Shown here: one piece after another, positions 1 to 64,000 of the stretch | Numbering within the stretch: the stretch's first letter is position 1 | Layout of the letters: each line of letters starts with the position of its first letter | DNA from: Rhodococcus sp. 1163 | Lineage (GTDB): Bacteria > Actinomycetota > Actinomycetes > Mycobacteriales > Mycobacteriaceae | NCBI RefSeq assembly: GCF_002091985.1 | Contig: NZ_MKKX01000017.1 | Location: 186,001-250,000 of the forward strand | Direction of reading: 5' to 3' | DNA: 64,000 nt | Program-made: the position numbers and the translations under genes | The notes under the pieces: generated by a model | The model's database searches: none | The model's input: the letters and a program-made list of their open reading frames with translations, nothing else | What the model was told of the DNA's origin: nothing

Positions 1-116
1 GACACGGCCCAACGCTGCCAATCACGCTGAACGACAGCACCTTTCGCGGTCGCTACGACCGTTCCAATCCGGGCCGCGACCTCGTCCGGGATCAACGACT
101 CTGCTGTTTCTGGCAT
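1..116 (-). CDS. MaoC/FAS1-like acyl dehydratase, N-terminal fragment
   Basis: Only the first 38 codons lie inside the window; the gene runs off the left edge. Reading from the ATG at 116 gives MPETAESLIPDEVAARIG, then a hydrophobic stretch and RDWQRWAV. This resembles the N-terminus of MaoC/FAS1-like enoyl-CoA hydratases, where a D-W-x-R-[FW]-A segment opens the hot-dog fold. An AGGCGGG ribosome site precedes the ATG. It is 43 bp downstream of a CoA-transferase on the same strand, so it is probably the next gene of the operon. Hydration of an enoyl-CoA made by the upstream dehydrogenases would fit. The family call rests on a short segment. Confidence 0.5.
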   Translation of the reverse strand, partial: MPETAESLIPDEVAARIGTVVATAKGAVVQRDWQRWAV

Positions 117-159
117 CGGTTGCCCGCCTAACTGTGTTGAATTCGAATGCATCTGTCTG

Positions 160-1431
160 TCAGGCAATCTGGTGGTCGGTGATCAAGCCACGAGCCACCT
201 GGTCGGCGTACTGCTCAGCGGAGTAACCGAGCAACTCCTTGTAGAGGTACTCGTTGTCCTCACCGAAGCCCGGAACCGCCCGGCCGAATGCCAGGTCGAA
301 ACCCTCTGCTCGCCACGGGTGGCCGGGGTAGCGGTGCGTGCCCACCGACGGGTGGCTGCGCTCCTGGAACCAGCCGCGTGCTGCCAGGTGCGGATCCTCG
401 AGCAACCGAGTTTCGCTCATCACCTCGCCGGCAGGCACGTCGACGTCCTGCAATTCTCGAACGATCTGCTCAGCCGACCGCTTTTGGCACCAACCTGCCA
501 GCACTGCCCGGATTGCGGCGGAGTTCTCCGCGCGCAGCGCGGCGGTCTCGCCCATCCCCGCCAGTCCTTCGGGGTCTACGAGTGCTGCCATCACGATCCA
601 ATCTCGGTCGTCGCGCACCGACACGGCGACCCAACGGTCCTCGTCGGCCGAGAGGAACACGTCCTGCAGCATGTGCAGATCGGTGTTTCCGAGCACCTGC
701 GGGTTGCGAGCGTTCATCTGGCAGTCGAGCACGAACTCGCCGATGTCGGCCATGACCGCTTCCGCCTGTGGGAACTCGACCAAGCCGCCGAGCCCGGTGC
801 GTTCGCGATCCCACAGCGCTGCCATCACCGCGAACGCGACGCCCGCGGGGGCCGCCTCGTCCATGTGGTAGTTCTCGCCTGCCGAATCGGGCTCTTCGCC
901 CTCGTACCCGTCCATTGCTGCGATGCCGACGAGCGAGTTGAAGTTCGGCCCGTAACCGAGATAGTCGCTCATGGGTCCGCTCATTCCCATCGGCGGCATC
1001 CGTACCACGACCAGGCGTGGGTTGATCGCCAGCAGCGCCTCGTGGCCCAGCCCCAGCTTCTCGAGCGTGCCGTTGGAGTTGTTCTCCACCAGCACATCAC
1101 TGATCTCGAGCAGCTCGATAGCGGCGGCATGGCCTTCTTCGGTCTCCAAGTTCGCGCACGCGGCCAGCTTGTTCCTTGAGTGCCAATTGAAGAGCGCGGT
1201 CCGCTCGTACGGTCGTTCACCCGGGTCCTTGTCCGGGTACGTGCCGCCGTGGTAGCCGGTGGAGGCGATGAGTTCCTTGGTCGTCTTCGCGGACACCTGC
1301 CTGCTGGCGCGGTTGTTGCCCTCGAGCCGAATCACCTCGGCACCGAGGTCACCCAGCAGTGCCGTCGCACCCGGCCCGGACCATACGACCGTCAGATCGA
1401 CAACGCGGATCCCTTCGAGTGGATAGCTCAT
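160..1431 (-). CDS. CaiB/BaiF family CoA-transferase (Asp-containing subunit)
   Basis: A 423-aa class III CoA-transferase, which moves CoA between carboxylic acids in the cytoplasm. The N-terminus has the family pattern (LEGIRVVDLT, then GDLGAEVIRLE). A central YHMDEAAPAG segment supplies the Asp at about the position of the catalytic Asp of formyl-CoA transferase. The start was set at the ATG at 1431, whose ATGA overlaps the stop of the upstream CoA-transferase. The longer open frame extends into that gene and looks unreal. It is translationally coupled to its neighbour in the catabolic operon. Together they may form a heteromeric transferase like BbsEF, with this as the catalytic chain. The substrate is unknown. 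Confidence 0.9.
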   Translation of the reverse strand: MSYPLEGIRVVDLTVVWSGPGATALLGDLGAEVIRLEGNNRASRQVSAKTTKELIASTGYHGGTYPDKDPGERPYERTALFNWHSRNKLAACANLETEEGHAAAIELLEISDVLVENNSNGTLEKLGLGHEALLAINPRLVVVRMPPMGMSGPMSDYLGYGPNFNSLVGIAAMDGYEGEEPDSAGENYHMDEAAPAGVAFAVMAALWDRERTGLGGLVEFPQAEAVMADIGEFVLDCQMNARNPQVLGNTDLHMLQDVFLSADEDRWVAVSVRDDRDWIVMAALVDPEGLAGMGETAALRAENSAAIRAVLAGWCQKRSAEQIVRELQDVDVPAGEVMSETRLLEDPHLAARGWFQERSHPSVGTHRYPGHPWRAEGFDLAFGRAVPGFGEDNEYLYKELLGYSAEQYADQVARGLITDHQIA

Positions 1432-2624
1432 GCCAGGCTCGCCTTCTGCTCGTTCTGCTCCCGAATCCGTGCACCGTGCTGATCGAGCAGCGGCGCGGCC
1501 GTTTTGATCGCATGACCGCCGCGCATCCGCCACGGTGCGCCCGTATAGGTCAGGGTTCCCGCGACGGGATGCTCCACCTCGGTGAACGCCCCGCGGCCGC
1601 GGAAGTGCTCGTGTGCCAGCAGCTCCGAGACCTCCATGAAGGCGGTGACCGGGATACGAGCCTCCTCACAGCGCTCCATCAGGTCCATCTTGTCGTTCGC
1701 CAGGCACCAGGCCTCGATGTACGCCATGAAGTCCTCGCGGTCCTGGCCGCTCACGGTCGGCATGTTGTGGAAGCGCTCGTGGAACTCCGGGTCGTCGGCG
1801 CCGGCGAGGTCGATCAGCCGGTTCCAGAACACCTGGTTGGTCACGTAGATCATCACGAAGCCGTCGTTGGTGCGGAACGGCCCGGTGAAGGTCGCCCCAT
1901 GCCGATGCGGGCTACGGACCCCTCGCGGCGCCACCATTCCCGAGTAGGACGCCGAGAGCAGGTACGACGCGCGACGGTCTGCCCCAGCGAGCAACACTTC
2001 CTGCCCGGACACATCGATCACCGAACCCGAACCTGTGCGTCGGGCATGGAAGATGCCGGCCATCGTGGCCTCACCCGCCGAACGCCCGATCGTGTAGTGC
2101 TCGAGCAGACCCGGCTTGCGCAGCGGAGCACGGTCGGCCGCGCCCGTCGCGTTCATCGGGCCGCCGGCTGCCTGCAGAACGAGCCCGGTGGCCTCGCGGT
2201 CCCGGTTGGGCCCGTCCTGGCCGAAGGCACTGATGCGGGTCACCACCAGCCGTGGGTTCCGCGCGCGCAGCACGTCGGGACCGATACCGAGGCTCTCGAG
2301 ATGCCCCGGACGGAACGACTCGACCACCGCGTCGGCGGTCTCGATCAAGGTGAGCAGGACCTCCACATCGGCGGGGTCGTGTAGATCGAGTGCCACCGAC
2401 TGCTTGTTGGTGTTCAGGTGCAGGAACAGCGCGCTGGCCTCGGGGTCCGGAACATCACCGGGGAAAGGTCCCCATCGACGCGTCAGGCTGCCTTCGCCGG
2501 GCCGTTCGATCTTGATGACCTCTGCGCCGAAGTCTGCGAACAGCTTGCTCGCGTACTCACCCGCCACCCACCGAGACAGGTCGATGACACGGAGTCCGGA
2601 AAGTGCTTGCGGCTCAATGGACAA
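1428..2624 (-). CDS. CaiB/BaiF family CoA-transferase (partner subunit, Asp apparently absent)
   Basis: A 398-aa class III CoA-transferase homologue opening LSGLRVIDLSRWVAGEYASK. In my hand alignment with the adjacent paralogue, the region holding the catalytic Asp reads LEHYTIGRSAGEATMAG, with no Asp at the equivalent place. That suggests a structural subunit of a heteromeric enzyme. The start is a TTG at 2624, preceded by GAGGAGGAG at good spacing inside the end of the acyl-CoA dehydrogenase gene. The two reading frames overlap by 11 bases. The downstream transferase overlaps by ATGA, so all three genes are translationally coupled. The missing residue is an inference from manual comparison only. 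Confidence 0.87.
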   Translation of the reverse strand: MSIEPQALSGLRVIDLSRWVAGEYASKLFADFGAEVIKIERPGEGSLTRRWGPFPGDVPDPEASALFLHLNTNKQSVALDLHDPADVEVLLTLIETADAVVESFRPGHLESLGIGPDVLRARNPRLVVTRISAFGQDGPNRDREATGLVLQAAGGPMNATGAADRAPLRKPGLLEHYTIGRSAGEATMAGIFHARRTGSGSVIDVSGQEVLLAGADRRASYLLSASYSGMVAPRGVRSPHRHGATFTGPFRTNDGFVMIYVTNQVFWNRLIDLAGADDPEFHERFHNMPTVSGQDREDFMAYIEAWCLANDKMDLMERCEEARIPVTAFMEVSELLAHEHFRGRGAFTEVEHPVAGTLTYTGAPWRMRGGHAIKTAAPLLDQHGARIREQNEQKASLA

Positions 2625-3762
2625 GGCCGATCTCCTCCTCTAGCCAGCGCGCGGCCACGTCTGCCGTACCGCCACGGATCTCGGATACTTTGGCCCGCTC
2701 GGACCACAGATGCAGGTCCGTCTCTCGGACGTACCCCATTCCGCCGTGGACCTGGTGTGCGTTGAGCGTTGCCCACTTGTAGGCCTCGCTGGCGTGCATC
2801 TTGGCAATCGCCACGTTGCGGCCGGCCTGCTCGCCGCGTGCGAGCCACCAGACTGCCGAATCTGCGGACAGTCGCGAAGCCTCGAGTGCGATGTGAATGT
2901 CGGCCACGATGTGCTGGACCGCCTGGAAGATGCCGATCGGGCGTCCGAACTGCTCGCGGGTACGCACGTAATCCACGGTCCGCTCCAGCACGGCAGCGCC
3001 GCCGCCGGACATTTCCACGCACTGCAAAGCGGTGACCACGTCTGCCACCCACCGCACGTCGACGAGCGCCGGCCCGGCATTGCCGGCGAGAACCCGCTCG
3101 TCCGGCACGAAGAGCTCGTCGAGCTCGACGCGGTACTGGTGCTCACCTGCGATGGTCGGCTGCCACGTGCTCGTCCATCCCTGCCCGCCGGGCTCGACGA
3201 GCAAGCCGAGCATTCGGTTCGGCTCCGCGAACACGGTCGAGGTGGCCGTCACGAGCAGAAGTTCGGCCAGCTCGGCGTTCTCCACGAACGGCAGGAGTCC
3301 GCTGAGCGACCAGCCTCCGTCTGCGCGCGTCGCCGTCAGGGTGGGCTTCACATTGTGGGCGTCGGCGGCGTCCCAGAGGGCTACCCCGGCCCGAAGTTCG
3401 CCCGCCGCGACACGCGGAAGGTACTGCTCGCGCATCTCCTGACCGGCCAGTCGGTCCAGCGCGATGCCGAACGCCAGCGTGCTGTAGATGATGGACGGGC
3501 ACAGTGCCCGTCCGGCCTCGGAGTAGAAGATGCCGAGCTCGTTGAGCGTGGCACCCGCCCCGCCGAGCTCCTCTTCGAGCGCCAAACCGAACACGCCCAT
3601 CTCGGTCAGTGCGCGCCAGAGCGAGTCCGGGAACACTGTCCCGGACGATTCGGAACCGGCAGCTTTCCACTTACGCACCAGATCGGGCGTGCACTCCTTG
3701 ACGAACAGCGAACGGAGAACCGCTCGCAATTCCGACTGCTCCTCCGTGGGAACGAGTCTCAT
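2614..3762 (-). CDS. Acyl-CoA dehydrogenase family protein, subunit A of a probable heteromer
   Basis: A 382-aa FAD-dependent acyl-CoA dehydrogenase homologue starting MRLVPTEEQSELRAVLRSLF, with the C-terminal VHGGMGYVRETDLHLW signature. The segment that usually carries the catalytic Glu (YEGTxEI) reads IRGGTADV, so the common base is missing. That is typical of one chain of alpha2beta2 dehydrogenases such as the FadE28/FadE29 type, which act on bulky or branched acyl-CoAs. The start at 3762 has AAGAGGAG upstream; the longer open frame is rejected because it runs into the neighbouring gene. It lies 37 bp downstream of a second dehydrogenase of the same operon. Confidence 0.9.
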   Translation of the reverse strand: MRLVPTEEQSELRAVLRSLFVKECTPDLVRKWKAAGSESSGTVFPDSLWRALTEMGVFGLALEEELGGAGATLNELGIFYSEAGRALCPSIIYSTLAFGIALDRLAGQEMREQYLPRVAAGELRAGVALWDAADAHNVKPTLTATRADGGWSLSGLLPFVENAELAELLLVTATSTVFAEPNRMLGLLVEPGGQGWTSTWQPTIAGEHQYRVELDELFVPDERVLAGNAGPALVDVRWVADVVTALQCVEMSGGGAAVLERTVDYVRTREQFGRPIGIFQAVQHIVADIHIALEASRLSADSAVWWLARGEQAGRNVAIAKMHASEAYKWATLNAHQVHGGMGYVRETDLHLWSERAKVSEIRGGTADVAARWLEEEIGLVH

Positions 3763-3799
3763 GACTTTCTCCTCTTGATCTCGTCTACGCAGCTCATGG

Positions 3800-4978
3800 T
3801 CATCGTCCGCCGCGCGGCAAGCCGTGCCCACGCTGGGCGATGACGTCTCTGAGCACTTCGTTGGCGCCTGCACCGAACCGCAGCAGCGGTGCGGCGCGGT
3901 AGAGCCGTTCGAACTTTCCATCGAGCGGGGCACCCTCGGTACCGATCGCGAGAACACCCGCCATGCCCAGTACCTGGGTACCGACGTCGGCGATGCGCTG
4001 GCGCAGCTCACTCGAGTAGATCTTCTCGGCGCTGACCAGTACCGACGGAATGATGCCGTCCTCGAGCAGCGACGAGGCCTCGAAGCCCATCAGCCGGGCA
4101 GCCTCCACCTCGGCGTCGAGCTGTGCGATCTTGCGACGGAGCGCCGGGTCGTCGATCGGGCGAAGACCGTCCGCGCGCTCGTCCTTGGCCAGGCCGATGA
4201 GCTCGTCCACCGAGCGACGCAGGTCGCCGACGTTGGTCAGGGCACCTCGCTCGAGATCCAGCGCGCCGATGATGTAGCGCCAGCCCTGGTCGACTTCACC
4301 GATCAGGTTGGTCACCGGCACCCTGACGTTGTCGAAGAACGTCTCGTTGGTGCGGTAATCCGACCACGCCATGATCGGACGGATGGTGATGCCGGGTGCG
4401 TCGATGGGCACGATGATCACCGAGATGCCCTTGTGCTTGGGCACATCCTTGTCGGTGCGCACGCACAGCCACTCGTGGGTGACGCGCTGCGCCATGCTGT
4501 TCCAGATCTTGGATCCGTTGATCACCCACTCGTCACCGTCGAGCACCGCGGTGGTCCGCAGGCTGGCGAGGTCGGTACCGGCGTCGGGCTCGGAATAGCC
4601 GACCGCACAGGTCATCTCACCGCGCGCGATCGGCGGCAGGAACTCTTCCCGGTTGCGAGCGGTGCCATTTCGCATGATCATCGGCGCTACCGAGGTGACG
4701 GTGAGGTCCGGCCCGGGCACACCCCAGTACTCGAACTCGCTGACCAGAAGATGCTGGTACACCGCGCCCAGCCCTAGCCCGCCGAACTCCTTGGGCCAGT
4801 TCAGCCCGAACCAGCCTTTGTCGCCGATCTTCTTACGGAACGCGGTGACCTCGCCACCGAGAAACTCGATGTCGTGCTCTGCCATCTCGGCGCGCAGTGC
4901 GGGGGTGACATTCTCGGCGAGGAACGCGCGTACCTCCTCGAGCCAGCGCTTCTGGTCTGCGTCCAACTGGAAATCCAT
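3800..4978 (-). CDS. Acyl-CoA dehydrogenase family protein, subunit B of a probable heteromer
   Basis: A 392-aa acyl-CoA dehydrogenase homologue, MDFQLDADQKRWLEEVRAFL at the N-terminus. The flavin/substrate motif VGYSEPDAGTDLASL is present. The C-terminal segment reads FGAGANEVLRDVIAQRG, so the usual Glu of YEGT is Ala here too. Pairing with the adjacent dehydrogenase, which also lacks that residue, suggests an alpha2beta2 enzyme using a base elsewhere in one chain, as described for steroid side-chain dehydrogenases. It follows the ABC importer by 40 bp, in line with oxidation of the imported substrate once it is a CoA thioester. The substrate cannot be read from sequence. Confidence 0.9.
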   Translation of the reverse strand: MDFQLDADQKRWLEEVRAFLAENVTPALRAEMAEHDIEFLGGEVTAFRKKIGDKGWFGLNWPKEFGGLGLGAVYQHLLVSEFEYWGVPGPDLTVTSVAPMIMRNGTARNREEFLPPIARGEMTCAVGYSEPDAGTDLASLRTTAVLDGDEWVINGSKIWNSMAQRVTHEWLCVRTDKDVPKHKGISVIIVPIDAPGITIRPIMAWSDYRTNETFFDNVRVPVTNLIGEVDQGWRYIIGALDLERGALTNVGDLRRSVDELIGLAKDERADGLRPIDDPALRRKIAQLDAEVEAARLMGFEASSLLEDGIIPSVLVSAEKIYSSELRQRIADVGTQVLGMAGVLAIGTEGAPLDGKFERLYRAAPLLRFGAGANEVLRDVIAQRGHGLPRGGR

Positions 4979-5018
4979 GCCTCACAGCTTTCGATAGGGT
5001 GAAAATCAAAATAAGAAA

Positions 5019-5834
5019 TCAACTGGTTTCGACGGTCCTGGCCAGTCGAGGGATCGGGACGGGGATCGCGTCGAGCAGCGTGCGGGTGTATTGCTCCTGC
5101 GGATTCGCGAAGACGTCCGCCACCACGCCCGACTCCACGATTTTGCCTGCAGCCATCACCAGTACCCGGTCGGCGATCACTTCGATCAGAGCGAGGTCGT
5201 GGCCGATGAACAGGTAGGCCAAGCCCAGTTCGTCCTGCAGGTCGCGCAGCAGGTTGAGTACCTGCGCGCGCACCGAGACGTCCAATGCCGCCACCGGTTC
5301 GTCGCAGACGATCATCTTCGGGCTCAGCGTCAGTGCCCTGGCGATCGCGACGCGCTGGAGCTGCCCGCCGGACAGCTCCGATGGGTAGCGGTCCAGGTAG
5401 CGAGAGCCGATGTGCACCTTGCTCAGCAGCTCGCGCACGGCCTTCGCACGCGCGGTCCGATCGAGATCGGTGTGCACGACCAACGGCTCGGCCACAGCTT
5501 CCCCGATGGTCATCCGCGGGTTCAGGCAACTGTGGGGATCCTGGAAGATCATCTGCATTCCACGTCGCATCTGACGCAGTGCTGCCGGTTTGGCAGCGCG
5601 CACATCTTCACCGTCGAAAATGATCGTGCCGGTGTCGGGTTCGATCAACCGCAGCACGATGCGCCCGACCGTCGACTTGCCCGCGCCGGATTCCCCGACG
5701 ACGGCCAGACATTCACCGGCCTCGAGCGTGAAACTGACGTCACTGACCGAGGGGGCGCCCGGTTTCGGCCGGCCCCACCAGTTTCGGCCCGAGTCGAAGG
5801 TCTTGGACACGTTCGATACTTCGAGAAGGCTCAT
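5019..5834 (-). CDS. Peptide/nickel-type ABC transporter ATPase (DppF/OppF-like)
   Basis: A 271-aa cytoplasmic ATPase that powers import with the second ATPase encoded just upstream. Walker A GESGAGKST is at about residues 47-55, the signature is LSGGQLQRVAIARAL, and Walker B is MIVCDEPVAALDVS. The C-terminus is short compared with many OppF proteins and carries only a brief oligopeptide-family tail. The ATG at 5834 shares its A with the upstream TGA (TGATG), so translation is coupled; the longer frame reading into that gene is a shadow. It is the last importer gene before the dehydrogenase and CoA-transferase genes. Confidence 0.95.
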   Translation of the reverse strand: MSLLEVSNVSKTFDSGRNWWGRPKPGAPSVSDVSFTLEAGECLAVVGESGAGKSTVGRIVLRLIEPDTGTIIFDGEDVRAAKPAALRQMRRGMQMIFQDPHSCLNPRMTIGEAVAEPLVVHTDLDRTARAKAVRELLSKVHIGSRYLDRYPSELSGGQLQRVAIARALTLSPKMIVCDEPVAALDVSVRAQVLNLLRDLQDELGLAYLFIGHDLALIEVIADRVLVMAAGKIVESGVVADVFANPQEQYTRTLLDAIPVPIPRLARTVETS

Positions 5835-6889
5835 CAGATCGTCACCCCGGCAAGTGTTAGTTCGGAGGCGCGCACGCAGCGCGCATGGCTGGTGCCGTCC
5901 ACCTGAGTCATCGGCGGATGCACCGCATCGCACAGGCCGGGCTTTGCAGACTCGCAGCGATCGAAGAACCGGCAACCCGACGGCCAGTCCGCGGCGGCGG
6001 GAATGCCACCGGGAATGGCGGAGAGTCGACGCCGTGTGCCGGAGTTCGGCTGCGGGATGGAGGCAAGCAGACCCGAGGTGTACGGGTGAGCCGGCCGGAA
6101 GAATACGTCGTCGATCGTGCCCTCTTCGGCGCTCTCGCCGGCGTACATGACGATTACCTTCTGGCAGAGTTCGGCGACGACGGCGAGGTCGTGGCTGACG
6201 AACAGCATCGCAACGCCCGTCTGCTCCTGCAGATCCCGAAGCAAGGACAGGATTGTCGCCTGCACCGTCACATCCAGTGCGGTGGTCGGCTCGTCGGCGA
6301 TGAGCATTCGTGGTTTGCTGGCCATCACCATCGCGATCATGACCCGCTGGCACATGCCGCCACTGAACGCATGGGGGTACTCGTCGACTCTGTCTGCAGC
6401 CCTGGGAATCTGGACCAATTCCAACATTTCGACGGCCTTCGCCATCGCGGCCTTGCGTCCCAGTCCGAGGTGTCGGCGGACCGACTCGGCGATCTGGTCA
6501 CCGACGGTGAACGCGGGATTGAGGCTACGAATCGGCTGCTGGAAGATCATTCCCATTCCGCCGCCACGCAGGTCCCGCCAGACGCGGTCGGGTGCCGCGG
6601 TCAAATCCTGGCCGTCGAACACCACTTTGGAGCCCGGCGCAAGCCTGCCCCCGGTTCTGCCGGTCAGCCCCATCAGGGCCAGCGAGGTCACGGTCTTACC
6701 CGAACCGGATTCACCGACCAGAGCGACGGATTCACCGGCTGCGAGGTCGAACGAGACTCCGTCCACCGCGGTCAGCCACTTGCCGCGGCCCGCGGGGAAT
6801 TGCACCGTCAGGTCCTGGACCTGCAGGAGCGGTGAGTCTTTCCGGGCAGAGCTTTCCATCGAGTTCTTGTCAAGCATCTTCGCTACCAC
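5834..6889 (-). CDS. Peptide/nickel-type ABC transporter ATPase (DppD/OppD-like)
   Basis: A 351-aa ATPase with Walker A GESGSGKTV, signature FSGGMCQRVMIAMVMA and Walker B MLIADEPTTALDVT. It has the oligopeptide-family C-terminal extension HPYTSGLLASIPQ followed by a cysteine-bearing segment (CRFFDRCESAKPGLCD) found in DppD/OppD proteins. The start chosen is GTG at 6889, five bases after GAGGAG, inside the last codons of the permease gene (20-base overlap). An in-frame ATG at 6877 is possible but has poorer spacing. It forms the ATPase pair with the gene at 5019-5834. Confidence 0.95.
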   Translation of the reverse strand: MVAKMLDKNSMESSARKDSPLLQVQDLTVQFPAGRGKWLTAVDGVSFDLAAGESVALVGESGSGKTVTSLALMGLTGRTGGRLAPGSKVVFDGQDLTAAPDRVWRDLRGGGMGMIFQQPIRSLNPAFTVGDQIAESVRRHLGLGRKAAMAKAVEMLELVQIPRAADRVDEYPHAFSGGMCQRVMIAMVMASKPRMLIADEPTTALDVTVQATILSLLRDLQEQTGVAMLFVSHDLAVVAELCQKVIVMYAGESAEEGTIDDVFFRPAHPYTSGLLASIPQPNSGTRRRLSAIPGGIPAAADWPSGCRFFDRCESAKPGLCDAVHPPMTQVDGTSHARCVRASELTLAGVTI

Positions 6890-7757
6890 TTCGGCTCCTC
6901 ACCATCGCTCGTCGCACACCGTCACCGAGGTAGGTGAAAGCAAGTACTGCCAGGAAGATCATGACCCCGGGCGGCCACACTAGATACGGGGCGAGCTGCA
7001 TATTCGATGCCGCGGTGCTGAGCATGGAACCCCAGCTCGCAGCCGGCGCCTTCGCGCCGAGACCCAAGAAGCTCAACGAAGCCTCCGCGGCAACGGCCGA
7101 ACCGAGAGATACCGAGATCACCAGCACCACCGGCGGCATCACATTCGGCAGGACGTGCCGCACGATCACGCGGATCGGCCGACATCCCAGTGCCACAGCG
7201 GATTCGATGTACGTCTCATGACACACGTCCATCGTGGAAGCCCTCGCGACACGGAAGAACCGCGGTGTCATGACCAATCCGACGGCAACCATCGCGTTGG
7301 TGATTCCGGAGCCGAGTACTGCCACGATTGTGATGGCCAGTACCAGGGCGGGGGCACTCATCAGCGCATCCATGATTCTGGTCAGCACGGTGTTGATCCA
7401 TCCGCCGACGTAGCCGGCGATCACACCCAACGGCAGGCCGAGCACCAATGCAAGACCCACCGCCTGCAGTGCGGCAGTCAATGAGATCCGCGCTCCGAAG
7501 ATCAATCGGCTCAACGCATCCCGGCCGTAGTCATCGGTGCCGAGCCAGTGCTCCGCGCTCGGTGGCGAGAGCCTGTCGAGTAGGTCCTGCGCGTACGGGT
7601 CGTAGGGGGCGATCCATGGCGCGAAGATGGCCATCAATGCCAGGGCAACTACGAACACCAGAGCGATCAGGGCAGCGGGCCGTCGGCGCATCCCGCTGAG
7701 CACACCACCGGTTTTCCGTGGCGCGGTCTTCGACTCTTCGTCTGACTGCGTTGTCAT
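6870..7757 (-). CDS. Peptide/nickel-type ABC transporter permease (DppC-like)
   Basis: A 295-aa inner-membrane permease. It has a first membrane helix near residues 30-50, the DppC-type PYDPYAQDLLDRL stretch and the LGTDDYGRDALSRLIFGAR signature. The cytoplasmic EAA-like loop is ESAVALGCRPIRVIVRHVLP, which docks the ATPases. Five to six membrane segments are visible. The ATG at 7757 overlaps the upstream permease stop by ATGA, so the two permease subunits are translated in step. Confidence 0.95.
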   Translation of the reverse strand: MTTQSDEESKTAPRKTGGVLSGMRRRPAALIALVFVVALALMAIFAPWIAPYDPYAQDLLDRLSPPSAEHWLGTDDYGRDALSRLIFGARISLTAALQAVGLALVLGLPLGVIAGYVGGWINTVLTRIMDALMSAPALVLAITIVAVLGSGITNAMVAVGLVMTPRFFRVARASTMDVCHETYIESAVALGCRPIRVIVRHVLPNVMPPVVLVISVSLGSAVAAEASLSFLGLGAKAPAASWGSMLSTAASNMQLAPYLVWPPGVMIFLAVLAFTYLGDGVRRAMVRSRSGSEDA

Positions 7758-8695
7758 GAGCGAACTTTCGGGTTGAAGTAGCCGTAGGAGATGTCCACCA
7801 GAAGGTTCACCAGCACCACCACGATCGTGGTGAACAGGACGAAGCCCAACAGCACCGGGATGTCATGGTTCTGCACGCTGTCGACGGCCAGGCTGCCCAA
7901 TCCCGGCATGCCGTAGATGATCTCGATGGTCACGGCGCCGCCGAGCACCTCGGAGACTCGGAAGCCCAGAACGGTGACCACGGGGATGCATGCGTTCTTG
8001 AGTGCATGCTTGAACATCACGCTGGTCTTGGACAACCCGCGGGCCTCGGCGTTGAGAATGTAATCGCTCTCGAGCACCTTGCCGAGCGCGGACCGCAGCT
8101 GCAACGTCACTTCGGCGGCGGGCAGTAGCGCCAACGCTATGCCCGGTAACACCAGGTGTTGCAGCCACGGGACCACGCCCTCGGACAACGGTACGTAGCC
8201 GAACGCGGGAAAGATCTGGTTGCTCACTGCGAACAGAGAGACCAGGACCAGCCCGAACCAGAATGCGGGGATTGCGATGGCAATGGATGCCACCACGTTG
8301 ACCGCTCGATCGATCACTCCGCCCGGCCGGATGGCCGCCACGATGCCGAGAAGCCCGCCGACCAGCACCGCGATGACCATCGCGAACAGAACCAGCGACA
8401 TCGTGGTGGCCATCCGGCGACTGATCAGCTCGGTGACCGACTGATTCGACAGGAACGACATGCCCAGGTCGCCGTGAAGTACCCCACCGACCCAGTCCAC
8501 GTAGCGAACGAACACATTGTCGTCGAGTCGCAGATTCTCGCGAATCGCCGCCAACCGCTCGGGAGTGGGGTTCTCACCGGCGAGTACGACGGCGGGATCT
8601 CCCGGAGTGAGGTCGATCAGCACGAAAATCAGAAACGGCACTATCAGCAGCAGCGGCACTGCGGCCAGCAGCCGCTGGCCTCCGTATCGCAACAT
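7754..8695 (-). CDS. Peptide/nickel-type ABC transporter permease (DppB-like)
   Basis: A 313-aa inner-membrane permease. The first transmembrane helix is followed by FVLIDLTPGDPAVVLAGE, a DppB hallmark, and later by GDLGMSFLSNQSV. The ATPase-docking loop is NAEARGLSKTSVMFKHALKN. About six membrane helices are visible. The gene starts 48 bp after the binding-protein gene and overlaps the second permease by four bases. Order binding protein, B, C, D, F is standard for this transporter family. Confidence 0.95.
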   Translation of the reverse strand: MLRYGGQRLLAAVPLLLIVPFLIFVLIDLTPGDPAVVLAGENPTPERLAAIRENLRLDDNVFVRYVDWVGGVLHGDLGMSFLSNQSVTELISRRMATTMSLVLFAMVIAVLVGGLLGIVAAIRPGGVIDRAVNVVASIAIAIPAFWFGLVLVSLFAVSNQIFPAFGYVPLSEGVVPWLQHLVLPGIALALLPAAEVTLQLRSALGKVLESDYILNAEARGLSKTSVMFKHALKNACIPVVTVLGFRVSEVLGGAVTIEIIYGMPGLGSLAVDSVQNHDIPVLLGFVLFTTIVVVLVNLLVDISYGYFNPKVRS

Positions 8696-8743
8696 GGCTT
8701 GCCTCTCGGGTCGAAAAACTCGGACTTGGGGGTGAGTCGGGTG

Positions 8744-10309
8744 TTACTCGACCATTGCCACCGTGCGGATATCGAAGGTGCCGGTGTTCGCCCACGGCAT
8801 GTTTTCCGCGTCGACGACCTTGTCGGAGTAGATGGTCGCGTTCGTCTGGTGGCAGATCGGAACGAACAGTGCTTCGTCCAACACCATGGCCCAGATTTCC
8901 TTGTACAGCGCGGCGCGATCATCCTGTGCCAGTGTCGGATCAGCAGCCTGCTTTGCCTTCGCGGCGATCTCGGCGTTGCCGTTACCGAAGCCGTAGGCAC
9001 CGGTGATGTAGGTTTCCACCGTCTCCTCCGGGTCGATCTTCGGGCTGAAGCTGTTGGTGACCATCGCCTCGAAATCCCCGGCGATGAAACGCGGCTCCGT
9101 CTGGGTGATCGGGGCCGGGTTCAGCGTCGCGTCGAATCCCACCTGCGAGAGCTGCGACTGGATCACGTTGGCAGGCTTCTCGGTGTTCGTGCCTGCAGCG
9201 AAAGTGAGAGCAATCGTCGGCGATCCGCCGGCAAGCTTCTTGGCCTCGGCCTCGTCGTAGGTGTAGGGGTACTCGTAGGAGCCGTCCGTAGACCAGCTGC
9301 TCTCCGGGTACATCTGCTGGTACGGGGTGCAGGTATCGGAAAACAGCGCACTGATGGCTGCCGGATCGATCGCCCGCGCCGCTGCCCGTCGAACGGCCGG
9401 GTCGGTCATGTCACCCTGCGCACGCATCATCAAGCCGAGGACGTTTCGGAACTCGACTTCTTCGACACCGAGAGCGCTCTGCTTGGCGAGGCTCTGTGCT
9501 TCCACGATCTCGTTCGCCGAGCTGACCCACGTCAGATCGGTTGCACCGGTACGTACACCGTTGAGCCGTGTGGACGCGTCGGGCATTCCGACGATCTCGA
9601 TACCCTTCAGACGGCCGGCCTTCTCGTCCCAGTAGTCTTCGTCCGCGCGTGCCAGAGTCAGCGACTCCTGAGGGATGTACGCGGTGACGACGTACGGGCC
9701 GGAACCTGATTTGCCGGGATCGTTCTGAATGTCGGTGCCGGCTTCGATCGTCTTGGGACTGATCATCATTCCCACATTGGTGCCGAACACACTCGGCAAT
9801 TCCACGCCGGAACCGGGAGCGAGGTTGAGGCGCACCGTGGTGGGATCGACGACGTCGACCGTGGTGATGTCACTGAGCGGCTTCACTACGGTGCTGCCGG
9901 GCAAGGTCTTTCCGCGCTGAATGTTCGCGGCCACTGCCGCCGCGTCGAACGGCGTGCCGTCGTTGAACGTGACGTCGTCGCGAAGAGCGAGCTCCAAGTA
10001 GGAACCGTCCGGAGCGAATTCCCACGATGCGGCGAGGCCGGGCACCACGTTGTCGTCGCCGTCGATCATCGTCAAGCGATCGAAAATCGGTGTCATATAG
10101 CTGACCCCGCTGTAGCTGGCCTGTAGATGTGGGTCGAGGTTTCGAGAAGGGGCTGCGGTGGTCACCCGCAGGACCGCGTCCCGGTCGATCTCGCCCGACG
10201 AGTTGGACGCACTGCCCCCGGTAGCCCCACCACCACATGCCGACAACAACATGAGTGCGGCGGCGGACGCCCCCAGAACCTTTGCCGTACCTTGCTTTCG
10301 AACCTTCAC
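8744..10309 (-). CDS. ABC transporter substrate-binding lipoprotein, family 5
   Basis: A 521-aa secreted lipoprotein that should capture the substrate outside the membrane for the adjacent permeases. The N-terminus VKVRKQGTAKVLGAS leads into a hydrophobic segment ending in the lipobox LLSAC, with lipidation at that Cys. The mature part has the SBP_bac_5 pattern (LRDDVTFNDGTPFDAAAVAA). The GTG at 10309 is chosen because AGAGG lies six bases upstream. A longer frame to 10360 adds 17 residues that spoil the signal peptide. Ligands in this family include peptides, nickel chelates, opines and organic acids, so the cargo is not defined. Confidence 0.93.
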   Translation of the reverse strand: MKVRKQGTAKVLGASAAALMLLSACGGGATGGSASNSSGEIDRDAVLRVTTAAPSRNLDPHLQASYSGVSYMTPIFDRLTMIDGDDNVVPGLAASWEFAPDGSYLELALRDDVTFNDGTPFDAAAVAANIQRGKTLPGSTVVKPLSDITTVDVVDPTTVRLNLAPGSGVELPSVFGTNVGMMISPKTIEAGTDIQNDPGKSGSGPYVVTAYIPQESLTLARADEDYWDEKAGRLKGIEIVGMPDASTRLNGVRTGATDLTWVSSANEIVEAQSLAKQSALGVEEVEFRNVLGLMMRAQGDMTDPAVRRAAARAIDPAAISALFSDTCTPYQQMYPESSWSTDGSYEYPYTYDEAEAKKLAGGSPTIALTFAAGTNTEKPANVIQSQLSQVGFDATLNPAPITQTEPRFIAGDFEAMVTNSFSPKIDPEETVETYITGAYGFGNGNAEIAAKAKQAADPTLAQDDRAALYKEIWAMVLDEALFVPICHQTNATIYSDKVVDAENMPWANTGTFDIRTVAMVE

Positions 10310-10360
10310 GGCGTTCCTCTCGTAGAGAACTTCACACTGAATTTGGAGTTCGGACAACAT

Positions 10361-11260
10361 TTACCGAGTTACGAATTCGCTGACGTTTCGGACGATGGCG
10401 TCCCAGCAGCGGTTGGCAGTGTCATCGGTTATGGCCGCACTGTGCGGCGTGATCACCACACCCGGAGCGGTCCACAGCGGATGCCCGGACGGCAGTGGTT
10501 CCGGGTCGGTGACGTCGAGGATGGCGTGGATCCGTCGTTCCTCGAGCGCGGCGAGCAGTGCATCGGTGTCGACGAGTGGTCCTCGGCCCGCGTTGACCAG
10601 CACACTCCTGGGGCGCATTGCCGCCAGGAACGACGCGTCGACCACGTGGTGGGTGTCCGGTGTGAGTGGGAGCGCCAGGACGACGACATCCTGCTCGGGC
10701 AGCATCTCCCGCGCTTGCACGAGATCGACGACGCCCTCTCGCGCGCTGCGAGCCGCCAACATCACGTCGGCGCCGAACGGCACAGTTCGCTGTTGGACAT
10801 TCGACCCGATGTCGCCGGCTCCGAGGACGAGTACTCGTTTACCGGCAAGCGTGCCGGTGGGATGCCGTTCCCACAACTGCGCACTCTGCTTCGCGCGGTA
10901 ACCCGCCAGGTCGCGGTAGTGGTTGAGCAGTTGCGCCACAACCCATTCCGCGACCGGACCGCCATGTGCCCGATCCGCTCCGGAAATCACAACACCCGCC
11001 GGGACGATGCCGGTCCAACCATCTCGTCCGGCGCTGAACAGCTGAACCATCCGTAGGTTCGGCAGTTCGGTGTGCATCTGCGCTGCGAACTCTGGATCTA
11101 CTCCGCGGCTGACCAGGACCTGGGCCCGGTCGGCCCCGGCGGGACGCGGGCCCGACAAGTCCCAGAGAATCGGTTCGATTCCGGGCAGGCCATCGAAGGC
11201 TTCGATTCCCCACTGATCCGGCACCAGTACTACGACTGCGCTCGCGGGCGCAGTCGTCAC
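10361..11260 (-). CDS. D-isomer-specific 2-hydroxyacid dehydrogenase
   Basis: A 299-aa NAD(P)-dependent dehydrogenase interconverting 2-oxo and 2-hydroxy acids. The nucleotide-binding loop is VLGAGDIGSNVQQ. The catalytic residues can be placed as Arg in NAGRGPLVD, Glu in VTDPEPLPSG and His in ITPHSAA. It is shorter than the usual 310-340 aa but appears complete. It starts with a GTG at 11260 that overlaps the aldolase stop (GTGA). In this operon it may reduce or oxidise a product of the aldolase; that link is inferred only from position. Confidence 0.93.
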   Translation of the reverse strand: MTTAPASAVVVLVPDQWGIEAFDGLPGIEPILWDLSGPRPAGADRAQVLVSRGVDPEFAAQMHTELPNLRMVQLFSAGRDGWTGIVPAGVVISGADRAHGGPVAEWVVAQLLNHYRDLAGYRAKQSAQLWERHPTGTLAGKRVLVLGAGDIGSNVQQRTVPFGADVMLAARSAREGVVDLVQAREMLPEQDVVVLALPLTPDTHHVVDASFLAAMRPRSVLVNAGRGPLVDTDALLAALEERRIHAILDVTDPEPLPSGHPLWTAPGVVITPHSAAITDDTANRCWDAIVRNVSEFVTR

Positions 11261-12012
11261 TCCGACACCGACGCAATCTTCCCCAGCAGCTCGGGCTCGG
11301 TCCGCAACGCCGCACGAACAGCTGCCTCCCAGAAACCGTGGTAGCCGTTTCCGTCGCTACGAGCCTGGTTGCTGACCCACCAGTCGGGCAGCGAGGTCTT
11401 CGCTGGTCCACCCGCGACGCGTGTCAGCCACGCATTCTTGCAGCGAATCTCGAGACTCACCGCGCGAAGGTAGATCGCACGGGCGGTGCTGCCGAGAACG
11501 AACACACCGTGGCCACCGAGGAGTGCGACATCCGCATCGCCGACGCCCTGGATCGCAGCCGCGGCCGCGGTCATGTTGTCCACTCCACCGTCGTACTCGT
11601 CGACGAGGACGAGCTCGCCTCCGCCCAGGCTCGAACTCTGATCGTGCATCGGCGGAATCTCTTTGAGATCGGCCCAGACGGTCCCGTACTCCGAGTGATT
11701 GTGCAGCGCGAACGTGACGTCCGGGCGCGCCTTGTGCAGGGCGAGGTGCAGCGGGATTCCCAGCGGTACCGGCCAGTTGCCCTCGATCAGATTTCCGTCC
11801 ATGTCGATGCGGAGCACATCCTCGGGACCGAATTCTTCCCAGGTCAGTAGCCATGGGTTGCAGAGCAGAGTGCCGTCGCCGACCGCGTAAGTGATGTGTC
11901 CCGCGAGGTGGTCGCAGTAGCCTTCGGCCCACAGGGTGCGAGCCAGCATGACGATCTCTTCTGCTGGGGTGAGTTCGGGCATCAGGCGATCCGCGGTCGG
12001 GATGAATCCCAT
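11257..12012 (-). CDS. Class II aldolase/adducin family protein
   Basis: A 251-aa class II aldolase-fold enzyme. Such enzymes are zinc lyases or decarboxylases acting on sugar phosphates or 2-oxo acids. The metal site is suggested by HLAGHITYAV, the HxH in ALHNHSEYG and a later GGHGVFVLG. The start is ATG 12012, with AAGGAG six bases upstream; an extension to 12090 would cover that ribosome site. It is the first gene of the long minus-strand operon, facing the IclR regulator. Neither phosphate-binding nor substrate residues are clear enough to name a reaction. Confidence 0.9.
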   Translation of the reverse strand: MGFIPTADRLMPELTPAEEIVMLARTLWAEGYCDHLAGHITYAVGDGTLLCNPWLLTWEEFGPEDVLRIDMDGNLIEGNWPVPLGIPLHLALHKARPDVTFALHNHSEYGTVWADLKEIPPMHDQSSSLGGGELVLVDEYDGGVDNMTAAAAAIQGVGDADVALLGGHGVFVLGSTARAIYLRAVSLEIRCKNAWLTRVAGGPAKTSLPDWWVSNQARSDGNGYHGFWEAAVRAALRTEPELLGKIASVSE

Positions 12013-12104
12013 CGATGGCTCCTTGTCGATTCGAGTCGAATGTCCATCGACCCGGCCATGGCCGGCCCCGAGGGGCCATTCACGACCCAACGGCTCGGAT
12101 GGTC

Positions 12105-12160
12105 GACACTGTCGTTGGCAACACTGTGGCTGAAAACACTGTGGTATCGTCTAGCGATAC
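12105..12160. promoter_or_regulatory. Candidate IclR operator region: phased direct repeats and palindrome
   Basis: Three related decamers are spaced exactly 15 bp apart: GACACTGTCG at 12105, AACACTGTGG at 12120 and AACACTGTGG at 12135. They are followed by the inverted repeat GTATCG-TCTAG-CGATAC at 12144-12160. The set lies between the divergent aldolase operon (start 12012) and the IclR gene (start about 12193). IclR proteins usually bind palindromes in such intergenic regions. The assignment to this regulator is inferred. Confidence 0.55.
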
Positions 12161-12192
12161 TGGGTATCACTTTCAGGTGAAGGATAGGTGGG

Positions 12193-12918
12193 ATTCAAAT
12201 CACAGTCAAGACGATCCGCAGTCTGACCCGCGGCCTCGAGATACTCGAGGCGATCGCTGCCCAACAGCCGATCGGCCTCACCGCACTGTGCACGGCCACA
12301 GGCGAAGACAAAAGCGCACTTCAGCGGACACTTGCCACGCTGCACGAGGCCGGCTGGATCCAACCCGCCCCTGGTTCCTCACCCCAGTGGGAGCTCGGCG
12401 CCAAGCCGATCGTCGTCTCCGGACGGGCCCGCCAGTCTTCATCCCTGCAAGGACAGGCACGCCAACTCCTCGGACCGCTGCGTGATGCGACCCGCGAGAC
12501 GGTCCATCTCGCGCTGCTCACCAACACCAACCTCGTCGTGGCCGACGTCGCAGAGGGCATGCAGGTGGTTCGGACCGCCCTGCCGGTCGGGCAGCTGCAC
12601 CCATTCGAAACGAGCTCCGCCGGCCGAGCGATCCTCGCCCACTTGAACCCGGTGCAGCGTATGGCGCGAGCCCAGAATCCCGAAAAGCTCCTGACAACGG
12701 CAGAATACGAGCAGATACGCCAACGGGGTTGGGCCTCGAGCGCAGGTGCAGTTCTCGAAGGGTCGAACAGCATCGGTGCAGCGATACTCGATGCCGCGGG
12801 AACGCCGATGGGTGCGATAGTGATCAGCGGCCCCGCATCCCGCCTCACTCCGGACAGATGCGAGGAGTTGGGCGTGGCCCTGACCGAGACGATTCACGCG
12901 CTGTCCCACCACCACTGA
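12193..12918 (+). CDS. IclR family transcriptional regulator, apparent ATT start
   Basis: The open frame encodes about 241 aa, the normal IclR length. It has an N-terminal winged helix (RGLEILEAIAAQQPIGLTAL, then a helix ending LHEAGWIQ) and a ligand-binding domain with TSSAGRAILAHL, near residue 140. No ATG, GTG or TTG occurs in frame between the stop at 12178 and the GTG at 12538, which would leave only the C-terminal half. The best start is ATT at 12193, eight bases after AAGGA; CTG at 12223 is an alternative. It probably controls the divergent aldolase-transporter-CoA operon and possibly the hydrolase downstream. A sequencing error at the 5' end is the main alternative explanation. Confidence 0.75.
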   Translation: MQITVKTIRSLTRGLEILEAIAAQQPIGLTALCTATGEDKSALQRTLATLHEAGWIQPAPGSSPQWELGAKPIVVSGRARQSSSLQGQARQLLGPLRDATRETVHLALLTNTNLVVADVAEGMQVVRTALPVGQLHPFETSSAGRAILAHLNPVQRMARAQNPEKLLTTAEYEQIRQRGWASSAGAVLEGSNSIGAAILDAAGTPMGAIVISGPASRLTPDRCEELGVALTETIHALSHHH

Positions 12919-12980
12919 ACTCGCGCTCACCGAATTCCCCCACTCGACCCGCTGAAAGGTACCCCGAGAAACGGAGCATC

Positions 12981-13925
12981 ATGCGTCTCACCGACGAGGT
13001 CCAAACCTTGCTCGACATTCTGAACACCGGATTTCCACGTGTGGAGCAGATGACGGGCGCCGACGCGCGCGCCGCGGTACTGGCCCGCAAGCAGATTGCT
13101 CCGAACCCGGAACCCGTTGGCTCGGTGGCCAATACAGCCATCGATGGCCCCGGCGGCCCGCTCCCGCTACGCATCTACCAACCGTTCTCGAGCACCACGC
13201 CTGCAGCAACGACGCGGCCCGTCGTCGTCTTCGCACACGGCGGCGGCTTCGTGTTCTGCGACCTCGACACCCACGATGAACTATGCCGAGCCATGGCCAA
13301 TGCTGTTGACGCAGTGATTGTCTCGGTCGACTACCGATTGGCTCCCGAAAATCCTGCGCCGGCTGCGGCCATGGACGTACATGCGGCACTCGAGTGGGTT
13401 CGCGTGCACGCCGGAGAGCTGAACGCCGACCTCGATCGGGTCGTTGTCGCCGGAGACAGTGCAGGCGGAAACTTGGCGGCAGTGACCGCCCTGATGGACC
13501 GCGACAGCACTTGGCCCGCGATCGCCGGTCAAGTTCTGATCTACCCGGTGATCGACGACGACTTCGACACCCCCTCGTACCTGAAATACGCCGAGGGCTA
13601 CTTCAACACTCGGAACGCGATGCAGTGGTACTGGCAGCAATACGCACCCGGCGGCGTTCACGTTGCCGACAACCCCCACCACATCTCCCCCACCCGAGCC
13701 GACACACTCGCAGGCCTGCCGCCTGCCATCGTCATCACCGCCGGATGCGATCCACTCGATCACGAAGGCACCGCCTACGCAGAACAACTCCGCGCTGCCG
13801 GAGTGACTACCACCCATCGCCGCTACGATGGCATCTTCCACGGCTTCCTGACCATTCCCTCCCTGACGATCACTACCGAAGCCCGAACCCAACTGTGGGC
13901 CGACCTGAACGAGATGCTCGCCTGA
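12981..13925 (+). CDS. Alpha/beta hydrolase, hormone-sensitive-lipase type
   Basis: A 314-aa carboxylesterase-like enzyme. The oxyanion motif HGGGF is near residue 80, the nucleophile elbow is GDSAGGN, and Asp and His are in GCDPLDHEG and GIFHGF, as in family IV esterases. It probably hydrolyses a small ester or lactone. ATG 12981 is preceded by ACGGAG; the upstream extension overlaps the IclR gene and is rejected. It starts 62 bp after the regulator and precedes a flavin monooxygenase. An oxygenase that forms an ester plus an esterase is a common pairing, but that is inference here. Confidence 0.92.
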   Translation: MRLTDEVQTLLDILNTGFPRVEQMTGADARAAVLARKQIAPNPEPVGSVANTAIDGPGGPLPLRIYQPFSSTTPAATTRPVVVFAHGGGFVFCDLDTHDELCRAMANAVDAVIVSVDYRLAPENPAPAAAMDVHAALEWVRVHAGELNADLDRVVVAGDSAGGNLAAVTALMDRDSTWPAIAGQVLIYPVIDDDFDTPSYLKYAEGYFNTRNAMQWYWQQYAPGGVHVADNPHHISPTRADTLAGLPPAIVITAGCDPLDHEGTAYAEQLRAAGVTTTHRRYDGIFHGFLTIPSLTITTEARTQLWADLNEMLA

Positions 13926-14062
13926 GTCACCGAGCACGACCTGGAGAAACGTTCAGCCCTCTCGAGCTCTGCCGCGTGCAACCCATTGCAACTCTCGACC
14001 AATGCGCACCGAAGGTGTGTGCTGGCTCACAGAGCACGCACACGAGCAACAAGGGAGTTGGC

Positions 14063-15904
14063 ATGACCCAGACCATCGAGCCGGTAGAAGCAACACGGTT
14101 TCAGAGCCCGCAGGAACGCGTCGACGCCTGGTTGGCCGACTTCGAGGCAGCACTGACGGCCCGGGACATAGAGCGGGTCACTGCCAAGTTCGCGGTCGAC
14201 AGCTTCTGGCGAGACCTGGTCACGTTCACGTGGAACCTGAATACCGTCGAAGGCCGTGACGGCATCGCGGGCATGCTCCAAGACCGTCTCGACGACACCG
14301 ACCCGTCGAATTTTCGGACGATCGAGGCGCCCGACGAGGCCGACGGTGTCACTTCGGCGTGGATCGAGTTCGAGACCGCGACCAGCCGCGGCAAGGGGCA
14401 TTTGCGATTGAAGAGCGATCCGGAGACCGGGGAGGACACTGCCTGGACGCTGCTCACCACGATGCAGGAACTCAAAGGCTACGAGGAGCGCCAGGGCCAC
14501 ACCCGGATCAAGGGCGCGGTGCACGGGTCCAACGCCGACACCCAGAACTGGGCGGAGAAGAAGGAGATCGAGGAGAAGGAACTCGGTTACACGGTGCAGC
14601 CGTACGCATTGATCGTCGGCGGTGGCCAGGGCGGGATCGCGCTCGGTGCACGATTCCGCCAAATGGGTGTCCCCGCGATCGTCGTCGATCGCGCGAACCG
14701 CCCCGGGGATCAGTGGCGCGGACGCTACAAGTCCCTGTGCCTGCACGATCCGGTCTGGTACGACCACCTGCCGTACTTGCCGTTCCCAGCCAACTGGCCG
14801 GTCTTCGCCCCGAAGGACAAGATCGGCGATTGGCTCGAGATGTACACCAAGGTCATGGAGGTTCCGTACTGGAGCCGGACCACCGCGAAGTCCGCGACTT
14901 ACGACGAGACCGCCGAAGAATGGACCGTCGTCCTCGATCGCGACGGCGAGGAAGTGATCCTGCGGCCCAAGCAGTTGGTGATGGCCACCGGAATGTCCGG
15001 TAAGAAGAACGTCCCGAACTTCCCAGGAATGGACGAGTTCGAGGGCGAGCAGCACCATTCGAGCGAACACCCTGGTCCCGACGCGTATGTCGGCAAGAAG
15101 GTCGTCGTCGTCGGATCGAACAATTCAGCGCACGACATCTGCAAGGCACTGTACGAAACAGGCGTCGATGTGACGATGCTGCAGCGATCGTCCACGCACA
15201 TCGTCAAGTCCGATTCATTGTGCGAGATCGCGCTCGGTGACCTGTATTCCGAGCGTGCCGTCGAGTCCGGGATGACGACGCAGAAAGCCGATCTGACGTT
15301 CGCCTCCTTGCCGTACCGGATCATGCACGAGTTCCAGATCCCGGTGTACCAGCAGATCGCGGAGAAGGACAAGGACTTCTACGATCGACTGGAGAAGGCC
15401 GGCTTCCAGCACGATTTCGGCGACGACGGCTCAGGGTTGTTCATGAAGTACCTACGCCGGGGTTCGGGATATTACATCGATGTCGGCGCCTCGGAACTCG
15501 TCGCTGACGGAAAGATCAAACTTGTTGCCGGACAGGTCGATCGGATCAGCAAGACCGGTGTCGTACTGGCCGACGGCAAAGAACTGCCCGCAGACCTCAT
15601 CGTCTACGCCACCGGCTACGGGTCGATGAACGGCTGGGTCACCGACCTGATCGATCAGGAGACCGCGGACAAGGTCGGCAAGTGCTGGGGCCTCGGCTCG
15701 GACACCACCAAGGATCCTGGCCCGTGGGAGGGAGAGCAGCGCAACATGTGGAAGCCGACGCAGCAGAAGAACCTGTGGTTCCATGGCGGCAATCTCCATC
15801 AGTCACGGCACTATTCGCTGTACCTGGCACTGCAGATCAAGGCGCGCTACGAGGGCATCGACACCCCGACCTTCGGCCTGCAGGAAGTACACCATCTGAA
15901 GTAA
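14063..15904 (+). CDS. SnoaL-like domain fused to flavin-dependent monooxygenase
   Basis: A 613-aa protein. Residues 1 to about 150 form a SnoaL/NTF2-like domain (AALTARDIERVTAKF, then FWRDLVTFTWNLN). The rest is an NAD(P)/FAD monooxygenase. FAD-binding GGGQGG is near residue 190, followed by GDQWRGRYKSLCLHDP, the NADPH loop VVVGSNNSAHD, and FEGEQHH matching FxGxxxH of flavin monooxygenases. A late ATG-box-like YATGYG is present. AAGGGAG precedes ATG 14063; the long upstream frame overlaps the hydrolase gene. It may hydroxylate or Baeyer-Villiger-oxidise a substrate of the locus. Confidence 0.9.
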   Translation: MTQTIEPVEATRFQSPQERVDAWLADFEAALTARDIERVTAKFAVDSFWRDLVTFTWNLNTVEGRDGIAGMLQDRLDDTDPSNFRTIEAPDEADGVTSAWIEFETATSRGKGHLRLKSDPETGEDTAWTLLTTMQELKGYEERQGHTRIKGAVHGSNADTQNWAEKKEIEEKELGYTVQPYALIVGGGQGGIALGARFRQMGVPAIVVDRANRPGDQWRGRYKSLCLHDPVWYDHLPYLPFPANWPVFAPKDKIGDWLEMYTKVMEVPYWSRTTAKSATYDETAEEWTVVLDRDGEEVILRPKQLVMATGMSGKKNVPNFPGMDEFEGEQHHSSEHPGPDAYVGKKVVVVGSNNSAHDICKALYETGVDVTMLQRSSTHIVKSDSLCEIALGDLYSERAVESGMTTQKADLTFASLPYRIMHEFQIPVYQQIAEKDKDFYDRLEKAGFQHDFGDDGSGLFMKYLRRGSGYYIDVGASELVADGKIKLVAGQVDRISKTGVVLADGKELPADLIVYATGYGSMNGWVTDLIDQETADKVGKCWGLGSDTTKDPGPWEGEQRNMWKPTQQKNLWFHGGNLHQSRHYSLYLALQIKARYEGIDTPTFGLQEVHHLK

Positions 15905-15923
15905 AGTTCGGAACGACCTTCAG

Positions 15924-15959
15924 CGGCCTTGTGCGCACTTTCGGGTGCGTACAAGGCCG
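15924..15959. terminator. Bidirectional hairpin terminator
   Basis: The arms CGGCCTTGTGCGCAC and GTGCGTACAAGGCCG enclose a six-base loop, with one mismatch. The hairpin lies between the convergent monooxygenase (ends 15904) and NDH-2 (ends 15990) genes. No long T run follows, as is usual in actinomycetes. Confidence 0.7.
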
Positions 15960-15962
15960 TTC

Positions 15963-16010
15963 GAGCTACTGGCCCTGCGCTTTCGCGAGCTACTGGCCCT
16001 GCGCTTTCGC
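15963..16010. repeat. Perfect 24-bp tandem duplication across the ndh stop codon
   Basis: A 24-bp unit beginning GAGCTACTGGCC occurs twice in tandem (15963-15986, 15987-16010). Read on the minus strand it encodes the end of the NDH-2 protein, AKAQGQ-stop. The real gene ends in the right copy, and the left copy is an untranslated echo of the last codons and stop. Confidence 0.85.
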
Positions 16011-17342
16011 GATCAGTGCGTCCTCGGCGCGCACTTGGTCGAGGTTGACCACCCGAGTCGGCAGAACCGTCGAATAGAGCCAATCGGTGGCAACTCGAAC
16101 TCTCGCCGCGGCAGTCGGCAACGCGTACAGGTGATAGCTGCGGGCGACGAACTTCGCGACCGGCCCCTTCAGTGGAATGCCCAAAGGTTTTGCAACACCG
16201 TCGAATCCGCCCAAATCTGCGACGAGTCCGAGATCCTTGTGGAAATACGGCTTCGATTCTCCGACGCCGAGGCTTGCCGCCACATTCTTCGCAACCCGCA
16301 CCCCCTGCCGCTGCGCATGTTGAGCGGTCGGCGGTGTGGGTTTCGACGCGTCCAACGCGAGATCGGGCACCGCAGCCGCGTCGCCGATGGCCCAGACGTT
16401 CGGTACTCCAGGAACCGTCATGTCGGGTTCCACCACGAGGCGACCCTTCTCGGTCGGCAGCTCCAGCTTGGCGATCAGCGGACTCGGCGCGACTCCCGCG
16501 CCCCACACGAGGGTCCTCGACGGCACGACGGTTCCGTCGGTCAACGTCACCGAGGTTGCAGTGGCCGACGCTACCGACACCTCGAGACGGATCTCGACCC
16601 CCCGTGCGGTCAACACATCCATCGCTTCCTTGCCGAGCTCGTCCCCCAGCTCCGGTAGAACCGCTGGCGCCAGGTCGACGAGAAGCCATCGCACATCACT
16701 CGGGTCGATGCTCGCCCATCGGGTCGCTATTCCTTTGACCCAGTTCTGCATCTGTGCAACGAATTCCGTGCCCGTGTACCCCGCGCCGACAGCCACGACG
16801 GTGAGCCGCTCGATCCGCTCTGCGCGACCGGCCGGAGTATCGGGCAATGAATCGGCGGCATCGAGTTGCGCGAGGACATGGTTGCGGATGAACGTTGCCT
16901 CGCTCAATGTCTTGAGCCCGTGCGCGTTCTCGGCTACACCCGGTATGTCGAACTGTCTGGTGACCGATCCCGGCGAGAGAATCAGCTTGTCCCACTCGAT
17001 TTCGGTGATCCCGTCCCTGCCCTCGACGCTCAGCGTGCGATCGCCGAAGTCGATCGAGGACACATGCCCGAGCACGGTGCGAGTGCGTCGCAACGTCTGT
17101 CTGATGGAGACGGCGATGTCACGTGGGTCGAGCACACCCGTCGCGACCTCGGGGAGGAGTGGGCTGTAGAGGAGATAGTCGGTCGGCGCGACGAGCGTCA
17201 GGCTCGCTCGTTCGGGTTCGAGAAGTTTCTGTAAACGCCTCAATGCGTGAAATCCACCGAACCCGCCTCCGACGACGACAATCCTCGAGGGAGCCAGGGG
17301 CAGCGGCGTTTTCGTTCGGGAGCCACGACCGAATGTGCGCAT
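15990..17342 (-). CDS. ndh: Type II NADH:quinone oxidoreductase (NDH-2)
   Basis: A 450-aa single-subunit, non-proton-pumping NADH dehydrogenase that passes electrons from NADH to menaquinone at the inner membrane face. FAD site VVVGGGFGGFHAL is near residue 25, the NADH site is VVAVGAGYTGTEF, and NVWAIGDAAAVPD is the second FAD motif. A C-terminal amphipathic region follows. The start at ATG 17342 (MRTFGRGSR) puts the FAD motif at the normal distance; the longer frame runs through the aldo/keto reductase gene. The coding end falls in a 24-bp tandem duplication. Confidence 0.92.
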   Translation of the reverse strand: MRTFGRGSRTKTPLPLAPSRIVVVGGGFGGFHALRRLQKLLEPERASLTLVAPTDYLLYSPLLPEVATGVLDPRDIAVSIRQTLRRTRTVLGHVSSIDFGDRTLSVEGRDGITEIEWDKLILSPGSVTRQFDIPGVAENAHGLKTLSEATFIRNHVLAQLDAADSLPDTPAGRAERIERLTVVAVGAGYTGTEFVAQMQNWVKGIATRWASIDPSDVRWLLVDLAPAVLPELGDELGKEAMDVLTARGVEIRLEVSVASATATSVTLTDGTVVPSRTLVWGAGVAPSPLIAKLELPTEKGRLVVEPDMTVPGVPNVWAIGDAAAVPDLALDASKPTPPTAQHAQRQGVRVAKNVAASLGVGESKPYFHKDLGLVADLGGFDGVAKPLGIPLKGPVAKFVARSYHLYALPTAAARVRVATDWLYSTVLPTRVVNLDQVRAEDALIAKAQGQ

Positions 17343-17362
17343 GAACGACACCTTACTGCGGG

Positions 17363-18364
17363 TCAGAGGCGGGCGTCGGGAGACCGCGTCAGTTTCGGAT
17401 CGGTGACGATGGATCCGGCAAGGGCGTCGTCGATCTTCCCCAACACCTCCGCGTCCAGGACGACTTCGGAGGCTTTGACGTTCTCTGCGATCTGTTCCGG
17501 CCTCGAGGCGCCGACCAACGCTGCGGCCACGTTCTCGTTCGCCAAGACCCAGGCGACGGCGAGCTGAGCCATGGTGATGCCGAGGTCTGCGGCGATGGGC
17601 GCGAGTTTCTGCACCCGTGTGAGCGTCTCGTCTTCGAGGTAGCGGGAGATCATCTTGTCTCCACCCTTGTCGTCGGTCGCTCGCGAGCCTTCCGGCAGCG
17701 GCTGCCCGGGCAGGTATTTGCCGGTCAGCACGCCCTGCGCGATGGGTGACCAGACGATCTGCGAGATACCGAGCTTCTTCGACGTCGGGACCACGTCTTT
17801 CTCTATGACCCGCCACAGTGCCGAGTACTGAGGCTGATTGGAGACGATGGAGAATCCGTTTTCCCTGGCCAGCGACTGGCCTCGCCGCAGCTGGTCGGCG
17901 TCCCACTCCGAGACGCCTATGTACAGCGCCTTGCCCTGACGGACGATGTCGCCGAACGCGGCGATGGTCTCCTCGAGCGGGGTCTCGACGTCGTACCGAT
18001 GTGCTTGATAGAGGTCGACGTAGTCGGTCCCAAGCCTGTGCAACGACGCGTCGATGCCTTCGAAGATGTGTTTGCGTGACAATCCGGTGTCGTTGGGGCC
18101 TTTCGGTCCGACCGGGAAGTAGACCTTGGTGAAGATCTCGAGCGATTCCCGACGCACCCCTTTCAGGGCCTCCCCGAGTACCGATTCTGCAGCACCGTTG
18201 GCGTAGACGTCGGCGGTGTCGAAGGTGGTGATGCCCGCGTCGAGGGCCGCATGCACGCACTTCGTGGCGACGTCGTTCTCCACTTGCGAACCGTGTGTCA
18301 GCCAATTTCCGTAGGTGATCTCGGAAACTTTGAATCCACTGTTGCCCAGATATCTGTATGCCAT
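17363..18364 (-). CDS. Aldo/keto reductase, potassium-channel beta-subunit-like
   Basis: A 333-aa NADPH-dependent reductase of the AKR fold. It opens MAYRYLGNSGFKVSEITYG. Catalytic Asp and Tyr are in FDTADVYANGAAESVLG, the Lys region is GVSEWDADQLRRG, and the His is in YQAHRYD. Family members reduce aldehydes and ketones such as methylglyoxal. ATG 18364 was chosen because the homologous N-terminus begins there. It lies 20 bp upstream of ndh on the same strand and may be co-transcribed with it. Confidence 0.93.
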   Translation of the reverse strand: MAYRYLGNSGFKVSEITYGNWLTHGSQVENDVATKCVHAALDAGITTFDTADVYANGAAESVLGEALKGVRRESLEIFTKVYFPVGPKGPNDTGLSRKHIFEGIDASLHRLGTDYVDLYQAHRYDVETPLEETIAAFGDIVRQGKALYIGVSEWDADQLRRGQSLARENGFSIVSNQPQYSALWRVIEKDVVPTSKKLGISQIVWSPIAQGVLTGKYLPGQPLPEGSRATDDKGGDKMISRYLEDETLTRVQKLAPIAADLGITMAQLAVAWVLANENVAAALVGASRPEQIAENVKASEVVLDAEVLGKIDDALAGSIVTDPKLTRSPDARL

Positions 18365-18472
18365 GAGAAAAACGCTACCCGCGAACCCAGCTGTGTACAG
18401 GAAGAACCGAGTTTGCGCAGAAGCCCTCGGTACCTCGTAAGTCTTCGATACCGTTCGGTGAGGGTGCACCGA

Positions 18473-20089
18473 GTGGAGAACACCGTGGAACTGGTTCGTG
18501 AACAGATCGCGCAGTCGTGGAGTCGAGCCAGGCTCAGCGGCCTCGCTCCGTCGGACACGTTGGAGGATTTCAGCGTCTCCGACGTGGACCGACGCTCACG
18601 CTTGCTCTCCGCTGCCGAACCCGTCCTCGACCGTATGGACAACGTGCTGCGCGGCAGTCGGTACTGCGTCATCCTCGCCGACCGCGACGCCAAGCTCGTC
18701 GACATCAGATTCGGTACCGCCGCCGTCCGCGCTCTCGTGGAGTCGACGGGCGCGGTGGTGGGTCGGACCTTCACCGAGAACACCTCGGGCACCAATTCGA
18801 TCGCGACGGTGCACGAGCTCAGAAAACCGGTATCGGTGCGTGGCGACGAGCATTACATGGAATCGATGAAGATGTTCAGCTGCTACGGATATCCGATCGT
18901 CCACCCCGTCACACGCCGGATCGAGGGCGTACTCGACATCACCTTCCTCGAGCCGGACGACAATCCGTTGCTCGAGCCGATGCTTGGAAATGCTGTCTCG
19001 GATATTCAGGACCGGCTGTTCGAGGAAACCCGGTGGAGCGAACAGCTCCTCTTCGGAGCGTTCCAGCGCGCTTCGGCACGCAGACGCGGCGCACCGGCCA
19101 TCGCGATAGCCGAAGAAATATTCTTGGAGAACACCAGCGCGGGCACACTTCTCGATGCTGTCGATCATGCCGCCTTGCGGGCACTGACCGACGATCCGGT
19201 CCACCGCCAAGGCGTCGTCCGATCGATGACGTTGAGTTCGGGGGTGCGTGCCACCGTGCGATGGGAACGTCCGGCTTCCGGTGCGGGCATCGTGATCGAG
19301 ATCGATCCGCTGCGCGAAGGGTCGTGCAGCAGACCTGCTGCACCGTTGATCCGCGCCGAGAAGAAGCGTGAAGCCACCGTCAGTGTCAGCGGCGAACCCG
19401 GCTCCGGGCGAACTACGGTGCTGTCCGAGCTGGCCGGTAATGCGAAGTTCTTCGACGCCGTCGATCTCGTGACCAGTGATCCGCACGAGTGGATGACGCT
19501 CGTGGGTGCCGCACTCGCCGATTCCGCCGGTGCGGTAGTGATCGAACATGTTCATCTGCTCTCTCCGGCGATCGCGCGAAGTCTCTATGTGAAGCTCCAG
19601 AGCGCGACCGCGTGGTTTGCCGTGTCTTCGAGTTCAGGGGCCGCGGTGTCCGCTGAGCACCGTCAGCTCCTTACCGCGTGTAGTTCGACGATAGAACTGT
19701 CACCACTGCGGACGCGTAAGCACGAGATCCCCGGCTTCGTGCGCACCTTCCTGGCGCAGGTACCGCGCGGATACGACCGCCGCATCACGGCAGCTGCGAT
19801 GACTGCGCTGATGGGTTACGACTGGCCCGGCAATCTGACCGAACTTCGGACCGAGGTGACCGAGGTCGCCGCCAGACGTTCGGTCGGCGACATCACGGCG
19901 CGGGATCTGATCAGGCCGACGGCGGGAGCACCTGCCGCCGGCTTGGGGACCCTCGATGCCGCGATGCGCGAGGCGATCGTTCGCGAACTCGAACGCCACG
20001 GTGGCAACAAACGCACCACCGCAGAGCAATTGGGGATCAGCCGGACCACGCTGTACAAGCGGATGAAAGACCTCGGCATCGTGGGCTGA
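18473..20089 (+). CDS. GAF/degenerate AAA/Fis-type transcriptional regulator
   Basis: About 538 aa. The N-terminal GAF-like sensor spans roughly residues 60-190 (GRTFTENTSGTNSIATVHE). A reduced AAA domain follows, with Walker A GEPGSGRTT. A Fis-type helix-turn-helix closes the protein (LERHGGNKRTTAEQLGISRT). I see no GAFTGA loop, so it probably does not remodel sigma-54 holoenzyme; actinobacterial AcoR/MimR-like regulators share this layout. GTG starts at 18458, 18464, 18473 and 18485 are all possible; 18473 has GAGGG about nine bases upstream. It is followed in the same direction by an alcohol dehydrogenase gene, its likely target. Confidence 0.85.
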   Translation: MENTVELVREQIAQSWSRARLSGLAPSDTLEDFSVSDVDRRSRLLSAAEPVLDRMDNVLRGSRYCVILADRDAKLVDIRFGTAAVRALVESTGAVVGRTFTENTSGTNSIATVHELRKPVSVRGDEHYMESMKMFSCYGYPIVHPVTRRIEGVLDITFLEPDDNPLLEPMLGNAVSDIQDRLFEETRWSEQLLFGAFQRASARRRGAPAIAIAEEIFLENTSAGTLLDAVDHAALRALTDDPVHRQGVVRSMTLSSGVRATVRWERPASGAGIVIEIDPLREGSCSRPAAPLIRAEKKREATVSVSGEPGSGRTTVLSELAGNAKFFDAVDLVTSDPHEWMTLVGAALADSAGAVVIEHVHLLSPAIARSLYVKLQSATAWFAVSSSSGAAVSAEHRQLLTACSSTIELSPLRTRKHEIPGFVRTFLAQVPRGYDRRITAAAMTALMGYDWPGNLTELRTEVTEVAARRSVGDITARDLIRPTAGAPAAGLGTLDAAMREAIVRELERHGGNKRTTAEQLGISRTTLYKRMKDLGIVG

Positions 20090-20123
20090 ATAAGGTTGTC
20101 CAATATCTGAACACTCGGCGGGC

Positions 20124-20137
20124 GTGATCCAGGTCAC
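20124..20137. promoter_or_regulatory. CRP/GlxR-like site upstream of alcohol dehydrogenase
   Basis: GTGATCCAGGTCAC fits the GTGA-N6-TCAC core of CRP/GlxR operators exactly. It lies 39 bp before the alcohol dehydrogenase start. cAMP-dependent carbon control of alcohol oxidation would be sensible, but binding is inferred from the motif alone. Confidence 0.5.
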
Positions 20138-20175
20138 GATGGTGTACGAGCGCCATCTACCGGTAGGAGATTTTC

Positions 20176-21285
20176 GTGAAGATCAAAGCAGCCGTTCTGT
20201 TCGAGCCTCACAAGCCGTTCGAGATCATCGAACTCGACATGGACGGCCCAGGACCCGGCGAGGTACTCATCAAGTACGTCGCCGCCGGGCTGTGCCATTC
20301 GGATCTGCACCTCCTCGACGGGGACCTACCCCCACGTTTCCCGATCGTCGGCGGGCACGAAGGCTCCGGCATCATCGAAGAAGTCGGGCCCGGCGTCACC
20401 AAGGTCAAGCCCGGCGATCACGTCGTATGCTCGTTCATCCCGAACTGCGGCACCTGCCGCTACTGTTCGACCGGCCGACAAAGCCTGTGCGACATGGGCG
20501 CAACCATTCTCGAAGGCAGCATGACCGACGGCAGTTTCCGCCGTCGCGACAGCAAGGGCACCGAGTTCGGCGCCATGTGCATGCTAGGCACCTTCGCCGA
20601 TCGCGCGACCATTTCCCAACATTCGGTCGTCAAGGTCGACGACTGGCTGCCGTTGGAAATCGCAGTGCTCGTCGGCTGCGGTGTCCCCTCCGGTTGGGGA
20701 ACCGCCGTCTATGCAGGCGGGGTCCGAGCGGGTGATTCGGTCATCATCTACGGCATCGGTGGCCTCGGCATCAACGCCGTGCAAGGCGCTGTTCACTCCG
20801 GCGCCAAGCACGTCATCGTCGTCGACCCGCTCGAATTCAAACGCAACCAAGCACTGAAATTCGGTGCCACACATGCTTTCGCGGACTACGCATCAGCTCA
20901 GGAAAAGCTCACCGAGCTCACTTGGGGCCAGGGCGCTGATCAAGCGCTGATCCTCGTCGGGACCGTCGACGAAGAGGTCGTCCAGGCTGCGACGGCCGCG
21001 ATCGGCAAAGGCGGAACCGTCGTCATCACCGGCCTTGCAGATCCTTCGGCTCTGACCGTGCATGTTTCGGGCACCGATCTGACGCTGAACCAGAAGACGA
21101 TCAAGGGCACCTTGTTCGGTTCGGCAAATCCGCAGTACGACATCGTTCGACTTCTGCGTCTCTACGACGCCGGACAGCTGAAACTGGACGAGTTGATCAC
21201 CACGACGTACAGCCTCGAGCAGGTCAACGAGGGCTACCAGGATCTACGCGACGGCAAGAACATGCGAGGTGTCATCCACTTCTAG
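20176..21285 (+). CDS. NDMA-dependent (Rxyl_3153-type) zinc alcohol dehydrogenase
   Basis: A 369-aa medium-chain dehydrogenase oxidising primary alcohols. Catalytic zinc ligands are in GLCHSDLH and GGHEGSG. The structural zinc site is the four-Cys run in CGTCRYCSTGRQSLC and the Cys just before it. The coenzyme loop is YGIGGLGINAV. Length and end (MRGVIHF) match actinobacterial enzymes whose tightly bound NAD is recycled by an external acceptor, assayed with NDMA. The GTG at 20176 follows GTAGGAG. The gene lies 86 bp after the Fis-type regulator, with a CRP-like site between. Confidence 0.88.
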   Translation: MKIKAAVLFEPHKPFEIIELDMDGPGPGEVLIKYVAAGLCHSDLHLLDGDLPPRFPIVGGHEGSGIIEEVGPGVTKVKPGDHVVCSFIPNCGTCRYCSTGRQSLCDMGATILEGSMTDGSFRRRDSKGTEFGAMCMLGTFADRATISQHSVVKVDDWLPLEIAVLVGCGVPSGWGTAVYAGGVRAGDSVIIYGIGGLGINAVQGAVHSGAKHVIVVDPLEFKRNQALKFGATHAFADYASAQEKLTELTWGQGADQALILVGTVDEEVVQAATAAIGKGGTVVITGLADPSALTVHVSGTDLTLNQKTIKGTLFGSANPQYDIVRLLRLYDAGQLKLDELITTTYSLEQVNEGYQDLRDGKNMRGVIHF

Positions 21286-21296
21286 ACTCCCGACGC

Positions 21297-21340
21297 ACAA
21301 GGGCGGACGTACCCCCGAGGAGGTATGTCCGCCCTCGTGT
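21297..21340 (+). terminator. Hairpin terminator after alcohol dehydrogenase
   Basis: ACAAGGGCGGACGTACC pairs with GGTATGTCCGCCCTCGTGT, with a G-T and a few mismatches, around a short loop. It sits in the 73-bp gap between convergent genes ending at 21285 and 21359 and can serve both strands. Confidence 0.7.
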
Positions 21341-21358
21341 GTCAGGACCCGGATGTGT

Positions 21359-22564
21359 TCACCTGTATTTGCGCAACTCCATCTTCGCGATCGACATCTT
21401 GTGCACCTCGTCGGGACCGTCGGCGAGTCGCAGCGTCCGGATGTGGGCGTACATCATGGCGAGTGGGAAATCGTCGCTGACGCCGCCGCCGCCGTGGACC
21501 TGGATGGCGCGATCGATGACCTCGAGCGCCATGATCGGTGCCGCGACCTTGATGGCTGCGATTTCGGTTCGCGCTTCCTTGTTGCCGACCGTGTCCATCA
21601 GGTATGCGGCCTTCAAGGTCAGTAGCCGCGTCATCTCGATATTGATGCGAGACTCCGCGATCCAGTCCTGAATGTTGGCGCGTGTCGCGATGGGTTGACC
21701 GAATGTCACTCTCGACGACGCTCTCTTACACATCAATTCGAGTGCACGCTCGGCCACGCCGATGGTGCGCATCGCGTGATGGATGCGACCGGGCCCGAGA
21801 CGCGCCTGGCTGATGGCGAAACCTTCACCCGGGCCTTTCAACACGTCCTTCGACGGCACTCGAACATTCTCGAAGAGGACCTCGGCGTGACCTTCTCGGT
21901 CGATGTAGCCGAAGACCGGGAGATTGCGGACAACCGTGACGCCGGGAGCATCGATCGGGACGACCAACATCGACTGCTGACGGTGGGTAGCCGCGCTCGG
22001 ATCGGTCTTGCCCATGACGATGAGCACCTTGCAGTTCTTGTGCATCGCGTTGGACGTCCACCACTTGCGGCCGTTGAGGATGTAGTCGTCACCGTCTTCC
22101 ACCATGCTCATCTCGATGTTGGTGGCGTCGGAACTGGCAACTGCAGGCTCGGTCATGGCGAATGCGGACCGAATTGTGCCGTCCAGCAAGGGCTTCAGAT
22201 ACTTTTCCTTGTGCTCCTCGGTCCCGAAAAGCGTCAAGACCTCCATGTTTCCGGTGTCGGGGGCGTTGCAGTTGCATGCCTCCGGCGCGAGCAGGCTTCG
22301 ACCCATAATTTCGGCGAGCGGTGCATATTCGAGGTTGGTGAGCCCTGGCCCCCATTCGGGGTGCGGGTGGAAGAGATTCCAGAGTCCCCGTGACCGGGCT
22401 TCCTTCTTGAGGTCCTCGATGATCTGAGGTTGACCGTGTGGATCGCCGAGTTCTCGCATCTGTTCGCTGTACACGGCCTCGGCCGGGTAGATGTGCGAGT
22501 CCATGAACTCGAGCAGGTCGGTTTCGTACTTCTTGGCCCGGTCGGTAGTTTCGAAGAACGACAC
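21359..22564 (-). CDS. Acyl-CoA dehydrogenase (ACAD10/11-like)
   Basis: A 401-aa acyl-CoA dehydrogenase homologue. FAD/substrate motif [17 protein letters not shown] is followed by [10 protein letters not shown]. Near the C-terminus are [14 protein letters not shown] and the [11 protein letters not shown] signature of the longer-chain bacterial ACAD10/11-like group. The start is GTG 22564 (VSFFETTDR), six bases after GAGGGG; the frame extending to 22621 overlaps the upstream gene. It follows a short-chain dehydrogenase by 10 bp, so the two form an operon. Confidence 0.9.
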
Positions 22565-22574
22565 GTGTTTCCCC

Positions 22575-23396
22575 TCAGTTGTTTTCGCCCGTGAGGGCGG
22601 TTTGGTAGCGGCGCATTCCACGAAGCCACCGGTCGTAATCGGATCCTTTGTTGCGGTACATGTCCAACACGTTGGCGTGCGGGAGGATCAGGAATTGTTC
22701 GGCGTCCATCGCGGCGAGCACGATCTCGGCGACATCGGCCGGTTCGAGGACGTCACCGGCGGCCAACACTGCCTTGGTCGCGGCAGCACCCAAGGCACTT
22801 CCGGACTCCTGTCCCTCGTACAACAGCTTGGTGTTGACGCCCATGGGACACAGGCAGCTGACTCGGATGCCACGATCTCCGTAGGTAACATTGAGCCACT
22901 CCGAGAAGCCGACGGCGGCATGTTTGGTGACCGAGTATGTGGCAGAACCGATTTGAGTGAGCAGCCCTGCAGCGGAAGCGGTACTGACGAAGTATCCCTC
23001 ACCGCGTTCGATCCAGGTGGGCACCAGGAGCTGCGCAGCTCTGATGTGCGCACGAAGATTGACGTCGATCGACAGATCCCAGTCTGCCTCGCTGGCTTCC
23101 AATCCCGGTGCGCCGCCGATCCCGGCGTTCGCAAAATAAAGGTCTACCGGGCCGAAAGTATCCTCGGCGAGCGCAATGAGTGCAGTGATGTCCTCGACTA
23201 CCGACGCGTCCCCGCCGAGAGATACCGCCGCGCCCGGACTTGTCTGCTCGATACGGGAGACGACCTCCGAAGCAGCGGTTGCATTCAGATCGGACACGAC
23301 CACACGGGCACCTTCTACGACCAGTCGCTCGGCGAGCGCTCCACCGATTCCTCCGCCACCACCGGTGACGATCGCGACCTTGCCTGTAACCTTCAT
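22575..23396 (-). CDS. Short-chain dehydrogenase/reductase
   Basis: A 273-aa SDR. Coenzyme motif [15 protein letters not shown] is near residue 10, NAG is in ANAGIGG, and the catalytic Ser with YSVTK is in the middle. An Asp after the second strand (VVVSDLNA) suggests NAD(H) preference. It begins at ATG 23396 ([12 protein letters not shown]); the longer frame adds a non-homologous leader. It is the promoter-proximal gene of a pair with the acyl-CoA dehydrogenase and is divergent from the flavin oxidoreductase. Confidence 0.92.
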
Positions 23397-23475
23397 CACC
23401 CAGGTATAGCACGCTCCCCGTCGCAGATTGCCGCCCGAAGGAATAGCGGCCACGCCCTAGTAGTTGGACCGCTAC

Positions 23476-24627
23476 GTGACCCAACCCGCAGTGAGCAACC
23501 TCGACCTCGACCTCGACGCAGCCGGACTCTTCACCCCCATCGAGGTGAAGTCCTTGAAGTTGCGCAATCGCTTCGCGATGGCACCGATGACACGCGCGTT
23601 CTCTCCAGGCGGAGTGCCCCGCGAAAATGTCGCCGAGTACTACCGCAAGCGGGCCGCAGGTGGAACCTCGCTGATCATCACCGAGGGCACGCTGATCCCC
23701 GACCCGGCAGCAGGCCCGGACTCCCGAGTCCCCCACATCCACGGCGACGAAAGCCTCGAAGGCTGGAAAGGCGTCGTCGACGCAGTACACGCCGAGGGCA
23801 GCGCGATCATCCCTCAGCTATGGCATCTCGGTGTCGAACGAGGCGCGACGCCGAGGTTCAACCCCGACGTCGTCACCGTCAGCCCGTCAGGAATCGCTCT
23901 CGACGGCTCGCCGGTCGGCCGAGCGTTCACCGACGCCGATCTGGAAGAGCAGAAGCAGATCTGGGTCGATGCCGCGGTCAACGCCAAGGAGACCGGATTC
24001 GACGGCGTCGAACTCCACGGTGCGCACGGGTACCTTCTCGATGAGTTCCTGTGGGAGCAGACCAACACTCGCGAAGACGGATACGGCGGTTCGCTGGAAG
24101 CCCGTACCCGATTCCCTGCCGAGGTAGTCGCAGCCATTCGCGCTGCCGTCGGGCAGGAGTTCGCGATCGTCTACCGATTCTCGCAGTGGAAATCGGGACA
24201 CTACGATGCCCGCCTGGCCCAGACTCCCCAGCAACTCGAACGCATCCTCGCTCCGCTGGTCGACGCCGGTGTCGATGTTCTGCACCCCTCTACACGACGT
24301 CATTGGGAGCCCGCCTTCCCTGAGCTGTCCGGCGTGGAAGGCGAACGCGGACTTGCCGGTTGGACGAAGTCGATCACCGGACTGCCGACCATCACAGTCG
24401 GTTCGGTCGGCCTCGACCAGGTATTCACCGGTGCGTGGGGCAAAAATTCCACCGCCGCAACAACCAGCCTCGACCCACTGCTCGCGCAGTTCGCGCGCGG
24501 AGAGTTCGACATCGTCGCCGTCGGCCGGGCATTACTGTCCGACCCCGAATGGGTCAACAAGGTTCAGCAGGGACGTCTCGACGACCGCATCCCGTTCGCC
24601 CGCGAGCACATCACCTCGCTGAACTGA
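23476..24627 (+). CDS. Old yellow enzyme family NADH:flavin oxidoreductase
   Basis: A 383-aa TIM-barrel FMN enzyme that reduces activated C=C bonds or nitro compounds. It has the opening GLFTPIEVKSLKLRNRFAMA, the substrate-anion motif LHGAHGYLLDEFL, then NTREDGYGGSLEARTRF and a late VGRALLSDPEW. GTG 23476 is preferred over TTG 23464 on N-terminal length, but neither has a strong ribosome site. It is divergent from the SDR gene with about 80 bp between and convergent with a LysR gene. Confidence 0.88.
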   Translation: MTQPAVSNLDLDLDAAGLFTPIEVKSLKLRNRFAMAPMTRAFSPGGVPRENVAEYYRKRAAGGTSLIITEGTLIPDPAAGPDSRVPHIHGDESLEGWKGVVDAVHAEGSAIIPQLWHLGVERGATPRFNPDVVTVSPSGIALDGSPVGRAFTDADLEEQKQIWVDAAVNAKETGFDGVELHGAHGYLLDEFLWEQTNTREDGYGGSLEARTRFPAEVVAAIRAAVGQEFAIVYRFSQWKSGHYDARLAQTPQQLERILAPLVDAGVDVLHPSTRRHWEPAFPELSGVEGERGLAGWTKSITGLPTITVGSVGLDQVFTGAWGKNSTAATTSLDPLLAQFARGEFDIVAVGRALLSDPEWVNKVQQGRLDDRIPFAREHITSLN

Positions 24628-24652
24628 GGCTGGCCCGGCGGCTCAGCATCAG

Positions 24653-25528
24653 CTAAGCGAAACGTCTTCGCATGCCGGCGACCAGTTCCTTTACTGCTGC
24701 GCTCGGCCTGTCCGACCACACCAGAGCGAGAACAGCGTCGATGGTGAGGCCGGATATCGGCACTGCAATCAACTGATCGGTGAAGGCAGATGCCATAGAT
24801 CGACTGAGTATCCCGACGCCCATGCCGCGCGCGGCCAAGTCCGCGACTGCAGCTGGGGCGCTCGCGGCGAACGCAATGTCGGCGACGATGCCCTGGTCTG
24901 CGCAGGCGTCGTCGAAGACCGCTCTAATTCCGGTGCCCGTGGGCAGGCAGACGATTCGATGAGCGGAGGCCTGCCTCAGGCTCACTGTGATCTCGGATGC
25001 GAGTGGGTGTTGTGGGGGGACGCACGCTGCAAGTCCTTCGGCAATGATGACCAACGAATCGAGCCCCTCGGGTGGGGCCGAGGCGGTGCCGACGAGGGCC
25101 AGGTCGAGTGCACCCGATCGTATTTTTGCGATCAGATCGTCCGAATTACCCTCGGCCAATGAGATATCGACGCCGGGATACTCGAAGTGGAAGTCGGCCA
25201 GCGCGTCGAACATCGGGGTAACGGTGCACGCAGTCACCATGCCGACGCTTACGCGGCCCCGAACCAGCGAGTGGACCTCGTCGACGGAAACCTGAAGGTC
25301 TGCAGCAGATTTCAGGGCGGTCCGAGCATGTTCGATCGCTGCCTTGCCTGCGACCGTGAGCGTCGCGACACGGCTGCTGCGATCGATCAGTTGTGCGCCG
25401 ACCTCGCGCTCGAGTGCACGGATTTGGGCACTGATGCCGGACTGACTGACCTTCACCCGTTCCGCAGCACGGGTGAAGTTCGCCTCTTCCGCTACTGCCA
25501 CGAAGTATTCCAGTTGACGTAACTCCAT
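24653..25528 (-). CDS. LysR family transcriptional regulator
   Basis: A 291-aa regulator. The N-terminal winged helix is MELRQLEYFVAVAEEANFTR followed by a recognition region with SQSGISAQIRALE. The C-terminal effector domain looks periplasmic-binding-protein-like and ends VAGMRRRFA. It starts at ATG 25528 and is divergent from a small SnoaL-like gene 70 bp away. LysR proteins typically regulate the divergent neighbour, and the old yellow enzyme gene ending 25 bp from it is another candidate. No effector can be named. Confidence 0.93.
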   Translation of the reverse strand: MELRQLEYFVAVAEEANFTRAAERVKVSQSGISAQIRALEREVGAQLIDRSSRVATLTVAGKAAIEHARTALKSAADLQVSVDEVHSLVRGRVSVGMVTACTVTPMFDALADFHFEYPGVDISLAEGNSDDLIAKIRSGALDLALVGTASAPPEGLDSLVIIAEGLAACVPPQHPLASEITVSLRQASAHRIVCLPTGTGIRAVFDDACADQGIVADIAFAASAPAAVADLAARGMGVGILSRSMASAFTDQLIAVPISGLTIDAVLALVWSDRPSAAVKELVAGMRRRFA

Positions 25529-25598
25529 AACTTGGAATTCTAGTTTCGATCGCTACAATCTGTTGGACTTCTGGTTCGCGCACGCGCAACCTGGAGAC

Positions 25599-25958
25599 AT
25601 GACACGAGAGAAAGCACTCACCCCGGAAGACATCACCCGACTTTTCGTCGAGCGGTCCAACGCAGGCGATGCCGAAGGGGTCGCCGCGTTGTACGCCGAG
25701 GATGCAGTCATGGCCTATCCCACAGGAAAAACAACCGTCGGACGCGTCGCGATCGAAGAACTGTGGGCATCGGTTCTTGCACACGGTCCGCACTTCGAAG
25801 CGGAGGACGGCCTCCCGACGCTCCTTCACGGTGACATTGCGCTGACGTCCACAGCACCGAAGGACGGAGCAGGCGCACGTGCGCAGGTCGTACAGCGGCA
25901 GCCCGACGGGTCATGGTTACGCATCGTCGATCAGCCCGAGTTCAACCCGACGACCTGA
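25599..25958 (+). CDS. SnoaL/NTF2-like small protein
   Basis: A 119-aa single-domain protein of the SnoaL-like fold. The pattern VERSNAGDAEGVAALYAEDAVM and a later PDGSWLRIVDQPEFNP are typical of cystatin-like ketosteroid isomerase relatives. Such proteins are small isomerases, hydrolases or of unknown role. ATG 25599 gives a normal N-terminus; a TTG at 25563 would leave just 34 bp for the divergent LysR promoter. Confidence 0.8.
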   Translation: MTREKALTPEDITRLFVERSNAGDAEGVAALYAEDAVMAYPTGKTTVGRVAIEELWASVLAHGPHFEAEDGLPTLLHGDIALTSTAPKDGAGARAQVVQRQPDGSWLRIVDQPEFNPTT

Positions 25959-26031
25959 GCAAGACCGACCCGGGACGGCGGCACACCGGATGCGGCATCT
26001 CGCGGCGGGCTCTGACAGAATCTCGTCCGTG

Positions 26032-27702
26032 ATGACGCAGCGGGCACGCCGCATGATCGACGTGGTGGCGAAGCGACTCGGACGCAGTATCACCGCACTC
26101 GACGACGAAGTTCGCGATTTCGATTCGGCCCATCCGTGGTTCCTGAGTGCCGAGGAACGCGACAATCCCGATACCCGGATCGCGGCGTGGACCGAGGGCA
26201 ATCGCGTCACGCCGCTGGTACACGGGAAGACCTATTTCGCGCAGCTCGCCGAGGCATTGTCCAAAGCTGGGCGTGACGATCTGGTCTTCTTCACCGATTG
26301 GCGCGGCGATCCGGATCAGCTCCTCACCGACGACGGCGAAACAGTCGACGATGCGCTGTCCGGCGTCGCCGAGCGCGGCGGGATCGTCAAAGGCATGGTG
26401 TGGCGCTCGCACATCGAGACTCTCGGGTTCACGGGACCGAAGAACCGCAAGCTCGCCGAGCGACTGGCAGAGTCTGGCGGCGAGGTCATCCTCGACCAGC
26501 GAGTTCTGATGCTGGGGAGCCACCATCAAAAGTTCGTCGTCATTCGCTACGTCAGCAAAGATCTTCAGGATGTCGCGTTCGTCGGGGGCATCGATCTCGC
26601 ACGCGCCCGCCGGGACGACGCCGATCACTTCGGCGACCCCGTCAGTCGGCCCTTTCCACCGGAGTACGGCGAGACTCCCGCGTGGCACGACATGCAGGTG
26701 CAGCTCGAGGGCCCCGCGGTCCGCGACGTCGAGGACGTATTTCGAGAACGCTGGGAGGACCCCGCTGCACTGTCACGACTGCCCTGGCACGCTCTTCCGG
26801 ACATTCTCCGGGGAGTGACGCGCGCGCCTTCGGAGCTCCCGGAATCACCGGCCGGCCCCGAGCCGCTGGGCTCGTGCTCGGTGCAGCTACTTCGGACGTA
26901 CCCCCGCCGCCGACCGGCATATCCGTTCGCCACCAAAGGTGAGCGCAGTGCCGCGCGCGCGTATGCGAAAGCCCTTCGCCGCGCTCGCCAGCTGGTGTAC
27001 GTGGAGGATCAGTACCTGTGGTCGGTCGACGTCGCGCGGGTCTTCGCCGCTGCACTACGGCGTTCTCCCGACCTTCGCCTCGTCATCGTCGTACCGAAGC
27101 ATCTCGACGACGACAGCGCGATCACCATCCCGTCGGCGCTGCTCGGTCACTCGGCGGCGCTCGATGTCATTCGTGACGCGGGCGGCGAGAGAGTATTGGT
27201 GCTGGATCTGGAGAATGACCGCGGCATACCCGTGTACGTGCATTCGAAGGTCTGCATCATCGACGACGTCTGGGCGGCCGTGGGCTCTGACAACTTCAAT
27301 CGCCGCTCGTGGACGCATGATTCGGAGTTGACAGCCGCGATCATCGACGAAGACGTCGACCGACGCGAGCCGATCGACCCGGGCGGTCAAGGCGATCATG
27401 CCCGGGTATTCGCACGTTCACTACGCCTCGAGTTGATACGTGAGCACCTCGATCGCGCACCAGGGGACGACGCGGATCTTCTCGATCTCGGCTCGTTCTT
27501 CGACGCTGTCGGTGCGAGTGCCGATCGTCTCGACGCCTGGCACCGCGCACCGGGGGCGGCACCACGGCCTGCGGGTAGGTTGCGCGCACACAACATCGAG
27601 GTGCCAGCGGAATGGCAGCAACGGCTCGCATCGCTGGCATACCGGTTGTTCGTCGATCCGGACGGTCGCCCTTTCGGGATGCGGCTGAGGAAGAACTTCT
27701 GA
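26032..27702 (+). CDS. Phospholipase D-like protein with one altered HKD motif
   Basis: A protein of about 556 aa with two PLD half-repeats. The second catalytic motif, VHSKVCIIDDVWAAVGSDNF, is a full HxKxxxxD. The first reads GSHHQKFVVIRYV, with Arg where the Asp normally lies; actinobacterial members of this group commonly look like this. Expected activity is phosphodiesterase or transphosphatidylase action on membrane lipids. No signal peptide is seen, so it may be cytoplasmic. The start is uncertain: ATG 26032 has no good ribosome site. The upstream frame overlaps the SnoaL gene. Confidence 0.82.
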   Translation: MTQRARRMIDVVAKRLGRSITALDDEVRDFDSAHPWFLSAEERDNPDTRIAAWTEGNRVTPLVHGKTYFAQLAEALSKAGRDDLVFFTDWRGDPDQLLTDDGETVDDALSGVAERGGIVKGMVWRSHIETLGFTGPKNRKLAERLAESGGEVILDQRVLMLGSHHQKFVVIRYVSKDLQDVAFVGGIDLARARRDDADHFGDPVSRPFPPEYGETPAWHDMQVQLEGPAVRDVEDVFRERWEDPAALSRLPWHALPDILRGVTRAPSELPESPAGPEPLGSCSVQLLRTYPRRRPAYPFATKGERSAARAYAKALRRARQLVYVEDQYLWSVDVARVFAAALRRSPDLRLVIVVPKHLDDDSAITIPSALLGHSAALDVIRDAGGERVLVLDLENDRGIPVYVHSKVCIIDDVWAAVGSDNFNRRSWTHDSELTAAIIDEDVDRREPIDPGGQGDHARVFARSLRLELIREHLDRAPGDDADLLDLGSFFDAVGASADRLDAWHRAPGAAPRPAGRLRAHNIEVPAEWQQRLASLAYRLFVDPDGRPFGMRLRKNF

Positions 27703-27807
27703 CTCTCGTTTCGCCGTAAGCCGCGATCACCGCCGGCTAGTCGGGATTCGAGAGAACGGTGACGAGTCCGACCAGGTGTCCATGCGACCCACTCGAAGCA
27801 TGAGATC

Positions 27808-28269
27808 GTGGGGCATGACGAGTGCGTGGCACCAAGCTTTACGAAAAGCGACCTGATCGTGAAGGTGACACTGACGTACCTTTCGGCCCTGACGGTGCTC
27901 TGCACGATGTTGGTCTTGCTGTACTGCGTACCTCAGCTGGTGGTCTCCGGTGTGATCGAACCGGGGCCGCTGTTCGAGCTGATGGTGGTGTTTCCAACGG
28001 TGGTCGGCGTAGTTGCTTCGCTGATCGGAGCAGTCACGGGGGCCGTTGTGCTTCCGCGCGTGGTGCGCGCCGGACAATACACAGCCGCAACCATGGCTGC
28101 CGGGCAGATCATCACCTGCACAATCGCTTTCGCGATCGTTCTCTGGGCGGGTTACTTCGCCACGACAGGATGGGAGTTGCTGATGCTGCCTCTCGCGCTG
28201 TTCATCGGCCAAGCCGTAGTCGCTGGGGGTCTTGTGTCGCGAGTGCGGCAGGTGCGTCATGCCGTTTAG
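27808..28269 (+). CDS. Small integral membrane protein, unknown function
   Basis: Up to 153 aa with four hydrophobic helices, at about residues 20-45, 58-82, 95-118 and 122-143, and short polar ends (VSRVRQVRHAV). I do not recognise the family. GTG starts at 27808, 27826 and 27859 are all possible, and none has a convincing ribosome site. It stands alone between the phospholipase D-like gene and the LLM flavoprotein gene. Confidence 0.6.
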   Translation: MGHDECVAPSFTKSDLIVKVTLTYLSALTVLCTMLVLLYCVPQLVVSGVIEPGPLFELMVVFPTVVGVVASLIGAVTGAVVLPRVVRAGQYTAATMAAGQIITCTIAFAIVLWAGYFATTGWELLMLPLALFIGQAVVAGGLVSRVRQVRHAV

Positions 28270-28329
28270 TGCGAAAACTCCACTCGATACCTGCCGATAT
28301 TTCTGTTTCGAACATATGCACTAACAGGG

Positions 28330-28393
28330 TGTGGATGAAACTGTGGATAACTCGAGGACCAAGGCCTTCAGGCTGTGGATGGCTTGTGGATAG
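28330..28393. promoter_or_regulatory. Cluster of four DnaA-box-like nonamers
   Basis: On the plus strand, TGTGGATGA (28330), TGTGGATAA (28342), TGTGGATGG (28374) and TGTGGATAG (28385) all point the same way. The second is the exact complement of the consensus DnaA box TTATCCACA, and the others differ from it at one or two positions. They sit in the 271-bp gap before the LLM flavoprotein gene. Two looser variants follow at 28451 and 28485. DnaA binding is inferred. Confidence 0.55.
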
Positions 28394-28540
28394 ATCTGAA
28401 GCTCGTCACCATTACCCCTGCTAGAGAAGGGTAAATCTGAATTACAAGGCTGTGAGTAACTTTGGTTGAAGCTAGAACCTAACCTGTGTATGTTGGGGAT
28501 TGCATTCATCTTTTGCCGGACTTCGAGGAAGTAGACGCGT

Positions 28541-29560
28541 ATGAAGAACATCGGGTTCTTGTCCTTCGGCCACTGGACGGAAAATCCGCAGTCGCAGACT
28601 CGATCGGCCTCCGACGTCCTACTGCAATCCATCGATCTCGCCGTTGCTGCCGAGGAACTGGGTGCCGACGGTGCCTACTTCCGCGTCCACCACTTCGCCA
28701 ACCAGCTTTCTTCACCGTTCCCGCTACTCGCGGCAGTCGGTGCCAAAACGAGCAAGATCGAGATCGGCACGGGTGTCATCGACATGCGCTACGAGAACCC
28801 GTTTTACATGACCGAGGACGCCGGTTCCGCGGATCTCATCTCGGGCGGCCGGCTTCAGCTCGGGATCAGCCGGGGATCGCCCGAGCAGGTCATCGAGGGA
28901 TACCGCTACTTCGGGCACACGCCGCCGGACGGGTCCGACCACGCGGCGATGGCTCGCGCGCACACCCGACAGTTCCTCGAGCTACTGGAAGGCAAGGGAT
29001 TCGCCGAACCGAATCCGTCGCCGATGTTCCCCAATCCTCCCGGACTATTGCGTCTCGAGCCGCACTCCGCGGGCCTGCGCAACCGAATCTGGTGGGGGGC
29101 CGGCACGCGGCAGACCGCCGAATGGGCTGCCGAGCAGGGCATGAACCTGATGAGTTCGACACTCCTCAGCGAAGACACCGGAGTCCCGTTCCATCAACTC
29201 CAGGCCGAGCAGATCGTTCGATTCCGTAAAGCCTGGTCCGACGCAGGCCACGCACACGAACCCCGGGTCTCGGTCAGCCGCAGCATCTTTCCCATCGTCA
29301 GCGATCTCGACCGCGCCTACTTCGGCCGCGAAGGCACCAGCCGAGACCAAGTGGGTTACCTCGACGGCGGCAAAGCCCGCTTCGGCAAAACATATGCCGG
29401 AGAGCCTGATCGACTCATCGCGGACCTGGCCGAGGACGAGGCCATCGCTGCCGCCGATACCCTGCTGCTGACCATCCCCAATCAACTGGGCGTCGACTAC
29501 TGCGCCCACGTTCTCGACGCGCTACTCACCGAAGTTGCCCCAGCACTCGGGTGGCGGTAG
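28541..29560 (+). CDS. LLM class flavin-dependent oxidoreductase
   Basis: A 339-aa luciferase-like TIM-barrel flavoprotein using FMNH2 or F420. It has MKNIGFLSFGHWTENPQSQT, then EELGADGAYFRVHHFA, the IEIGTGVIDMRYENPFYM strand-loop and GGRLQLGISRGSPEQ. The layout matches two-component monooxygenases or F420-dependent reductases; which one cannot be told. ATG 28541 follows GAGGAA at slightly long spacing. It stands alone, preceded by the DnaA-box-like cluster and convergent with the APC permease gene. Confidence 0.9.
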   Translation: MKNIGFLSFGHWTENPQSQTRSASDVLLQSIDLAVAAEELGADGAYFRVHHFANQLSSPFPLLAAVGAKTSKIEIGTGVIDMRYENPFYMTEDAGSADLISGGRLQLGISRGSPEQVIEGYRYFGHTPPDGSDHAAMARAHTRQFLELLEGKGFAEPNPSPMFPNPPGLLRLEPHSAGLRNRIWWGAGTRQTAEWAAEQGMNLMSSTLLSEDTGVPFHQLQAEQIVRFRKAWSDAGHAHEPRVSVSRSIFPIVSDLDRAYFGREGTSRDQVGYLDGGKARFGKTYAGEPDRLIADLAEDEAIAAADTLLLTIPNQLGVDYCAHVLDALLTEVAPALGWR

Positions 29561-29570
29561 CGCGCCGATT

Positions 29571-29587
29571 CGCAGAGGTTCTCTGCG
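29571..29587. terminator. Short hairpin between convergent genes
   Basis: CGCAGAG-GTT-CTCTGCG is a perfect 7-bp stem with a 3-base loop in the 39-bp gap between the LLM and APC genes. It lacks a T tract, so the terminator role is tentative. Confidence 0.45.
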
Positions 29588-29599
29588 GCGACTTGGTCG

Positions 29600-31447
29600 T
29601 CAGGCGTGCAAGGGGCGGTATCGGTCTGCAGGATCGATGCGGACCGGTATCTGGCACACCACCGCTTCGGTGTGTTTGCGCAGTACACCGGCGATTTCGT
29701 CGGTGCGTTGACTAGGCAGGAACTTGTGCCATCTGGTGGCCGGGTCGATGGTGGCGACCACCGCGAATGTTTCCTGATGTGGGAAGTGTGTCCGGATATA
29801 CCGGGCAAGGGACAGCCCAACCGAGTTTTCGGTGTCTTCGATGACGATCAGATGCGAATCGGGATAGCGGGTTTCCCAGCGATGCGTGAAGTCGGCCGTC
29901 GACTCCTCGCCCATGCACACGTGAATCGCGATCAGCTCCGATGACATGGCAGTCGCTGCAGCCATCGCCCGCACGGACAGTGCCGTGAGTTCCGCTACCG
30001 GAACCAGCACAGCAGGTTTGACTCGGACGCCGCGGGAGAACTCGACACCGTCGACGGTAGTGAGTCGTGTGCCGATGTGCGTGTACGCACCTCGAATGCG
30101 TTCCATCCCGAGGATCAGTGCCGGCAGGGCAAGCGCGATCAGCCACGCTCCCTCGGTGAACTTCATTGCGGTGGTCACCACAGCGGCCACGGCCGTCAGC
30201 AGTGCACCGAAACCGTTGAGCGCCAAGCGCCACTTCCAGCCTGGAGTGCGCTCGGCCAGCCAATGCCGCACCATGCCGAACTGAGCGAGGGTGAATCCGA
30301 TGAACACTCCGATGGCGAACAGCGGGACCAACGTGTTCATGTGTCCGCCGGAGGCGAGGAGCAGCAGTGCCGCTACGCCACCGAGGGACAGAACGCCGTA
30401 GGTGAAGACTTCTCGTCGCGACTTTCGACTGAAGCGATGCGGAAGCACATTGTCCTCGGCGAGAAGTCGCATCAGGTTGGGAAGTCCGCCGTACGAGGTG
30501 TTCGCTGCCAGTGCAAGAAGTATCACCGTGGAGAATTGCACGACGTAGTAGCCCACACCATTTCCGAGTGATGCGGAGGTGAGCTGCGATAGGACCGTCG
30601 TACCGTGCACCGGCGTCAAGGAGAACTTCTCGATCAGCACCGCGAGCCCGATCAGCATGGTGCCCAACAGAATTCCAAGGACGACCTCGGCGCGCTGAGC
30701 ATTGCGCACCCGAGGCGTCTTGAAGCTCGGTACCGCATTCGCGATCGCTTCGACACCTGTCAGTGCAGCACAGCCACTCGAAAATGCCTTGAGGAGAAGA
30801 AGAATACCGATCGAATGTGCATTGTCGGCGAGAAACGGAGTCGCGACCGCGGCGGGCTGATCACGAAACAGTCCCGCAATGATGACGGTGAAGATACTCA
30901 CGACGAAGATCGCAGTCGGGAGCATGAACACCCGCGCCGACTCCGCGATTCCACGTAGGTTCAACGCAGTGATCCCACCGAGTATCGCCAGCGCAATCCA
31001 GACCGTATAAGGAAGCAGTGCGGGGAAAGCCGAGGTCAAAGCCGCCACACCAGCGGCGATCGACACCGCGACGTTGAGGGTGTAATCCACGATCAACGAC
31101 GCGGCGGCCGCCAAGCTTGCACGAGGACTCAGATGCTTCTTCGCGACGGCGTAGGCACCACCACCTTGGGGAAACGCAGCGATCACCTGACGGTACGACG
31201 CCACCAGAACCGCAAGCAACACCGCGATCGCGATGGTCACCGGCAAAGTGAACCCGATACCGGCACCACCGGCGAGGGCGAGAACCAGCACGATGGCCTC
31301 GGGGCCATACGACACCGAGGCCATCGCGTCGAGCGACAACCCCGCCAATCCTGTTGCAACGGAAAGCTTGTGCTTTTCGGTGTTTCGCGCCGGCCGTGGG
31401 GTTGCCGATACGGCCCCACGGTGCCCGAGTATCACTGAATGTCTCAT
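29600..31447 (-). CDS. APC superfamily amino-acid permease with C-terminal cytoplasmic domain
   Basis: A 615-aa protein. Roughly 12 membrane helices fill residues 30-470, beginning at SLDAMASVSYGPEAI, the conserved first-helix region of this permease group. A soluble C-terminal part of about 140 aa (LIAIHVCMGEES, then AVVATIDPATRWHKFL) resembles a universal-stress-type fold. It should import or exchange amino acids or similar compounds by proton coupling. The start at ATG 31447 (MRHSVILGHRG) places helix 1 normally. The frame continues to 31612, so a longer N-terminus cannot be excluded. Confidence 0.85.
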   Translation of the reverse strand: MRHSVILGHRGAVSATPRPARNTEKHKLSVATGLAGLSLDAMASVSYGPEAIVLVLALAGGAGIGFTLPVTIAIAVLLAVLVASYRQVIAAFPQGGGAYAVAKKHLSPRASLAAAASLIVDYTLNVAVSIAAGVAALTSAFPALLPYTVWIALAILGGITALNLRGIAESARVFMLPTAIFVVSIFTVIIAGLFRDQPAAVATPFLADNAHSIGILLLLKAFSSGCAALTGVEAIANAVPSFKTPRVRNAQRAEVVLGILLGTMLIGLAVLIEKFSLTPVHGTTVLSQLTSASLGNGVGYYVVQFSTVILLALAANTSYGGLPNLMRLLAEDNVLPHRFSRKSRREVFTYGVLSLGGVAALLLLASGGHMNTLVPLFAIGVFIGFTLAQFGMVRHWLAERTPGWKWRLALNGFGALLTAVAAVVTTAMKFTEGAWLIALALPALILGMERIRGAYTHIGTRLTTVDGVEFSRGVRVKPAVLVPVAELTALSVRAMAAATAMSSELIAIHVCMGEESTADFTHRWETRYPDSHLIVIEDTENSVGLSLARYIRTHFPHQETFAVVATIDPATRWHKFLPSQRTDEIAGVLRKHTEAVVCQIPVRIDPADRYRPLHA

Positions 31448-31833
31448 CGCTCGAGACTCGCACGGGCCATCGGCTTCGAATCGTTTCCTGTCGAAATATT
31501 GACGGGATAGCCGCCAATATCGACGACATTGATCGGATACGGCCCCGATCAGGGCGAACCTGCCGTGGTCGAGAGGGCTCTTCGGCCCGAATGTGCCCTC
31601 CATGGTTTTCACAGCTGAAACCGCGCCTCGTGAGCGAAGCAGGCGGGTAGAGCCGACTGGTGGGTGTGTCCCTGCCCTCGGTCACAGCTTGGCGATTGGC
31701 TACACAAGCCGTATCGGAGGTCCGAATATGTCAGGCGACCGCGTTCCGACGTCGCCGGCCGATCTGGCCGTGCCCGGGTCGACCCACGAAAAAGCCCCTC
31801 ACCGGCTTGCTGGTGAGGGGCTTTCCGTCTCGG
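31448..31833. other. Intergenic region between APC permease and tRNA-Thr
   Basis: This stretch holds the permease upstream region and, at its right end, the terminator of the tRNA gene. I see no further gene; the short open frames here have no ribosome sites or family features. Confidence 0.5.
31791..31824 (-). terminator. Rho-independent terminator of tRNA-Thr
   Basis: AAAGCCCCTCACC and GGTGAGGGGCTTT form a perfect 13-bp stem around an 8-base loop. On the minus strand, downstream of the tRNA, it runs into a TTTTT tract, making a classic intrinsic terminator. Confidence 0.9.
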
Positions 31834-31906
31834 AGCCGCCTAAGAGAATCGAACTCTTGACCTTTTCATTACGAGTGAAATGCTCTACCGACTGAGCTAA
31901 GGCGGC
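31834..31906 (-). tRNA. tRNA-Thr (anticodon CGT)
   Basis: The minus strand reads a full cloverleaf. The acceptor stem GCCGCCT pairs with AGGCGGC, followed by discriminator T. The D arm is GCTC-AGTCGGTA-GAGC, the anticodon stem-loop is TTTCA-CTCGTAA-TGAAA with anticodon CGT, and the T arm is AAGAG-TTCGATT-CTCTT. There is no encoded CCA. The anticodon reads ACG (Thr). A strong terminator follows. Confidence 0.97.
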
Positions 31907-31963
31907 GTGCCTTTCGGCGATCGTGAGTCTAACGGAGCATCCCGCCCAAATGAAAATCGGCTG

Positions 31964-32054
31964 CTTGAATGGCCACTTCAAGCTATCTGTCAGCCTGAAT
32001 GAACCATTGAAGCGATGGGCCAGCCTCGATGAAACACCCAGGCGATGGGGTCAG
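31964..32054. repeat. Intergenic 30-bp-period repeat array A (degenerate)
   Basis: Three tandem units begin at 31964, 31994 and 32024, each starting C[TC]TGAATG or a diverged form and ending [TG]CAG. The first carries TTGAATGGCCACTTCAA, close to the palindrome TGAATGGNCCATTCA seen in arrays B and C. Its right edge overlaps the stop codon of holB. The array translates as a 10-residue periodic pattern, but I see no evidence of expression. Confidence 0.75.
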
Positions 32055-33238
32055 CGCAGCGCCGAACCCAACGACGCCACCATGGCGTACACGGCGAACT
32101 TCGGTTTGGCGTTCAGAGCCAGGGACTCACGGCAGCGCAGAATGGCCTCGATGCTCTTCAGCAGCGCCTCCGGTGAGGCACCTTTGGCCATCCGTTCGAT
32201 CTGTTCAGCCATGTCAGGGTGATTGAGCACGGCCGTCGACCCGTACGAGCGGGCCAACGCATCGCGGTACAGGCCGGCGAGATCGATCAGTGCGCGGTCG
32301 TACGAGTCGCGCACGTTGCGGGTGCGGCGCGACTTCTGCCGCGCTTCGAGTTCCTTGATGACCCCTGCAGACCCGCGTAGCGCGCCCGCGGCGCCCTTGC
32401 CGGTGCCGCCTGCACCCAATGCGGTGCGAAGCTCCTCCATCTCGACGCCGTCGAGCGCAGCACTGATCTCCGCTGCTTCCGTTTCGGCGGCCTTCACCAT
32501 CTCTTCGGCTGCAAGATAAGCCTGTGTGGGGCGAGCGGCGGCTGATGCGAGCCCGAGCGCACGCATCCGTCGAGCACGGGCATCCTCGTCTTTGGCGAGA
32601 CGTCGAGCGCGGCCGACATGCCCGCCACTGATCGACGCGGCCCACTCCGCTGTTTTCTGGTCCAGCTTGTCGCGTGTCTGCAGCACTCCTGCGATGGCCG
32701 ACGCGGTGGGCGTCACCAATGGGATGTGGCGGCAGCGCGACCGCAGTGTCACCGACATATCCTCCGGATCGGTCGACGGCGCACACAGCAGCATGACGGT
32801 CCGCGTCGGCGGTTCCTCGACGACCTTGAGCAGCGCGTTGGCGGCGGCCTCGCTGAGCCGGTCGGCGTCCTCGATCACGACGATCTGCCACCGGCCGGTA
32901 CTCGGACGTCTGGACGCTATCGAGACGATGTCGCGCATTTCCTTGACGCTGATGCTCAGCCCCTGCGGGATGATGCGTCGAACATCGCCGTGGGTTCCTG
33001 CCATCGTCGTCGAACAGGCATGGCACTCGCCGCAGCCCGGTGAACCTTCCGACGTGCATTGGAGGGCTGCGGCAAAACACAGTGCGGCCACCGAACGACC
33101 CGAGCCGGGAGGCCCGGTGAAAAGCCAGGCGTGAGTCATGGCGGACCCGGTATCGCCATTGCGTGCACCGACGGCTGCAGTGGTCAGCTGCAACTCGACG
33201 TCCTCTTGGCCGATCAGCCGATCGAATACTCCTGCCAT
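32051..33238 (-). CDS. holB: DNA polymerase III subunit delta'
   Basis: A 395-aa clamp-loader subunit that helps open the beta ring at replication primers. Walker A is the variant GPPGSGRS near residue 42. A four-Cys zinc module with CGECHAC follows at about residues 65-80, and RSRCRHIPL holds the SRC arginine-finger motif. It begins MAGVFDRLIGQEDVELQL at ATG 33238. The gene order next to topA matches mycobacteria, although the genes between differ. The 3' end overlaps repeat array A. Confidence 0.95.
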   Translation of the reverse strand: MAGVFDRLIGQEDVELQLTTAAVGARNGDTGSAMTHAWLFTGPPGSGRSVAALCFAAALQCTSEGSPGCGECHACSTTMAGTHGDVRRIIPQGLSISVKEMRDIVSIASRRPSTGRWQIVVIEDADRLSEAAANALLKVVEEPPTRTVMLLCAPSTDPEDMSVTLRSRCRHIPLVTPTASAIAGVLQTRDKLDQKTAEWAASISGGHVGRARRLAKDEDARARRMRALGLASAAARPTQAYLAAEEMVKAAETEAAEISAALDGVEMEELRTALGAGGTGKGAAGALRGSAGVIKELEARQKSRRTRNVRDSYDRALIDLAGLYRDALARSYGSTAVLNHPDMAEQIERMAKGASPEALLKSIEAILRCRESLALNAKPKFAVYAMVASLGSALR

Positions 33239-33311
33239 GGGTGGTGATCCTAGTCGTCGACTACGACGCCGTAGACGATCGCGGTACTGCCGGATGAACG
33301 GGCCACCCGAC

Positions 33312-33833
33312 CTAGATGTCCTCCAGAAGCATTCTCGTCGCCACCCTCAATCTGATGCAGAACGAGCTGAAGTCCTTCTCCATCATCGTCAGCTGAAGTG
33401 CTCGGCCGTCGATATCGACCAAGGCCACACAGGAGTCGCCCTTGAACACGAAGATCTGAACTGTTCGCGCGCCTACGTCGATGGAAGACAAATCGGTGAT
33501 GCCGGATGTCGTCTCGATCGAATCCAGCGGCAGTCCTGCCTTGACCGTGGCAGTGAATGCAACATCCTCACCCGTCCAGACGCACCCGCCCGACATCGGC
33601 ACGACCGTCTCCGGATCCACCCCTACCGCTACCGTCAGCGTGATTTCGTCGAAATCGCATGGGTCGAACTCCGCAGAAGTTACCGCCTCGGTCGTCGGCG
33701 GCGTCGCCGAACTCGATTGGCCTTGCCCATGCCACGGGTCCTCGACGACAGCTTTACCCTCGACCGATCGAGCGCACCCCGACAACACGAGTAGACAGCA
33801 TGCAGCTGCAGCTAGTTTCTTCCTCACACCCAC
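33312..33833 (-). CDS. DUF3558-like lipoprotein
   Basis: A 173-aa predicted lipoprotein. The signal MGVRKKLAAAACCLLVL ends in lipobox LSGC, followed by a low-complexity Ser/Thr/Pro linker. The folded part has FDPCDF, GCVW and a late Cys, the arrangement seen in actinobacterial DUF3558 proteins. The role is unknown; it would sit on the outer face of the cell membrane. GTG 33833 is used, with GTG 33827 as an alternative; neither has a good ribosome site. Confidence 0.75.
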   Translation of the reverse strand: MGVRKKLAAAACCLLVLSGCARSVEGKAVVEDPWHGQGQSSSATPPTTEAVTSAEFDPCDFDEITLTVAVGVDPETVVPMSGGCVWTGEDVAFTATVKAGLPLDSIETTSGITDLSSIDVGARTVQIFVFKGDSCVALVDIDGRALQLTMMEKDFSSFCIRLRVATRMLLEDI

Positions 33834-33898
33834 TTGGACGTAGCGAACGCCCCGCTGGTTCCAGCGTTACCCAGTCATGTTCGATCGGCACCCATCCG

Positions 33899-33958
33899 CT
33901 TGAATGGTTCATTCAAGATGACAGATAGCTTGAATGGTCCATTCACGTTGGCAGACAA
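33899..33958. repeat. Intergenic 30-bp-period repeat array B
   Basis: Two tandem 30-bp units occupy 33899-33928 and 33929-33958. They carry palindrome cores TTGAATGGTTCATTCAA and TGAATGGTCCATTCA, with linkers GATGACAGATAG and CGTTGGCAGACAA. The second unit is identical in sequence to the middle unit of array C, about 2 kb away. Confidence 0.85.
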
Positions 33959-34031
33959 CAGTACTGAACACCCAAGAGCTCCCATCACTGCCGGCATTGG
34001 GCCCGCGCCAGTGCTAGTGCTAGTGCTAGTG

Positions 34032-35153
34032 CTAGCTTGCACCCGAAATGAGCTCGATCAGCCCGAAGGGTGCGCTGTCGCCGATAACCAGATCCAACGT
34101 CTCGTGTGCCTCGGCGGCGACTGCTGCGCTGCGCGGGAACAGCTCCCCCTCGTAGGCCGTCAGCGCTGCCTCGATATCACCCGGATGTGCGGCGATCGAC
34201 TTCCCCAGCTCGGAACCGTCGAACATCGCCAGGTTCGCGCCGTCGCCGGATGGCGGCATGAGATGCGCCGCGTCACCGAGGAGCGTCACACCAGGAACGC
34301 GATTCCATCGGTGCTCGTTCGGGAGCGTGTAGATCATCCGCGCAACCGGCGGGGCCTCACCATCGGTGATCAGTGAAGTGAGTTCGGGTGCCCAGCCTTC
34401 GAATTCGGCTGCGATCCGGCGCGGTGCGGTGTCGTCGGAGAAGTCGATTTGGGCGATCCAATCCTCGGATCGCTTCAGCTGAACGTAGGTGTGCAGAATG
34501 TCCCCTGCCTCGCGGTGCACCGAAATCCCTTTACCGGGGGTGAGCGCGAACATCGCACCACTGCCGACGGCCGCGGCGGCGGCAGAGTGCCTTTCGTCGA
34601 CGTCGGTCAAATAGGTCTCGACGAAAGTAACGCCGGAGTATTCCGGTATTGAATCCGAGAGTAGAGGCCGCACCCGTGACCAGGCACCGTCTGCGCCCAC
34701 GAGAAATGGAGTGACAACCGTCGACCCGTCTGTGAATGCCAGTTCATGCGTGCCGTCACCGCGGGACGTGACGCCCGCGAGCTTCCTTCCCCACTGAACA
34801 GTGCCGTCGGGCAAGGATTCGATGAGGATTCGTCGGAGATCGCCGCGAAGAACCTCGGGGCGGGTTCCGTTGCCGACGTCCTTGTCTTCGTACAGCACCA
34901 CGCCCTGTGCGTCGACCGCACGCGTCGCTTCGCCACCCTCGTGAATGATCGCCTGGAACTGGTCCGTGAGACCGGCCTCGGCAAGCGCCGCCTGCCCGTC
35001 GGCGACGTGAATATCGAGCTGCCCGCCCTGGGTGCGGGCCTGAGGGGAGGCGTCGGACTCATAGACGACCGCGGAGATCCCGTTCGTGTGGAGCACGCGA
35101 GCGAGGACGAGCCCGCCTAGCCCCGCGCCGACGATGGTTACTTGGAATTTCAA
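34032..35153 (-). CDS. FAD-dependent monooxygenase, TetX-like
   Basis: A 373-aa class A flavoprotein hydroxylase. FAD site VGAGLGGLVLARVL is at residues 8-21, a mid-protein region follows LRGDLRRIL, and the second FAD motif is GDAAHLMPPSGDGANLAM. Length and motifs put it near TetX-type and aromatic hydroxylases, which oxygenate drugs or aromatic compounds; resistance activity is only a possibility. It starts with TTG 35153, six bases after AAGGGG. It is divergent from a TetR gene, with paired palindromic operators between. Confidence 0.88.
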   Translation of the reverse strand: MKFQVTIVGAGLGGLVLARVLHTNGISAVVYESDASPQARTQGGQLDIHVADGQAALAEAGLTDQFQAIIHEGGEATRAVDAQGVVLYEDKDVGNGTRPEVLRGDLRRILIESLPDGTVQWGRKLAGVTSRGDGTHELAFTDGSTVVTPFLVGADGAWSRVRPLLSDSIPEYSGVTFVETYLTDVDERHSAAAAAVGSGAMFALTPGKGISVHREAGDILHTYVQLKRSEDWIAQIDFSDDTAPRRIAAEFEGWAPELTSLITDGEAPPVARMIYTLPNEHRWNRVPGVTLLGDAAHLMPPSGDGANLAMFDGSELGKSIAAHPGDIEAALTAYEGELFPRSAAVAAEAHETLDLVIGDSAPFGLIELISGAS

Positions 35154-35168
35154 GTCCTACCCCTTCTA

Positions 35169-35204
35169 TGGAACGTTGTTCCACAATGATGGAACAACGT
35201 TCCA
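35169..35204. promoter_or_regulatory. Double palindromic TetR operator
   Basis: TGGAACGTTGTTCCA (35169-35183) and its exact reverse complement TGGAACAACGTTCCA (35190-35204) are separated by six bases. Each 15-mer is itself an inverted repeat (TGGAAC/GTTCCA). It lies in the 69-bp gap between divergent monooxygenase and TetR genes, so one TetR dimer could bind each site and shut both promoters. Confidence 0.85.
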
Positions 35205-35222
35205 AACATGTCAAGATAGGGC

Positions 35223-35870
35223 ATGGCCACCAAACCGAAGCTCTCCAAGGAACGCATCGTCGAGGCCGCGATCGACATCCTCGACGCCGACGGCGAGGCA
35301 GCGCTCACCTTCCGCGCGCTCGCCCTCCGCCTGAGCACCGGAAGCGGCGCGATCTACTGGCACATCGACAACAAACGCGACCTACTTACCGCAGCCACCG
35401 AAGACGTCATCACCCACGCAGTGACAGTGACGGTCGGCGAGGAAGACCCCAGAGAGGCAATCCGCGCGATGGCCTCGGGACTGTTCGACGCCATCGACGC
35501 CCACCCATGGGCGGGCACCCAACTGGCCGGCGAACCCTGGCAACCGGCTGTCACCCAGATCATCGACGGGATCGGCCGACAGCTTCGGGCACTGAAAGTT
35601 CCACAAGACGCACAGTTCGACGCGGTCTCCGCGGTACTGAACTACATCATCGGACTTGCGGCCCAACATGCAGCGGTCGCAAAGCTTCTCACCAGGGAAA
35701 CCGACCGATCGACATTCCTCGGCAGTATCGCCGATCGGTGGACACAGCTCGATCCCGCGAAGTTTCCGTTCCTGCATCAGGTATCACCGCAGCTACGCGA
35801 ACACGACGACCGTGAACAATTTCTCGCGGGTATCGACATCTTTCTGGCGGGCGTAGTCACCGCCGATTGA
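35223..35870 (+). CDS. TetR family transcriptional repressor
   Basis: A 215-aa regulator. The N-terminal helix-turn-helix runs from SKERIVEAAIDILDADG to the recognition part STGSGAIYWHIDNKRDLL. The C-terminal ligand domain is similar in length to TetR-class repressors. It probably represses itself and the divergent TetX-like gene through the double operator, with release by the enzyme substrate. ATG 35223 is the start. Confidence 0.92.
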   Translation: MATKPKLSKERIVEAAIDILDADGEAALTFRALALRLSTGSGAIYWHIDNKRDLLTAATEDVITHAVTVTVGEEDPREAIRAMASGLFDAIDAHPWAGTQLAGEPWQPAVTQIIDGIGRQLRALKVPQDAQFDAVSAVLNYIIGLAAQHAAVAKLLTRETDRSTFLGSIADRWTQLDPAKFPFLHQVSPQLREHDDREQFLAGIDIFLAGVVTAD

Positions 35871-35923
35871 GCAGCCGGGGCGGTTACGCACATGGCGGAT
35901 GTCTACAACTTTCGGACCCGTCG

Positions 35924-36003
35924 CCTCAATGGTTCATTCAAGCTGACAGATAGCTTGAATGGTCCATTCACGTTGGCAGACAACATGAATGGACCATTCA
36001 AGC
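35924..36003. repeat. Intergenic 30-bp-period repeat array C
   Basis: Units begin at 35924, 35954 and 35984, the last truncated. The cores are TCAATGGTTCATTCAAG, TGAATGGTCCATTCA and TGAATGGACCATTCA; the last two are perfect palindromes apart from the centre. It lies between the TetR gene and the end of topA. Confidence 0.85.
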
Positions 36004-36020
36004 AAAAAGGGGGCAGGCGG

Positions 36021-39020
36021 CTAACCCTCAGCCGGCGGCGTCTTCTTCGCGACGGTTTTCTTTGCGGCAACCTTCTTCGCCGCGGCCTTTTTCGCGGGCG
36101 CCTTCTTGGCTGCAGCCTTCTTCGCCGGTGCCTTCTTGGCCGCAGTCTTCGTTGCGGTGACCTTCTTGGTCGTCGCCTTCTTGGTGGCCTTCTTCTTCAC
36201 CGGGCCACGAGCACGCCTGTCCGCCAGCAACTCCGACGCACGATCGTCGGTGATGTCGGCGACGTCGTCGTCCTTGCGCAGGCTGGCGTTGGTTTCACCG
36301 TCGGTCACGTACGGTCCGAATCGGCCGTCCTTGATGACCATCGGCGCTTCGCTGACCGGGTCGATCCCGAGCTCGCGGAGCGGTGGCTTCGCCTCACCCT
36401 GACGTCCGCGACGCTTCGGTTCAGCGTAGATCTTGAGCGCATCTTCCAACGTAACGGTGAACAATTGTTCCTCGTCGGTGAGCGAACGAGAGTCGGTGCC
36501 CTTCTTCAGGTACGGGCCGTAGCGGCCGTTCTGAGCGGTGATCTCCTCTTTCGACTCGGGGTCCACGCCGACCACTCGCGGCAGCGACAGCAACTTGAGC
36601 GCGTCGTCGAGCGTGATGGTCGCGAGGTCCATCGACTTGAGTAGTGAGCCTGTGCGCGGCTTCGGGCCGGCGGCCTTCTTCGCGGCCTTCTTGGCGGGCG
36701 CCTTCTTCGCGGCAGCCTTCTTGACTGCAGTTTTGGTGCCGCCGCCACCGTCTTCGCCCTGCGGAATCGGAACGATGTCCGGCTCGGGAGGTGTCGGTTC
36801 GGCCGGCGGCTCGGGCAGTATCTCCGTCACGTAAGGACCGAAACGGCCTTCTTTCGCGACGATGTCGTTGCCGGTGAGTGGGTCGGCGCCGAGCTTGCGG
36901 CCCTCCTGCGGGGTCGCGAACAGCTTTTCCGCGAACTCGAGCGTCAGCTCGTCGGGGGGAAGGTCGTCGGGCAGGTTGGCGCGCTGCGAGATCGGATCCC
37001 CATCGGGATCGTCGTCGTTGCGGACCATCCGCTCGAGATAGGGACCGTAGCGGCCGACGCGTACGTGAACTTCGCGTCCCTCGCTGTCGTCGAACAGCCT
37101 GATCGAGTTGATTTCGCGAGCGTCGATGTCCTCGAGGTTGGTGCCGACCATCTTCTTCAGTCCGCCAGAACGCGCGACAGAACCTTCGGCGCCGGTGTCG
37201 CCACCGAAGTAGAAGCTGTTGAGCCAATCACCGCGACGTTCGCGACCACCGGCGATGGCGTCGAGATCGTCCTCCATCCCGGCGGTGAAGTCGAAGTCCA
37301 CGAGTCGACCGAAGTGCGTCTCGAGGAGTGCGACGACCGAGAACGCCACCCACGCCGGCACCAATGCGCTGCCACGTTTGTAGACGTATCCGCGGTCGAG
37401 AATGGTCTTGATGATCGAGGCGTACGTCGACGGTCGACCGATCCCCAACTCTTCGAGGGTCTTGATCAGCGAAGCCTCGGTATACCGTGCCGGCGGGTTG
37501 GTGGTGTGCCCATCCGGATCGAGCGCGGTAGCGGTCACCGCATGCCCGGCCTTCAACGCAGGGAGTCTGGATTCTGCGTCGTCGGACTGGCCGCCGGCCT
37601 CGTCGTCGACACTTTCGACATAGGCCTTCAAGAAGCCTGCGAAAGTAATGGTGCGACCAGCCGCGGAGAACGTGCACTCTTCGCCGGTGCCTGCTGTTCC
37701 GGTGATGCGCAAAGTAAGAGTCGTGCCGCGAAGATCCGCCATCTGCGATGCGACCGTGCGCTGCCAGATCAGCTCGTACAGACGGAACTCGTCGGTCTGC
37801 AGCGCCGAATGAAGCTGGCCGGGCGTTTGGAAGACGTCACCCGCAGGCCTGATGGCCTCGTGCGCCTCCTGCGCGTTCTTGACCTTGCGTGTGTACTGCC
37901 TCGGCGACGGATGGACGTATTCCGCACCGTACAGATCGGTTGCCTGAGCCCGTGCGGCTGCAATCGCGGACTCCGACAAGTTCGTGGAGTCGGTACGCAT
38001 GTAGGTGATGTAGCCGTTTTCGTACAACCGCTGCGCAACGCGCATGGTTCGTTCCGAGCTGAAACGCAGTTTGCGGCCGGCTTCCTGCTGCAGCGTCGAG
38101 GTCATGAACGGTGGGTACGGTTTGCGGGTGTACGGCTTGTCCTCGGCAGACGCGACGGTCAGGTCGACGCCTTGAAGTGCGTCGGCGAGCCTGCGCGCAC
38201 GTGGTTCGTCGAGAACGGTCACGGCGTCGGTCTTGAGCTTGCCGTCGGCTCCGAAGTCTCGACCCGACGCGACACGATTGCCATCGACGTTGACCAGACG
38301 GGCACCGAAACTGCGCGGTGCCGCATCGGCTCCGGCGTCGAGTGTCGCCGAAATGTCCCAGTACTCGGCTGTGCGGAACGCCATCCGGTCACGCTCACGC
38401 TGCACGATGATGCGAGTCGCGACGGACTGGACACGGCCCGCCGAGAGCTTCGGCATGACCTTCTTCCACAGGACCGGACTGACCTCGTAGCCGTACAGGC
38501 GATCGAGGATTCGTCGGGTTTCCTGCGCGTCGACGAGGTCTTGGTCGAGTTCACGGGTGTCGGCGGCCGCTGCCAGAATGGCTGGTTTGGTGATCTCGTT
38601 GAACACCATCCGTCGAACCGGGATCTTCGGGTTCAGGGTCTCGAGGAGGTGCCATGCGATGGCTTCACCCTCACGGTCAGGGTCAGTGGCCAGGTAGAGT
38701 TCGTCGGCGTCCTTGAGCAGGCTCTTGAGCTCGGCGACCTTGCTTCGCTTCTCCGGCGACACTACGTACAGAGCTTCGAAGTCGTGATCGACATCGACGC
38801 CGAGCCTGGCCCACGGTTCACCCTTGTATTTGGCAGGCACGTCGGCCGCTCCACGTGGGAGGTCTCTGATGTGCCCGACGGATGCCTCGACCACGTAGTT
38901 CGGACCGAGGTACGGGGCAATCTTCTTCGCCTTGGTCGGGGACTCGACGATGACAAGACGGCGCGGCTCAACAGAGCTGCCGGTGGACCCGTCCCCCGTG
39001 CCGTTATTCCGTGTTGCCAC
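36021..39020 (-). CDS. topA: DNA topoisomerase I
   Basis: A 999-aa type IA topoisomerase that relaxes negative supercoils. The Toprim domain starts RLVIVESPTKAKKIAPYLG and has DPDREGEAIAWHL. The active-site Tyr is in ITYMRTDSTNL. The C-terminal half has at least four topo-C repeats marked GRYGPYL or GRFGPYV. It ends in an Ala/Lys-rich tail of about 60 residues built of KKA/KKAPAKKA steps, a feature of actinobacterial TopA that aids processivity. An internal Lys/Ala patch interrupts the repeats near residue 760. The zinc fingers of enterobacterial TopA are absent. It starts at GTG 39020. Confidence 0.97.
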   Translation of the reverse strand: MATRNNGTGDGSTGSSVEPRRLVIVESPTKAKKIAPYLGPNYVVEASVGHIRDLPRGAADVPAKYKGEPWARLGVDVDHDFEALYVVSPEKRSKVAELKSLLKDADELYLATDPDREGEAIAWHLLETLNPKIPVRRMVFNEITKPAILAAAADTRELDQDLVDAQETRRILDRLYGYEVSPVLWKKVMPKLSAGRVQSVATRIIVQRERDRMAFRTAEYWDISATLDAGADAAPRSFGARLVNVDGNRVASGRDFGADGKLKTDAVTVLDEPRARRLADALQGVDLTVASAEDKPYTRKPYPPFMTSTLQQEAGRKLRFSSERTMRVAQRLYENGYITYMRTDSTNLSESAIAAARAQATDLYGAEYVHPSPRQYTRKVKNAQEAHEAIRPAGDVFQTPGQLHSALQTDEFRLYELIWQRTVASQMADLRGTTLTLRITGTAGTGEECTFSAAGRTITFAGFLKAYVESVDDEAGGQSDDAESRLPALKAGHAVTATALDPDGHTTNPPARYTEASLIKTLEELGIGRPSTYASIIKTILDRGYVYKRGSALVPAWVAFSVVALLETHFGRLVDFDFTAGMEDDLDAIAGGRERRGDWLNSFYFGGDTGAEGSVARSGGLKKMVGTNLEDIDAREINSIRLFDDSEGREVHVRVGRYGPYLERMVRNDDDPDGDPISQRANLPDDLPPDELTLEFAEKLFATPQEGRKLGADPLTGNDIVAKEGRFGPYVTEILPEPPAEPTPPEPDIVPIPQGEDGGGGTKTAVKKAAAKKAPAKKAAKKAAGPKPRTGSLLKSMDLATITLDDALKLLSLPRVVGVDPESKEEITAQNGRYGPYLKKGTDSRSLTDEEQLFTVTLEDALKIYAEPKRRGRQGEAKPPLRELGIDPVSEAPMVIKDGRFGPYVTDGETNASLRKDDDVADITDDRASELLADRRARGPVKKKATKKATTKKVTATKTAAKKAPAKKAAAKKAPAKKAAAKKVAAKKTVAKKTPPAEG

Positions 39021-39164
39021 CTTGTTGCCGAACCTTTCCTAGTGCATTGACTCGAAGCACTCCGTGTGCATTTTTACCGGTCGAATCCGACATTTTCTTT
39101 CGGTCCGCCTGGTAACAGAGTGACATACGCCGTCGAAATTCTCGCAGATCGGCTTCTGAACGAC

Positions 39165-39752
39165 CTAGTCGGCGCGCGGCCAGCCGGCACGAGCGTCCGC
39201 GTTTTCCGGAGGGGGGCCTACGTTCTCGACCAGCCTCATCATGCGCCTGCGCCCGGAAATTCTCAGGCCCGGCATCGGACCGCGAGTGCCGATCTGGGTC
39301 GGCGCGATTCCGGCACGCATCAAGGCCTGCGCGAGCGGGGCATGCGTTTCCGGAGCGTGCGGATCGAGGCCGAGGACGTAACGTTCGCCCTCCGCCTCCG
39401 GCCTGCCGGAGGCCAGAACCCAGGCCCGTAACTCACGGGATCCAGGAACCCAGCCGGGTGGCATCGCCTTCACCGCGCCCTTGGTCCACAGAGAGGCCAG
39501 CGCTGCCAGGTCCGCGACCGATGCCGTACGAACTAGTGGACGACCTTCCTCCGACCGACTCGAGTCCGAGACCAACCCGCACTCGGCGATCAGATCTGCG
39601 ATCGCCTCGGCGCGCCATTCACTGTCGACGACGACAGAGATACGCGCGCCCGCAGCTGACACGACGACCTGTCCGGTCGACGCCAGCAGTCCGCTCAAGT
39701 CGGTCACCGACGGGGGCAACGACTCGGCGGAGAAGAACGACAGCTGGTTCAC
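39165..39752 (-). CDS. Conserved actinobacterial protein (Rv3647c-like)
   Basis: A 195-aa protein placed between topA and cspA exactly as Rv3647c is in mycobacteria. No catalytic motif is visible. It is mixed alpha/beta, with segments such as DSEWRAEAIADLIAECGL and a basic, Pro-rich end. The start at GTG 39752 (VNQLSFFSAES) is chosen by length and by the homologous-looking N-terminus; the frame extends to 39794. The function is unknown. Conserved linkage to topA and the helicase hints at DNA-related work. Confidence 0.75.
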   Translation of the reverse strand: MNQLSFFSAESLPPSVTDLSGLLASTGQVVVSAAGARISVVVDSEWRAEAIADLIAECGLVSDSSRSEEGRPLVRTASVADLAALASLWTKGAVKAMPPGWVPGSRELRAWVLASGRPEAEGERYVLGLDPHAPETHAPLAQALMRAGIAPTQIGTRGPMPGLRISGRRRMMRLVENVGPPPENADARAGWPRAD

Positions 39753-39840
39753 AGTGTGGACAGTAGGACATTGCCGGTAGAACCGACGCCTCATGTGCGC
39801 GTTTCGCCCGAGCAGATGACGCGTCTGCCCGAAAACAACT

Positions 39841-39889
39841 CATCCCCCTCTTGCCGTTCGCAGAAAATGCGGAACGTAAGAGGGGGATG
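39841..39889 (-). terminator. Terminator downstream of cspA
   Basis: CATCCCCCTCTTGCCGTTCGC and GCGGAACGTAAGAGGGGGATG form a long stem with small bulges and a 7-base loop. It lies 40 bp past the cspA stop on the minus strand and is followed there by GTTGTTTTCG, a moderate U tract. Confidence 0.85.
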
Positions 39890-39928
39890 ACGATTGTCGA
39901 CTCGACCCGCAGTGCGGGCGATTGTCGA

Positions 39929-40132
39929 TCAGACCGCGTGAACTCCGGTTGCCTGAGGCCCCTTGGTGCCCTGGCCGACCTCGAACTCGACGCGCTGGTT
40001 CTCCTCGAGGGTACGGAATCCGTTGCCCTGGATCTCGGAGTAGTGAACGAAGACGTCAGCGGACCCGTCCTCTGGTGCGATGAATCCAAAGCCTTTTTCG
40101 GCGTTGAACCACTTCACAGTTCCCTGTGCCAT
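39929..40132 (-). CDS. cspA: Cold-shock protein
   Basis: A 67-aa single cold-shock domain that binds single-stranded RNA and DNA and melts RNA structure. The motifs [11 protein letters not shown] (RNP1) and VFVHYSEI (RNP2) are intact. The protein begins [14 protein letters not shown] and ends [13 protein letters not shown] 40132 has AAGGAA upstream. A gene-free stretch of over 400 bp upstream would allow a long leader like those that regulate csp mRNAs. Location next to the helicase matches Rv3648c. Confidence 0.97.
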
Positions 40133-40563
40133 GCTGTTCCTTCTCTTTCTAACACCGGATGCGGCGGACAGCGCATACAGTCCGCCGGGCCGGTTCCGAC
40201 CGTTGTACTTCCTGAATCCCCCTCGCGAGGAACCCCTGCAAAACAGAGATCCCTTCAGGAAACGCTCTGAAAAGCACACCGTTCGCAACATTAGTTTCTG
40301 TGAACGTGAAACGAACACAGAAGCTGCGACCAAGGCAAGTGAACCATGTTCCCAGCAATCGCAACAGTCGGAATGCGCACTTTCCGAACATTTTGTCGAT
40401 CTTGATGACCACAGAGCCGACCGACGACACCGTCGCGTGCCTTCACCAGCAGCGATACCGTCCCACTGCAGGTGATCGACCTGCTGACCGATAGCATGAA
40501 AACCGCAGGTCGTAGCCCTCGTAAATGTATGCTGTTCGTTCGATTTTCAAGTATGGAGAGCAC
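40133..40563. other. Divergent cspA-helicase intergenic region
   Basis: A 431-bp gap without a supportable gene, noticeably richer in A and T than its surroundings (for example 40265-40330). It must contain the cspA promoter and a probable long 5' leader on the minus strand, and the helicase promoter on the plus strand. No riboswitch family was recognised. Confidence 0.5.
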
Positions 40564-42921
40564 GTGACCCAACCGGTTCCACAGCAGAGCTACGGTCGCG
40601 CACTACTGGACCGAGTGCTCGCCGGCACCCCCTCCGGTGAGGACCCGTTGACCCACATCGCGGAGTTGCCGGGGCGGGCTTCGCAATTCGTCGACTGGCC
40701 GTCGTGGCTGAAGCCCGAAGTAAGCCGCACGCTGATTTCCCGAGGAATCACCCGACCGTGGAGCCATCAGGCTCACGCCGCGACACTCGCCATCGGCGGT
40801 CAGCACGTCGTCTTGTCCACCGGTACGGCATCGGGAAAGTCACTGGCATACCAGATGCCGATCTTGTCGACGCTTCTCGACGAGCCCCGCGCGACGGCAC
40901 TGTATCTGGCACCGACGAAGGCTCTGGGCGCAGACCAACTCCGCAGCACCATCTCCATCACCGACGAGTTACGCACCGAAGCACCGGAATCGAGTGAGGT
41001 CTTCCCGAGCTCGTACGACGGCGACACGCCCATCGAAACCCGACAGTGGGCCCGCGCCAATGCACGCTGGATTTTCACGAACCCGGACATGGTGCACATC
41101 GGAATTCTCGGCGCGCACGAGCGGTGGGCGAGATTCTTGCGGAACTTGAAATTCGTAGTCGTCGACGAATGCCATTACTATCGTGGCGTTTTCGGTTCCA
41201 ATGTCGCATTGGTACTTCGGCGCCTTCGACGCATCTGCGCGCGCTACGGTGCCACACCCACCTTCGTTCTGGCGAGTGCTACGACGGCCGATCCGGGAGC
41301 AGCGGCCACCCGCCTCGTCGGCGCTCACTGCGCACAGGTCACCGAGGACGGATCTCCGCACGGCCCTCGCACAGTGGCACTGTGGGAACCGCCGCTGCTG
41401 AAAGCGATCACGGGCGAGAACGGGGCGCCGGTTCGCCGGTCGGCAGGCGCTGAAGCGTCGCGCATCATGGCCGACCTCATGATAGAAGGCGCTCGCACAC
41501 TGACATTCGTCCGATCCAGGCGAGGAGCCGAGGTCACCGCTCTCGGCACTCGACGCCTGCTCGCCGACGTCGATCGAGACCTACCCGCTCGGGTTGCCGC
41601 GTATCGTGCTGGATATCTCGCGGACGATCGACGGAAATTGGAGTCGGATCTTTCCGACGGCACTTTGCTCGGGGTCGCCACCACCAACGCTCTCGAATTG
41701 GGCGTCGACATCGCCGGTCTCGACGCTGTCATCGTCGCAGGATTTCCCGGGACCGTCGCCTCGTTCTGGCAGCAGGCCGGCCGCTCGGGAAGGCGAGGAG
41801 AGGGATCTCTCGTCGTCCTCGTCGGCCGCGACGATCCACTCGACACGTACCTGGTTCACCATCCCGCAGCATTGCTGGACAAGCCCATCGAGGCGACGGT
41901 CACCGATCCGACCAACCCGTACATTCTCCGCCCGCAAATACTGTGCGCTGCAGCAGAATTACCGATCACCACCGAAGAGGCAGTGGAGCTGCAGGCCGAG
42001 TCGGTGCTCACTGCCCTGGCTGCCGACGGGCTGGTCCGCAAACGCCCGCACGGATGGTTCATCACACCCGAGGGCCAGAAGATGACTCCGCATGCCGCCG
42101 TGAACATACGCGGCGGCATCGGCGTTCAGGTCGCCATCGTCGACGGCGGCTCGGGTCGCATGCTCGGAACCGTCGATGGTGGCCGAGCCCCTGCCACAGC
42201 GCATCCCGGCGCCGTCCACATTCACCAGGGTGAATCGTTCGTCGTCGACGAGCTGGATCTCGAGGACGGAATCGCACTCGTCCACCCGGAGCAGCCCGAC
42301 TGGAGTACCTCTGCCCGCGAGAGAACCGACATCGCGGTCACGGCGGTGCACTCGCAGCAGGATTTCGGCGAGGTGACCACCGCACTCGTCCAGGTGAACG
42401 TCACCCATCAGGTCGTCGGCTATCTTCGACGTCTGCACTCCGGCGAGGTCCTCGATTCCATCGATCTCGACATGCCCGAACAGACATTGGATACACGCGC
42501 GGTGATGTACACGATCACACCGGAGCTACTCGAGGCCAGAGGGATACCGGCGGAACGATTCCCGGGATCACTCCATGCCGCGGAACACGCTGCCATCGGC
42601 CTACTTCCGCTCATCGCAACCTGCGATCGCTGGGACATCGGCGGCGTATCGACGGCCCTGCACCCGGACACCGGGCTACCCACGATCTTCGTATACGACG
42701 GTTACGACGGCGGTGCAGGATTCGCCGACCGGGGGCACAGCGCGCTCCGAGAATGGCTGGCCGCGACGAAGGATGCCATCGAATCATGCGAGTGTCGGAC
42801 CGGCTGTCCGTCGTGCATTCAGTCACCGAAATGCGGCAACGGTAACGATCCGCTGGACAAGCCTGGCGCCGTCGTGGTGTTGGAAACGGTCCTCGGTGCG
42901 CTCCGGGCCGGGCCGCGCTGA
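40564..42921 (+). CDS. DECH-box superfamily 2 helicase (Rv3649-like)
   Basis: A 785-aa ATP-dependent helicase of the actinobacterial helicase/secretion neighbourhood. Walker A is STGTASGKS near residue 95, the box II variant is VVDECHYYRGVFGSN, motif III is LASATT, and motif VI is QQAGRSGRRGEGS. The C-terminus has a DUF1998-like part with a Cys cluster CECRTGCPSCIQSPKCGNG, a likely metal site. GTG 40564 follows GGAG; the frame extends to 40525. Close relatives, including the YprA/Mrf group, act in DNA repair. The Tad genes that usually follow are displaced by about 19 kb here. Confidence 0.92.
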   Translation: MTQPVPQQSYGRALLDRVLAGTPSGEDPLTHIAELPGRASQFVDWPSWLKPEVSRTLISRGITRPWSHQAHAATLAIGGQHVVLSTGTASGKSLAYQMPILSTLLDEPRATALYLAPTKALGADQLRSTISITDELRTEAPESSEVFPSSYDGDTPIETRQWARANARWIFTNPDMVHIGILGAHERWARFLRNLKFVVVDECHYYRGVFGSNVALVLRRLRRICARYGATPTFVLASATTADPGAAATRLVGAHCAQVTEDGSPHGPRTVALWEPPLLKAITGENGAPVRRSAGAEASRIMADLMIEGARTLTFVRSRRGAEVTALGTRRLLADVDRDLPARVAAYRAGYLADDRRKLESDLSDGTLLGVATTNALELGVDIAGLDAVIVAGFPGTVASFWQQAGRSGRRGEGSLVVLVGRDDPLDTYLVHHPAALLDKPIEATVTDPTNPYILRPQILCAAAELPITTEEAVELQAESVLTALAADGLVRKRPHGWFITPEGQKMTPHAAVNIRGGIGVQVAIVDGGSGRMLGTVDGGRAPATAHPGAVHIHQGESFVVDELDLEDGIALVHPEQPDWSTSARERTDIAVTAVHSQQDFGEVTTALVQVNVTHQVVGYLRRLHSGEVLDSIDLDMPEQTLDTRAVMYTITPELLEARGIPAERFPGSLHAAEHAAIGLLPLIATCDRWDIGGVSTALHPDTGLPTIFVYDGYDGGAGFADRGHSALREWLAATKDAIESCECRTGCPSCIQSPKCGNGNDPLDKPGAVVVLETVLGALRAGPR

Positions 42922-43047
42922 GGTAGCTCCTACCGCGGGTCCGAAGACGACTGGGAAACCGCTGCAGCGTCAACGCGCGCCAGTTCAGTTGGCTGATGGA
43001 CTCGATACGTTCAGTCCTCGTTCATCTTGCAGACCCGATGAATATCT

Positions 43048-43057
43048 TGGCTATACA
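43048..43057. promoter_or_regulatory. Shared motif TGGCTATACA upstream of the ABC operon
   Basis: TGGCTATACA followed by NNTTG lies 73 bp before the binding-protein start. The same TGGCTATACANNTTG occurs at 49669 across the start of the divergent dioxygenase operon. It fits TG-N2-TA-N2-CA symmetry and is a candidate operator for the GntR/UTRA regulator encoded between the two operons. Confidence 0.45.
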
Positions 43058-43129
43058 ACTTGCTCGCGCAAAGTCTGTTTCGCGTGATTGCCACCTGGCA
43101 GCGAACGCGAATTCAGATTGGAGTCCATC

Positions 43130-44266
43130 GTGCGTAGTACAACGATTCGAACAGCGGGAATGATCTTTTTGGTAGGCACAGTGGCCCTCACCGGAACTGC
43201 CTGCACCAAGAAGAGTGATGCGCCCGCTACTGCTGCAGCGTCGGCGACATCGGCTGCCGATCTCGGCGGGATGGACGCCCTGATCGCCGCCGCACAGGAG
43301 GAGGGCTCTCTGAATCTCATTGGCCTGCCCCGTGATTGGGCCGGGTACGGCAACCTGATGGACAACTTCAGCGCCAAGTACGGCATCGCGGTCACGGTAG
43401 ACAACCCGGAGGCCAGCAGCGCCGACTTGGTCAACGCGATCAAGTCCCTCGCCGGCCAGGACCGCGCGCCAGATGCAGTGGACGTCGGTACTGCGTTCGC
43501 CATCAGCGGAGCTGAAGAGGGCCTGTACGCCCCGTACAAAGTAGAAACCTGGGACAGCATTCCCGAGTCGCAGAAAGCCGCCAAAGGTGACTGGTACGCG
43601 GACTACGGGGGCTACATCTCGATCGGCTGCGACGCGGCCAAGGTCGAGGTGTGTCCGGAGTCGTTCGCGGACCTCGCCAAGCCCGAATACAAGGGCAAGG
43701 TCGCACTGACCGGCGACCCCCTCAAGAGCAATTCAGCCCTGATGGCCGTCTGGTCGGCTGCCCTGGCCAACGGTGGCTCCGTCGATGACATTGCGCCCGG
43801 CATCGAATACTTCGGCAAACTCAAGGCCGCCGGAAACTACGTCCCGGTCAAGGCCACCGCCGCGACGATCGAATCCGGCGAGACCCCCATCGTCGTCGAC
43901 TGGGACTACCTGAACGCCGCGAAGACCGAGGATCTGGCGAGCTCCGGTGTGCAGTGGACCGTCGCAGTCTCGGGTGACGCGACCATCGGTTCGTACTACG
44001 CGCAGGCCGTCAGCGCGACAGCCCCGCACCCCGCCGCCGCGCGCCTGTGGCAGGAGTACCTCTACAGCGACGAGGGCCAGAACGGCTACCTCGCCGGATA
44101 CGCACGCCCGGCGCGTCTCCCGGCTATGGAAGAAGCCGGAACCGTCGACCCGGCACTCGCCGGCAACCTGCCCGCCGTCACTGTGAAAGCTGAATTCCCC
44201 ACGGACGCAATGTCCACCGCTGCGAAGAACACGATGACGCAGACCTGGGCCGGCGCGGTCGAGTAA
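43130..44266 (+). CDS. ABC transporter substrate-binding lipoprotein (2-aminoethylphosphonate/iron-type)
   Basis: A 378-aa extracellular binding protein. A signal peptide runs to a probable lipidated Cys in ALTGTAC. The mature part (IAAAQEEGSLNLIGLPRDW) and the end segment EYLYSDEGQNGYLAGYARP place it with the AfuA/PotD-like group, which includes phosphonate (PhnS) binders. GTG 43130 has GGAG six bases upstream. It is coupled by TAATG to the first permease. Context with a TmpA/TmpB-like oxygenase pair favours a 2-aminoethylphosphonate-type ligand, possibly its N-methylated form; polyamine or iron remains possible from sequence alone. Confidence 0.87.
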   Translation: MRSTTIRTAGMIFLVGTVALTGTACTKKSDAPATAAASATSAADLGGMDALIAAAQEEGSLNLIGLPRDWAGYGNLMDNFSAKYGIAVTVDNPEASSADLVNAIKSLAGQDRAPDAVDVGTAFAISGAEEGLYAPYKVETWDSIPESQKAAKGDWYADYGGYISIGCDAAKVEVCPESFADLAKPEYKGKVALTGDPLKSNSALMAVWSAALANGGSVDDIAPGIEYFGKLKAAGNYVPVKATAATIESGETPIVVDWDYLNAAKTEDLASSGVQWTVAVSGDATIGSYYAQAVSATAPHPAAARLWQEYLYSDEGQNGYLAGYARPARLPAMEEAGTVDPALAGNLPAVTVKAEFPTDAMSTAAKNTMTQTWAGAVE

Positions 44267-45174
44267 TGAGAACTACGAGCCCACCGTCGACCCGGCTCGA
44301 GACGAAGAGCAGTTCGACTCAACTGTGGAGTCGACTGGGACTGGTGCCGTTCTTCGGCTACGTCGCGGTCTTCTTCATCCTTCCCACCGCAGTGATTGCC
44401 TACTCTGCCTTCCAAGCCAAGGACGACGGCGGCGTCGGCACCTTTGGCGGCGCGAATATGACTGCGGCGCTTAGTGGTCCGTATCTGGACGCACTGTGGA
44501 ACAGTACGAAGATGTCGCTGATCAGCGCCGTAATCGCGGCAGCGCTCGGCCTCGTGCTCGCGTACGCGGTAGTCACCAGTCGCGGCGGCGTGCTGCAGCG
44601 GACGGTCTCCACCAGTGCTGCCGTCCTCGCCAACTTCGGCGGACTGCCCCTGGCTTTCCTCTTCGTCGCGGCGATCGGCAACGCCGGCGTGCTCACCTCC
44701 TTCGTTCGGGAGCACCTGGGGGTGTCGCTGCGCGAGGACCTGAGGCTGGACCTGTACTCACAGAGCGGCGTGCAGTTCGTATATCTGTACTTCCTGATCC
44801 CGCTGATGGTCCTGACCATCACACCGGCTCTCGAGGGCCTGCGCCCCGAGTGGCGCGAGGCGGCTGAGGGCCTCGGTGCGAAGGGCTGGCACTACTGGCG
44901 CTACGTCGCCGGCCCGGCCCTGCTGCCCCACTTCCTCGGCAGCCTCGCGCTGTTGTTCTGCACCGCATTCTCCTCGTTCGCAACGGCGGAGGCGCTCACG
45001 AACGGCACCTTGTCGATCACGCCGCTGCGCATCGACAGTGCCCTGTCCGGCAATGTTCTTGCCGGACAGGAGAATCTGGGCTCCGCCCTGGCACTGTCGA
45101 TGATCGTGGTCGTAGTTCCCCTGACCCTGCTCTACCAGCTGATGCAGCGAAGGAGTTCACGATGGTTGCAGTGA
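44266..45174 (+). CDS. ABC transporter permease, phosphonate/spermidine type
   Basis: A 302-aa inner-membrane subunit with about six helices. The first is VPFFGYVAVFFILPTAVIAY, typical of PotB/PhnU permeases. The ATPase-docking loop is EAAEGLGAKGWHYWRYVAGP. It starts at ATG 44266, sharing a base with the binding-protein stop (TAATG), and ends inside the next permease gene, so translation is tightly coupled. Confidence 0.92.
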   Translation: MRTTSPPSTRLETKSSSTQLWSRLGLVPFFGYVAVFFILPTAVIAYSAFQAKDDGGVGTFGGANMTAALSGPYLDALWNSTKMSLISAVIAAALGLVLAYAVVTSRGGVLQRTVSTSAAVLANFGGLPLAFLFVAAIGNAGVLTSFVREHLGVSLREDLRLDLYSQSGVQFVYLYFLIPLMVLTITPALEGLRPEWREAAEGLGAKGWHYWRYVAGPALLPHFLGSLALLFCTAFSSFATAEALTNGTLSITPLRIDSALSGNVLAGQENLGSALALSMIVVVVPLTLLYQLMQRRSSRWLQ

Positions 45175-46058
45175 TCGACGCACCCAAGTCCGACATCGCC
45201 GATAGTGCGGTCGCATCCGGAAAAAGCCGTCGCACAAGCAAAAACGCCCCACCCGTGCGCTATTGGCGCGGCATCGTCCTCGCCATCGCGGCCATCTACT
45301 TCCTCGGTCCGGCGCTGGTTGCCTTCTGGTTCACGGTGGATGGCGCCGACGGCCTCAACCTGGCGGCATACACCCGAATCTTTTCCGCACCCGGCTTCAC
45401 CGACTCGATGACGAGTTCCCTACTACTCGGCGTGATCGCGGTGACGATCACGCTGGGGATCATGGTGCCCACGATGCTGATCGTGCACCTCAGGCTGCCG
45501 AAGATGCGCAGCTACGTCGAGGCGTTCTCTCTGCTGCCGCTGGTGATCCCTCCGGTGGCCCTGGTGGTCGGTGTGCGCGGCGTACTCGGCTGGGGCAACG
45601 GCAGTGAGTACGTCGAAATCTCGTCGCTCTTCACTGCGCTACAAGACAAGTCGCTTCCACTGGTGCTCGCACTGATGTATGTCGTCGTCGCCCTGCCGTT
45701 CACCTTTCGCAGCCTCGACGCGGGACTTCGCGGCTCGAAGGTGACAGTCCTGGTGGAGGCCGCCCAGAACCTAGGGGCGCGGTGGCCGACCGTGCTTTGG
45801 CGAGTAGTACTCCCAGCTCTGCGCACGTCGATCCTCAACGGCGCCTTCCTCGCCTTCGCTCTGGTTATGGGCGAGTACACGATCGCGAAAATCCTGATCT
45901 TCCCGACCTTCCCGGTCTGGCTCGCACAGTCCGGTGCCACCGACGGCCAGTTGCAAGTCGCACTGTCCCTGCTCAGCTTGGTCTTCACGTGGGCGCTGCT
46001 GCTTATTGCGGTGGCGGTTGCCGGCAGAACATCAAAAGCACGTCTACGAAAGGAATGA
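45162..46058 (+). CDS. ABC transporter permease, phosphonate/spermidine type (second subunit)
   Basis: A 298-aa inner-membrane protein with about six helices. The docking loop is EAAQNLGARWPTVLWRVVLP. It overlaps the first permease by 13 bases and has AAGGAG before ATG 45162. It ends in a basic tail, ARLRKE, just ahead of the ATPase gene. With the other permease it should form the transmembrane channel of the importer. Confidence 0.92.
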   Translation: MVAVIDAPKSDIADSAVASGKSRRTSKNAPPVRYWRGIVLAIAAIYFLGPALVAFWFTVDGADGLNLAAYTRIFSAPGFTDSMTSSLLLGVIAVTITLGIMVPTMLIVHLRLPKMRSYVEAFSLLPLVIPPVALVVGVRGVLGWGNGSEYVEISSLFTALQDKSLPLVLALMYVVVALPFTFRSLDAGLRGSKVTVLVEAAQNLGARWPTVLWRVVLPALRTSILNGAFLAFALVMGEYTIAKILIFPTFPVWLAQSGATDGQLQVALSLLSLVFTWALLLIAVAVAGRTSKARLRKE

Positions 46059-46060
46059 TA

Positions 46061-47137
46061 ATGACGAACCCCCACGCTCTCCTCGCGACCGAGGGCACAG
46101 CCGTCAGCTTCGTCGGCGTGCGCCGCGCCTTCGGCAGCGTCAATGCGCTCGACGGACTCGATCTCAACCTCGAGCCGGGCGAACTGGTGGCGCTGCTCGG
46201 GCCGTCGGGCTGCGGCAAGACGACCGCGCTGCGCATCCTTGCCGGCTTCGACCGACCCGACGGCGGACAGGTCCTCGTCGACGGCGTCGACGCATCCGCT
46301 CTCCCGGTCAATCGCCGGGACATGGGCATGGTCTTCCAGTCCTACAGCCTCTTTCCCACCATGACCGCCCAGGACAATGTCGCATTCGGGCTCAGCCTGC
46401 GCGGGCGCAGCGAACGTGGCAAAGGCCGATTGGCCCGCGCCCGCGAGCTCCTCGACCTGGTAGGTCTCGCCGACCACATGCACAAGTATCCGCACCAGAT
46501 GTCGGGCGGGCAGCAGCAGCGAGTCGCGCTGGCGCGCGCCCTCGCGATCTCACCGCGTGTCCTCCTGCTCGACGAGCCGCTGTCCGCGCTCGACGCCAAG
46601 GTCCGCTACCAACTGCGCGAGGAGATCCGCCGCATCCAGCTGGACCTGCGCGTGACCACTCTCCTGGTCACCCACGACCAGGAGGAAGCTCTGGCAATCG
46701 CCGACCGCGTCGCGGTCATGCGTGCCGGCAAGCTCGAGCAGTGCGCGCCGCCCAACGAGGTCTACCAGCGCCCGTCGACGCCGTTCGTAGCCGAGTTCGT
46801 CGGCACGATGAATCACATCCCCGGCGTTGCCGTCGAACGAGGCACGGTGCAGGTGGGTGAACAAACCCTGACCTGTGACGGCGAATGGCCTGGCATAGGC
46901 CCCGTCACCGTGCTGACGCGTCCCGAGGCTGTATTGGTCGACGAGGCTCCCGGCGGCGACACGATCATCACGACAGCAACCTTCTACGGCGCGACGACGC
47001 GACTGCGGTTGACTCACTCGACCGGAAAGGTGCTACTCGCTGACGTCGCAAGCCATCGCGCGGCAATGTTGACGCCCGGATCACGGGTCCGAGTGTCGCT
47101 GCTCAACCGCCCGGTATTACTGGCGCCAGCCGAATGA
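46061..47137 (+). CDS. ABC transporter ATPase, phosphonate/spermidine type
   Basis: A 358-aa ATPase. Walker A GPSGCGKTT is near residue 50, the Q loop lies in MVFQSYSLFP, the signature is MSGGQQQRVALARAL, and Walker B is VLLLDEPLSALD. A C-terminal TOBE-like domain (MNHIPGVAVERGTVQVGE) is present, as in PotA/PhnT. ATG 46061 follows AAAGGA. An ATG at 46055 overlapping the permease stop is an alternative. It completes a four-gene importer. Confidence 0.94.
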   Translation: MTNPHALLATEGTAVSFVGVRRAFGSVNALDGLDLNLEPGELVALLGPSGCGKTTALRILAGFDRPDGGQVLVDGVDASALPVNRRDMGMVFQSYSLFPTMTAQDNVAFGLSLRGRSERGKGRLARARELLDLVGLADHMHKYPHQMSGGQQQRVALARALAISPRVLLLDEPLSALDAKVRYQLREEIRRIQLDLRVTTLLVTHDQEEALAIADRVAVMRAGKLEQCAPPNEVYQRPSTPFVAEFVGTMNHIPGVAVERGTVQVGEQTLTCDGEWPGIGPVTVLTRPEAVLVDEAPGGDTIITTATFYGATTRLRLTHSTGKVLLADVASHRAAMLTPGSRVRVSLLNRPVLLAPAE

Positions 47138-47147
47138 TCGGTACGGT

Positions 47148-47918
47148 GTGACGATGACCAAGGGCGACGACAGCCTGCCGCTCTACCGCTCGATTGCCAC
47201 GGATATCCAGACTGCAATCGAACGCGGGGACTTCGCCGACGGATCGACAATGCCCTCGGAGAACGAATTGACGGTGACGTACGGAGTTTCGCGTGGGACG
47301 ATCCGGCAGGCCTTCGCATTCTTGCGATCCACCGGTGTCGTGTCGTCGCGCCGCGGTGCGCGCAGACAAATCCGGAGCGGCCCGCGCGTACAGTCGATGA
47401 GCGAGCTGGTCAGCTTCTCCCTCTGGGCGCGCAGCCTCGGTGAGACACCGAGTAGCCGAACACTGAGCGTCGGAGCAGTGCCGGCGTCCGGCTTTGTTGC
47501 GGACAAGCTCGGAGTTCCCGAGGGCGCGAACGTTTTTCACACCCATCGCCTTCGGCTGCTGAGTGACGTGCCGACTATGCTCGAGAGCACCTACTACCCG
47601 GAGTCCCTCGCGCCGTTGATCGCAGCGATCGACCTCGACACCCAGTCGATCACCGATCGCCTGGGTGATCACGGCATCGTGTTCGCCGATGCGGAACATG
47701 CAATCGCCGCGGTTGCAGCAACTTCCGGAGAGGCCGAATTGCTCGGCCTTGCGCCCGGAGCGCCGCTGCTGCGCACGATCAGGCGGACGACGAACCCGCT
47801 CGGCGAGGTCCTCGAGTGCTCGATCGACCTGTACGCCGCTGAATCCGTTGCGTTCGTGGTCCGTAATTCACTGGCCGCCGGAGGGACCAGTCGGGTCGGT
47901 TCGCGGCGCGACACCTAG
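47148..47918 (+). CDS. GntR family regulator with UTRA ligand domain
   Basis: A 256-aa regulator of the HutC subfamily. The N-terminal winged helix has PLYRSIATDIQTAIERGDF and SENELTVTYGVSRGTIRQA. The UTRA domain follows, ending EVLECSIDLYAAESVAFVV. The PhnF/PhnR regulators of phosphonate genes belong to this group. It starts 10 bp after the ATPase stop; GTG 47148 and ATG 47154 are both possible. It is co-directional with the importer and convergent with the oxygenase pair, and probably controls both through the TGGCTATACA motif. Confidence 0.9.
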   Translation: MTMTKGDDSLPLYRSIATDIQTAIERGDFADGSTMPSENELTVTYGVSRGTIRQAFAFLRSTGVVSSRRGARRQIRSGPRVQSMSELVSFSLWARSLGETPSSRTLSVGAVPASGFVADKLGVPEGANVFHTHRLRLLSDVPTMLESTYYPESLAPLIAAIDLDTQSITDRLGDHGIVFADAEHAIAAVAATSGEAELLGLAPGAPLLRTIRRTTNPLGEVLECSIDLYAAESVAFVVRNSLAAGGTSRVGSRRDT

Positions 47919-47937
47919 CCCGGTAATCGACTGACAC

Positions 47938-47978
47938 AAGGATCCGTTGCCCGAGTTCGATTCGGGTAACGGATCCTT
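47938..47978. terminator. Bidirectional terminator between GntR and HD genes
   Basis: AAGGATCCGTTGCCCGA and TTCGGGTAACGGATCCTT form a near-perfect stem around a short loop. It lies centrally in the 82-bp gap between convergent genes. Confidence 0.85.
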
Positions 47979-48000
47979 CGTGCTGTGGAGACTGCTGTCA

Positions 48001-48558
48001 CTACTCCTGAAGGGTGCAGTCCAGCGCGTCGATGTCGGCCCGGAAGTCGGCTAGCGTGACTACGGGTGCGTCCGGATCCTTGCCGAGGTCGTCGAACTTG
48101 CGCAGTTGGCAAGCAGCCTCCGCGAAGGGTTCGGCTGCGAACGCCGCCACCTCCTCGTCAGTCATCGATCCGCCTTGTACGGACATGGTGAATTTCGAAG
48201 CGTCGGAGAGCTTGTCGTAGTAGGCCGGATCAGTGGCACACAGGTAGCGTTTGGCGGCGACGTGGAGACGAACCGGTTCGGTCACCTCAGGAGCGAACCA
48301 TGTCGACAGCCACTCGGAGGCGACGGCGTCGTGATGGTTATCGTTGCCCGACATGAGGTCTCGTCCACTGATCGCACCGGAGAAATGGCCGACGTCGTGC
48401 AGTACCGCCGCCACTACAAGTACCGTGGGAGCGCCGGCTTCGCGAGCAGCTCGTCCGGTCTGGAGCATGTGCTGCGCCATCGATACTTGCTCACCGAGGT
48501 ACTCCTGCCCACCTTCACCGTCGAACAGCTTGGTCAGGGTGTCGTACGCGTGCGTCAT
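48001..48558 (-). CDS. PhnZ/TmpB-like HD-domain mixed-valent di-iron oxygenase
   Basis: A 185-aa HD-domain protein of the type found with phosphonate genes. Visible ligands are His30, His54-Asp55 (LHDVGHF), His76, His99 and Asp157, with Tyr20 and Glu23 in EYLGE. That spacing matches the PhnZ metal ligands and its Tyr/Glu lid with a near-constant offset. PhnZ and TmpB use O2 to cleave the C-P bond of a 1-hydroxyalkylphosphonate, giving a carboxylate (glycine or glycine betaine) and phosphate. ATG 48558 shares its A with the stop of the dioxygenase gene (TGATG), so the two enzymes are made together. Confidence 0.85.
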   Translation of the reverse strand: MTHAYDTLTKLFDGEGGQEYLGEQVSMAQHMLQTGRAAREAGAPTVLVVAAVLHDVGHFSGAISGRDLMSGNDNHHDAVASEWLSTWFAPEVTEPVRLHVAAKRYLCATDPAYYDKLSDASKFTMSVQGGSMTDEEVAAFAAEPFAEAACQLRKFDDLGKDPDAPVVTLADFRADIDALDCTLQE

Positions 48559-49679
48559 CAGTTCTCCTCGAAGGCTTGCAGGGTGCTGAGCAACCCGTCC
48601 AGGTCTGCGTAGGTTCCCTGGAGATGGCGTCCGCCGGTCGCGGCAAATGCGGTACGGGCGTGCAAAAGTCGTGTGTTGTCGAAGATCAGGCAATCTCCGG
48701 CGTCGAGCTGGAAGTTGAGCTGAGCCTCGGGGTGGTACAGCAGTTCGGCGAAGGTACGGTAGGCGCTGTAGAACTCGCCGGCCAGGCTCGATTCCAGACG
48801 CGGCGCAACCATCGCGCGGTTGTTGAAGCGGATCTCGCGCACCCTGCCGGACTGGTCGAGACCGATCATCGGCATGGTCGCACTCAGGTGCGCGTCGGTG
48901 CTGTCGAAGCGGAAGGTCACCGGCGTGCGGGTCAGAACGTCGAACGCACGAGGATTGTTCTCACGCAACATCTTCGCAGCGGCAAACCCGTCGACGAGGC
49001 CGGATTCACCGCCGGTGGTCTCGTTGTGAATGCAATGCAGCAACTGGAGAGTGGGCACCGGATCCCGGTACGGATTGTCGGTGTGCGGACTGATCGCGAG
49101 TCCGGTGAACGCGAGGTTGACGGGATTTTCCTCGACGCGGACGTCGAAGATTGTCCCGTAGTTGGTCTCACGGACGAAGCCGAAGGTCTCAGCGACAGCC
49201 ACAACCTGACCCAAATCGGTTGGTACACCGTGTACCAGAGCAAAACCATCGTCGACCAAGGCACGCAATGCGGGTGCTGGATCAGCGAGGTAGTCAGTCC
49301 AGTCATTCCACACCGGAGATACTTCTGCGGCCAAGCGCCACAAGCGCTTTGCCTCCTCGTTTCGCGCGTCAGCCAAACCGGGAGGCACGTCGGCCGTGAT
49401 CAGGGCCTCGACATCGAACACCCCCCGGTGACCGTCCGGAGCGAACTCGACCTCGAGACTGCGGCCCACGACCCGAGCACGCTCCACCCGAGTATCCGCA
49501 GGCAGGTCGACGATGTTGAACAACTTCTGTCCGTTATCGGCGCGACTTTCCGGACACGGGCAACTGTCCCGCAGCCAGATCGCCGCGATCTCGACCTGGG
49601 TGTCCCCCACCTTCAGATACAGGTCTCCGTCCTCGACCAATGCGGATATGCCTAGTCTTTCACCAACGTGGCTATACAT
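48558..49679 (-). CDS. TmpA/gamma-butyrobetaine-hydroxylase-like Fe(II)/2-oxoglutarate dioxygenase
   Basis: A 373-aa protein. The N-terminal DUF971-like domain (about residues 20-95) precedes a TauD-type catalytic domain. Iron ligands are HTD at residues 199-201 (SPHTDNPY) and a His near 340 (RLLHART). TmpA, of this architecture, hydroxylates the carbon next to phosphorus in 2-(trimethylammonio)ethylphosphonate; PhnY, which acts on 2-aminoethylphosphonate, belongs to a different subfamily. The N-terminal zinc motif reads CPCPES, so the usual third Cys is Ser. ATG 49679 lacks a clear ribosome site and overlaps the candidate operator. It is the first gene of the oxygenase pair. Confidence 0.82.
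   Translation of the reverse strand: MYSHVGERLGISALVEDGDLYLKVGDTQVEIAAIWLRDSCPCPESRADNGQKLFNIVDLPADTRVERARVVGRSLEVEFAPDGHRGVFDVEALITADVPPGLADARNEEAKRLWRLAAEVSPVWNDWTDYLADPAPALRALVDDGFALVHGVPTDLGQVVAVAETFGFVRETNYGTIFDVRVEENPVNLAFTGLAISPHTDNPYRDPVPTLQLLHCIHNETTGGESGLVDGFAAAKMLRENNPRAFDVLTRTPVTFRFDSTDAHLSATMPMIGLDQSGRVREIRFNNRAMVAPRLESSLAGEFYSAYRTFAELLYHPEAQLNFQLDAGDCLIFDNTRLLHARTAFAATGGRHLQGTYADLDGLLSTLQAFEEN
49669..49678. promoter_or_regulatory. Shared motif TGGCTATACA at the dioxygenase start
   Basis: The second copy of TGGCTATACANNTTG, overlapping the ATG of the TmpA-like gene. A repressor bound here would block initiation directly. See the copy at 43048 ahead of the ABC operon. Confidence 0.45.
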
Positions 49680-50126
49680 GTTGAATATCGTGCACGGCTT
49701 TCGTCACCAATCGACAAAGCTGCGGTGAACGCCGAGCGTCCGGCACGCGCCTATTCAAAGTGCCGATCGACTACTTGGGAGTTCATGCGGGGGGAGGCGG
49801 TCAGAATCAACAGCGCCGCCGGAACTACTTCGATCACGACGGGCAGGGGCCATCCGATCTCGATCGGCGTGCGCCCAACCAGGCGGACGCATCAGCAGTA
49901 AGAAGAATCGAGGCCAAAGGCATCCTCCTCCAGCCTCTACAGCGGCGCCGCCGGGTCGGTGTCCGCGATCCAGGGAGTGGTGCTAGCGACTTTCGAAAGC
50001 CTTCGTCCCAGTGACAGAGACTGTGGTCTTATTACCGTGATTCAAGTCATATGGTGGTTCGCCTATGGCGAGCGCGACATGTTCCACCGAGACCGTTCGT
50101 CTCGACACAATCCAGGAGGTTCTTAG
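49680..50126. other. Intergenic region between dioxygenase and orphan binding-protein genes
   Basis: 447 bp separating divergent genes. It contains the dioxygenase promoter side on the left, and on the right the AGGAGG ribosome site of the binding-protein gene. Short open frames here have no ribosome sites, and I recognise no family in them. Confidence 0.5.
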
Positions 50127-51728
50127 GTGACACTTTCAAGGCAACGCAGGCGCGGCGCGGTGGCTTTTGCCGTCTTGACCAGCGGCCTACTGTTGGCGGG
50201 CTGTGCGAGCGGTGGTGGTAGCAGTTCCAGCCCACAGACCGACCCAGGCGCTGTCGGTGTGATCGGGGATCAGGCTGAGGGCGGCACCCCCGTGGAGGGT
50301 GGCACGTTGAGCTTCGCCGGCTATTCACCGGTGGCGAGCCTCGACCCTGCCAAGACCCAGCCCACTGGCTCAACCGGTGGCACCGAGATGGCAGCGGTCT
50401 ACGATCTCCTCGTACGCTACGACTCCGCCTCCGATTCCTACGAGCCGCAACTGGCGAAAGCGCTCACCTCGAGCGACGACTTCAAGACGTGGACCCTGGA
50501 GTTGCGCGACGGCGTCACCTTCAGTGACGGCACGCCACTCGATGCCAAGGCCGTAATCGCCAGCACCAATCGCTTCAACGAACGGAAGGGCGGCGGCAGT
50601 CAGGCATTCACCGCCGGCGTGAAGTCCATGGAGGCCACCAACGACTCCACCGTGGTCTACACCATGAATCAGTCGTGGTCCGAGTTCCCGTCGCTTCTCG
50701 TCTACGGCCACGGCATGGTCGTCGCACCTAGCTCGGATCAGCCCGACGGCACTTTCAAGCCGATCGGCGCAGGTGCTTTCACATTGGAGAGCCTGACCCC
50801 CGGCGCAGACGTTGTGATGAAGGCCCGGCCGGACTACTTCAACGGCAAGCCGAACCTGGACACACTGAAGTTCGTCACGATCAGCGACGAACAGCCCAAG
50901 GTCGACGCCCTCAACTCGGGCGGCCTCAATATGGCATACCTACGCGACGCCGCAGTCGTCGACGAGGCATCAGCCAACCTTCCGGGTTACTACGAGACGA
51001 GCAGTCTCTCTGCGGTGGTCAGTATCAACCAGCGTGAAGGCCGTCCCGCCGCCGACGTGCGGGTACGGAAGGCGATGCAACTGGCCGTCGACCCCGTGGC
51101 AATCGATCAGCGTGCACGTGGCGGCAAGGGCATGCCCGGCACCGAGATTTTCCAGCCTTGGTCCAAGTGGCACAACGATATTGCGCCCGTGGAGATGAAT
51201 ACGGAAGAGGCCAAGGCTCTAGTCGAGGCCGCGAAGGCAGACGGCTTCAGCGGCAACATGACCTACTTCACCCCCCAGACGCAGGCGGCCCAGGCCACCG
51301 CACTGACAATCCAGGCGATGCTGGCACCGATCGGTATCAACGTCGACATCGAGTACGCGGCATCGGTCACGGACATCGTCAAACGCCTGTACATCGACAA
51401 GGACTTCGACATCGCCACCGGCGCGCTGAGCATCCAGGACACGGCACCGTTCCAGCGCCTGTACGGGGCGTTGAACTCCACATCGACGAACAACATCGGC
51501 GGGGTCAACGACCCGAAGATGGACGAGATCGTCGCCAGTGTCCAAACCGCAACCAATGACGAGGCGAAGCTCGAGGCTTTGAGCAACCTACAGGTGGAGG
51601 TCAACGAGAACGTGCCGTTCCTGGCCCTTGCCTCCGGTGCCAACTTCTTGGCGTGGACCGACAACGTGCACGGCGCAGTGCCGAGCCTGGACGCGATGGT
51701 GCTTCTGGACAAGGCCTGGATCGAGTAG
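50127..51728 (+). CDS. Orphan ABC substrate-binding lipoprotein, family 5
   Basis: A 533-aa binding lipoprotein. The signal ends in lipobox LLAGC, then a Gly/Ser linker. The SBP_bac_5 body contains ELRDGVTFSDGTPLDAKAV. It aligns well by eye with the binding protein at 52319-53941 over most of its length. GTG 50127 has AGGAGG at ideal spacing. No permease or ATPase lies beside it on its strand, so it may share the importer encoded at 54039-58326. The ligand is unknown. Confidence 0.92.
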   Translation: MTLSRQRRRGAVAFAVLTSGLLLAGCASGGGSSSSPQTDPGAVGVIGDQAEGGTPVEGGTLSFAGYSPVASLDPAKTQPTGSTGGTEMAAVYDLLVRYDSASDSYEPQLAKALTSSDDFKTWTLELRDGVTFSDGTPLDAKAVIASTNRFNERKGGGSQAFTAGVKSMEATNDSTVVYTMNQSWSEFPSLLVYGHGMVVAPSSDQPDGTFKPIGAGAFTLESLTPGADVVMKARPDYFNGKPNLDTLKFVTISDEQPKVDALNSGGLNMAYLRDAAVVDEASANLPGYYETSSLSAVVSINQREGRPAADVRVRKAMQLAVDPVAIDQRARGGKGMPGTEIFQPWSKWHNDIAPVEMNTEEAKALVEAAKADGFSGNMTYFTPQTQAAQATALTIQAMLAPIGINVDIEYAASVTDIVKRLYIDKDFDIATGALSIQDTAPFQRLYGALNSTSTNNIGGVNDPKMDEIVASVQTATNDEAKLEALSNLQVEVNENVPFLALASGANFLAWTDNVHGAVPSLDAMVLLDKAWIE

Positions 51729-51796
51729 TCGCCGCTCGACCGTGTCACCTGAACAGTAAGGTGGCATGACCTAGAAAACTGCATATAGAACGCCGC

Positions 51797-51834
51797 CTGC
51801 CCGGTACGTCAACGCCAGTTGTCGTACCGGGCAG
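51797..51834 (+). terminator. Terminator after orphan binding-protein gene
   Basis: CTGCCCGGTACG and CGTACCGGGCAG form a perfect 12-bp stem with a 14-base loop, followed by TTTGCTGTCC. It lies 68 bp beyond the stop at 51728. Confidence 0.75.
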
Positions 51835-52177
51835 TTTGCTGTCCCCACTGTTCGACGGCGTAGGCGGGCCAGTCTTCTTGCTTCACGTCACAGACTGAGC
51901 GTCTCGTCGAATAGCCCAGAGCGACAACATGATCTGGTGTGTGCTCGCCGGAAAGAATCTCCGAGTACGCCCGCCGAGAGTGGGCGCCTGCGGCTTGGTC
52001 CATTAATGCAACCCAGCCGAAACGATTCCTTCGTCCTTGTCGGCGTCCGAGTCCGCGGGTTCCACCACAGTCGGGGTGGCGCGGCAGTCGCAGGTGGTAG
52101 GAGATACGTTGCGGGCCGCTGGTCCTGTTGAGGTCGGTCCATCTCTACGCCGCGGGCAGGGCATCAGCGGCAAACAG

Positions 52178-52235
52178 CGAGGGCCTCTCGGTTATCAGGG
52201 TGCGTGGTACGCACACCGATACCGAGAGGCCCTCG
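52178..52235 (-). terminator. Long nested hairpin downstream of the opp-like operon
   Basis: CGAGGGCCTCTCGGT and ACCGAGAGGCCCTCG form a perfect 15-bp stem. Inside it, GTGCGT-GGT-ACGCAC makes a second stem. It lies 84 bp beyond the stop of the minus-strand binding-protein gene, and on that strand CTGTTTGCC follows. A terminator is likeliest, though the nested shape is unusual. Confidence 0.65.
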
Positions 52236-52318
52236 CCTTCGTCACATCATCCACAACTATCTCGGGAGCTACACCTCGTTGGCGTGCTTGCCTTTCCCCG
52301 GAATTCCGAACTGCGCGT

Positions 52319-53941
52319 TCAGGACTCGACCCATGCTTTGTCGAACAACATGATGCCAGTGGCAGTGGGCACGACTTCGTGCACGTCCTTCTGCCACGCC
52401 CAAAACGCGGCAAGCCCGCTGATGGGAACCGACGGCACAGTGTCGTTCCAGAGGCTCTGGACTCGAGCGATCACATCGCGCGCAGCATCATCGTCGGGGG
52501 CCGCCTGGAGCTCCTTCAACAAGCCGTCCATCTCCGGATTGGCATACCCGGCTGTGTTCCTCAACGATGTGCTGGAGAGAACGGACTGCAAACCCGCGTC
52601 TGGAATCGACTCGTAAAGACCGATCCCGGCATGAGCCAGATCGAATTCATGTTTGACATAGACGCTGTTCAGTAGATCCCCAGCGTTGTTGGCGTAGACG
52701 ATGTCCACTGTAAAACCGACGGCTTGCAGCAACGACTGCACCGCAAGGCCGATCGCTTGATCCTTGGGCTCGTTGAGAACGGTGTACTTCAGACGCCCGT
52801 CATAACCGTCGGCCTTTGCCTGGTTCAGCAACTCGGTGGCCTTGGCCGGATCGTAGACAGGGCCGGCAACATCGGTATGCCATTGCGACGTCTGTCCGAA
52901 CAACTCGGATCCGGGAAGGCCCTGGCCTTCTTCAGCGCGCTGATCGATGAGGTCGGGGTCAATGGCATACGAGATCGCTTGTCGTACCCGGACGTCTGTG
53001 CCTGGACGACCTTCGCGATTGTTGATCAGCTCGGCTCCGCCGGCATTGAGGACATCGACGAATCCGGGGTAGCCGGCATCTTTCGCAGCGTTGATTGCCG
53101 ATCCCAGGCCGCGAATGTAGGCAACGTCGAGTTGGCCCGCTTCCAGTGACTCGAAGTTCTCTTGTGGGCCGTTCAACGCCACCATGCGCAGACTGGCCAA
53201 ATTCGGTGGCCCGCCGTAGTAGTCGGGGTTCGCGGTGAACGTGCGTTCCTCTCCGGGGAGAAAACCTGCCTCTGTGAAGGGACCGGCCCCAACCGGAGTG
53301 AACTTCTCACCTTGCTGTGCACCTGGGGCGACGATCATGCCGTGGCCCAACGCCAGCATCGACGGAAACCTGGGCCATGAATTTGCGAGACGGAAGATCA
53401 CAGTGGAACTGTCTTGCGCCTCGGTCGATTTCACCGACTGCTTCCATAGATCTGCACCATTGCCACCGCCGGCGTTGTAGCGCTCGATGCTCGCGACGAC
53501 CGCTGCAGCATCCAACGGCGTGCCGTCACTGAAGCGCACTCCCTCACGTAGACGCAGAGTCCATGTCGTGTCGTCTGTGCTTTGCAATGATTCGGCGAGC
53601 TGGGGTGAGAACTCCCCGGACTCGATGTCGTACTTCATGAGCACGTCGTACACAGCGGCGAGTGCCTCGCCACCCTGGCCACCGCGGGCTGTGGCTCGGA
53701 GAGGGTCCAGCGTCGGAGTGAGAAGTTGTACACCGTAGGTGAGGGTGCCACCGGCGACCGGATCGCCACCTTCGGATTGGACGTTCACCAGGCCGGTCTC
53801 GTACGTGTCGCTGCCGGACTGGGAACCCTCCCCGTTGGCACCGCTCGAGCACGCTGCGAGTACGACGCCGACTCCGACCAGCGCGGCTGCCATACGGCCG
53901 GAGCGGCCGGTCATCCGGTGTCCATAAAACATGGGAATCAT
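52319..53941 (-). CDS. ABC substrate-binding lipoprotein, family 5 (operon-linked)
   Basis: A 540-aa binding lipoprotein. A short basic start (MIPMFYGHRMTGRSGR) leads into a hydrophobic segment and lipobox VLAACSS. The body carries LREGVRFSDGTPLDAAAVVA and, like its paralogue at 50127, an EGGxPVxGGTL opening. ATG 53941 follows AAGGAA. It is the last gene of a minus-strand operon after two permeases and two ATPases, an unusual position because the binding protein is usually first. Confidence 0.93.
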   Translation of the reverse strand: MIPMFYGHRMTGRSGRMAAALVGVGVVLAACSSGANGEGSQSGSDTYETGLVNVQSEGGDPVAGGTLTYGVQLLTPTLDPLRATARGGQGGEALAAVYDVLMKYDIESGEFSPQLAESLQSTDDTTWTLRLREGVRFSDGTPLDAAAVVASIERYNAGGGNGADLWKQSVKSTEAQDSSTVIFRLANSWPRFPSMLALGHGMIVAPGAQQGEKFTPVGAGPFTEAGFLPGEERTFTANPDYYGGPPNLASLRMVALNGPQENFESLEAGQLDVAYIRGLGSAINAAKDAGYPGFVDVLNAGGAELINNREGRPGTDVRVRQAISYAIDPDLIDQRAEEGQGLPGSELFGQTSQWHTDVAGPVYDPAKATELLNQAKADGYDGRLKYTVLNEPKDQAIGLAVQSLLQAVGFTVDIVYANNAGDLLNSVYVKHEFDLAHAGIGLYESIPDAGLQSVLSSTSLRNTAGYANPEMDGLLKELQAAPDDDAARDVIARVQSLWNDTVPSVPISGLAAFWAWQKDVHEVVPTATGIMLFDKAWVES

Positions 53942-54038
53942 GTGGGTTCCTTGTATGTGCGTGCGGTTCGACGGATGAGAACGCCAGACAACGACCCTCT
54001 GGGACAGTTCGCCGCGAGGGGGCGGGTAAAAGCTGGGA

Positions 54039-55025
54039 TTACACGTTGTGGCAGGCCACGAAGTGGTCCTTGCCGACCTCCCGTAACAGTGGCTCTTCGG
54101 CTGCGCACTGCTCGGTCGCGAGTGGGCAACGGGTCCGAAAACGGCAACCCGACGGTGGGTTCAGGGGGGAGGGCAGGTCGCCCTCGATGATCTCGATCTC
54201 GTCCTCCCCATCCCGCGATCGGTTCGGATCCGGAATCGAGTCGAGCAGCAGTCGGGTGTAGGGATGCATCCCGGTGTTCTGAACATTGTCGGTCGGCGCG
54301 ACCTCGCAGACCTTACCGAGGTACATCACCATGATCCGGTCGCTGATGTTCTTCACCACGGCCATGTTGTGGGCGATGAAGATCATCGAGAACTCGAATT
54401 CCTTCTTGGTTTTCTCCAGAAGGTTCAATATCTGTGCCTGCACCGACACGTCGAGGCTCGAGACCGGCTCGTCACAGATCAGCAGCTTCGGCCGAAGCAT
54501 CAAAGCGCGTGCGATACACACACGCTGGCATTGGCCGCCCGACAGTTCGCCCGCCGTCTTCTCCATCACCGCATCCGGATCCAGGCCCACTGCGCTGAGC
54601 AGCTCACGGGTCATGGTTTCGAGCTTGGCCTTGTTTTTGGTCCCCCAGATGCGAGGTCCCTCGGTGACAAGATGCTTGACCTTGCGGCGCGGGTTCAGCG
54701 ATGAGATCGGGTCCTGCATGATCATCTGCATCTGGTTGCGGGTGATCCGCAGACTCGACGCGGACATGTCACCGAGGACCATGTCATCGAGCGTCACGGT
54801 GCCGGACGTGGGCTTGGGCAACTGTAGGACAGCGCGCCCGGCGGTGGACTTCCCGCAGCCCGACTCCCCGACGATGCCCAGTGTCTCCCCTGGGACGAGG
54901 TCGAAGCTGATGCCGGAGACCGCGTGCACGGTCTGTTTGCCTGCGGGGAATTCGACCAACAGGTTCTCGACGGTCAAGACCCGCTTCTCGTCTTCGCGCA
55001 TGTGTGCGGTACCGCTGCCAGCCAT
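54039..55025 (-). CDS. Oligopeptide ABC transporter ATPase (OppF/DppF-like)
   Basis: A 328-aa ATPase. Walker A GESGCGKST is near residue 57, the signature is LSGGQCQRVCIARALM, and Walker B is LLICDEPVSSLDVS. The oligopeptide-family C-terminus is HPYTRLLLDSIPDPNRS followed by the Cys-bearing CRFRTRCPLATEQC. ATG 55025 shares its A with the preceding TAA (TAATG). It pairs with the ATPase encoded upstream. Confidence 0.95.
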   Translation of the reverse strand: MAGSGTAHMREDEKRVLTVENLLVEFPAGKQTVHAVSGISFDLVPGETLGIVGESGCGKSTAGRAVLQLPKPTSGTVTLDDMVLGDMSASSLRITRNQMQMIMQDPISSLNPRRKVKHLVTEGPRIWGTKNKAKLETMTRELLSAVGLDPDAVMEKTAGELSGGQCQRVCIARALMLRPKLLICDEPVSSLDVSVQAQILNLLEKTKKEFEFSMIFIAHNMAVVKNISDRIMVMYLGKVCEVAPTDNVQNTGMHPYTRLLLDSIPDPNRSRDGEDEIEIIEGDLPSPLNPPSGCRFRTRCPLATEQCAAEEPLLREVGKDHFVACHNV

Positions 55026-56167
55026 TACACAGTCTCCAAGTCCAGCTTGCGTCCGGCCGCGGTGCGCCCGGCCTTCTCGTTGGCGGCCAACGCCGCTGCA
55101 CCCTCGGCTGTACCGACGGGGAAATGACATGCGGCCTCGTGCGGATGCACCGCCGCTGCAGAGTCTGCAGTGGCGACCAGTTCCGGCGGCACCGTAAGGC
55201 ACTTCTCCTGTGCGTACCGGCAGCGAGTCGCGAATGAACACCCCTCAACTGGCTTCGTCATATCCGGCAACCCGCCTTCGATGGCCTCGAGGACAGTGTG
55301 CGGCGCATCCTCGATTCGCGGGATCGCCGACAGCAGCGCCTCGGTGTACGGGTGACGCGGCTGCGCGAACAACTGCCGTGTCGGCGCGGTCTCCACTATT
55401 CGGCCCGCGTACATTACGGCGACGCGGTCCGTCTGGCCTGCGACGACGCCCAGGTCGTGGCTGATCAAGATCCCGGCCATCCCCGTTTCCTTGCGGAGCG
55501 AGTCGAGCAACTCGAGAATTTGCTTTTGCACCGTCACATCGAGCGCCGTCGTCGGCTCGTCAGCGATGGTCAGGATGGGGTCGCACGCTAGCGCCATCGC
55601 AATGACTACACGCTGGCGCATACCTCCCGAGAGCTCATGTGGGTATTGGTCCACCCGTCGAGTCGGCTCGGGAATCCGCACCTTACGCAGCAACTCGATC
55701 GCCCGCTCTCGGGCCTGCTTCTTGTCCAGGCCCAGATGGGCTCGGATCGACTCGGTAAGGTGCGTGCCGATGTGCTTGAACGGGTTGAGCGCCGTCATCG
55801 GGTCCTGGAACACCATCGCGATGTCCTTGCCCCACAGCCCCTGCTGTTCCTTGCGGGTAAGCGCCTGCATATCGCGGCCCTGGAACCGAATCTCGCCGGC
55901 GACGGTGGTCGCGCCACCGTTGGAGACCAGGCCCATGATGGTCTGCCCGAGCACCGATTTTCCGGAACCGGACTCGCCGACCAGGCCCAGGGTCTCGCCC
56001 GCGGCGAGGGTCAAGCTCACACGGTCGACGGCGCGCAACTGGCCCCGCTTGGTGCGAAAGTGCGTGGACACATTCCCCACTGTCAGCAGCGGTCCCGCCG
56101 CCGCATGGTCCGGCGTTCCGGCGGCTGCCGTCGTAGCGCCCATGCCAGGCTTTTCGTGCTTATTCAT
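55025..56167 (-). CDS. Oligopeptide ABC transporter ATPase (OppD/DppD-like)
   Basis: A 380-aa ATPase. Walker A is GESGSGKSV, the signature is LSGGMRQRVVIAMALA, and Walker B is ILTIADEPTTALDVT. The C-terminal HPYTEALLSAIPRIEDAP leads to CSFATRCRYAQEKC, the usual Cys motif. An N-terminal Ala/Gly-rich stretch of about 30 residues precedes the ATPase fold. ATG 56167 has GGGAG seven bases upstream; the longer frame adds a non-homologous leader. Confidence 0.94.
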   Translation of the reverse strand: MNKHEKPGMGATTAAAGTPDHAAAGPLLTVGNVSTHFRTKRGQLRAVDRVSLTLAAGETLGLVGESGSGKSVLGQTIMGLVSNGGATTVAGEIRFQGRDMQALTRKEQQGLWGKDIAMVFQDPMTALNPFKHIGTHLTESIRAHLGLDKKQARERAIELLRKVRIPEPTRRVDQYPHELSGGMRQRVVIAMALACDPILTIADEPTTALDVTVQKQILELLDSLRKETGMAGILISHDLGVVAGQTDRVAVMYAGRIVETAPTRQLFAQPRHPYTEALLSAIPRIEDAPHTVLEAIEGGLPDMTKPVEGCSFATRCRYAQEKCLTVPPELVATADSAAAVHPHEAACHFPVGTAEGAAALAANEKAGRTAAGRKLDLETV

Positions 56168-56234
56168 CGGTGAACTCCCGCTTTGCCATGTAGGGCCAGG
56201 ACTGAGGCGATACGGACACTGTCCGCTCTCGCCG

Positions 56235-57377
56235 TCACAGCTTTGCCTGGCGTGAGCCGCCGGTGGCCTTCTGCGCCTTTTCGCCGACAATGTTGAACGA
56301 GAACACTGTCAAGAACAGGAACATGCCCGGGACCAGTACGACGAACGCGTGCTTCTCGAACACCCCGCCCTGGCCCTCGGCGATCATGTTTCCCCACGTC
56401 GGGATCGGCGGCTGGATGCCGAGGCCCAAGAAGCTCAGCGATGCCTCGGCGACAATCATCACCGAGATCATCACCATGCCGAGTGAGGCCAGCGGCAGCG
56501 CCACGTTCGGCGCCAGCTCGCGAACCATCACCCGCCAGCGGCTCGCGCCCATCGCGCGGGCCGCGAGGACGAATTCACGTTGGGCGAATGTCAACGTGTT
56601 CGCCCGCGCTATTCGAATCATCGACGGCACCGCAAGCACCGCCAGTGCCAACGCGATGTTGCGCAGGTTCGGTTTGAGCACCGACGCCAACGCGATCAGC
56701 AGGATCAATGCGGGTACTGCGAGCAGCGAGTTCGTCAAGATCCCGACGATCGAGTCGACTTTCCCGCCGAAGTAGCCGGCGAGGATGCCGATCGCGCCAC
56801 CGATAATGATGCCGATCAGCACAGCGCCGACCGCGACCACGAGGGAGGACCGTGCACCGTAGATGGACCTCGCAAACAGGTCCAGGCCGAAGTTGTTCGT
56901 CCCCAGCGGGTGGCCGGAGAACAGATCCGGCGGGGCGTAACCCTTGGATCCGAGAGTCTTGCTGGTGTCCTCGTGCTCAGCAAACGGCAACAGCGGCGCG
57001 ATGATTGCTACGCCGATGATCAACGCCAGCCACACGCATGAGATCACGAACGTCAGATCGAAGTCCGGGCCGAAACGGGCCAGCCCGATCCGACGGAAGC
57101 CCATGTAGATACCCATCAGGCCGATGATGCCGACCACGATGCGCACAGCCATCACGACCGGGCCCGCGCCCAGCGCGAAACCGAACGCGATCACCCCGAT
57201 TGCCAGCAGAATTCCGCCGCGTACGTACAGGTTTCGACGTCCGTCTTTGCCGTCGGCGGCGGCCGTGACAGCGGGGTCCTTCACTACCGGATCGGCGACG
57301 ATCACCGCGGCACCCTGTGCCATCGCGGGGATGGCCTGATCGGGGTCGTTGAGGTCGGGGTGGGAGATATTAGACAT
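56235..57377 (-). CDS. Oligopeptide ABC transporter permease (OppC/DppC-like), extended N-terminus
   Basis: A 380-aa permease, some 80 residues longer than usual. The first 110 residues include two extra hydrophobic helices (GILLAIGVIAFGFALG, then a second ending LMGIYMGF). The standard DppC part has HPLGTNNFGLDLFARSIYGAR and the docking loop LAARAMGASRWRVMVRELAP. ATG 57377 overlaps the OppB-like stop by eight bases. The extra helices may be a distinct regulatory or assembly module. Confidence 0.92.
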   Translation of the reverse strand: MSNISHPDLNDPDQAIPAMAQGAAVIVADPVVKDPAVTAAADGKDGRRNLYVRGGILLAIGVIAFGFALGAGPVVMAVRIVVGIIGLMGIYMGFRRIGLARFGPDFDLTFVISCVWLALIIGVAIIAPLLPFAEHEDTSKTLGSKGYAPPDLFSGHPLGTNNFGLDLFARSIYGARSSLVVAVGAVLIGIIIGGAIGILAGYFGGKVDSIVGILTNSLLAVPALILLIALASVLKPNLRNIALALAVLAVPSMIRIARANTLTFAQREFVLAARAMGASRWRVMVRELAPNVALPLASLGMVMISVMIVAEASLSFLGLGIQPPIPTWGNMIAEGQGGVFEKHAFVVLVPGMFLFLTVFSFNIVGEKAQKATGGSRQAKL

Positions 57378-58326
57378 GGGCTCGTCGGCTCCTCGGGTCG
57401 AGATATCCATAGGAGATATCGATGATGCCGTTGGCCACCACGTAGATGAACGCGATCACCAGTACCGCTCCCTGCACCATCGGCATATCGCCCTGCTGGG
57501 CGGCGCGCACGATCAGCGAACCCATCCCCGGCAGCGAGAACAGCGTCTCGATGATGACGGTGGAGCCGATCATCGAGCCCAGCACCAGGCCGAGCATCGT
57601 GATCAGGGAGAACGAGGAGGGACGGAACGCATCGGAGATCAGCAACCTCAGGTTCGAGGTGCCCTTCGCCTTGGATACCAGGATGAAGTTCTCTTGCAGG
57701 GTCGTGATCAGGTCGCTGCGCAAGATGCGCAGGAACATCGCCATTTCCAGGAGGCTGATCGTGACCGCCGGCAGGATCGCGTGGTACAGGTTGTCGGCAA
57801 GTCCCCCCTCGGATACACGCACCCACTGGGAGCGCGGGAACCAGCCGAGGGTGTTGACGAACAGCATGATCAACAGCAGGCCGGACAGGAACGATGGGAT
57901 CGACAAGACGCCGAATGTGGTGGCACTGATGACACGGTCGACCAGGCCGCCGCTGTGGCGCGCGGACCACATTGCCAACGGAATCGATACCACCAGTGCG
58001 ATAACCATCCCCATGACAGCCAACTGCACACTCACCGGCAGCGCTGCGACGATGCGCTCCATCACGTCCGACTGCGGCGGAACCAGCGAACGGCCCAGAT
58101 CGCCCTGCAGAGCGGACGTGAGCCAATCCCAGTAGCGGCTCAAGAACGGATCGTCCAAGCCCATATCGAGACGCGCCTGGGCGTACTCCTCAGGGGTACG
58201 TCCCTCCCCTAGTGCCGCCACCGACGGGTCACCGGGTATCAGCGACACAAGTCCGAACGTGCCGAGGCTGACGACGAACAGCACAGCAATCAGCTCGCCA
58301 ATTTTTTTGAACACAACCTTGGTCAT
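57370..58326 (-). CDS. Oligopeptide ABC transporter permease (OppB/DppB-like)
   Basis: A 318-aa permease that opens the operon. Helix 1 is followed by LVSLIPGDPSVAALGEG, with GDLGRSLVPPQ later, both DppB hallmarks. The docking loop is VSKAKGTSNLRLLISDAFRP. About six membrane helices are visible. It is preceded by 750 bp without a gene, which probably holds the operon promoter. Confidence 0.94.
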   Translation of the reverse strand: MTKVVFKKIGELIAVLFVVSLGTFGLVSLIPGDPSVAALGEGRTPEEYAQARLDMGLDDPFLSRYWDWLTSALQGDLGRSLVPPQSDVMERIVAALPVSVQLAVMGMVIALVVSIPLAMWSARHSGGLVDRVISATTFGVLSIPSFLSGLLLIMLFVNTLGWFPRSQWVRVSEGGLADNLYHAILPAVTISLLEMAMFLRILRSDLITTLQENFILVSKAKGTSNLRLLISDAFRPSSFSLITMLGLVLGSMIGSTVIIETLFSLPGMGSLIVRAAQQGDMPMVQGAVLVIAFIYVVANGIIDISYGYLDPRSRRAHV

Positions 58327-59078
58327 TGCTGGCGTTGCCCCCTTTCTCTGTTCATCCGTTCATCCTCACTTCGATACGATGCTCAGCTGGCCGCGCTTGC
58401 GGCCACAGAGTCTTGGGCGGTATCAGCCGGCGCCGAGTCGGTACAGCGCCGAACCGTGGAACGACAGCATTCACTGTTCCGTGCGTCTCATTATGACTGC
58501 TGTCACACATCACGAAGGTTCAGTCTCACTGTTCGAGACTGCCCACGATCGGTTAGATCACGAAGGGAACCGAGTCAAGCCAGGCGTCGTCGCCGGGCAC
58601 ATAGCGAAGGAGGCATCCAGCCACCGAAAGCACCCACTGAAGAACCTTCGCGGCGAGTGCACGAGATACAGACATGTAGGGGCTGCCTGCTCGGCGCTTT
58701 CCGCTCGAGGCCGGCTTGCGCGGGCTGATCCCCGCATAGAGCAGCGTCAGACCGGCCAGCTGATGTAGAAAAACTTTTGGCAGCCGGCGCCGATGTTGAT
58801 GTCCGCGACAACAAGGAGTGGACGCCGGTGCCTTTTGCGAGTGCTCATCTTTGGCCGCGTCTCATCTGCCGGAAGCGTTCTCGATGACTGAGTAATTCCA
58901 GTACCGCAGCAGTGTCGATAGAGAGTCGAAGCGTCGACCGGCGCGTCTGGGCCAACGCACTGACTACGGAGTGAAGGTCGGACATTGCTGGATCGTGGCA
59001 AATGCGTACGTGTTAGCCTTCTGGCGAATTTGGCGCTGCTGTCAGGTTGAGGTCATTCAATTCCGCTGGGGGCGAGAA
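58327..59078. other. Gene-poor intergenic region upstream of the opp-like and T7SS operons
   Basis: About 750 bp between divergent operons. The small open frames here (for example 58575-58814 and 58456-58728) have no ribosome site or recognisable motif. Promoters for both operons should lie here. I found no convincing operator palindrome. Confidence 0.5.
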
Positions 59079-59375
59079 GTGGGCGAACTGCTGGCAGTCG
59101 ATGTCGAAGAGCTTCGAGCGCTCAGTAGAACACTCGCCGATACGGCGATCACGATCAACGGAATCAGCGTCACCGCGACTATCGCGATGCCGGGCTCGCC
59201 GATCGCCCCAGCCTCGGAGCAGAGCACCAAGACCACGGCCGACGCCTACACACGCATCGGCAACAACGTCAACGAGATGTCGGCAGCGTGCAAGTGGAAC
59301 GCAACAAGCTACGAGGACGTCGACCGGACGTTTCGTTCTCAGTTGCTCCGCTACGACCGCGCGGCCCCGCGGTGA
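59079..59375 (+). CDS. EspC/WXG100-like type VII secretion protein
   Basis: A 98-aa helical protein opening VGELLAVDVEELRALSRTLA, with a Gly/Pro turn near residue 45 and a second helix ending NATSYEDVDRTFRSQLL. YEDVD fits the YxxxD secretion signal of ESX substrates, and the layout resembles EspC-family proteins. It is probably exported as a partner of the hydrolase encoded next, which overlaps it by GTGA. GTG 59079 follows a GGGGGCGAG stretch; a longer frame starts at 58971. No ESX secretion machinery is in the window. Confidence 0.7.
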   Translation: MGELLAVDVEELRALSRTLADTAITINGISVTATIAMPGSPIAPASEQSTKTTADAYTRIGNNVNEMSAACKWNATSYEDVDRTFRSQLLRYDRAAPR

Positions 59376-61093
59376 CCACGATCTCCCACGTGCGGGGTTG
59401 TCAGCCGAGGTCGATGACGGATTACGCCACGTCTCTGCTGGCGTCGAACAGTACGTTCACCGACCAGGTGCACCGGATGGATCGTGCGGTCGACTCCGCG
59501 ATGGACAGGTGGCAGGGAGATGCGGCAGCCGCCGCGTCGGCGCGCAGTCTGTCGGAAAGCCTTGCCTCCTCCCACATCGACACGGCCGTCATAGCCATCG
59601 CCGAGGCGCACGCATCCCACGGGTCAGTACTCGACGGCATCCGCGCATCGCTGCTGGCCATCGTCGACTTCGAGGTGCCCGGTGCCGGTATGACGGTTGC
59701 CGATGACGGCTCAGTGACAGCGCCGACGGTCCCGGTCGGCGGCGGTGTGGTCATCGCGATGCTCCTGCAGAGTCAACTCGACGCGCAGGCCGACGCCATC
59801 GAGGTGCGCATCAAGGCGCTCCTCGCACAGTTCGGCGACGGTGAAGTGCAAGCGGCGCAGGCTATTCGAGTAGCGCAGCACCAGCTCGACGCCGTTTCGA
59901 ACTCGCCGGAGGCCGCGACGATCAGCCCGGCCGTATCGGACATCGTCAATGGCAAGACCTCGCTGCCGTCGGACCCTGCCCAGTTGAGCGAGTTGTGGTC
60001 CACGTTGTCCCCGGCCGACAAGGACGCGCTGTTCGCTCACGACAACTACATCGGCAACAGCGACGGTCTCCCGGTCACCGATCGTGACCACTACAACCGA
60101 ATCAAACTCGACGACGAGTTGTCTCGCGCCGAGGCCCGCGACCCGGCCGTGTCGGATCGGCTCGTGGATCTACAGGCCGTCCTGGACACCATCGCCAACA
60201 ACCCGGACCGGATGTTGCTGCTCCTCGACACCCAGTCGGGTGTGCAAACCCATGCGGCGGTGGCTGTCGGTAACCCGGACACCGCGGATCACGTATCCGT
60301 CACCACACCGGGACTGGGCACCACCGTCGGTGGTGCGATCGGGGCCATGACCGATGAGGGCGAGCAAATCAAGCTGACCGCCGAGAAGCAACTCGACAAC
60401 ATGCCCGGGCACGCGGGTGAGACGGTGTCGACCGTTGCGTGGATCGGTTACGACGCACCGCAACTCGACAAAGAGGACTACACCTCCGAGGAAAGTCTCG
60501 GTGGGCTGATACAGGTGTCGGAGGAATGGAACGCGCAGGCCGCTGCGCCGAACCTGTCGCAATTCTACGAAGGCATCGACGCCTCGAACCACGACGGCGA
60601 CCCGCACCTGACCGCAGTGGGGCATTCGTACGGCTCTCTGACCACAGGACTTGCCTTGCAACAAACTCCTGCGGGAATCGTCGACGACGTGATTGTCTAC
60701 GGGTCACCCGGCCTGGGCACCGGCCATGACTTCGTAGACAGCAGTCTCGACAAGCTCAACATCGAACCGGGGCACGCGTACGAGATGACCGCGCACGACG
60801 ATCCCGTCGCGCACTTGAACCGATTCGGCTGGAGTCCCGGCTACATGTCTGAATTCACCCACCTGGACACCGACGCCGAGACGACCGCCGACGGGGTGGC
60901 GCGCCAGGGTGCGACGGGGCACAGCGAGTATCCGAGGTCGGGCGACGACGGTGAATTGCGCACGTCCGGCTACAACACGGCCGTCGTGATCGCCGGCCTG
61001 GCGGATGTGCCCGGCCAACTCGTCATCGGCGACTCGGCCATCCAGACCGGCGGACGCGATGTATTGACCCAACTCATAGATGCGGTGCGCTGA
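59372..61093 (+). CDS. WXG-like domain fused to alpha/beta hydrolase (DUF1023-type)
   Basis: A 573-aa protein. Residues up to about 130 form a helical N-terminal region with a W-x-G element (DRWQGDAAAAA), as in type VII secretion partners. The C-terminal part is a DUF1023-like hydrolase with nucleophile elbow VGHSYGSLT, the following YGSPGLGTGHDF, and MTAHDDPVAHLN as the likely acid region. It is probably a secreted lipase or esterase, possibly acting on cell-envelope lipids; substrate and target are unknown. GTG 59372 overlaps the EspC-like stop, so the two proteins are co-translated. Confidence 0.82.
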   Translation: MTTISHVRGCQPRSMTDYATSLLASNSTFTDQVHRMDRAVDSAMDRWQGDAAAAASARSLSESLASSHIDTAVIAIAEAHASHGSVLDGIRASLLAIVDFEVPGAGMTVADDGSVTAPTVPVGGGVVIAMLLQSQLDAQADAIEVRIKALLAQFGDGEVQAAQAIRVAQHQLDAVSNSPEAATISPAVSDIVNGKTSLPSDPAQLSELWSTLSPADKDALFAHDNYIGNSDGLPVTDRDHYNRIKLDDELSRAEARDPAVSDRLVDLQAVLDTIANNPDRMLLLLDTQSGVQTHAAVAVGNPDTADHVSVTTPGLGTTVGGAIGAMTDEGEQIKLTAEKQLDNMPGHAGETVSTVAWIGYDAPQLDKEDYTSEESLGGLIQVSEEWNAQAAAPNLSQFYEGIDASNHDGDPHLTAVGHSYGSLTTGLALQQTPAGIVDDVIVYGSPGLGTGHDFVDSSLDKLNIEPGHAYEMTAHDDPVAHLNRFGWSPGYMSEFTHLDTDAETTADGVARQGATGHSEYPRSGDDGELRTSGYNTAVVIAGLADVPGQLVIGDSAIQTGGRDVLTQLIDAVR

Positions 61094-61668
61094 TGCGCGA
61101 GACACGAACTACCGACACACGATCGCGACGGTGGATGACGACGGTAGCCGTCGCCGCAGTCCTTACCCTGACAGGATGTGGATCCGACGTGCTCGATAAT
61201 CCCTACGAAAAGCCGAGCCCGGCCGAGACGGCAGATGCAGCAGCGATTCTGGCGACTCTCCCGTCGCTCGAAGAAACCGAGGTGCAGATGCAGAACGCCG
61301 TCGAGCAGCTCGCGGCCTTCATCGACACCCTCGTGCCCGACATGGGGTGGACCTGGATACGACAGAGGAGCGCCGGCAGCTGCAGCCGGCCGTTCAGCGA
61401 TACCGACGGCGACGATGTCCAATTGAAAAACTATGTGTCGGTGGGGCCGATTCCGGATGCGGTGTGGCCGCAGGTGCTCGAGCACGCGTCGACCCTCGCT
61501 ACGACTGTAGGCGCAACCAAGGTGCAAACCTTTCACGACGACCCGGACAATCACGAGGTTCGCTTCTACAGCCCGGAGGGCACGTCCATCTACATCGGCA
61601 CCAGGGGCGCCGTCATCTCCGCGAACACGGGATGCCGACTGCCGCAGGCGAATATGGCCGGAACATAG
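61093..61668 (+). CDS. LppA-like lipoprotein
   Basis: A 191-aa lipoprotein. A twin-arginine-containing basic start (RSRRWMTTVAVAAV) leads into lipobox LTGC. The mature part has WTWIRQRSAGSCSRPF and a late GCRLPQ, suggesting a disulfide. It resembles the LppA/LppV group of mycobacterial lipoproteins. ATG 61093 shares its A with the hydrolase stop (TGATG). An immunity or tethering role for the secreted hydrolase is speculation. Confidence 0.75.
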   Translation: MRETRTTDTRSRRWMTTVAVAAVLTLTGCGSDVLDNPYEKPSPAETADAAAILATLPSLEETEVQMQNAVEQLAAFIDTLVPDMGWTWIRQRSAGSCSRPFSDTDGDDVQLKNYVSVGPIPDAVWPQVLEHASTLATTVGATKVQTFHDDPDNHEVRFYSPEGTSIYIGTRGAVISANTGCRLPQANMAGT

Positions 61669-61720
61669 CACGTTCGCCGGGACCCTTGGCCGACCTACAC
61701 TCAGCATCGAAAGGACCCCT

Positions 61721-62095
61721 GTGACGATGCCCAACAGCGCATTCGACGAGCTGGGCATCAAAGTTCAACGTGCACAGGCAGTTGTCTCCGCGATCCGCGG
61801 TGTGGGACGGGCCGGCGGCATCGCTGTCGAGGTCGACGCCGAGAATCGGCTTGTCGCACTGCATCATCCGGACGCGCACATCATCCTGGCCGCGTACCGA
61901 GCGGCGCTCCTGGACAAGCAGCCGCAGGTGGACGAAGCGATGCGAGAAATGCTCAACGATCCCGACGTCCACGCAATCACCTCGTTCGTACATACCAGCT
62001 CCGCTGTCATACCAGCGCACCATCCGCAGCCCGTCGAGGACGACGACACCTACTTCCAAAATCTCGAGCAGGATCCACTCGGCCGGAATCGATGA
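61721..62095 (+). CDS. YbaB/EbfC-like small protein
   Basis: A 124-aa protein. The centre (VSAIRGVGRAGGIAVEVDAEN, then RLVALHHPDA) resembles the YbaB nucleoid-associated fold. Such proteins recur beside EspC-like and ESX substrate genes, as EspL does. GTG 61721 follows AAAGGA at good spacing. It is the last gene of the four-gene plus-strand cassette and lies 52 bp after the lipoprotein gene. Whether it binds DNA or acts as a chaperone is not known. Confidence 0.6.
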   Translation: MTMPNSAFDELGIKVQRAQAVVSAIRGVGRAGGIAVEVDAENRLVALHHPDAHIILAAYRAALLDKQPQVDEAMREMLNDPDVHAITSFVHTSSAVIPAHHPQPVEDDDTYFQNLEQDPLGRNR

Positions 62096-62103
62096 CCTTC
62101 GAC

Positions 62104-62247
62104 TCAGTTCGGTAGAGCCCACATTTCACGATTCGCTTCCTCTGCTCGTCGGGCTGCCTTCTCGGCCACGTCCGGCTGGGCTCCGACCGCGGTGCACAAC
62201 ACCGTCCACACTCCACGTGGACGCCATCTGCACACGACCGGAATCAT
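62104..62247 (-). CDS. Small protein at the end of the pilus operon, unknown
   Basis: A 47-aa frame starting MIPVVCRWRPRGVWTVLCT and ending in a charged helix with ANREMWALPN. GGAGG lies six bases before the ATG, and the gene follows the TadE-like gene by 26 bp, which supports translation. I do not recognise the family. Confidence 0.5.
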   Translation of the reverse strand: MIPVVCRWRPRGVWTVLCTAVGAQPDVAEKAARRAEEANREMWALPN

Positions 62248-62273
62248 CGGGACCCTCCGACCCCATCGACACT

Positions 62274-62621
62274 TCACGCCGGCCCCGCCCGCGCCGACGC
62301 GACCGCGTCGGCGATCCCGAATCGCCCGAGCGGCAGAGTGATCGTCACGGTGACCACGACGTCCCAACCCTCTACGACGCACTCCGTCACCTCACCCTTC
62401 GAGCGGCTTACGATCTCCCGCGCCGTCGCACACGCATCCCCGACGCCTCGGTTCAATTCCCCGGCGGCCGCGAGAGCCGACAGGTCCGCAGCCGACTGGG
62501 CCTGATGCCGGGCACCGACCGCCGAGCCGACGTGAACGATCGCCACCACGACCACCAGCAATGCGGCCAGTGCAGCTGCAGCAAGAACCGTCACACTGCC
62601 TTCCTCACTGGACACCGTCAT
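62274..62621 (-). CDS. TadE-like protein of the helicase/secretion neighbourhood (Rv3654c-like)
   Basis: A 115-aa protein. EEGSVTVLAAAALAALLVVVV is the single TadE/TadG-like membrane segment, followed by ARHQAQSAADLSALAAAGEL and an extracellular beta-rich end. Pseudopilin-like proteins of this kind assemble with Flp pili. It overlaps the upstream TadE gene by four bases and matches the Rv3654c position and pattern. Confidence 0.85.
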   Translation of the reverse strand: MTVSSEEGSVTVLAAAALAALLVVVVAIVHVGSAVGARHQAQSAADLSALAAAGELNRGVGDACATAREIVSRSKGEVTECVVEGWDVVVTVTITLPLGRFGIADAVASARAGPA

Positions 62622-62920
62622 TCCGCAGTGTCCGGTTCGATCGCGGCGACAGCTTCGGCACTGACAGTCAAACCCGGCAACGGCGTGTCGGACTGCACGC
62701 GGGCTGTCACGAACCCATCGTGCTCGGTGACGGTGATCTGCGCCCCACTCGGCGCCACCGACTGGGCAACCGATACCGCATCACCCCTGGCCGCCAATCG
62801 CGCTGCTTCCCGCGCCGCATCCACACACCGGACATACATCGACACAGCAAGTATCGCCCCGATGCATGTCACGACGACCGCAACGATGGACGCGATGGCG
62901 ATAGCCGCCTCCACCGTCAC
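62618..62920 (-). CDS. TadE family pilus protein (Rv3655c-like)
   Basis: About 100 aa beginning VTVEAAIAIASIVAVVVTCI, the TadE membrane segment with the conserved Glu, then CVDAAREAARLAARGD and an extracellular domain. No ATG, GTG or TTG is in frame close upstream of the GTG at 62920. Homologues have a few more residues here, so the exact start is unsure. It begins 14 bp after the Flp pilin stop. Confidence 0.8.
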   Translation of the reverse strand: MTVEAAIAIASIVAVVVTCIGAILAVSMYVRCVDAAREAARLAARGDAVSVAQSVAPSGAQITVTEHDGFVTARVQSDTPLPGLTVSAEAVAAIEPDTAE

Positions 62921-62934
62921 GGCGCCGTCGTCGG

Positions 62935-63138
62935 CTACACAGCTGTCTTGAGGGCTCGGTCGATGATTCCGGTCAACGAACTCACGATCGAATCGCCGGT
63001 CACCACTGTGTAGAGAATCGCCCCGAACGCCGCAGCGGCGATCGTGCCGATTGCGTACTCGGCTGTCGACATTCCATCGTCGTCCGCCGCGGCCAAGATC
63101 AATCTCACCTGAAGCTCTCGAACCATCCTGTGCACCAT
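62935..63138 (-). CDS. Flp-type pilin, DUF4244 (Rv3656c-like)
   Basis: A 67-aa prepilin. A leader ending in Gly precedes MSTAEYAIGTIAAAAFGAIL. Cleavage after the Gly would put Glu at +5 and Tyr at +6, as in Flp pilins processed by a TadV-type peptidase. The mature pilin would be a single hydrophobic helix with a short tail. ATG 63138 follows GGAGGG. Confidence 0.9.
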   Translation of the reverse strand: MVHRMVRELQVRLILAAADDDGMSTAEYAIGTIAAAAFGAILYTVVTGDSIVSSLTGIIDRALKTAV

Positions 63139-63218
63139 GCCTATTCCCTCCCTCGACCTCCGAGACGGCGGTTCCGCCTCGGAATCCTCTGTGTCTCGTC
63201 ACAGCGACCCTCGTGTGC

Positions 63219-63791
63219 TCACAGCAGTCCCCCACCCAGTACGTTCCCGGCGAGTCCGATGACGACGGGAACGATCCCGAGGCACACGAACGCCGGCAGA
63301 AAGCACAGGCCGAGCGGCCCACTGATCAACACCCCTGCGCGCTCGGCTGCGGCTGCCGACGAGTCCTCGGTCTGTGCACGCCGCGCCTCGGCGAGCTCGG
63401 AAATCCCCTGTGCCAACGAGGCTCCCGATCTTGCCGATCGCCGCGCCATTCGCGCGAGGGATTCGATGTCGGGCCTGGCGGCTACGGGCTCCCACGCGGC
63501 AGCGGGGTCCGCGCCCAGCGCGAGTAAGTCTGCGGTGGTGCGCAATGCCTCGGCGAAGGGCTCGTTCGTCGACTCGGAAACCGCAGCGGCTGCGATGCCC
63601 ACCGGAAGTCCGCCGCGCAAACATGCAGCCAGCAGATCGAACGTGGTCGCAACCGAATGTGGATCGGCAATGTCGGCGTCGTCTCCGCTCTTCTCGTCGA
63701 AAGGATCCTTGGGCGCGATACGAGAGACGTACGAGGGAGCTGTTGGGATCACGGCGAGTGACGCCGCCGCGCACACCGCCGCCACCCACAT
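63219..63791 (-). CDS. tadC: TadC-like type II secretion F-domain protein (Rv3657c-like)
   Basis: A 190-aa membrane protein of the pilus assembly platform. An N-terminal helix begins WVAAVCAAASLAV. A soluble helical F domain has LRGGLPVGIAAAAVSES, and a paired C-terminal membrane region holds LCFLPAFVCLGIVPVVIGL. ATG 63791 shares its A with the tadB stop (TGATG); the frame extends to 63842 inside tadB. Confidence 0.87.
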   Translation of the reverse strand: MWVAAVCAAASLAVIPTAPSYVSRIAPKDPFDEKSGDDADIADPHSVATTFDLLAACLRGGLPVGIAAAAVSESTNEPFAEALRTTADLLALGADPAAAWEPVAARPDIESLARMARRSARSGASLAQGISELAEARRAQTEDSSAAAAERAGVLISGPLGLCFLPAFVCLGIVPVVIGLAGNVLGGGLL

Positions 63792-64000
63792 CAACGGCAC
63801 ACCTTTTCGGTGATCGCATCGGTCCACATCAGCCCGGCGCACGCCAACATCGAGCCGAGCACCAGAAGGACTCCGCCCAGGCCGCCGCCGAACAGCACAC
63901 CGATCGGGGACGCCCCCATGAATTGACCAAGGATGACCCCGAGGACCGGCAAACCCGACAACACTGTTCCCGTCGCCCGGGCACCGGCCAGGCTCGCCTC
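63791..64000 (-). CDS. tadB: TadB-like type II secretion F-domain protein, C-terminal fragment
   Basis: The last 69 codons of a minus-strand gene cut by the right edge. It reads LAGARATGTVLSGLPVLGVI, then two membrane helices and the end WTDAITEKVCR. The pattern is the C-terminal membrane hairpin of TadB/T2SF proteins. Its TGA overlaps the ATG of tadC. The rest of the Tad operon should continue to the right of the window. Confidence 0.8.
   Translation of the reverse strand, partial: EASLAGARATGTVLSGLPVLGVILGQFMGASPIGVLFGGGLGGVLLVLGSMLACAGLMWTDAITEKVCR

What the first reader, a model, noticed from the sequence alone, without database searches (positions are those of the whole stretch)
43048..49679. 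Probable phosphonate-use island with TmpA/TmpB-like oxygenases in an actinomycete
The ABC importer, GntR/UTRA regulator and convergent two-oxygenase operon form one unit. The HD protein keeps every metal ligand and the Tyr/Glu lid of PhnZ-type enzymes. Its partner has the DUF971-TauD layout of TmpA rather than the PhnY family, pointing to a quaternary-ammonium phosphonate and glycine betaine as product. No phosphonatase or transaminase is present, so this would be a self-contained oxidative route.
Basis: partly seen in the sequence, partly recalled or inferred. Interest (0 to 1): 0.75.

Follow-up and report, generated by a model that had tools for sequence, protein, structure and literature searches.

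The report
Phosphonate-scavenging gene module in Rhodococcus
An actinomycete carries a self-contained set of seven genes that probably imports a choline-like phosphonate and breaks its tough carbon-phosphorus bond with two iron enzymes to release phosphate and glycine betaine; the chemistry is known from other bacteria, but this lineage adds its own importer, its own genetic switch and, in relatives, versions with the two enzymes fused into one protein.

Summary
Window 43130-49679 encodes a PhnS-type importer (four genes), a GntR/UTRA regulator, and a convergent, coupled dioxygenase-HD pair. The dioxygenase passes NCBIfam's TmpA cut-off (404.6 vs 400), keeps TmpA's phosphonate residues N187/N287/R288 and an aromatic cage, and groups with TmpA, not butyrobetaine hydroxylase (100/99). 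The HD protein keeps all metal ligands and the YxxE lid and groups with TmpB, not PhnZ (97/92), but misses the TmpB cut-off (180 vs 300). No PhnJ, PhnX, PhnW or PhnA over cut-off in the genome. New evidence: (1) two sister genomes lack just window 42955-49881; (2) an 18-bp palindrome at both promoters recurs in 49 of 51 related loci with the regulator, 1 of 14 without; (3) the enzymes are one polypeptide in 40 of 65 relatives, 37 in one order, 3 reversed, the latter with an HD domain from outside the TmpB clade. Best reading: TmpA/TmpB-type route, N-trimethyl-2-aminoethylphosphonate to glycine betaine plus phosphate. Substrate inferred; no assay. Known chemistry; actinomycete form, switch and fusions not seen in the open-library listings searched.

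The parts
42955..49881 (.). Whole module: the stretch present here and in L025 but replaced by 19 and 12 bp in sister genomes G001 and G031
   Evidence: blastn of window 38001-60000 to L149 and L151 (edges uncertain by a few bases), junctions read
43009..43026 (+). PHO-box-like direct repeat (GTTCA n6 GTTCA) upstream of the importer operon; suggestive only
   Evidence: Streptomyces PHO-box motif GTTCACC from PMC4415409 (passages)
43044..43061 (-). Operator 1, AAGTTGTATAGCCAAGAT, 17 of 18 to the consensus, importer promoter
   Evidence: only exact 13-bp core in the whole genome
43130..44266 (+). Substrate-binding lipoprotein of PhnS/AEP-binding type (SBP_bac_6)
   Evidence: model closest to 5t1p, then Salmonella STM0429 (4r6y)
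44266..45174 (+). ABC permease 1
45162..46058 (+). ABC permease 2
46061..47137 (+). ABC ATPase, best model PhnT2 (394 bits, cut-off 458)
47148..47918 (+). GntR/UTRA (HutC/PhnF-type) regulator, presumed repressor
   Evidence: its presence predicts the operator
47938..47978 (.). Perfect 19-bp stem with 3-nt loop between the convergent operons, probable shared terminator
   Evidence: sequence printed; folded (-31.5 kcal/mol; no shuffle control)
48001..48558 (-). HD-domain di-iron oxygenase, TmpB-like; only Phn-HD match in the genome
48558..49679 (-). Fe(II)/2-oxoglutarate dioxygenase, TmpA
49665..49682 (-). Operator 2, AACATGTATAGCCACGTT, overlapping the ATG of the dioxygenase gene (encodes MYSHV; MYSQV-type start in relatives)

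Best explanation
The module is an oxidative phosphonate-scavenging unit. The PhnS-type ABC importer takes up a quaternary-ammonium phosphonate, most likely N-trimethyl-2-aminoethylphosphonate. The dioxygenase hydroxylates the carbon next to phosphorus (2-oxoglutarate, O2, Fe(II)) to the (R)-1-hydroxy compound. The HD oxygenase (Fe(II)/Fe(III), O2) then cleaves the C-P bond, giving phosphate and glycine betaine. The GntR/UTRA protein represses both operons through an 18-bp palindrome at the importer promoter and over the start codon of the dioxygenase gene, and is presumably released by the substrate or a product. Shown here: gene content, family placement, catalytic and binding residues, linkage of the two enzymes, unit boundaries, operator-regulator association. 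Inferred: substrate, products, stereochemistry, repression and inducer, transport specificity.
For: TmpA model 404.6 bits, over its cut-off of 400; butyrobetaine model 331, below its 415. Best PDB match TmpA E 2.8e-81 vs BBOX 2.5e-41; HD best match TmpB 1.1e-37 vs PhnZ 7.8e-23. N188/N287/R288 in the window; conserved in 57, 59 and 62 of 64 aligned relatives; R288 is A in BBOX and W in the two relatives L084/L085 that have no HD partner. Trees. One polypeptide in 40 of 65 relatives (7 of the 40 scanned). Operator: 80 of 82 sites (at least 14/18) in 1.18 Mb lie within 400 nt of the dioxygenase/fusion, SBP or GntR start; present in 49 of 51 loci with the regulator, 1 of 14 without. Empty sites. 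PhnJ, PhnX, PhnW and PhnA not over cut-off, nor PEP mutase, so use rather than synthesis.
Confidence: 0.8

Rival explanations
1. Same chemistry, other substrate: the pair acts mainly on AEP, mono- or dimethyl-AEP, or another amino-phosphonate, giving glycine or its N-methyl forms.
For: HD protein below the TmpB cut-off; importer resembles AEP-binding PhnS/STM0429; the TmpB row lies among actinomycete rows without a close tie to the window.
Against: Aromatic cage positions Y174, F178, F191, Y357 shared with TmpA and BBOX, which bind trimethylammonium groups (PMC9296572 passages); TmpA grouping.
Confidence: 0.15
2. The dioxygenase is a gamma-butyrobetaine or trimethyllysine hydroxylase and the HD protein a phosphohydrolase; the module serves carnitine metabolism.
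For: Same domain layout and a substantial TIGR02409 match of 331 bits.
Against: R288 present, A in BBOX; TmpA tree side 100/99; HD lid and ligands of oxygenases; fusion with an HD oxygenase in relatives; PhnS-like importer.
Confidence: 0.02
3. The pair takes part in making or modifying a phosphonate natural product, as DfmD does in dehydrofosmidomycin synthesis.
For: N-trimethyl-AEP is an intermediate there in a Streptomyces (PMC9296572, passages); DfmD is a weaker PDB match.
Against: No PEP mutase over cut-off in the genome, importer and regulator in the unit, TmpA not DfmD the closest match.
Confidence: 0.03

Closest known systems
TmpA/TmpB of Leisingera caerulea (PDB 6npa-6npd; described in PMC10574752, PMC8177086, PMC9296572, passages)
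   Same: Two-gene unit, both enzyme families, Fe ligands, phosphonate residues, YxxE lid
   Different: 43% and 42% identity; own ABC importer and GntR/UTRA gene here, whereas the two annotated alphaproteobacterial pairs fetched have a LysR-type gene nearby; fused forms in relatives
PhnY*/PhnZ and the methylphosphonate pair of Gimesia maris (PMC10574752, passages)
   Same: Oxygenase then HD oxygenase logic; HD ligands
   Different: Partner is TauD/GBBH-type, not phytanoyl-CoA-dioxygenase-type as in actinomycete plasmid loci L104/L105; HD tree places the window apart from PhnZ
PhoF, the fungal PhnY-PhnZ fusion (PMC10574752, passages)
   Same: Both steps in one polypeptide, as in 40 of 65 relatives (not in the window)
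   Different: Dioxygenase domain is TmpA type; two domain orders occur
PhnSTUV / AepSTU AEP importers (PMC8316502, passages)
   Same: SBP_bac_6 binding protein, two permeases, PhnT2-like ATPase
   Different: All four below the curated cut-offs; ligand untested

Membership tests
TmpA (2-trimethylaminoethylphosphonate dioxygenase) | NCBIfam NF049936 curated cut-off, 400 bits | tested here: met
   404.6 bits, 405 in the whole-genome search
TmpA (2-trimethylaminoethylphosphonate dioxygenase) | Phosphonate-binding N187, N287, R288 and Fe ligands H, D, H | tested here: met
   N188, N287, R288, H199, D201, H340 in the window
TmpA (2-trimethylaminoethylphosphonate dioxygenase) | Groups with TmpA apart from BBOX in a tree | tested here: met
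   100/99 branch, 37 of 43 rows on the TmpA side; no AU test run
TmpA (2-trimethylaminoethylphosphonate dioxygenase) | Hydroxylates N-trimethyl-AEP | not testable with these tools
   needs enzyme assay
TmpB ((R)-1-hydroxy-2-trimethylaminoethylphosphonate oxygenase) | NCBIfam NF049941 curated cut-off, 300 bits | tested here: not met
   180.2 bits; the four forward fusions scanned reach 196-206. Filed as TmpB-like, not as TmpB
TmpB ((R)-1-hydroxy-2-trimethylaminoethylphosphonate oxygenase) | HD-oxygenase metal motif H..HD..H..H..D and YxxE lid | tested here: met
   H30, H54-D55, H76, H99, D156, Y20, E23
TmpB ((R)-1-hydroxy-2-trimethylaminoethylphosphonate oxygenase) | Groups with TmpB apart from PhnZ and C-P-lyase-linked HD proteins | tested here: met
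   97/92 branch, 32 of 42 rows; no AU test run
gamma-butyrobetaine dioxygenase | NCBIfam TIGR02409 cut-off, 414.75 bits | tested here: not met
   331.4 bits
PhnS-type 2-aminoethylphosphonate binding protein | NCBIfam NF011620 / TIGR03227 cut-offs (310 / 395 bits) | tested here: not met

The most novel reading that the evidence does not exclude
Actinomycetota hold their own branch of the N-trimethyl-AEP oxidative pathway, with a dedicated importer and repressor, in which the two oxygenases became one polypeptide at least twice and in opposite domain orders, once by recruiting an HD oxygenase from outside the TmpB clade. Repeated fusion suggests that keeping the hydroxy-phosphonate intermediate between the two active sites is under selection, and that quaternary-ammonium phosphonates are a real soil phosphorus source.
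Probability: 0.5. Interest if true: 0.65.

Novelty: new member of a known kind. Interest (0 to 1): 0.5.

Why it matters
A 2021 review of phosphate and phosphonate use in Streptomyces and relatives treats phosphonate degradation there through C-P lyase genes and calls these very rare in Streptomyces (PMC7866108; abstract and passages shown; the search in that call found the words dioxygenase, trimethyl and phosphonatase nowhere in its text). An oxidative route with its own importer and switch would give actinomycetes a second way to mine phosphonates. The natural fusions offer a ready system to test intermediate channelling between a 2-oxoglutarate dioxygenase and a mixed-valent di-iron oxygenase, and the importer and operator offer parts for sensing a quaternary-ammonium phosphonate.

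Tried and rejected
Butyrobetaine-hydroxylase reading: rejected on R288, cut-offs and tree. Phosphonate-biosynthesis reading: no PEP mutase over cut-off. Betaine as carbon source through sarcosine oxidase SoxB: not over cut-off; other betaine routes were not searched. Mobile-element reading: no direct repeat of 8-10 bp between the two 100-bp edge regions, GC 63.6% against 63.1% for the window, one tRNA in the window, 11 kb away, and no recombinase among the module's seven proteins; the flanking genes were not scanned for recombinases. In G029 the site carries other DNA. Rfam on 42000-51000: nothing at gathering threshold.

PHO boxes: matches of at least 10/14 to GTTCACCNNNNGTTCACC upstream of SBP in 7 of 7 and of the dioxygenase in 7 of 7 Nocardiaceae loci (shuffles 18% and 15%), other actinomycetes 17 of 27 and 30 of 59 (shuffles 18% and 13%), reference loci from plasmids 1 of 7. 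The best match differs in place and strand among the loci, in L068 both counts come from one shared stretch, and the window's own dioxygenase-side match is not significant (P 0.13), so this is only suggestive.

Operator count on the genome: the 13-bp core with up to 2 mismatches is not over-represented (14 matches; backwards control 58), but the only exact match is the importer promoter. In one search, 27 of 73 dioxygenase-side and 29 of 34 SBP-side regions had at least 14/18 (shuffles never above 13); some dioxygenase starts were misplaced there, so rescanned whole loci. The consensus came from the 7 Nocardiaceae loci and that had its second arm completed from other relatives, so the counts are not fully independent of it; related loci are not independent of each other either.

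AlphaFold: the SBP model is good (pLDDT 84). The fusion model is poor in its dioxygenase half (mean pLDDT 64, pTM 0.44), so its PDB matches (TmpA first, then BBOX, TmpB, DfmD and PhnZ) carry little structural weight. The window's own dioxygenase and HD protein were not modelled.

Limits: the search for related loci uses short patterns from the query, so its 65 loci are biased to near relatives; loci cut by contig ends can miss neighbours; no AU tests were run; the trees used 43 and 42 of the available rows, and L088 was left out of the alignments; fusions were judged by open reading frames without transcripts. PalA and other C-P routes were not searched. Of 9 neighbour proteins scanned in L030, L034, L041 and L066, none pointed to phosphonate or betaine metabolism. 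One paper search was left unused.
Full report
What is there. Seven genes lie between a DEAD/DEAH-type helicase (40525-42921; name judged from its sequence, not scanned) and a family-5 solute-binding protein (50127-51728). On the + strand: SBP (SBP_bac_6), two permeases, an ATPase whose best model is PhnT2, and a GntR/UTRA regulator 10 nt behind the ATPase. Converging on the - strand: a GBBH-like_N + TauD dioxygenase and an HD protein whose stop and start codons overlap (TGATG), which suggests translational coupling. A 19-bp perfect stem with a 3-nt loop at 47938-47978 sits between the convergent ends.

Is it one unit? Two sister genomes, whose helicase is 98% identical, lack the module: in G001 and G031 the sequence runs from the helicase to the next gene, with 19 and 12 bp in place of window 42955-49881. 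L025 carries the whole stretch at the same place. A third sister, G029, has other DNA there. Of 37 genomes of the genus, 2 have a dioxygenase over the TmpA cut-off. So these seven genes are present or absent together in the four genomes compared. No direct repeats or nearby tRNA mark the edges; the flanks were not scanned for recombinases.

Dioxygenase. It is over the NCBIfam TmpA cut-off (404.6/400) and under those for butyrobetaine (331/415) and trimethyllysine (192/268) hydroxylases. TmpA is its best solved relative; 43% identity to TmpA, 30% to human BBOX. In TmpA, N187, N287 and R288 hold the phosphonate, while BBOX has the two asparagines only (PMC9296572, passages). The window has N188, N287 and R288; relatives keep them in 57, 59 and 62 of 64. 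The exceptions: H for N187 in L069, L078-L080 and L082, of which the last four (Frankia group) also have D for N287; S for N287 in L074; S for N187 and W for R288 in L084 and L085. The cage columns (BBOX Y177, W181, Y194, Y366, numbers recalled) are Y174, F178, F191, Y357. L084 and L085 have no HD partner in the locus and fall outside the TmpA clade: an internal control.

HD protein. It matches TmpB best among solved structures, keeps H..HD..H..H..D and YxxE (meaning of these motifs from PMC8177086, passages), and lies in a 97/92 clade with TmpB that excludes PhnZ, the HD proteins of C-P lyase operons (L103, L109) and the phytanoyl-CoA-dioxygenase-linked HD proteins of Rhodococcus and Dietzia plasmids (L104, L105). 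It misses the curated TmpB cut-off by far (180/300), so I call it TmpB-like. Within the clade the TmpB branch lies among actinomycete rows, so no special tie of the window to TmpB is resolved. It is the only Phn-HD match in the genome.

Relatives and fusions. A scan of GTDB species genomes gave 65 related loci, 64 of them from Actinomycetota. In 37 of 65 the dioxygenase and HD regions lie in one frame without a stop, dioxygenase first; in 3 of 65 (Acidimicrobiaceae L047, L055, L063) the HD domain comes first; 22 are separate (including L088, which has a stop in the span, and L089, where the HD gene is 4.9 kb away); 3 have no HD match in the locus (L074, L084, L085). I scanned 7 of the 40 fused proteins: all 7 exceed the TmpA cut-off (416-435 bits); with the Phn-HD model (cut-off 214.6) the four forward ones reach 214.5-217 (3 of 4 over) and the three reverse ones 178-180. 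The reverse fusions carry an HD domain that lies outside the TmpB clade and scores better with the hydroxymethylphosphonate model (148-159) than with TmpB (119-126), though their dioxygenase halves lie inside the TmpA clade. Over 36 tree rows the three states need at least 4 changes. Fusion in two orders with different partners is strong evidence that the two activities act together. In the window they are separate, overlapping genes.

Switch. An 18-bp palindrome, AAGTTGTATAGCCAACTT in a common form, lies 87 nt upstream of the SBP start and across the ATG of the dioxygenase gene (43044-43061 and 49665-49682). In the window and six Nocardiaceae relatives the first codons of the dioxygenase (MYSHV, MYSQV, MYGQV) are spelled by the operator, which suggests a leaderless mRNA blocked at its first codon (inference). 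Scanning all 65 loci (1.18 Mb), 80 of 82 sites with at least 14/18 matches lie within 400 nt of the start of the dioxygenase/fusion, SBP or GntR gene; 49 of 51 loci with a homologue of the regulator have such a site, against 1 of 14 without. That ties the regulator to the operator. PHO-box-like repeats near both promoters are suggestive only.

Neighbours elsewhere. Of the 65 loci, 33 hold an SBP and 51 a GntR homologue within the fetched DNA; the Planotetraspora, Herbidospora and many Streptomyces loci with the fusion lack a recognisable importer of this type nearby.

Distribution. In an even draw of 394 genomes of the class (the window's own included), 17 have a TmpA-type match at E 1e-60 or better and 5 exceed the cut-off: patchy, as for an accessory trait.

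What is known. The chemistry, the enzymes of Leisingera and their structures are published; I saw these through reviews and related papers (PMC10574752, PMC8177086, PMC9296572, passages); the original paper (10.1021/acs.biochem.9b00044) is not held. The fungal fusion PhoF is reported for PhnY/PhnZ. The listings of searches of the open library (titles and abstract starts; two searches listed 20 of 30 and 15 of 24 papers) showed none describing TmpA/TmpB in actinomycetes or a TmpA-TmpB fusion; the marine AEP paper notes homologues of the trimethyl-AEP clade in metagenomes (PMC8316502, passages). Subscription papers could not be searched, so the claim of novelty is limited to those listings. NCBIfam's own TmpA model already names the dioxygenase.

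Verdict. I put the explanation as a whole, N-trimethyl-AEP as main substrate included, at 0.8. The window is a new member of a known kind; the fused, differently ordered relatives are the more novel part.

Noticed in passing
L104:4117-5513 and L105:4144-5534: Rhodococcus NJ-530 and Dietzia plasmids share another likely oxidative phosphonate cassette: phytanoyl-CoA dioxygenase-type gene + HD oxygenase beside a cobalamin-independent methionine synthase II family gene, a 2-oxoglutarate oxygenase and a GPR1/FUN34/YaaH transporter.
   Followed up: partly
L063:11057-11575 with 11700-15491: Acidimicrobiaceae locus has, besides the reverse HD-dioxygenase fusion, a second separate HD oxygenase next to a PhnS-type importer.
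   Followed up: partly
L108:2932-5738: Pseudomonas aeruginosa plasmid: TauD dioxygenase + divergent HD protein followed by choline-binding SBP and choline dehydrogenase. The dioxygenase keeps R at the R288 column but has D and P at the two Asn columns; the HD row has L and Y in place of the lid Y and E.
   Followed up: partly
L084 and L085, about 9001-10095: Acidimicrobiia relatives of the dioxygenase without HD partner in the locus and with W in place of R288: probably another substrate.
   Followed up: no
L078, L079, L080, L082 (Frankia group): Dioxygenase-HD pairs with H for N187 and D for N287: the phosphonate site is remodelled although R288 is kept.
   Followed up: no
L107:635-3549: Novosphingobium plasmid HD oxygenase-like gene divergent from a phosphocholine-specific phospholipase C.
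   Followed up: no
L150 after position 2524: Sister genome G029 carries unrelated DNA behind the helicase where the module or the empty site stands in others: a variable site.
   Followed up: no
window 50127-51728 and 52319-58326: Two related family-5 solute-binding proteins (opposite strands) border the module, the second followed by further long - strand reading frames, perhaps a peptide/nickel-type ABC operon (not scanned); present in sister genomes without the module.
   Followed up: no
L070:16907 and L075:17132: Two operator-like palindromes far from the known genes, possibly extra members of the regulon.
   Followed up: no
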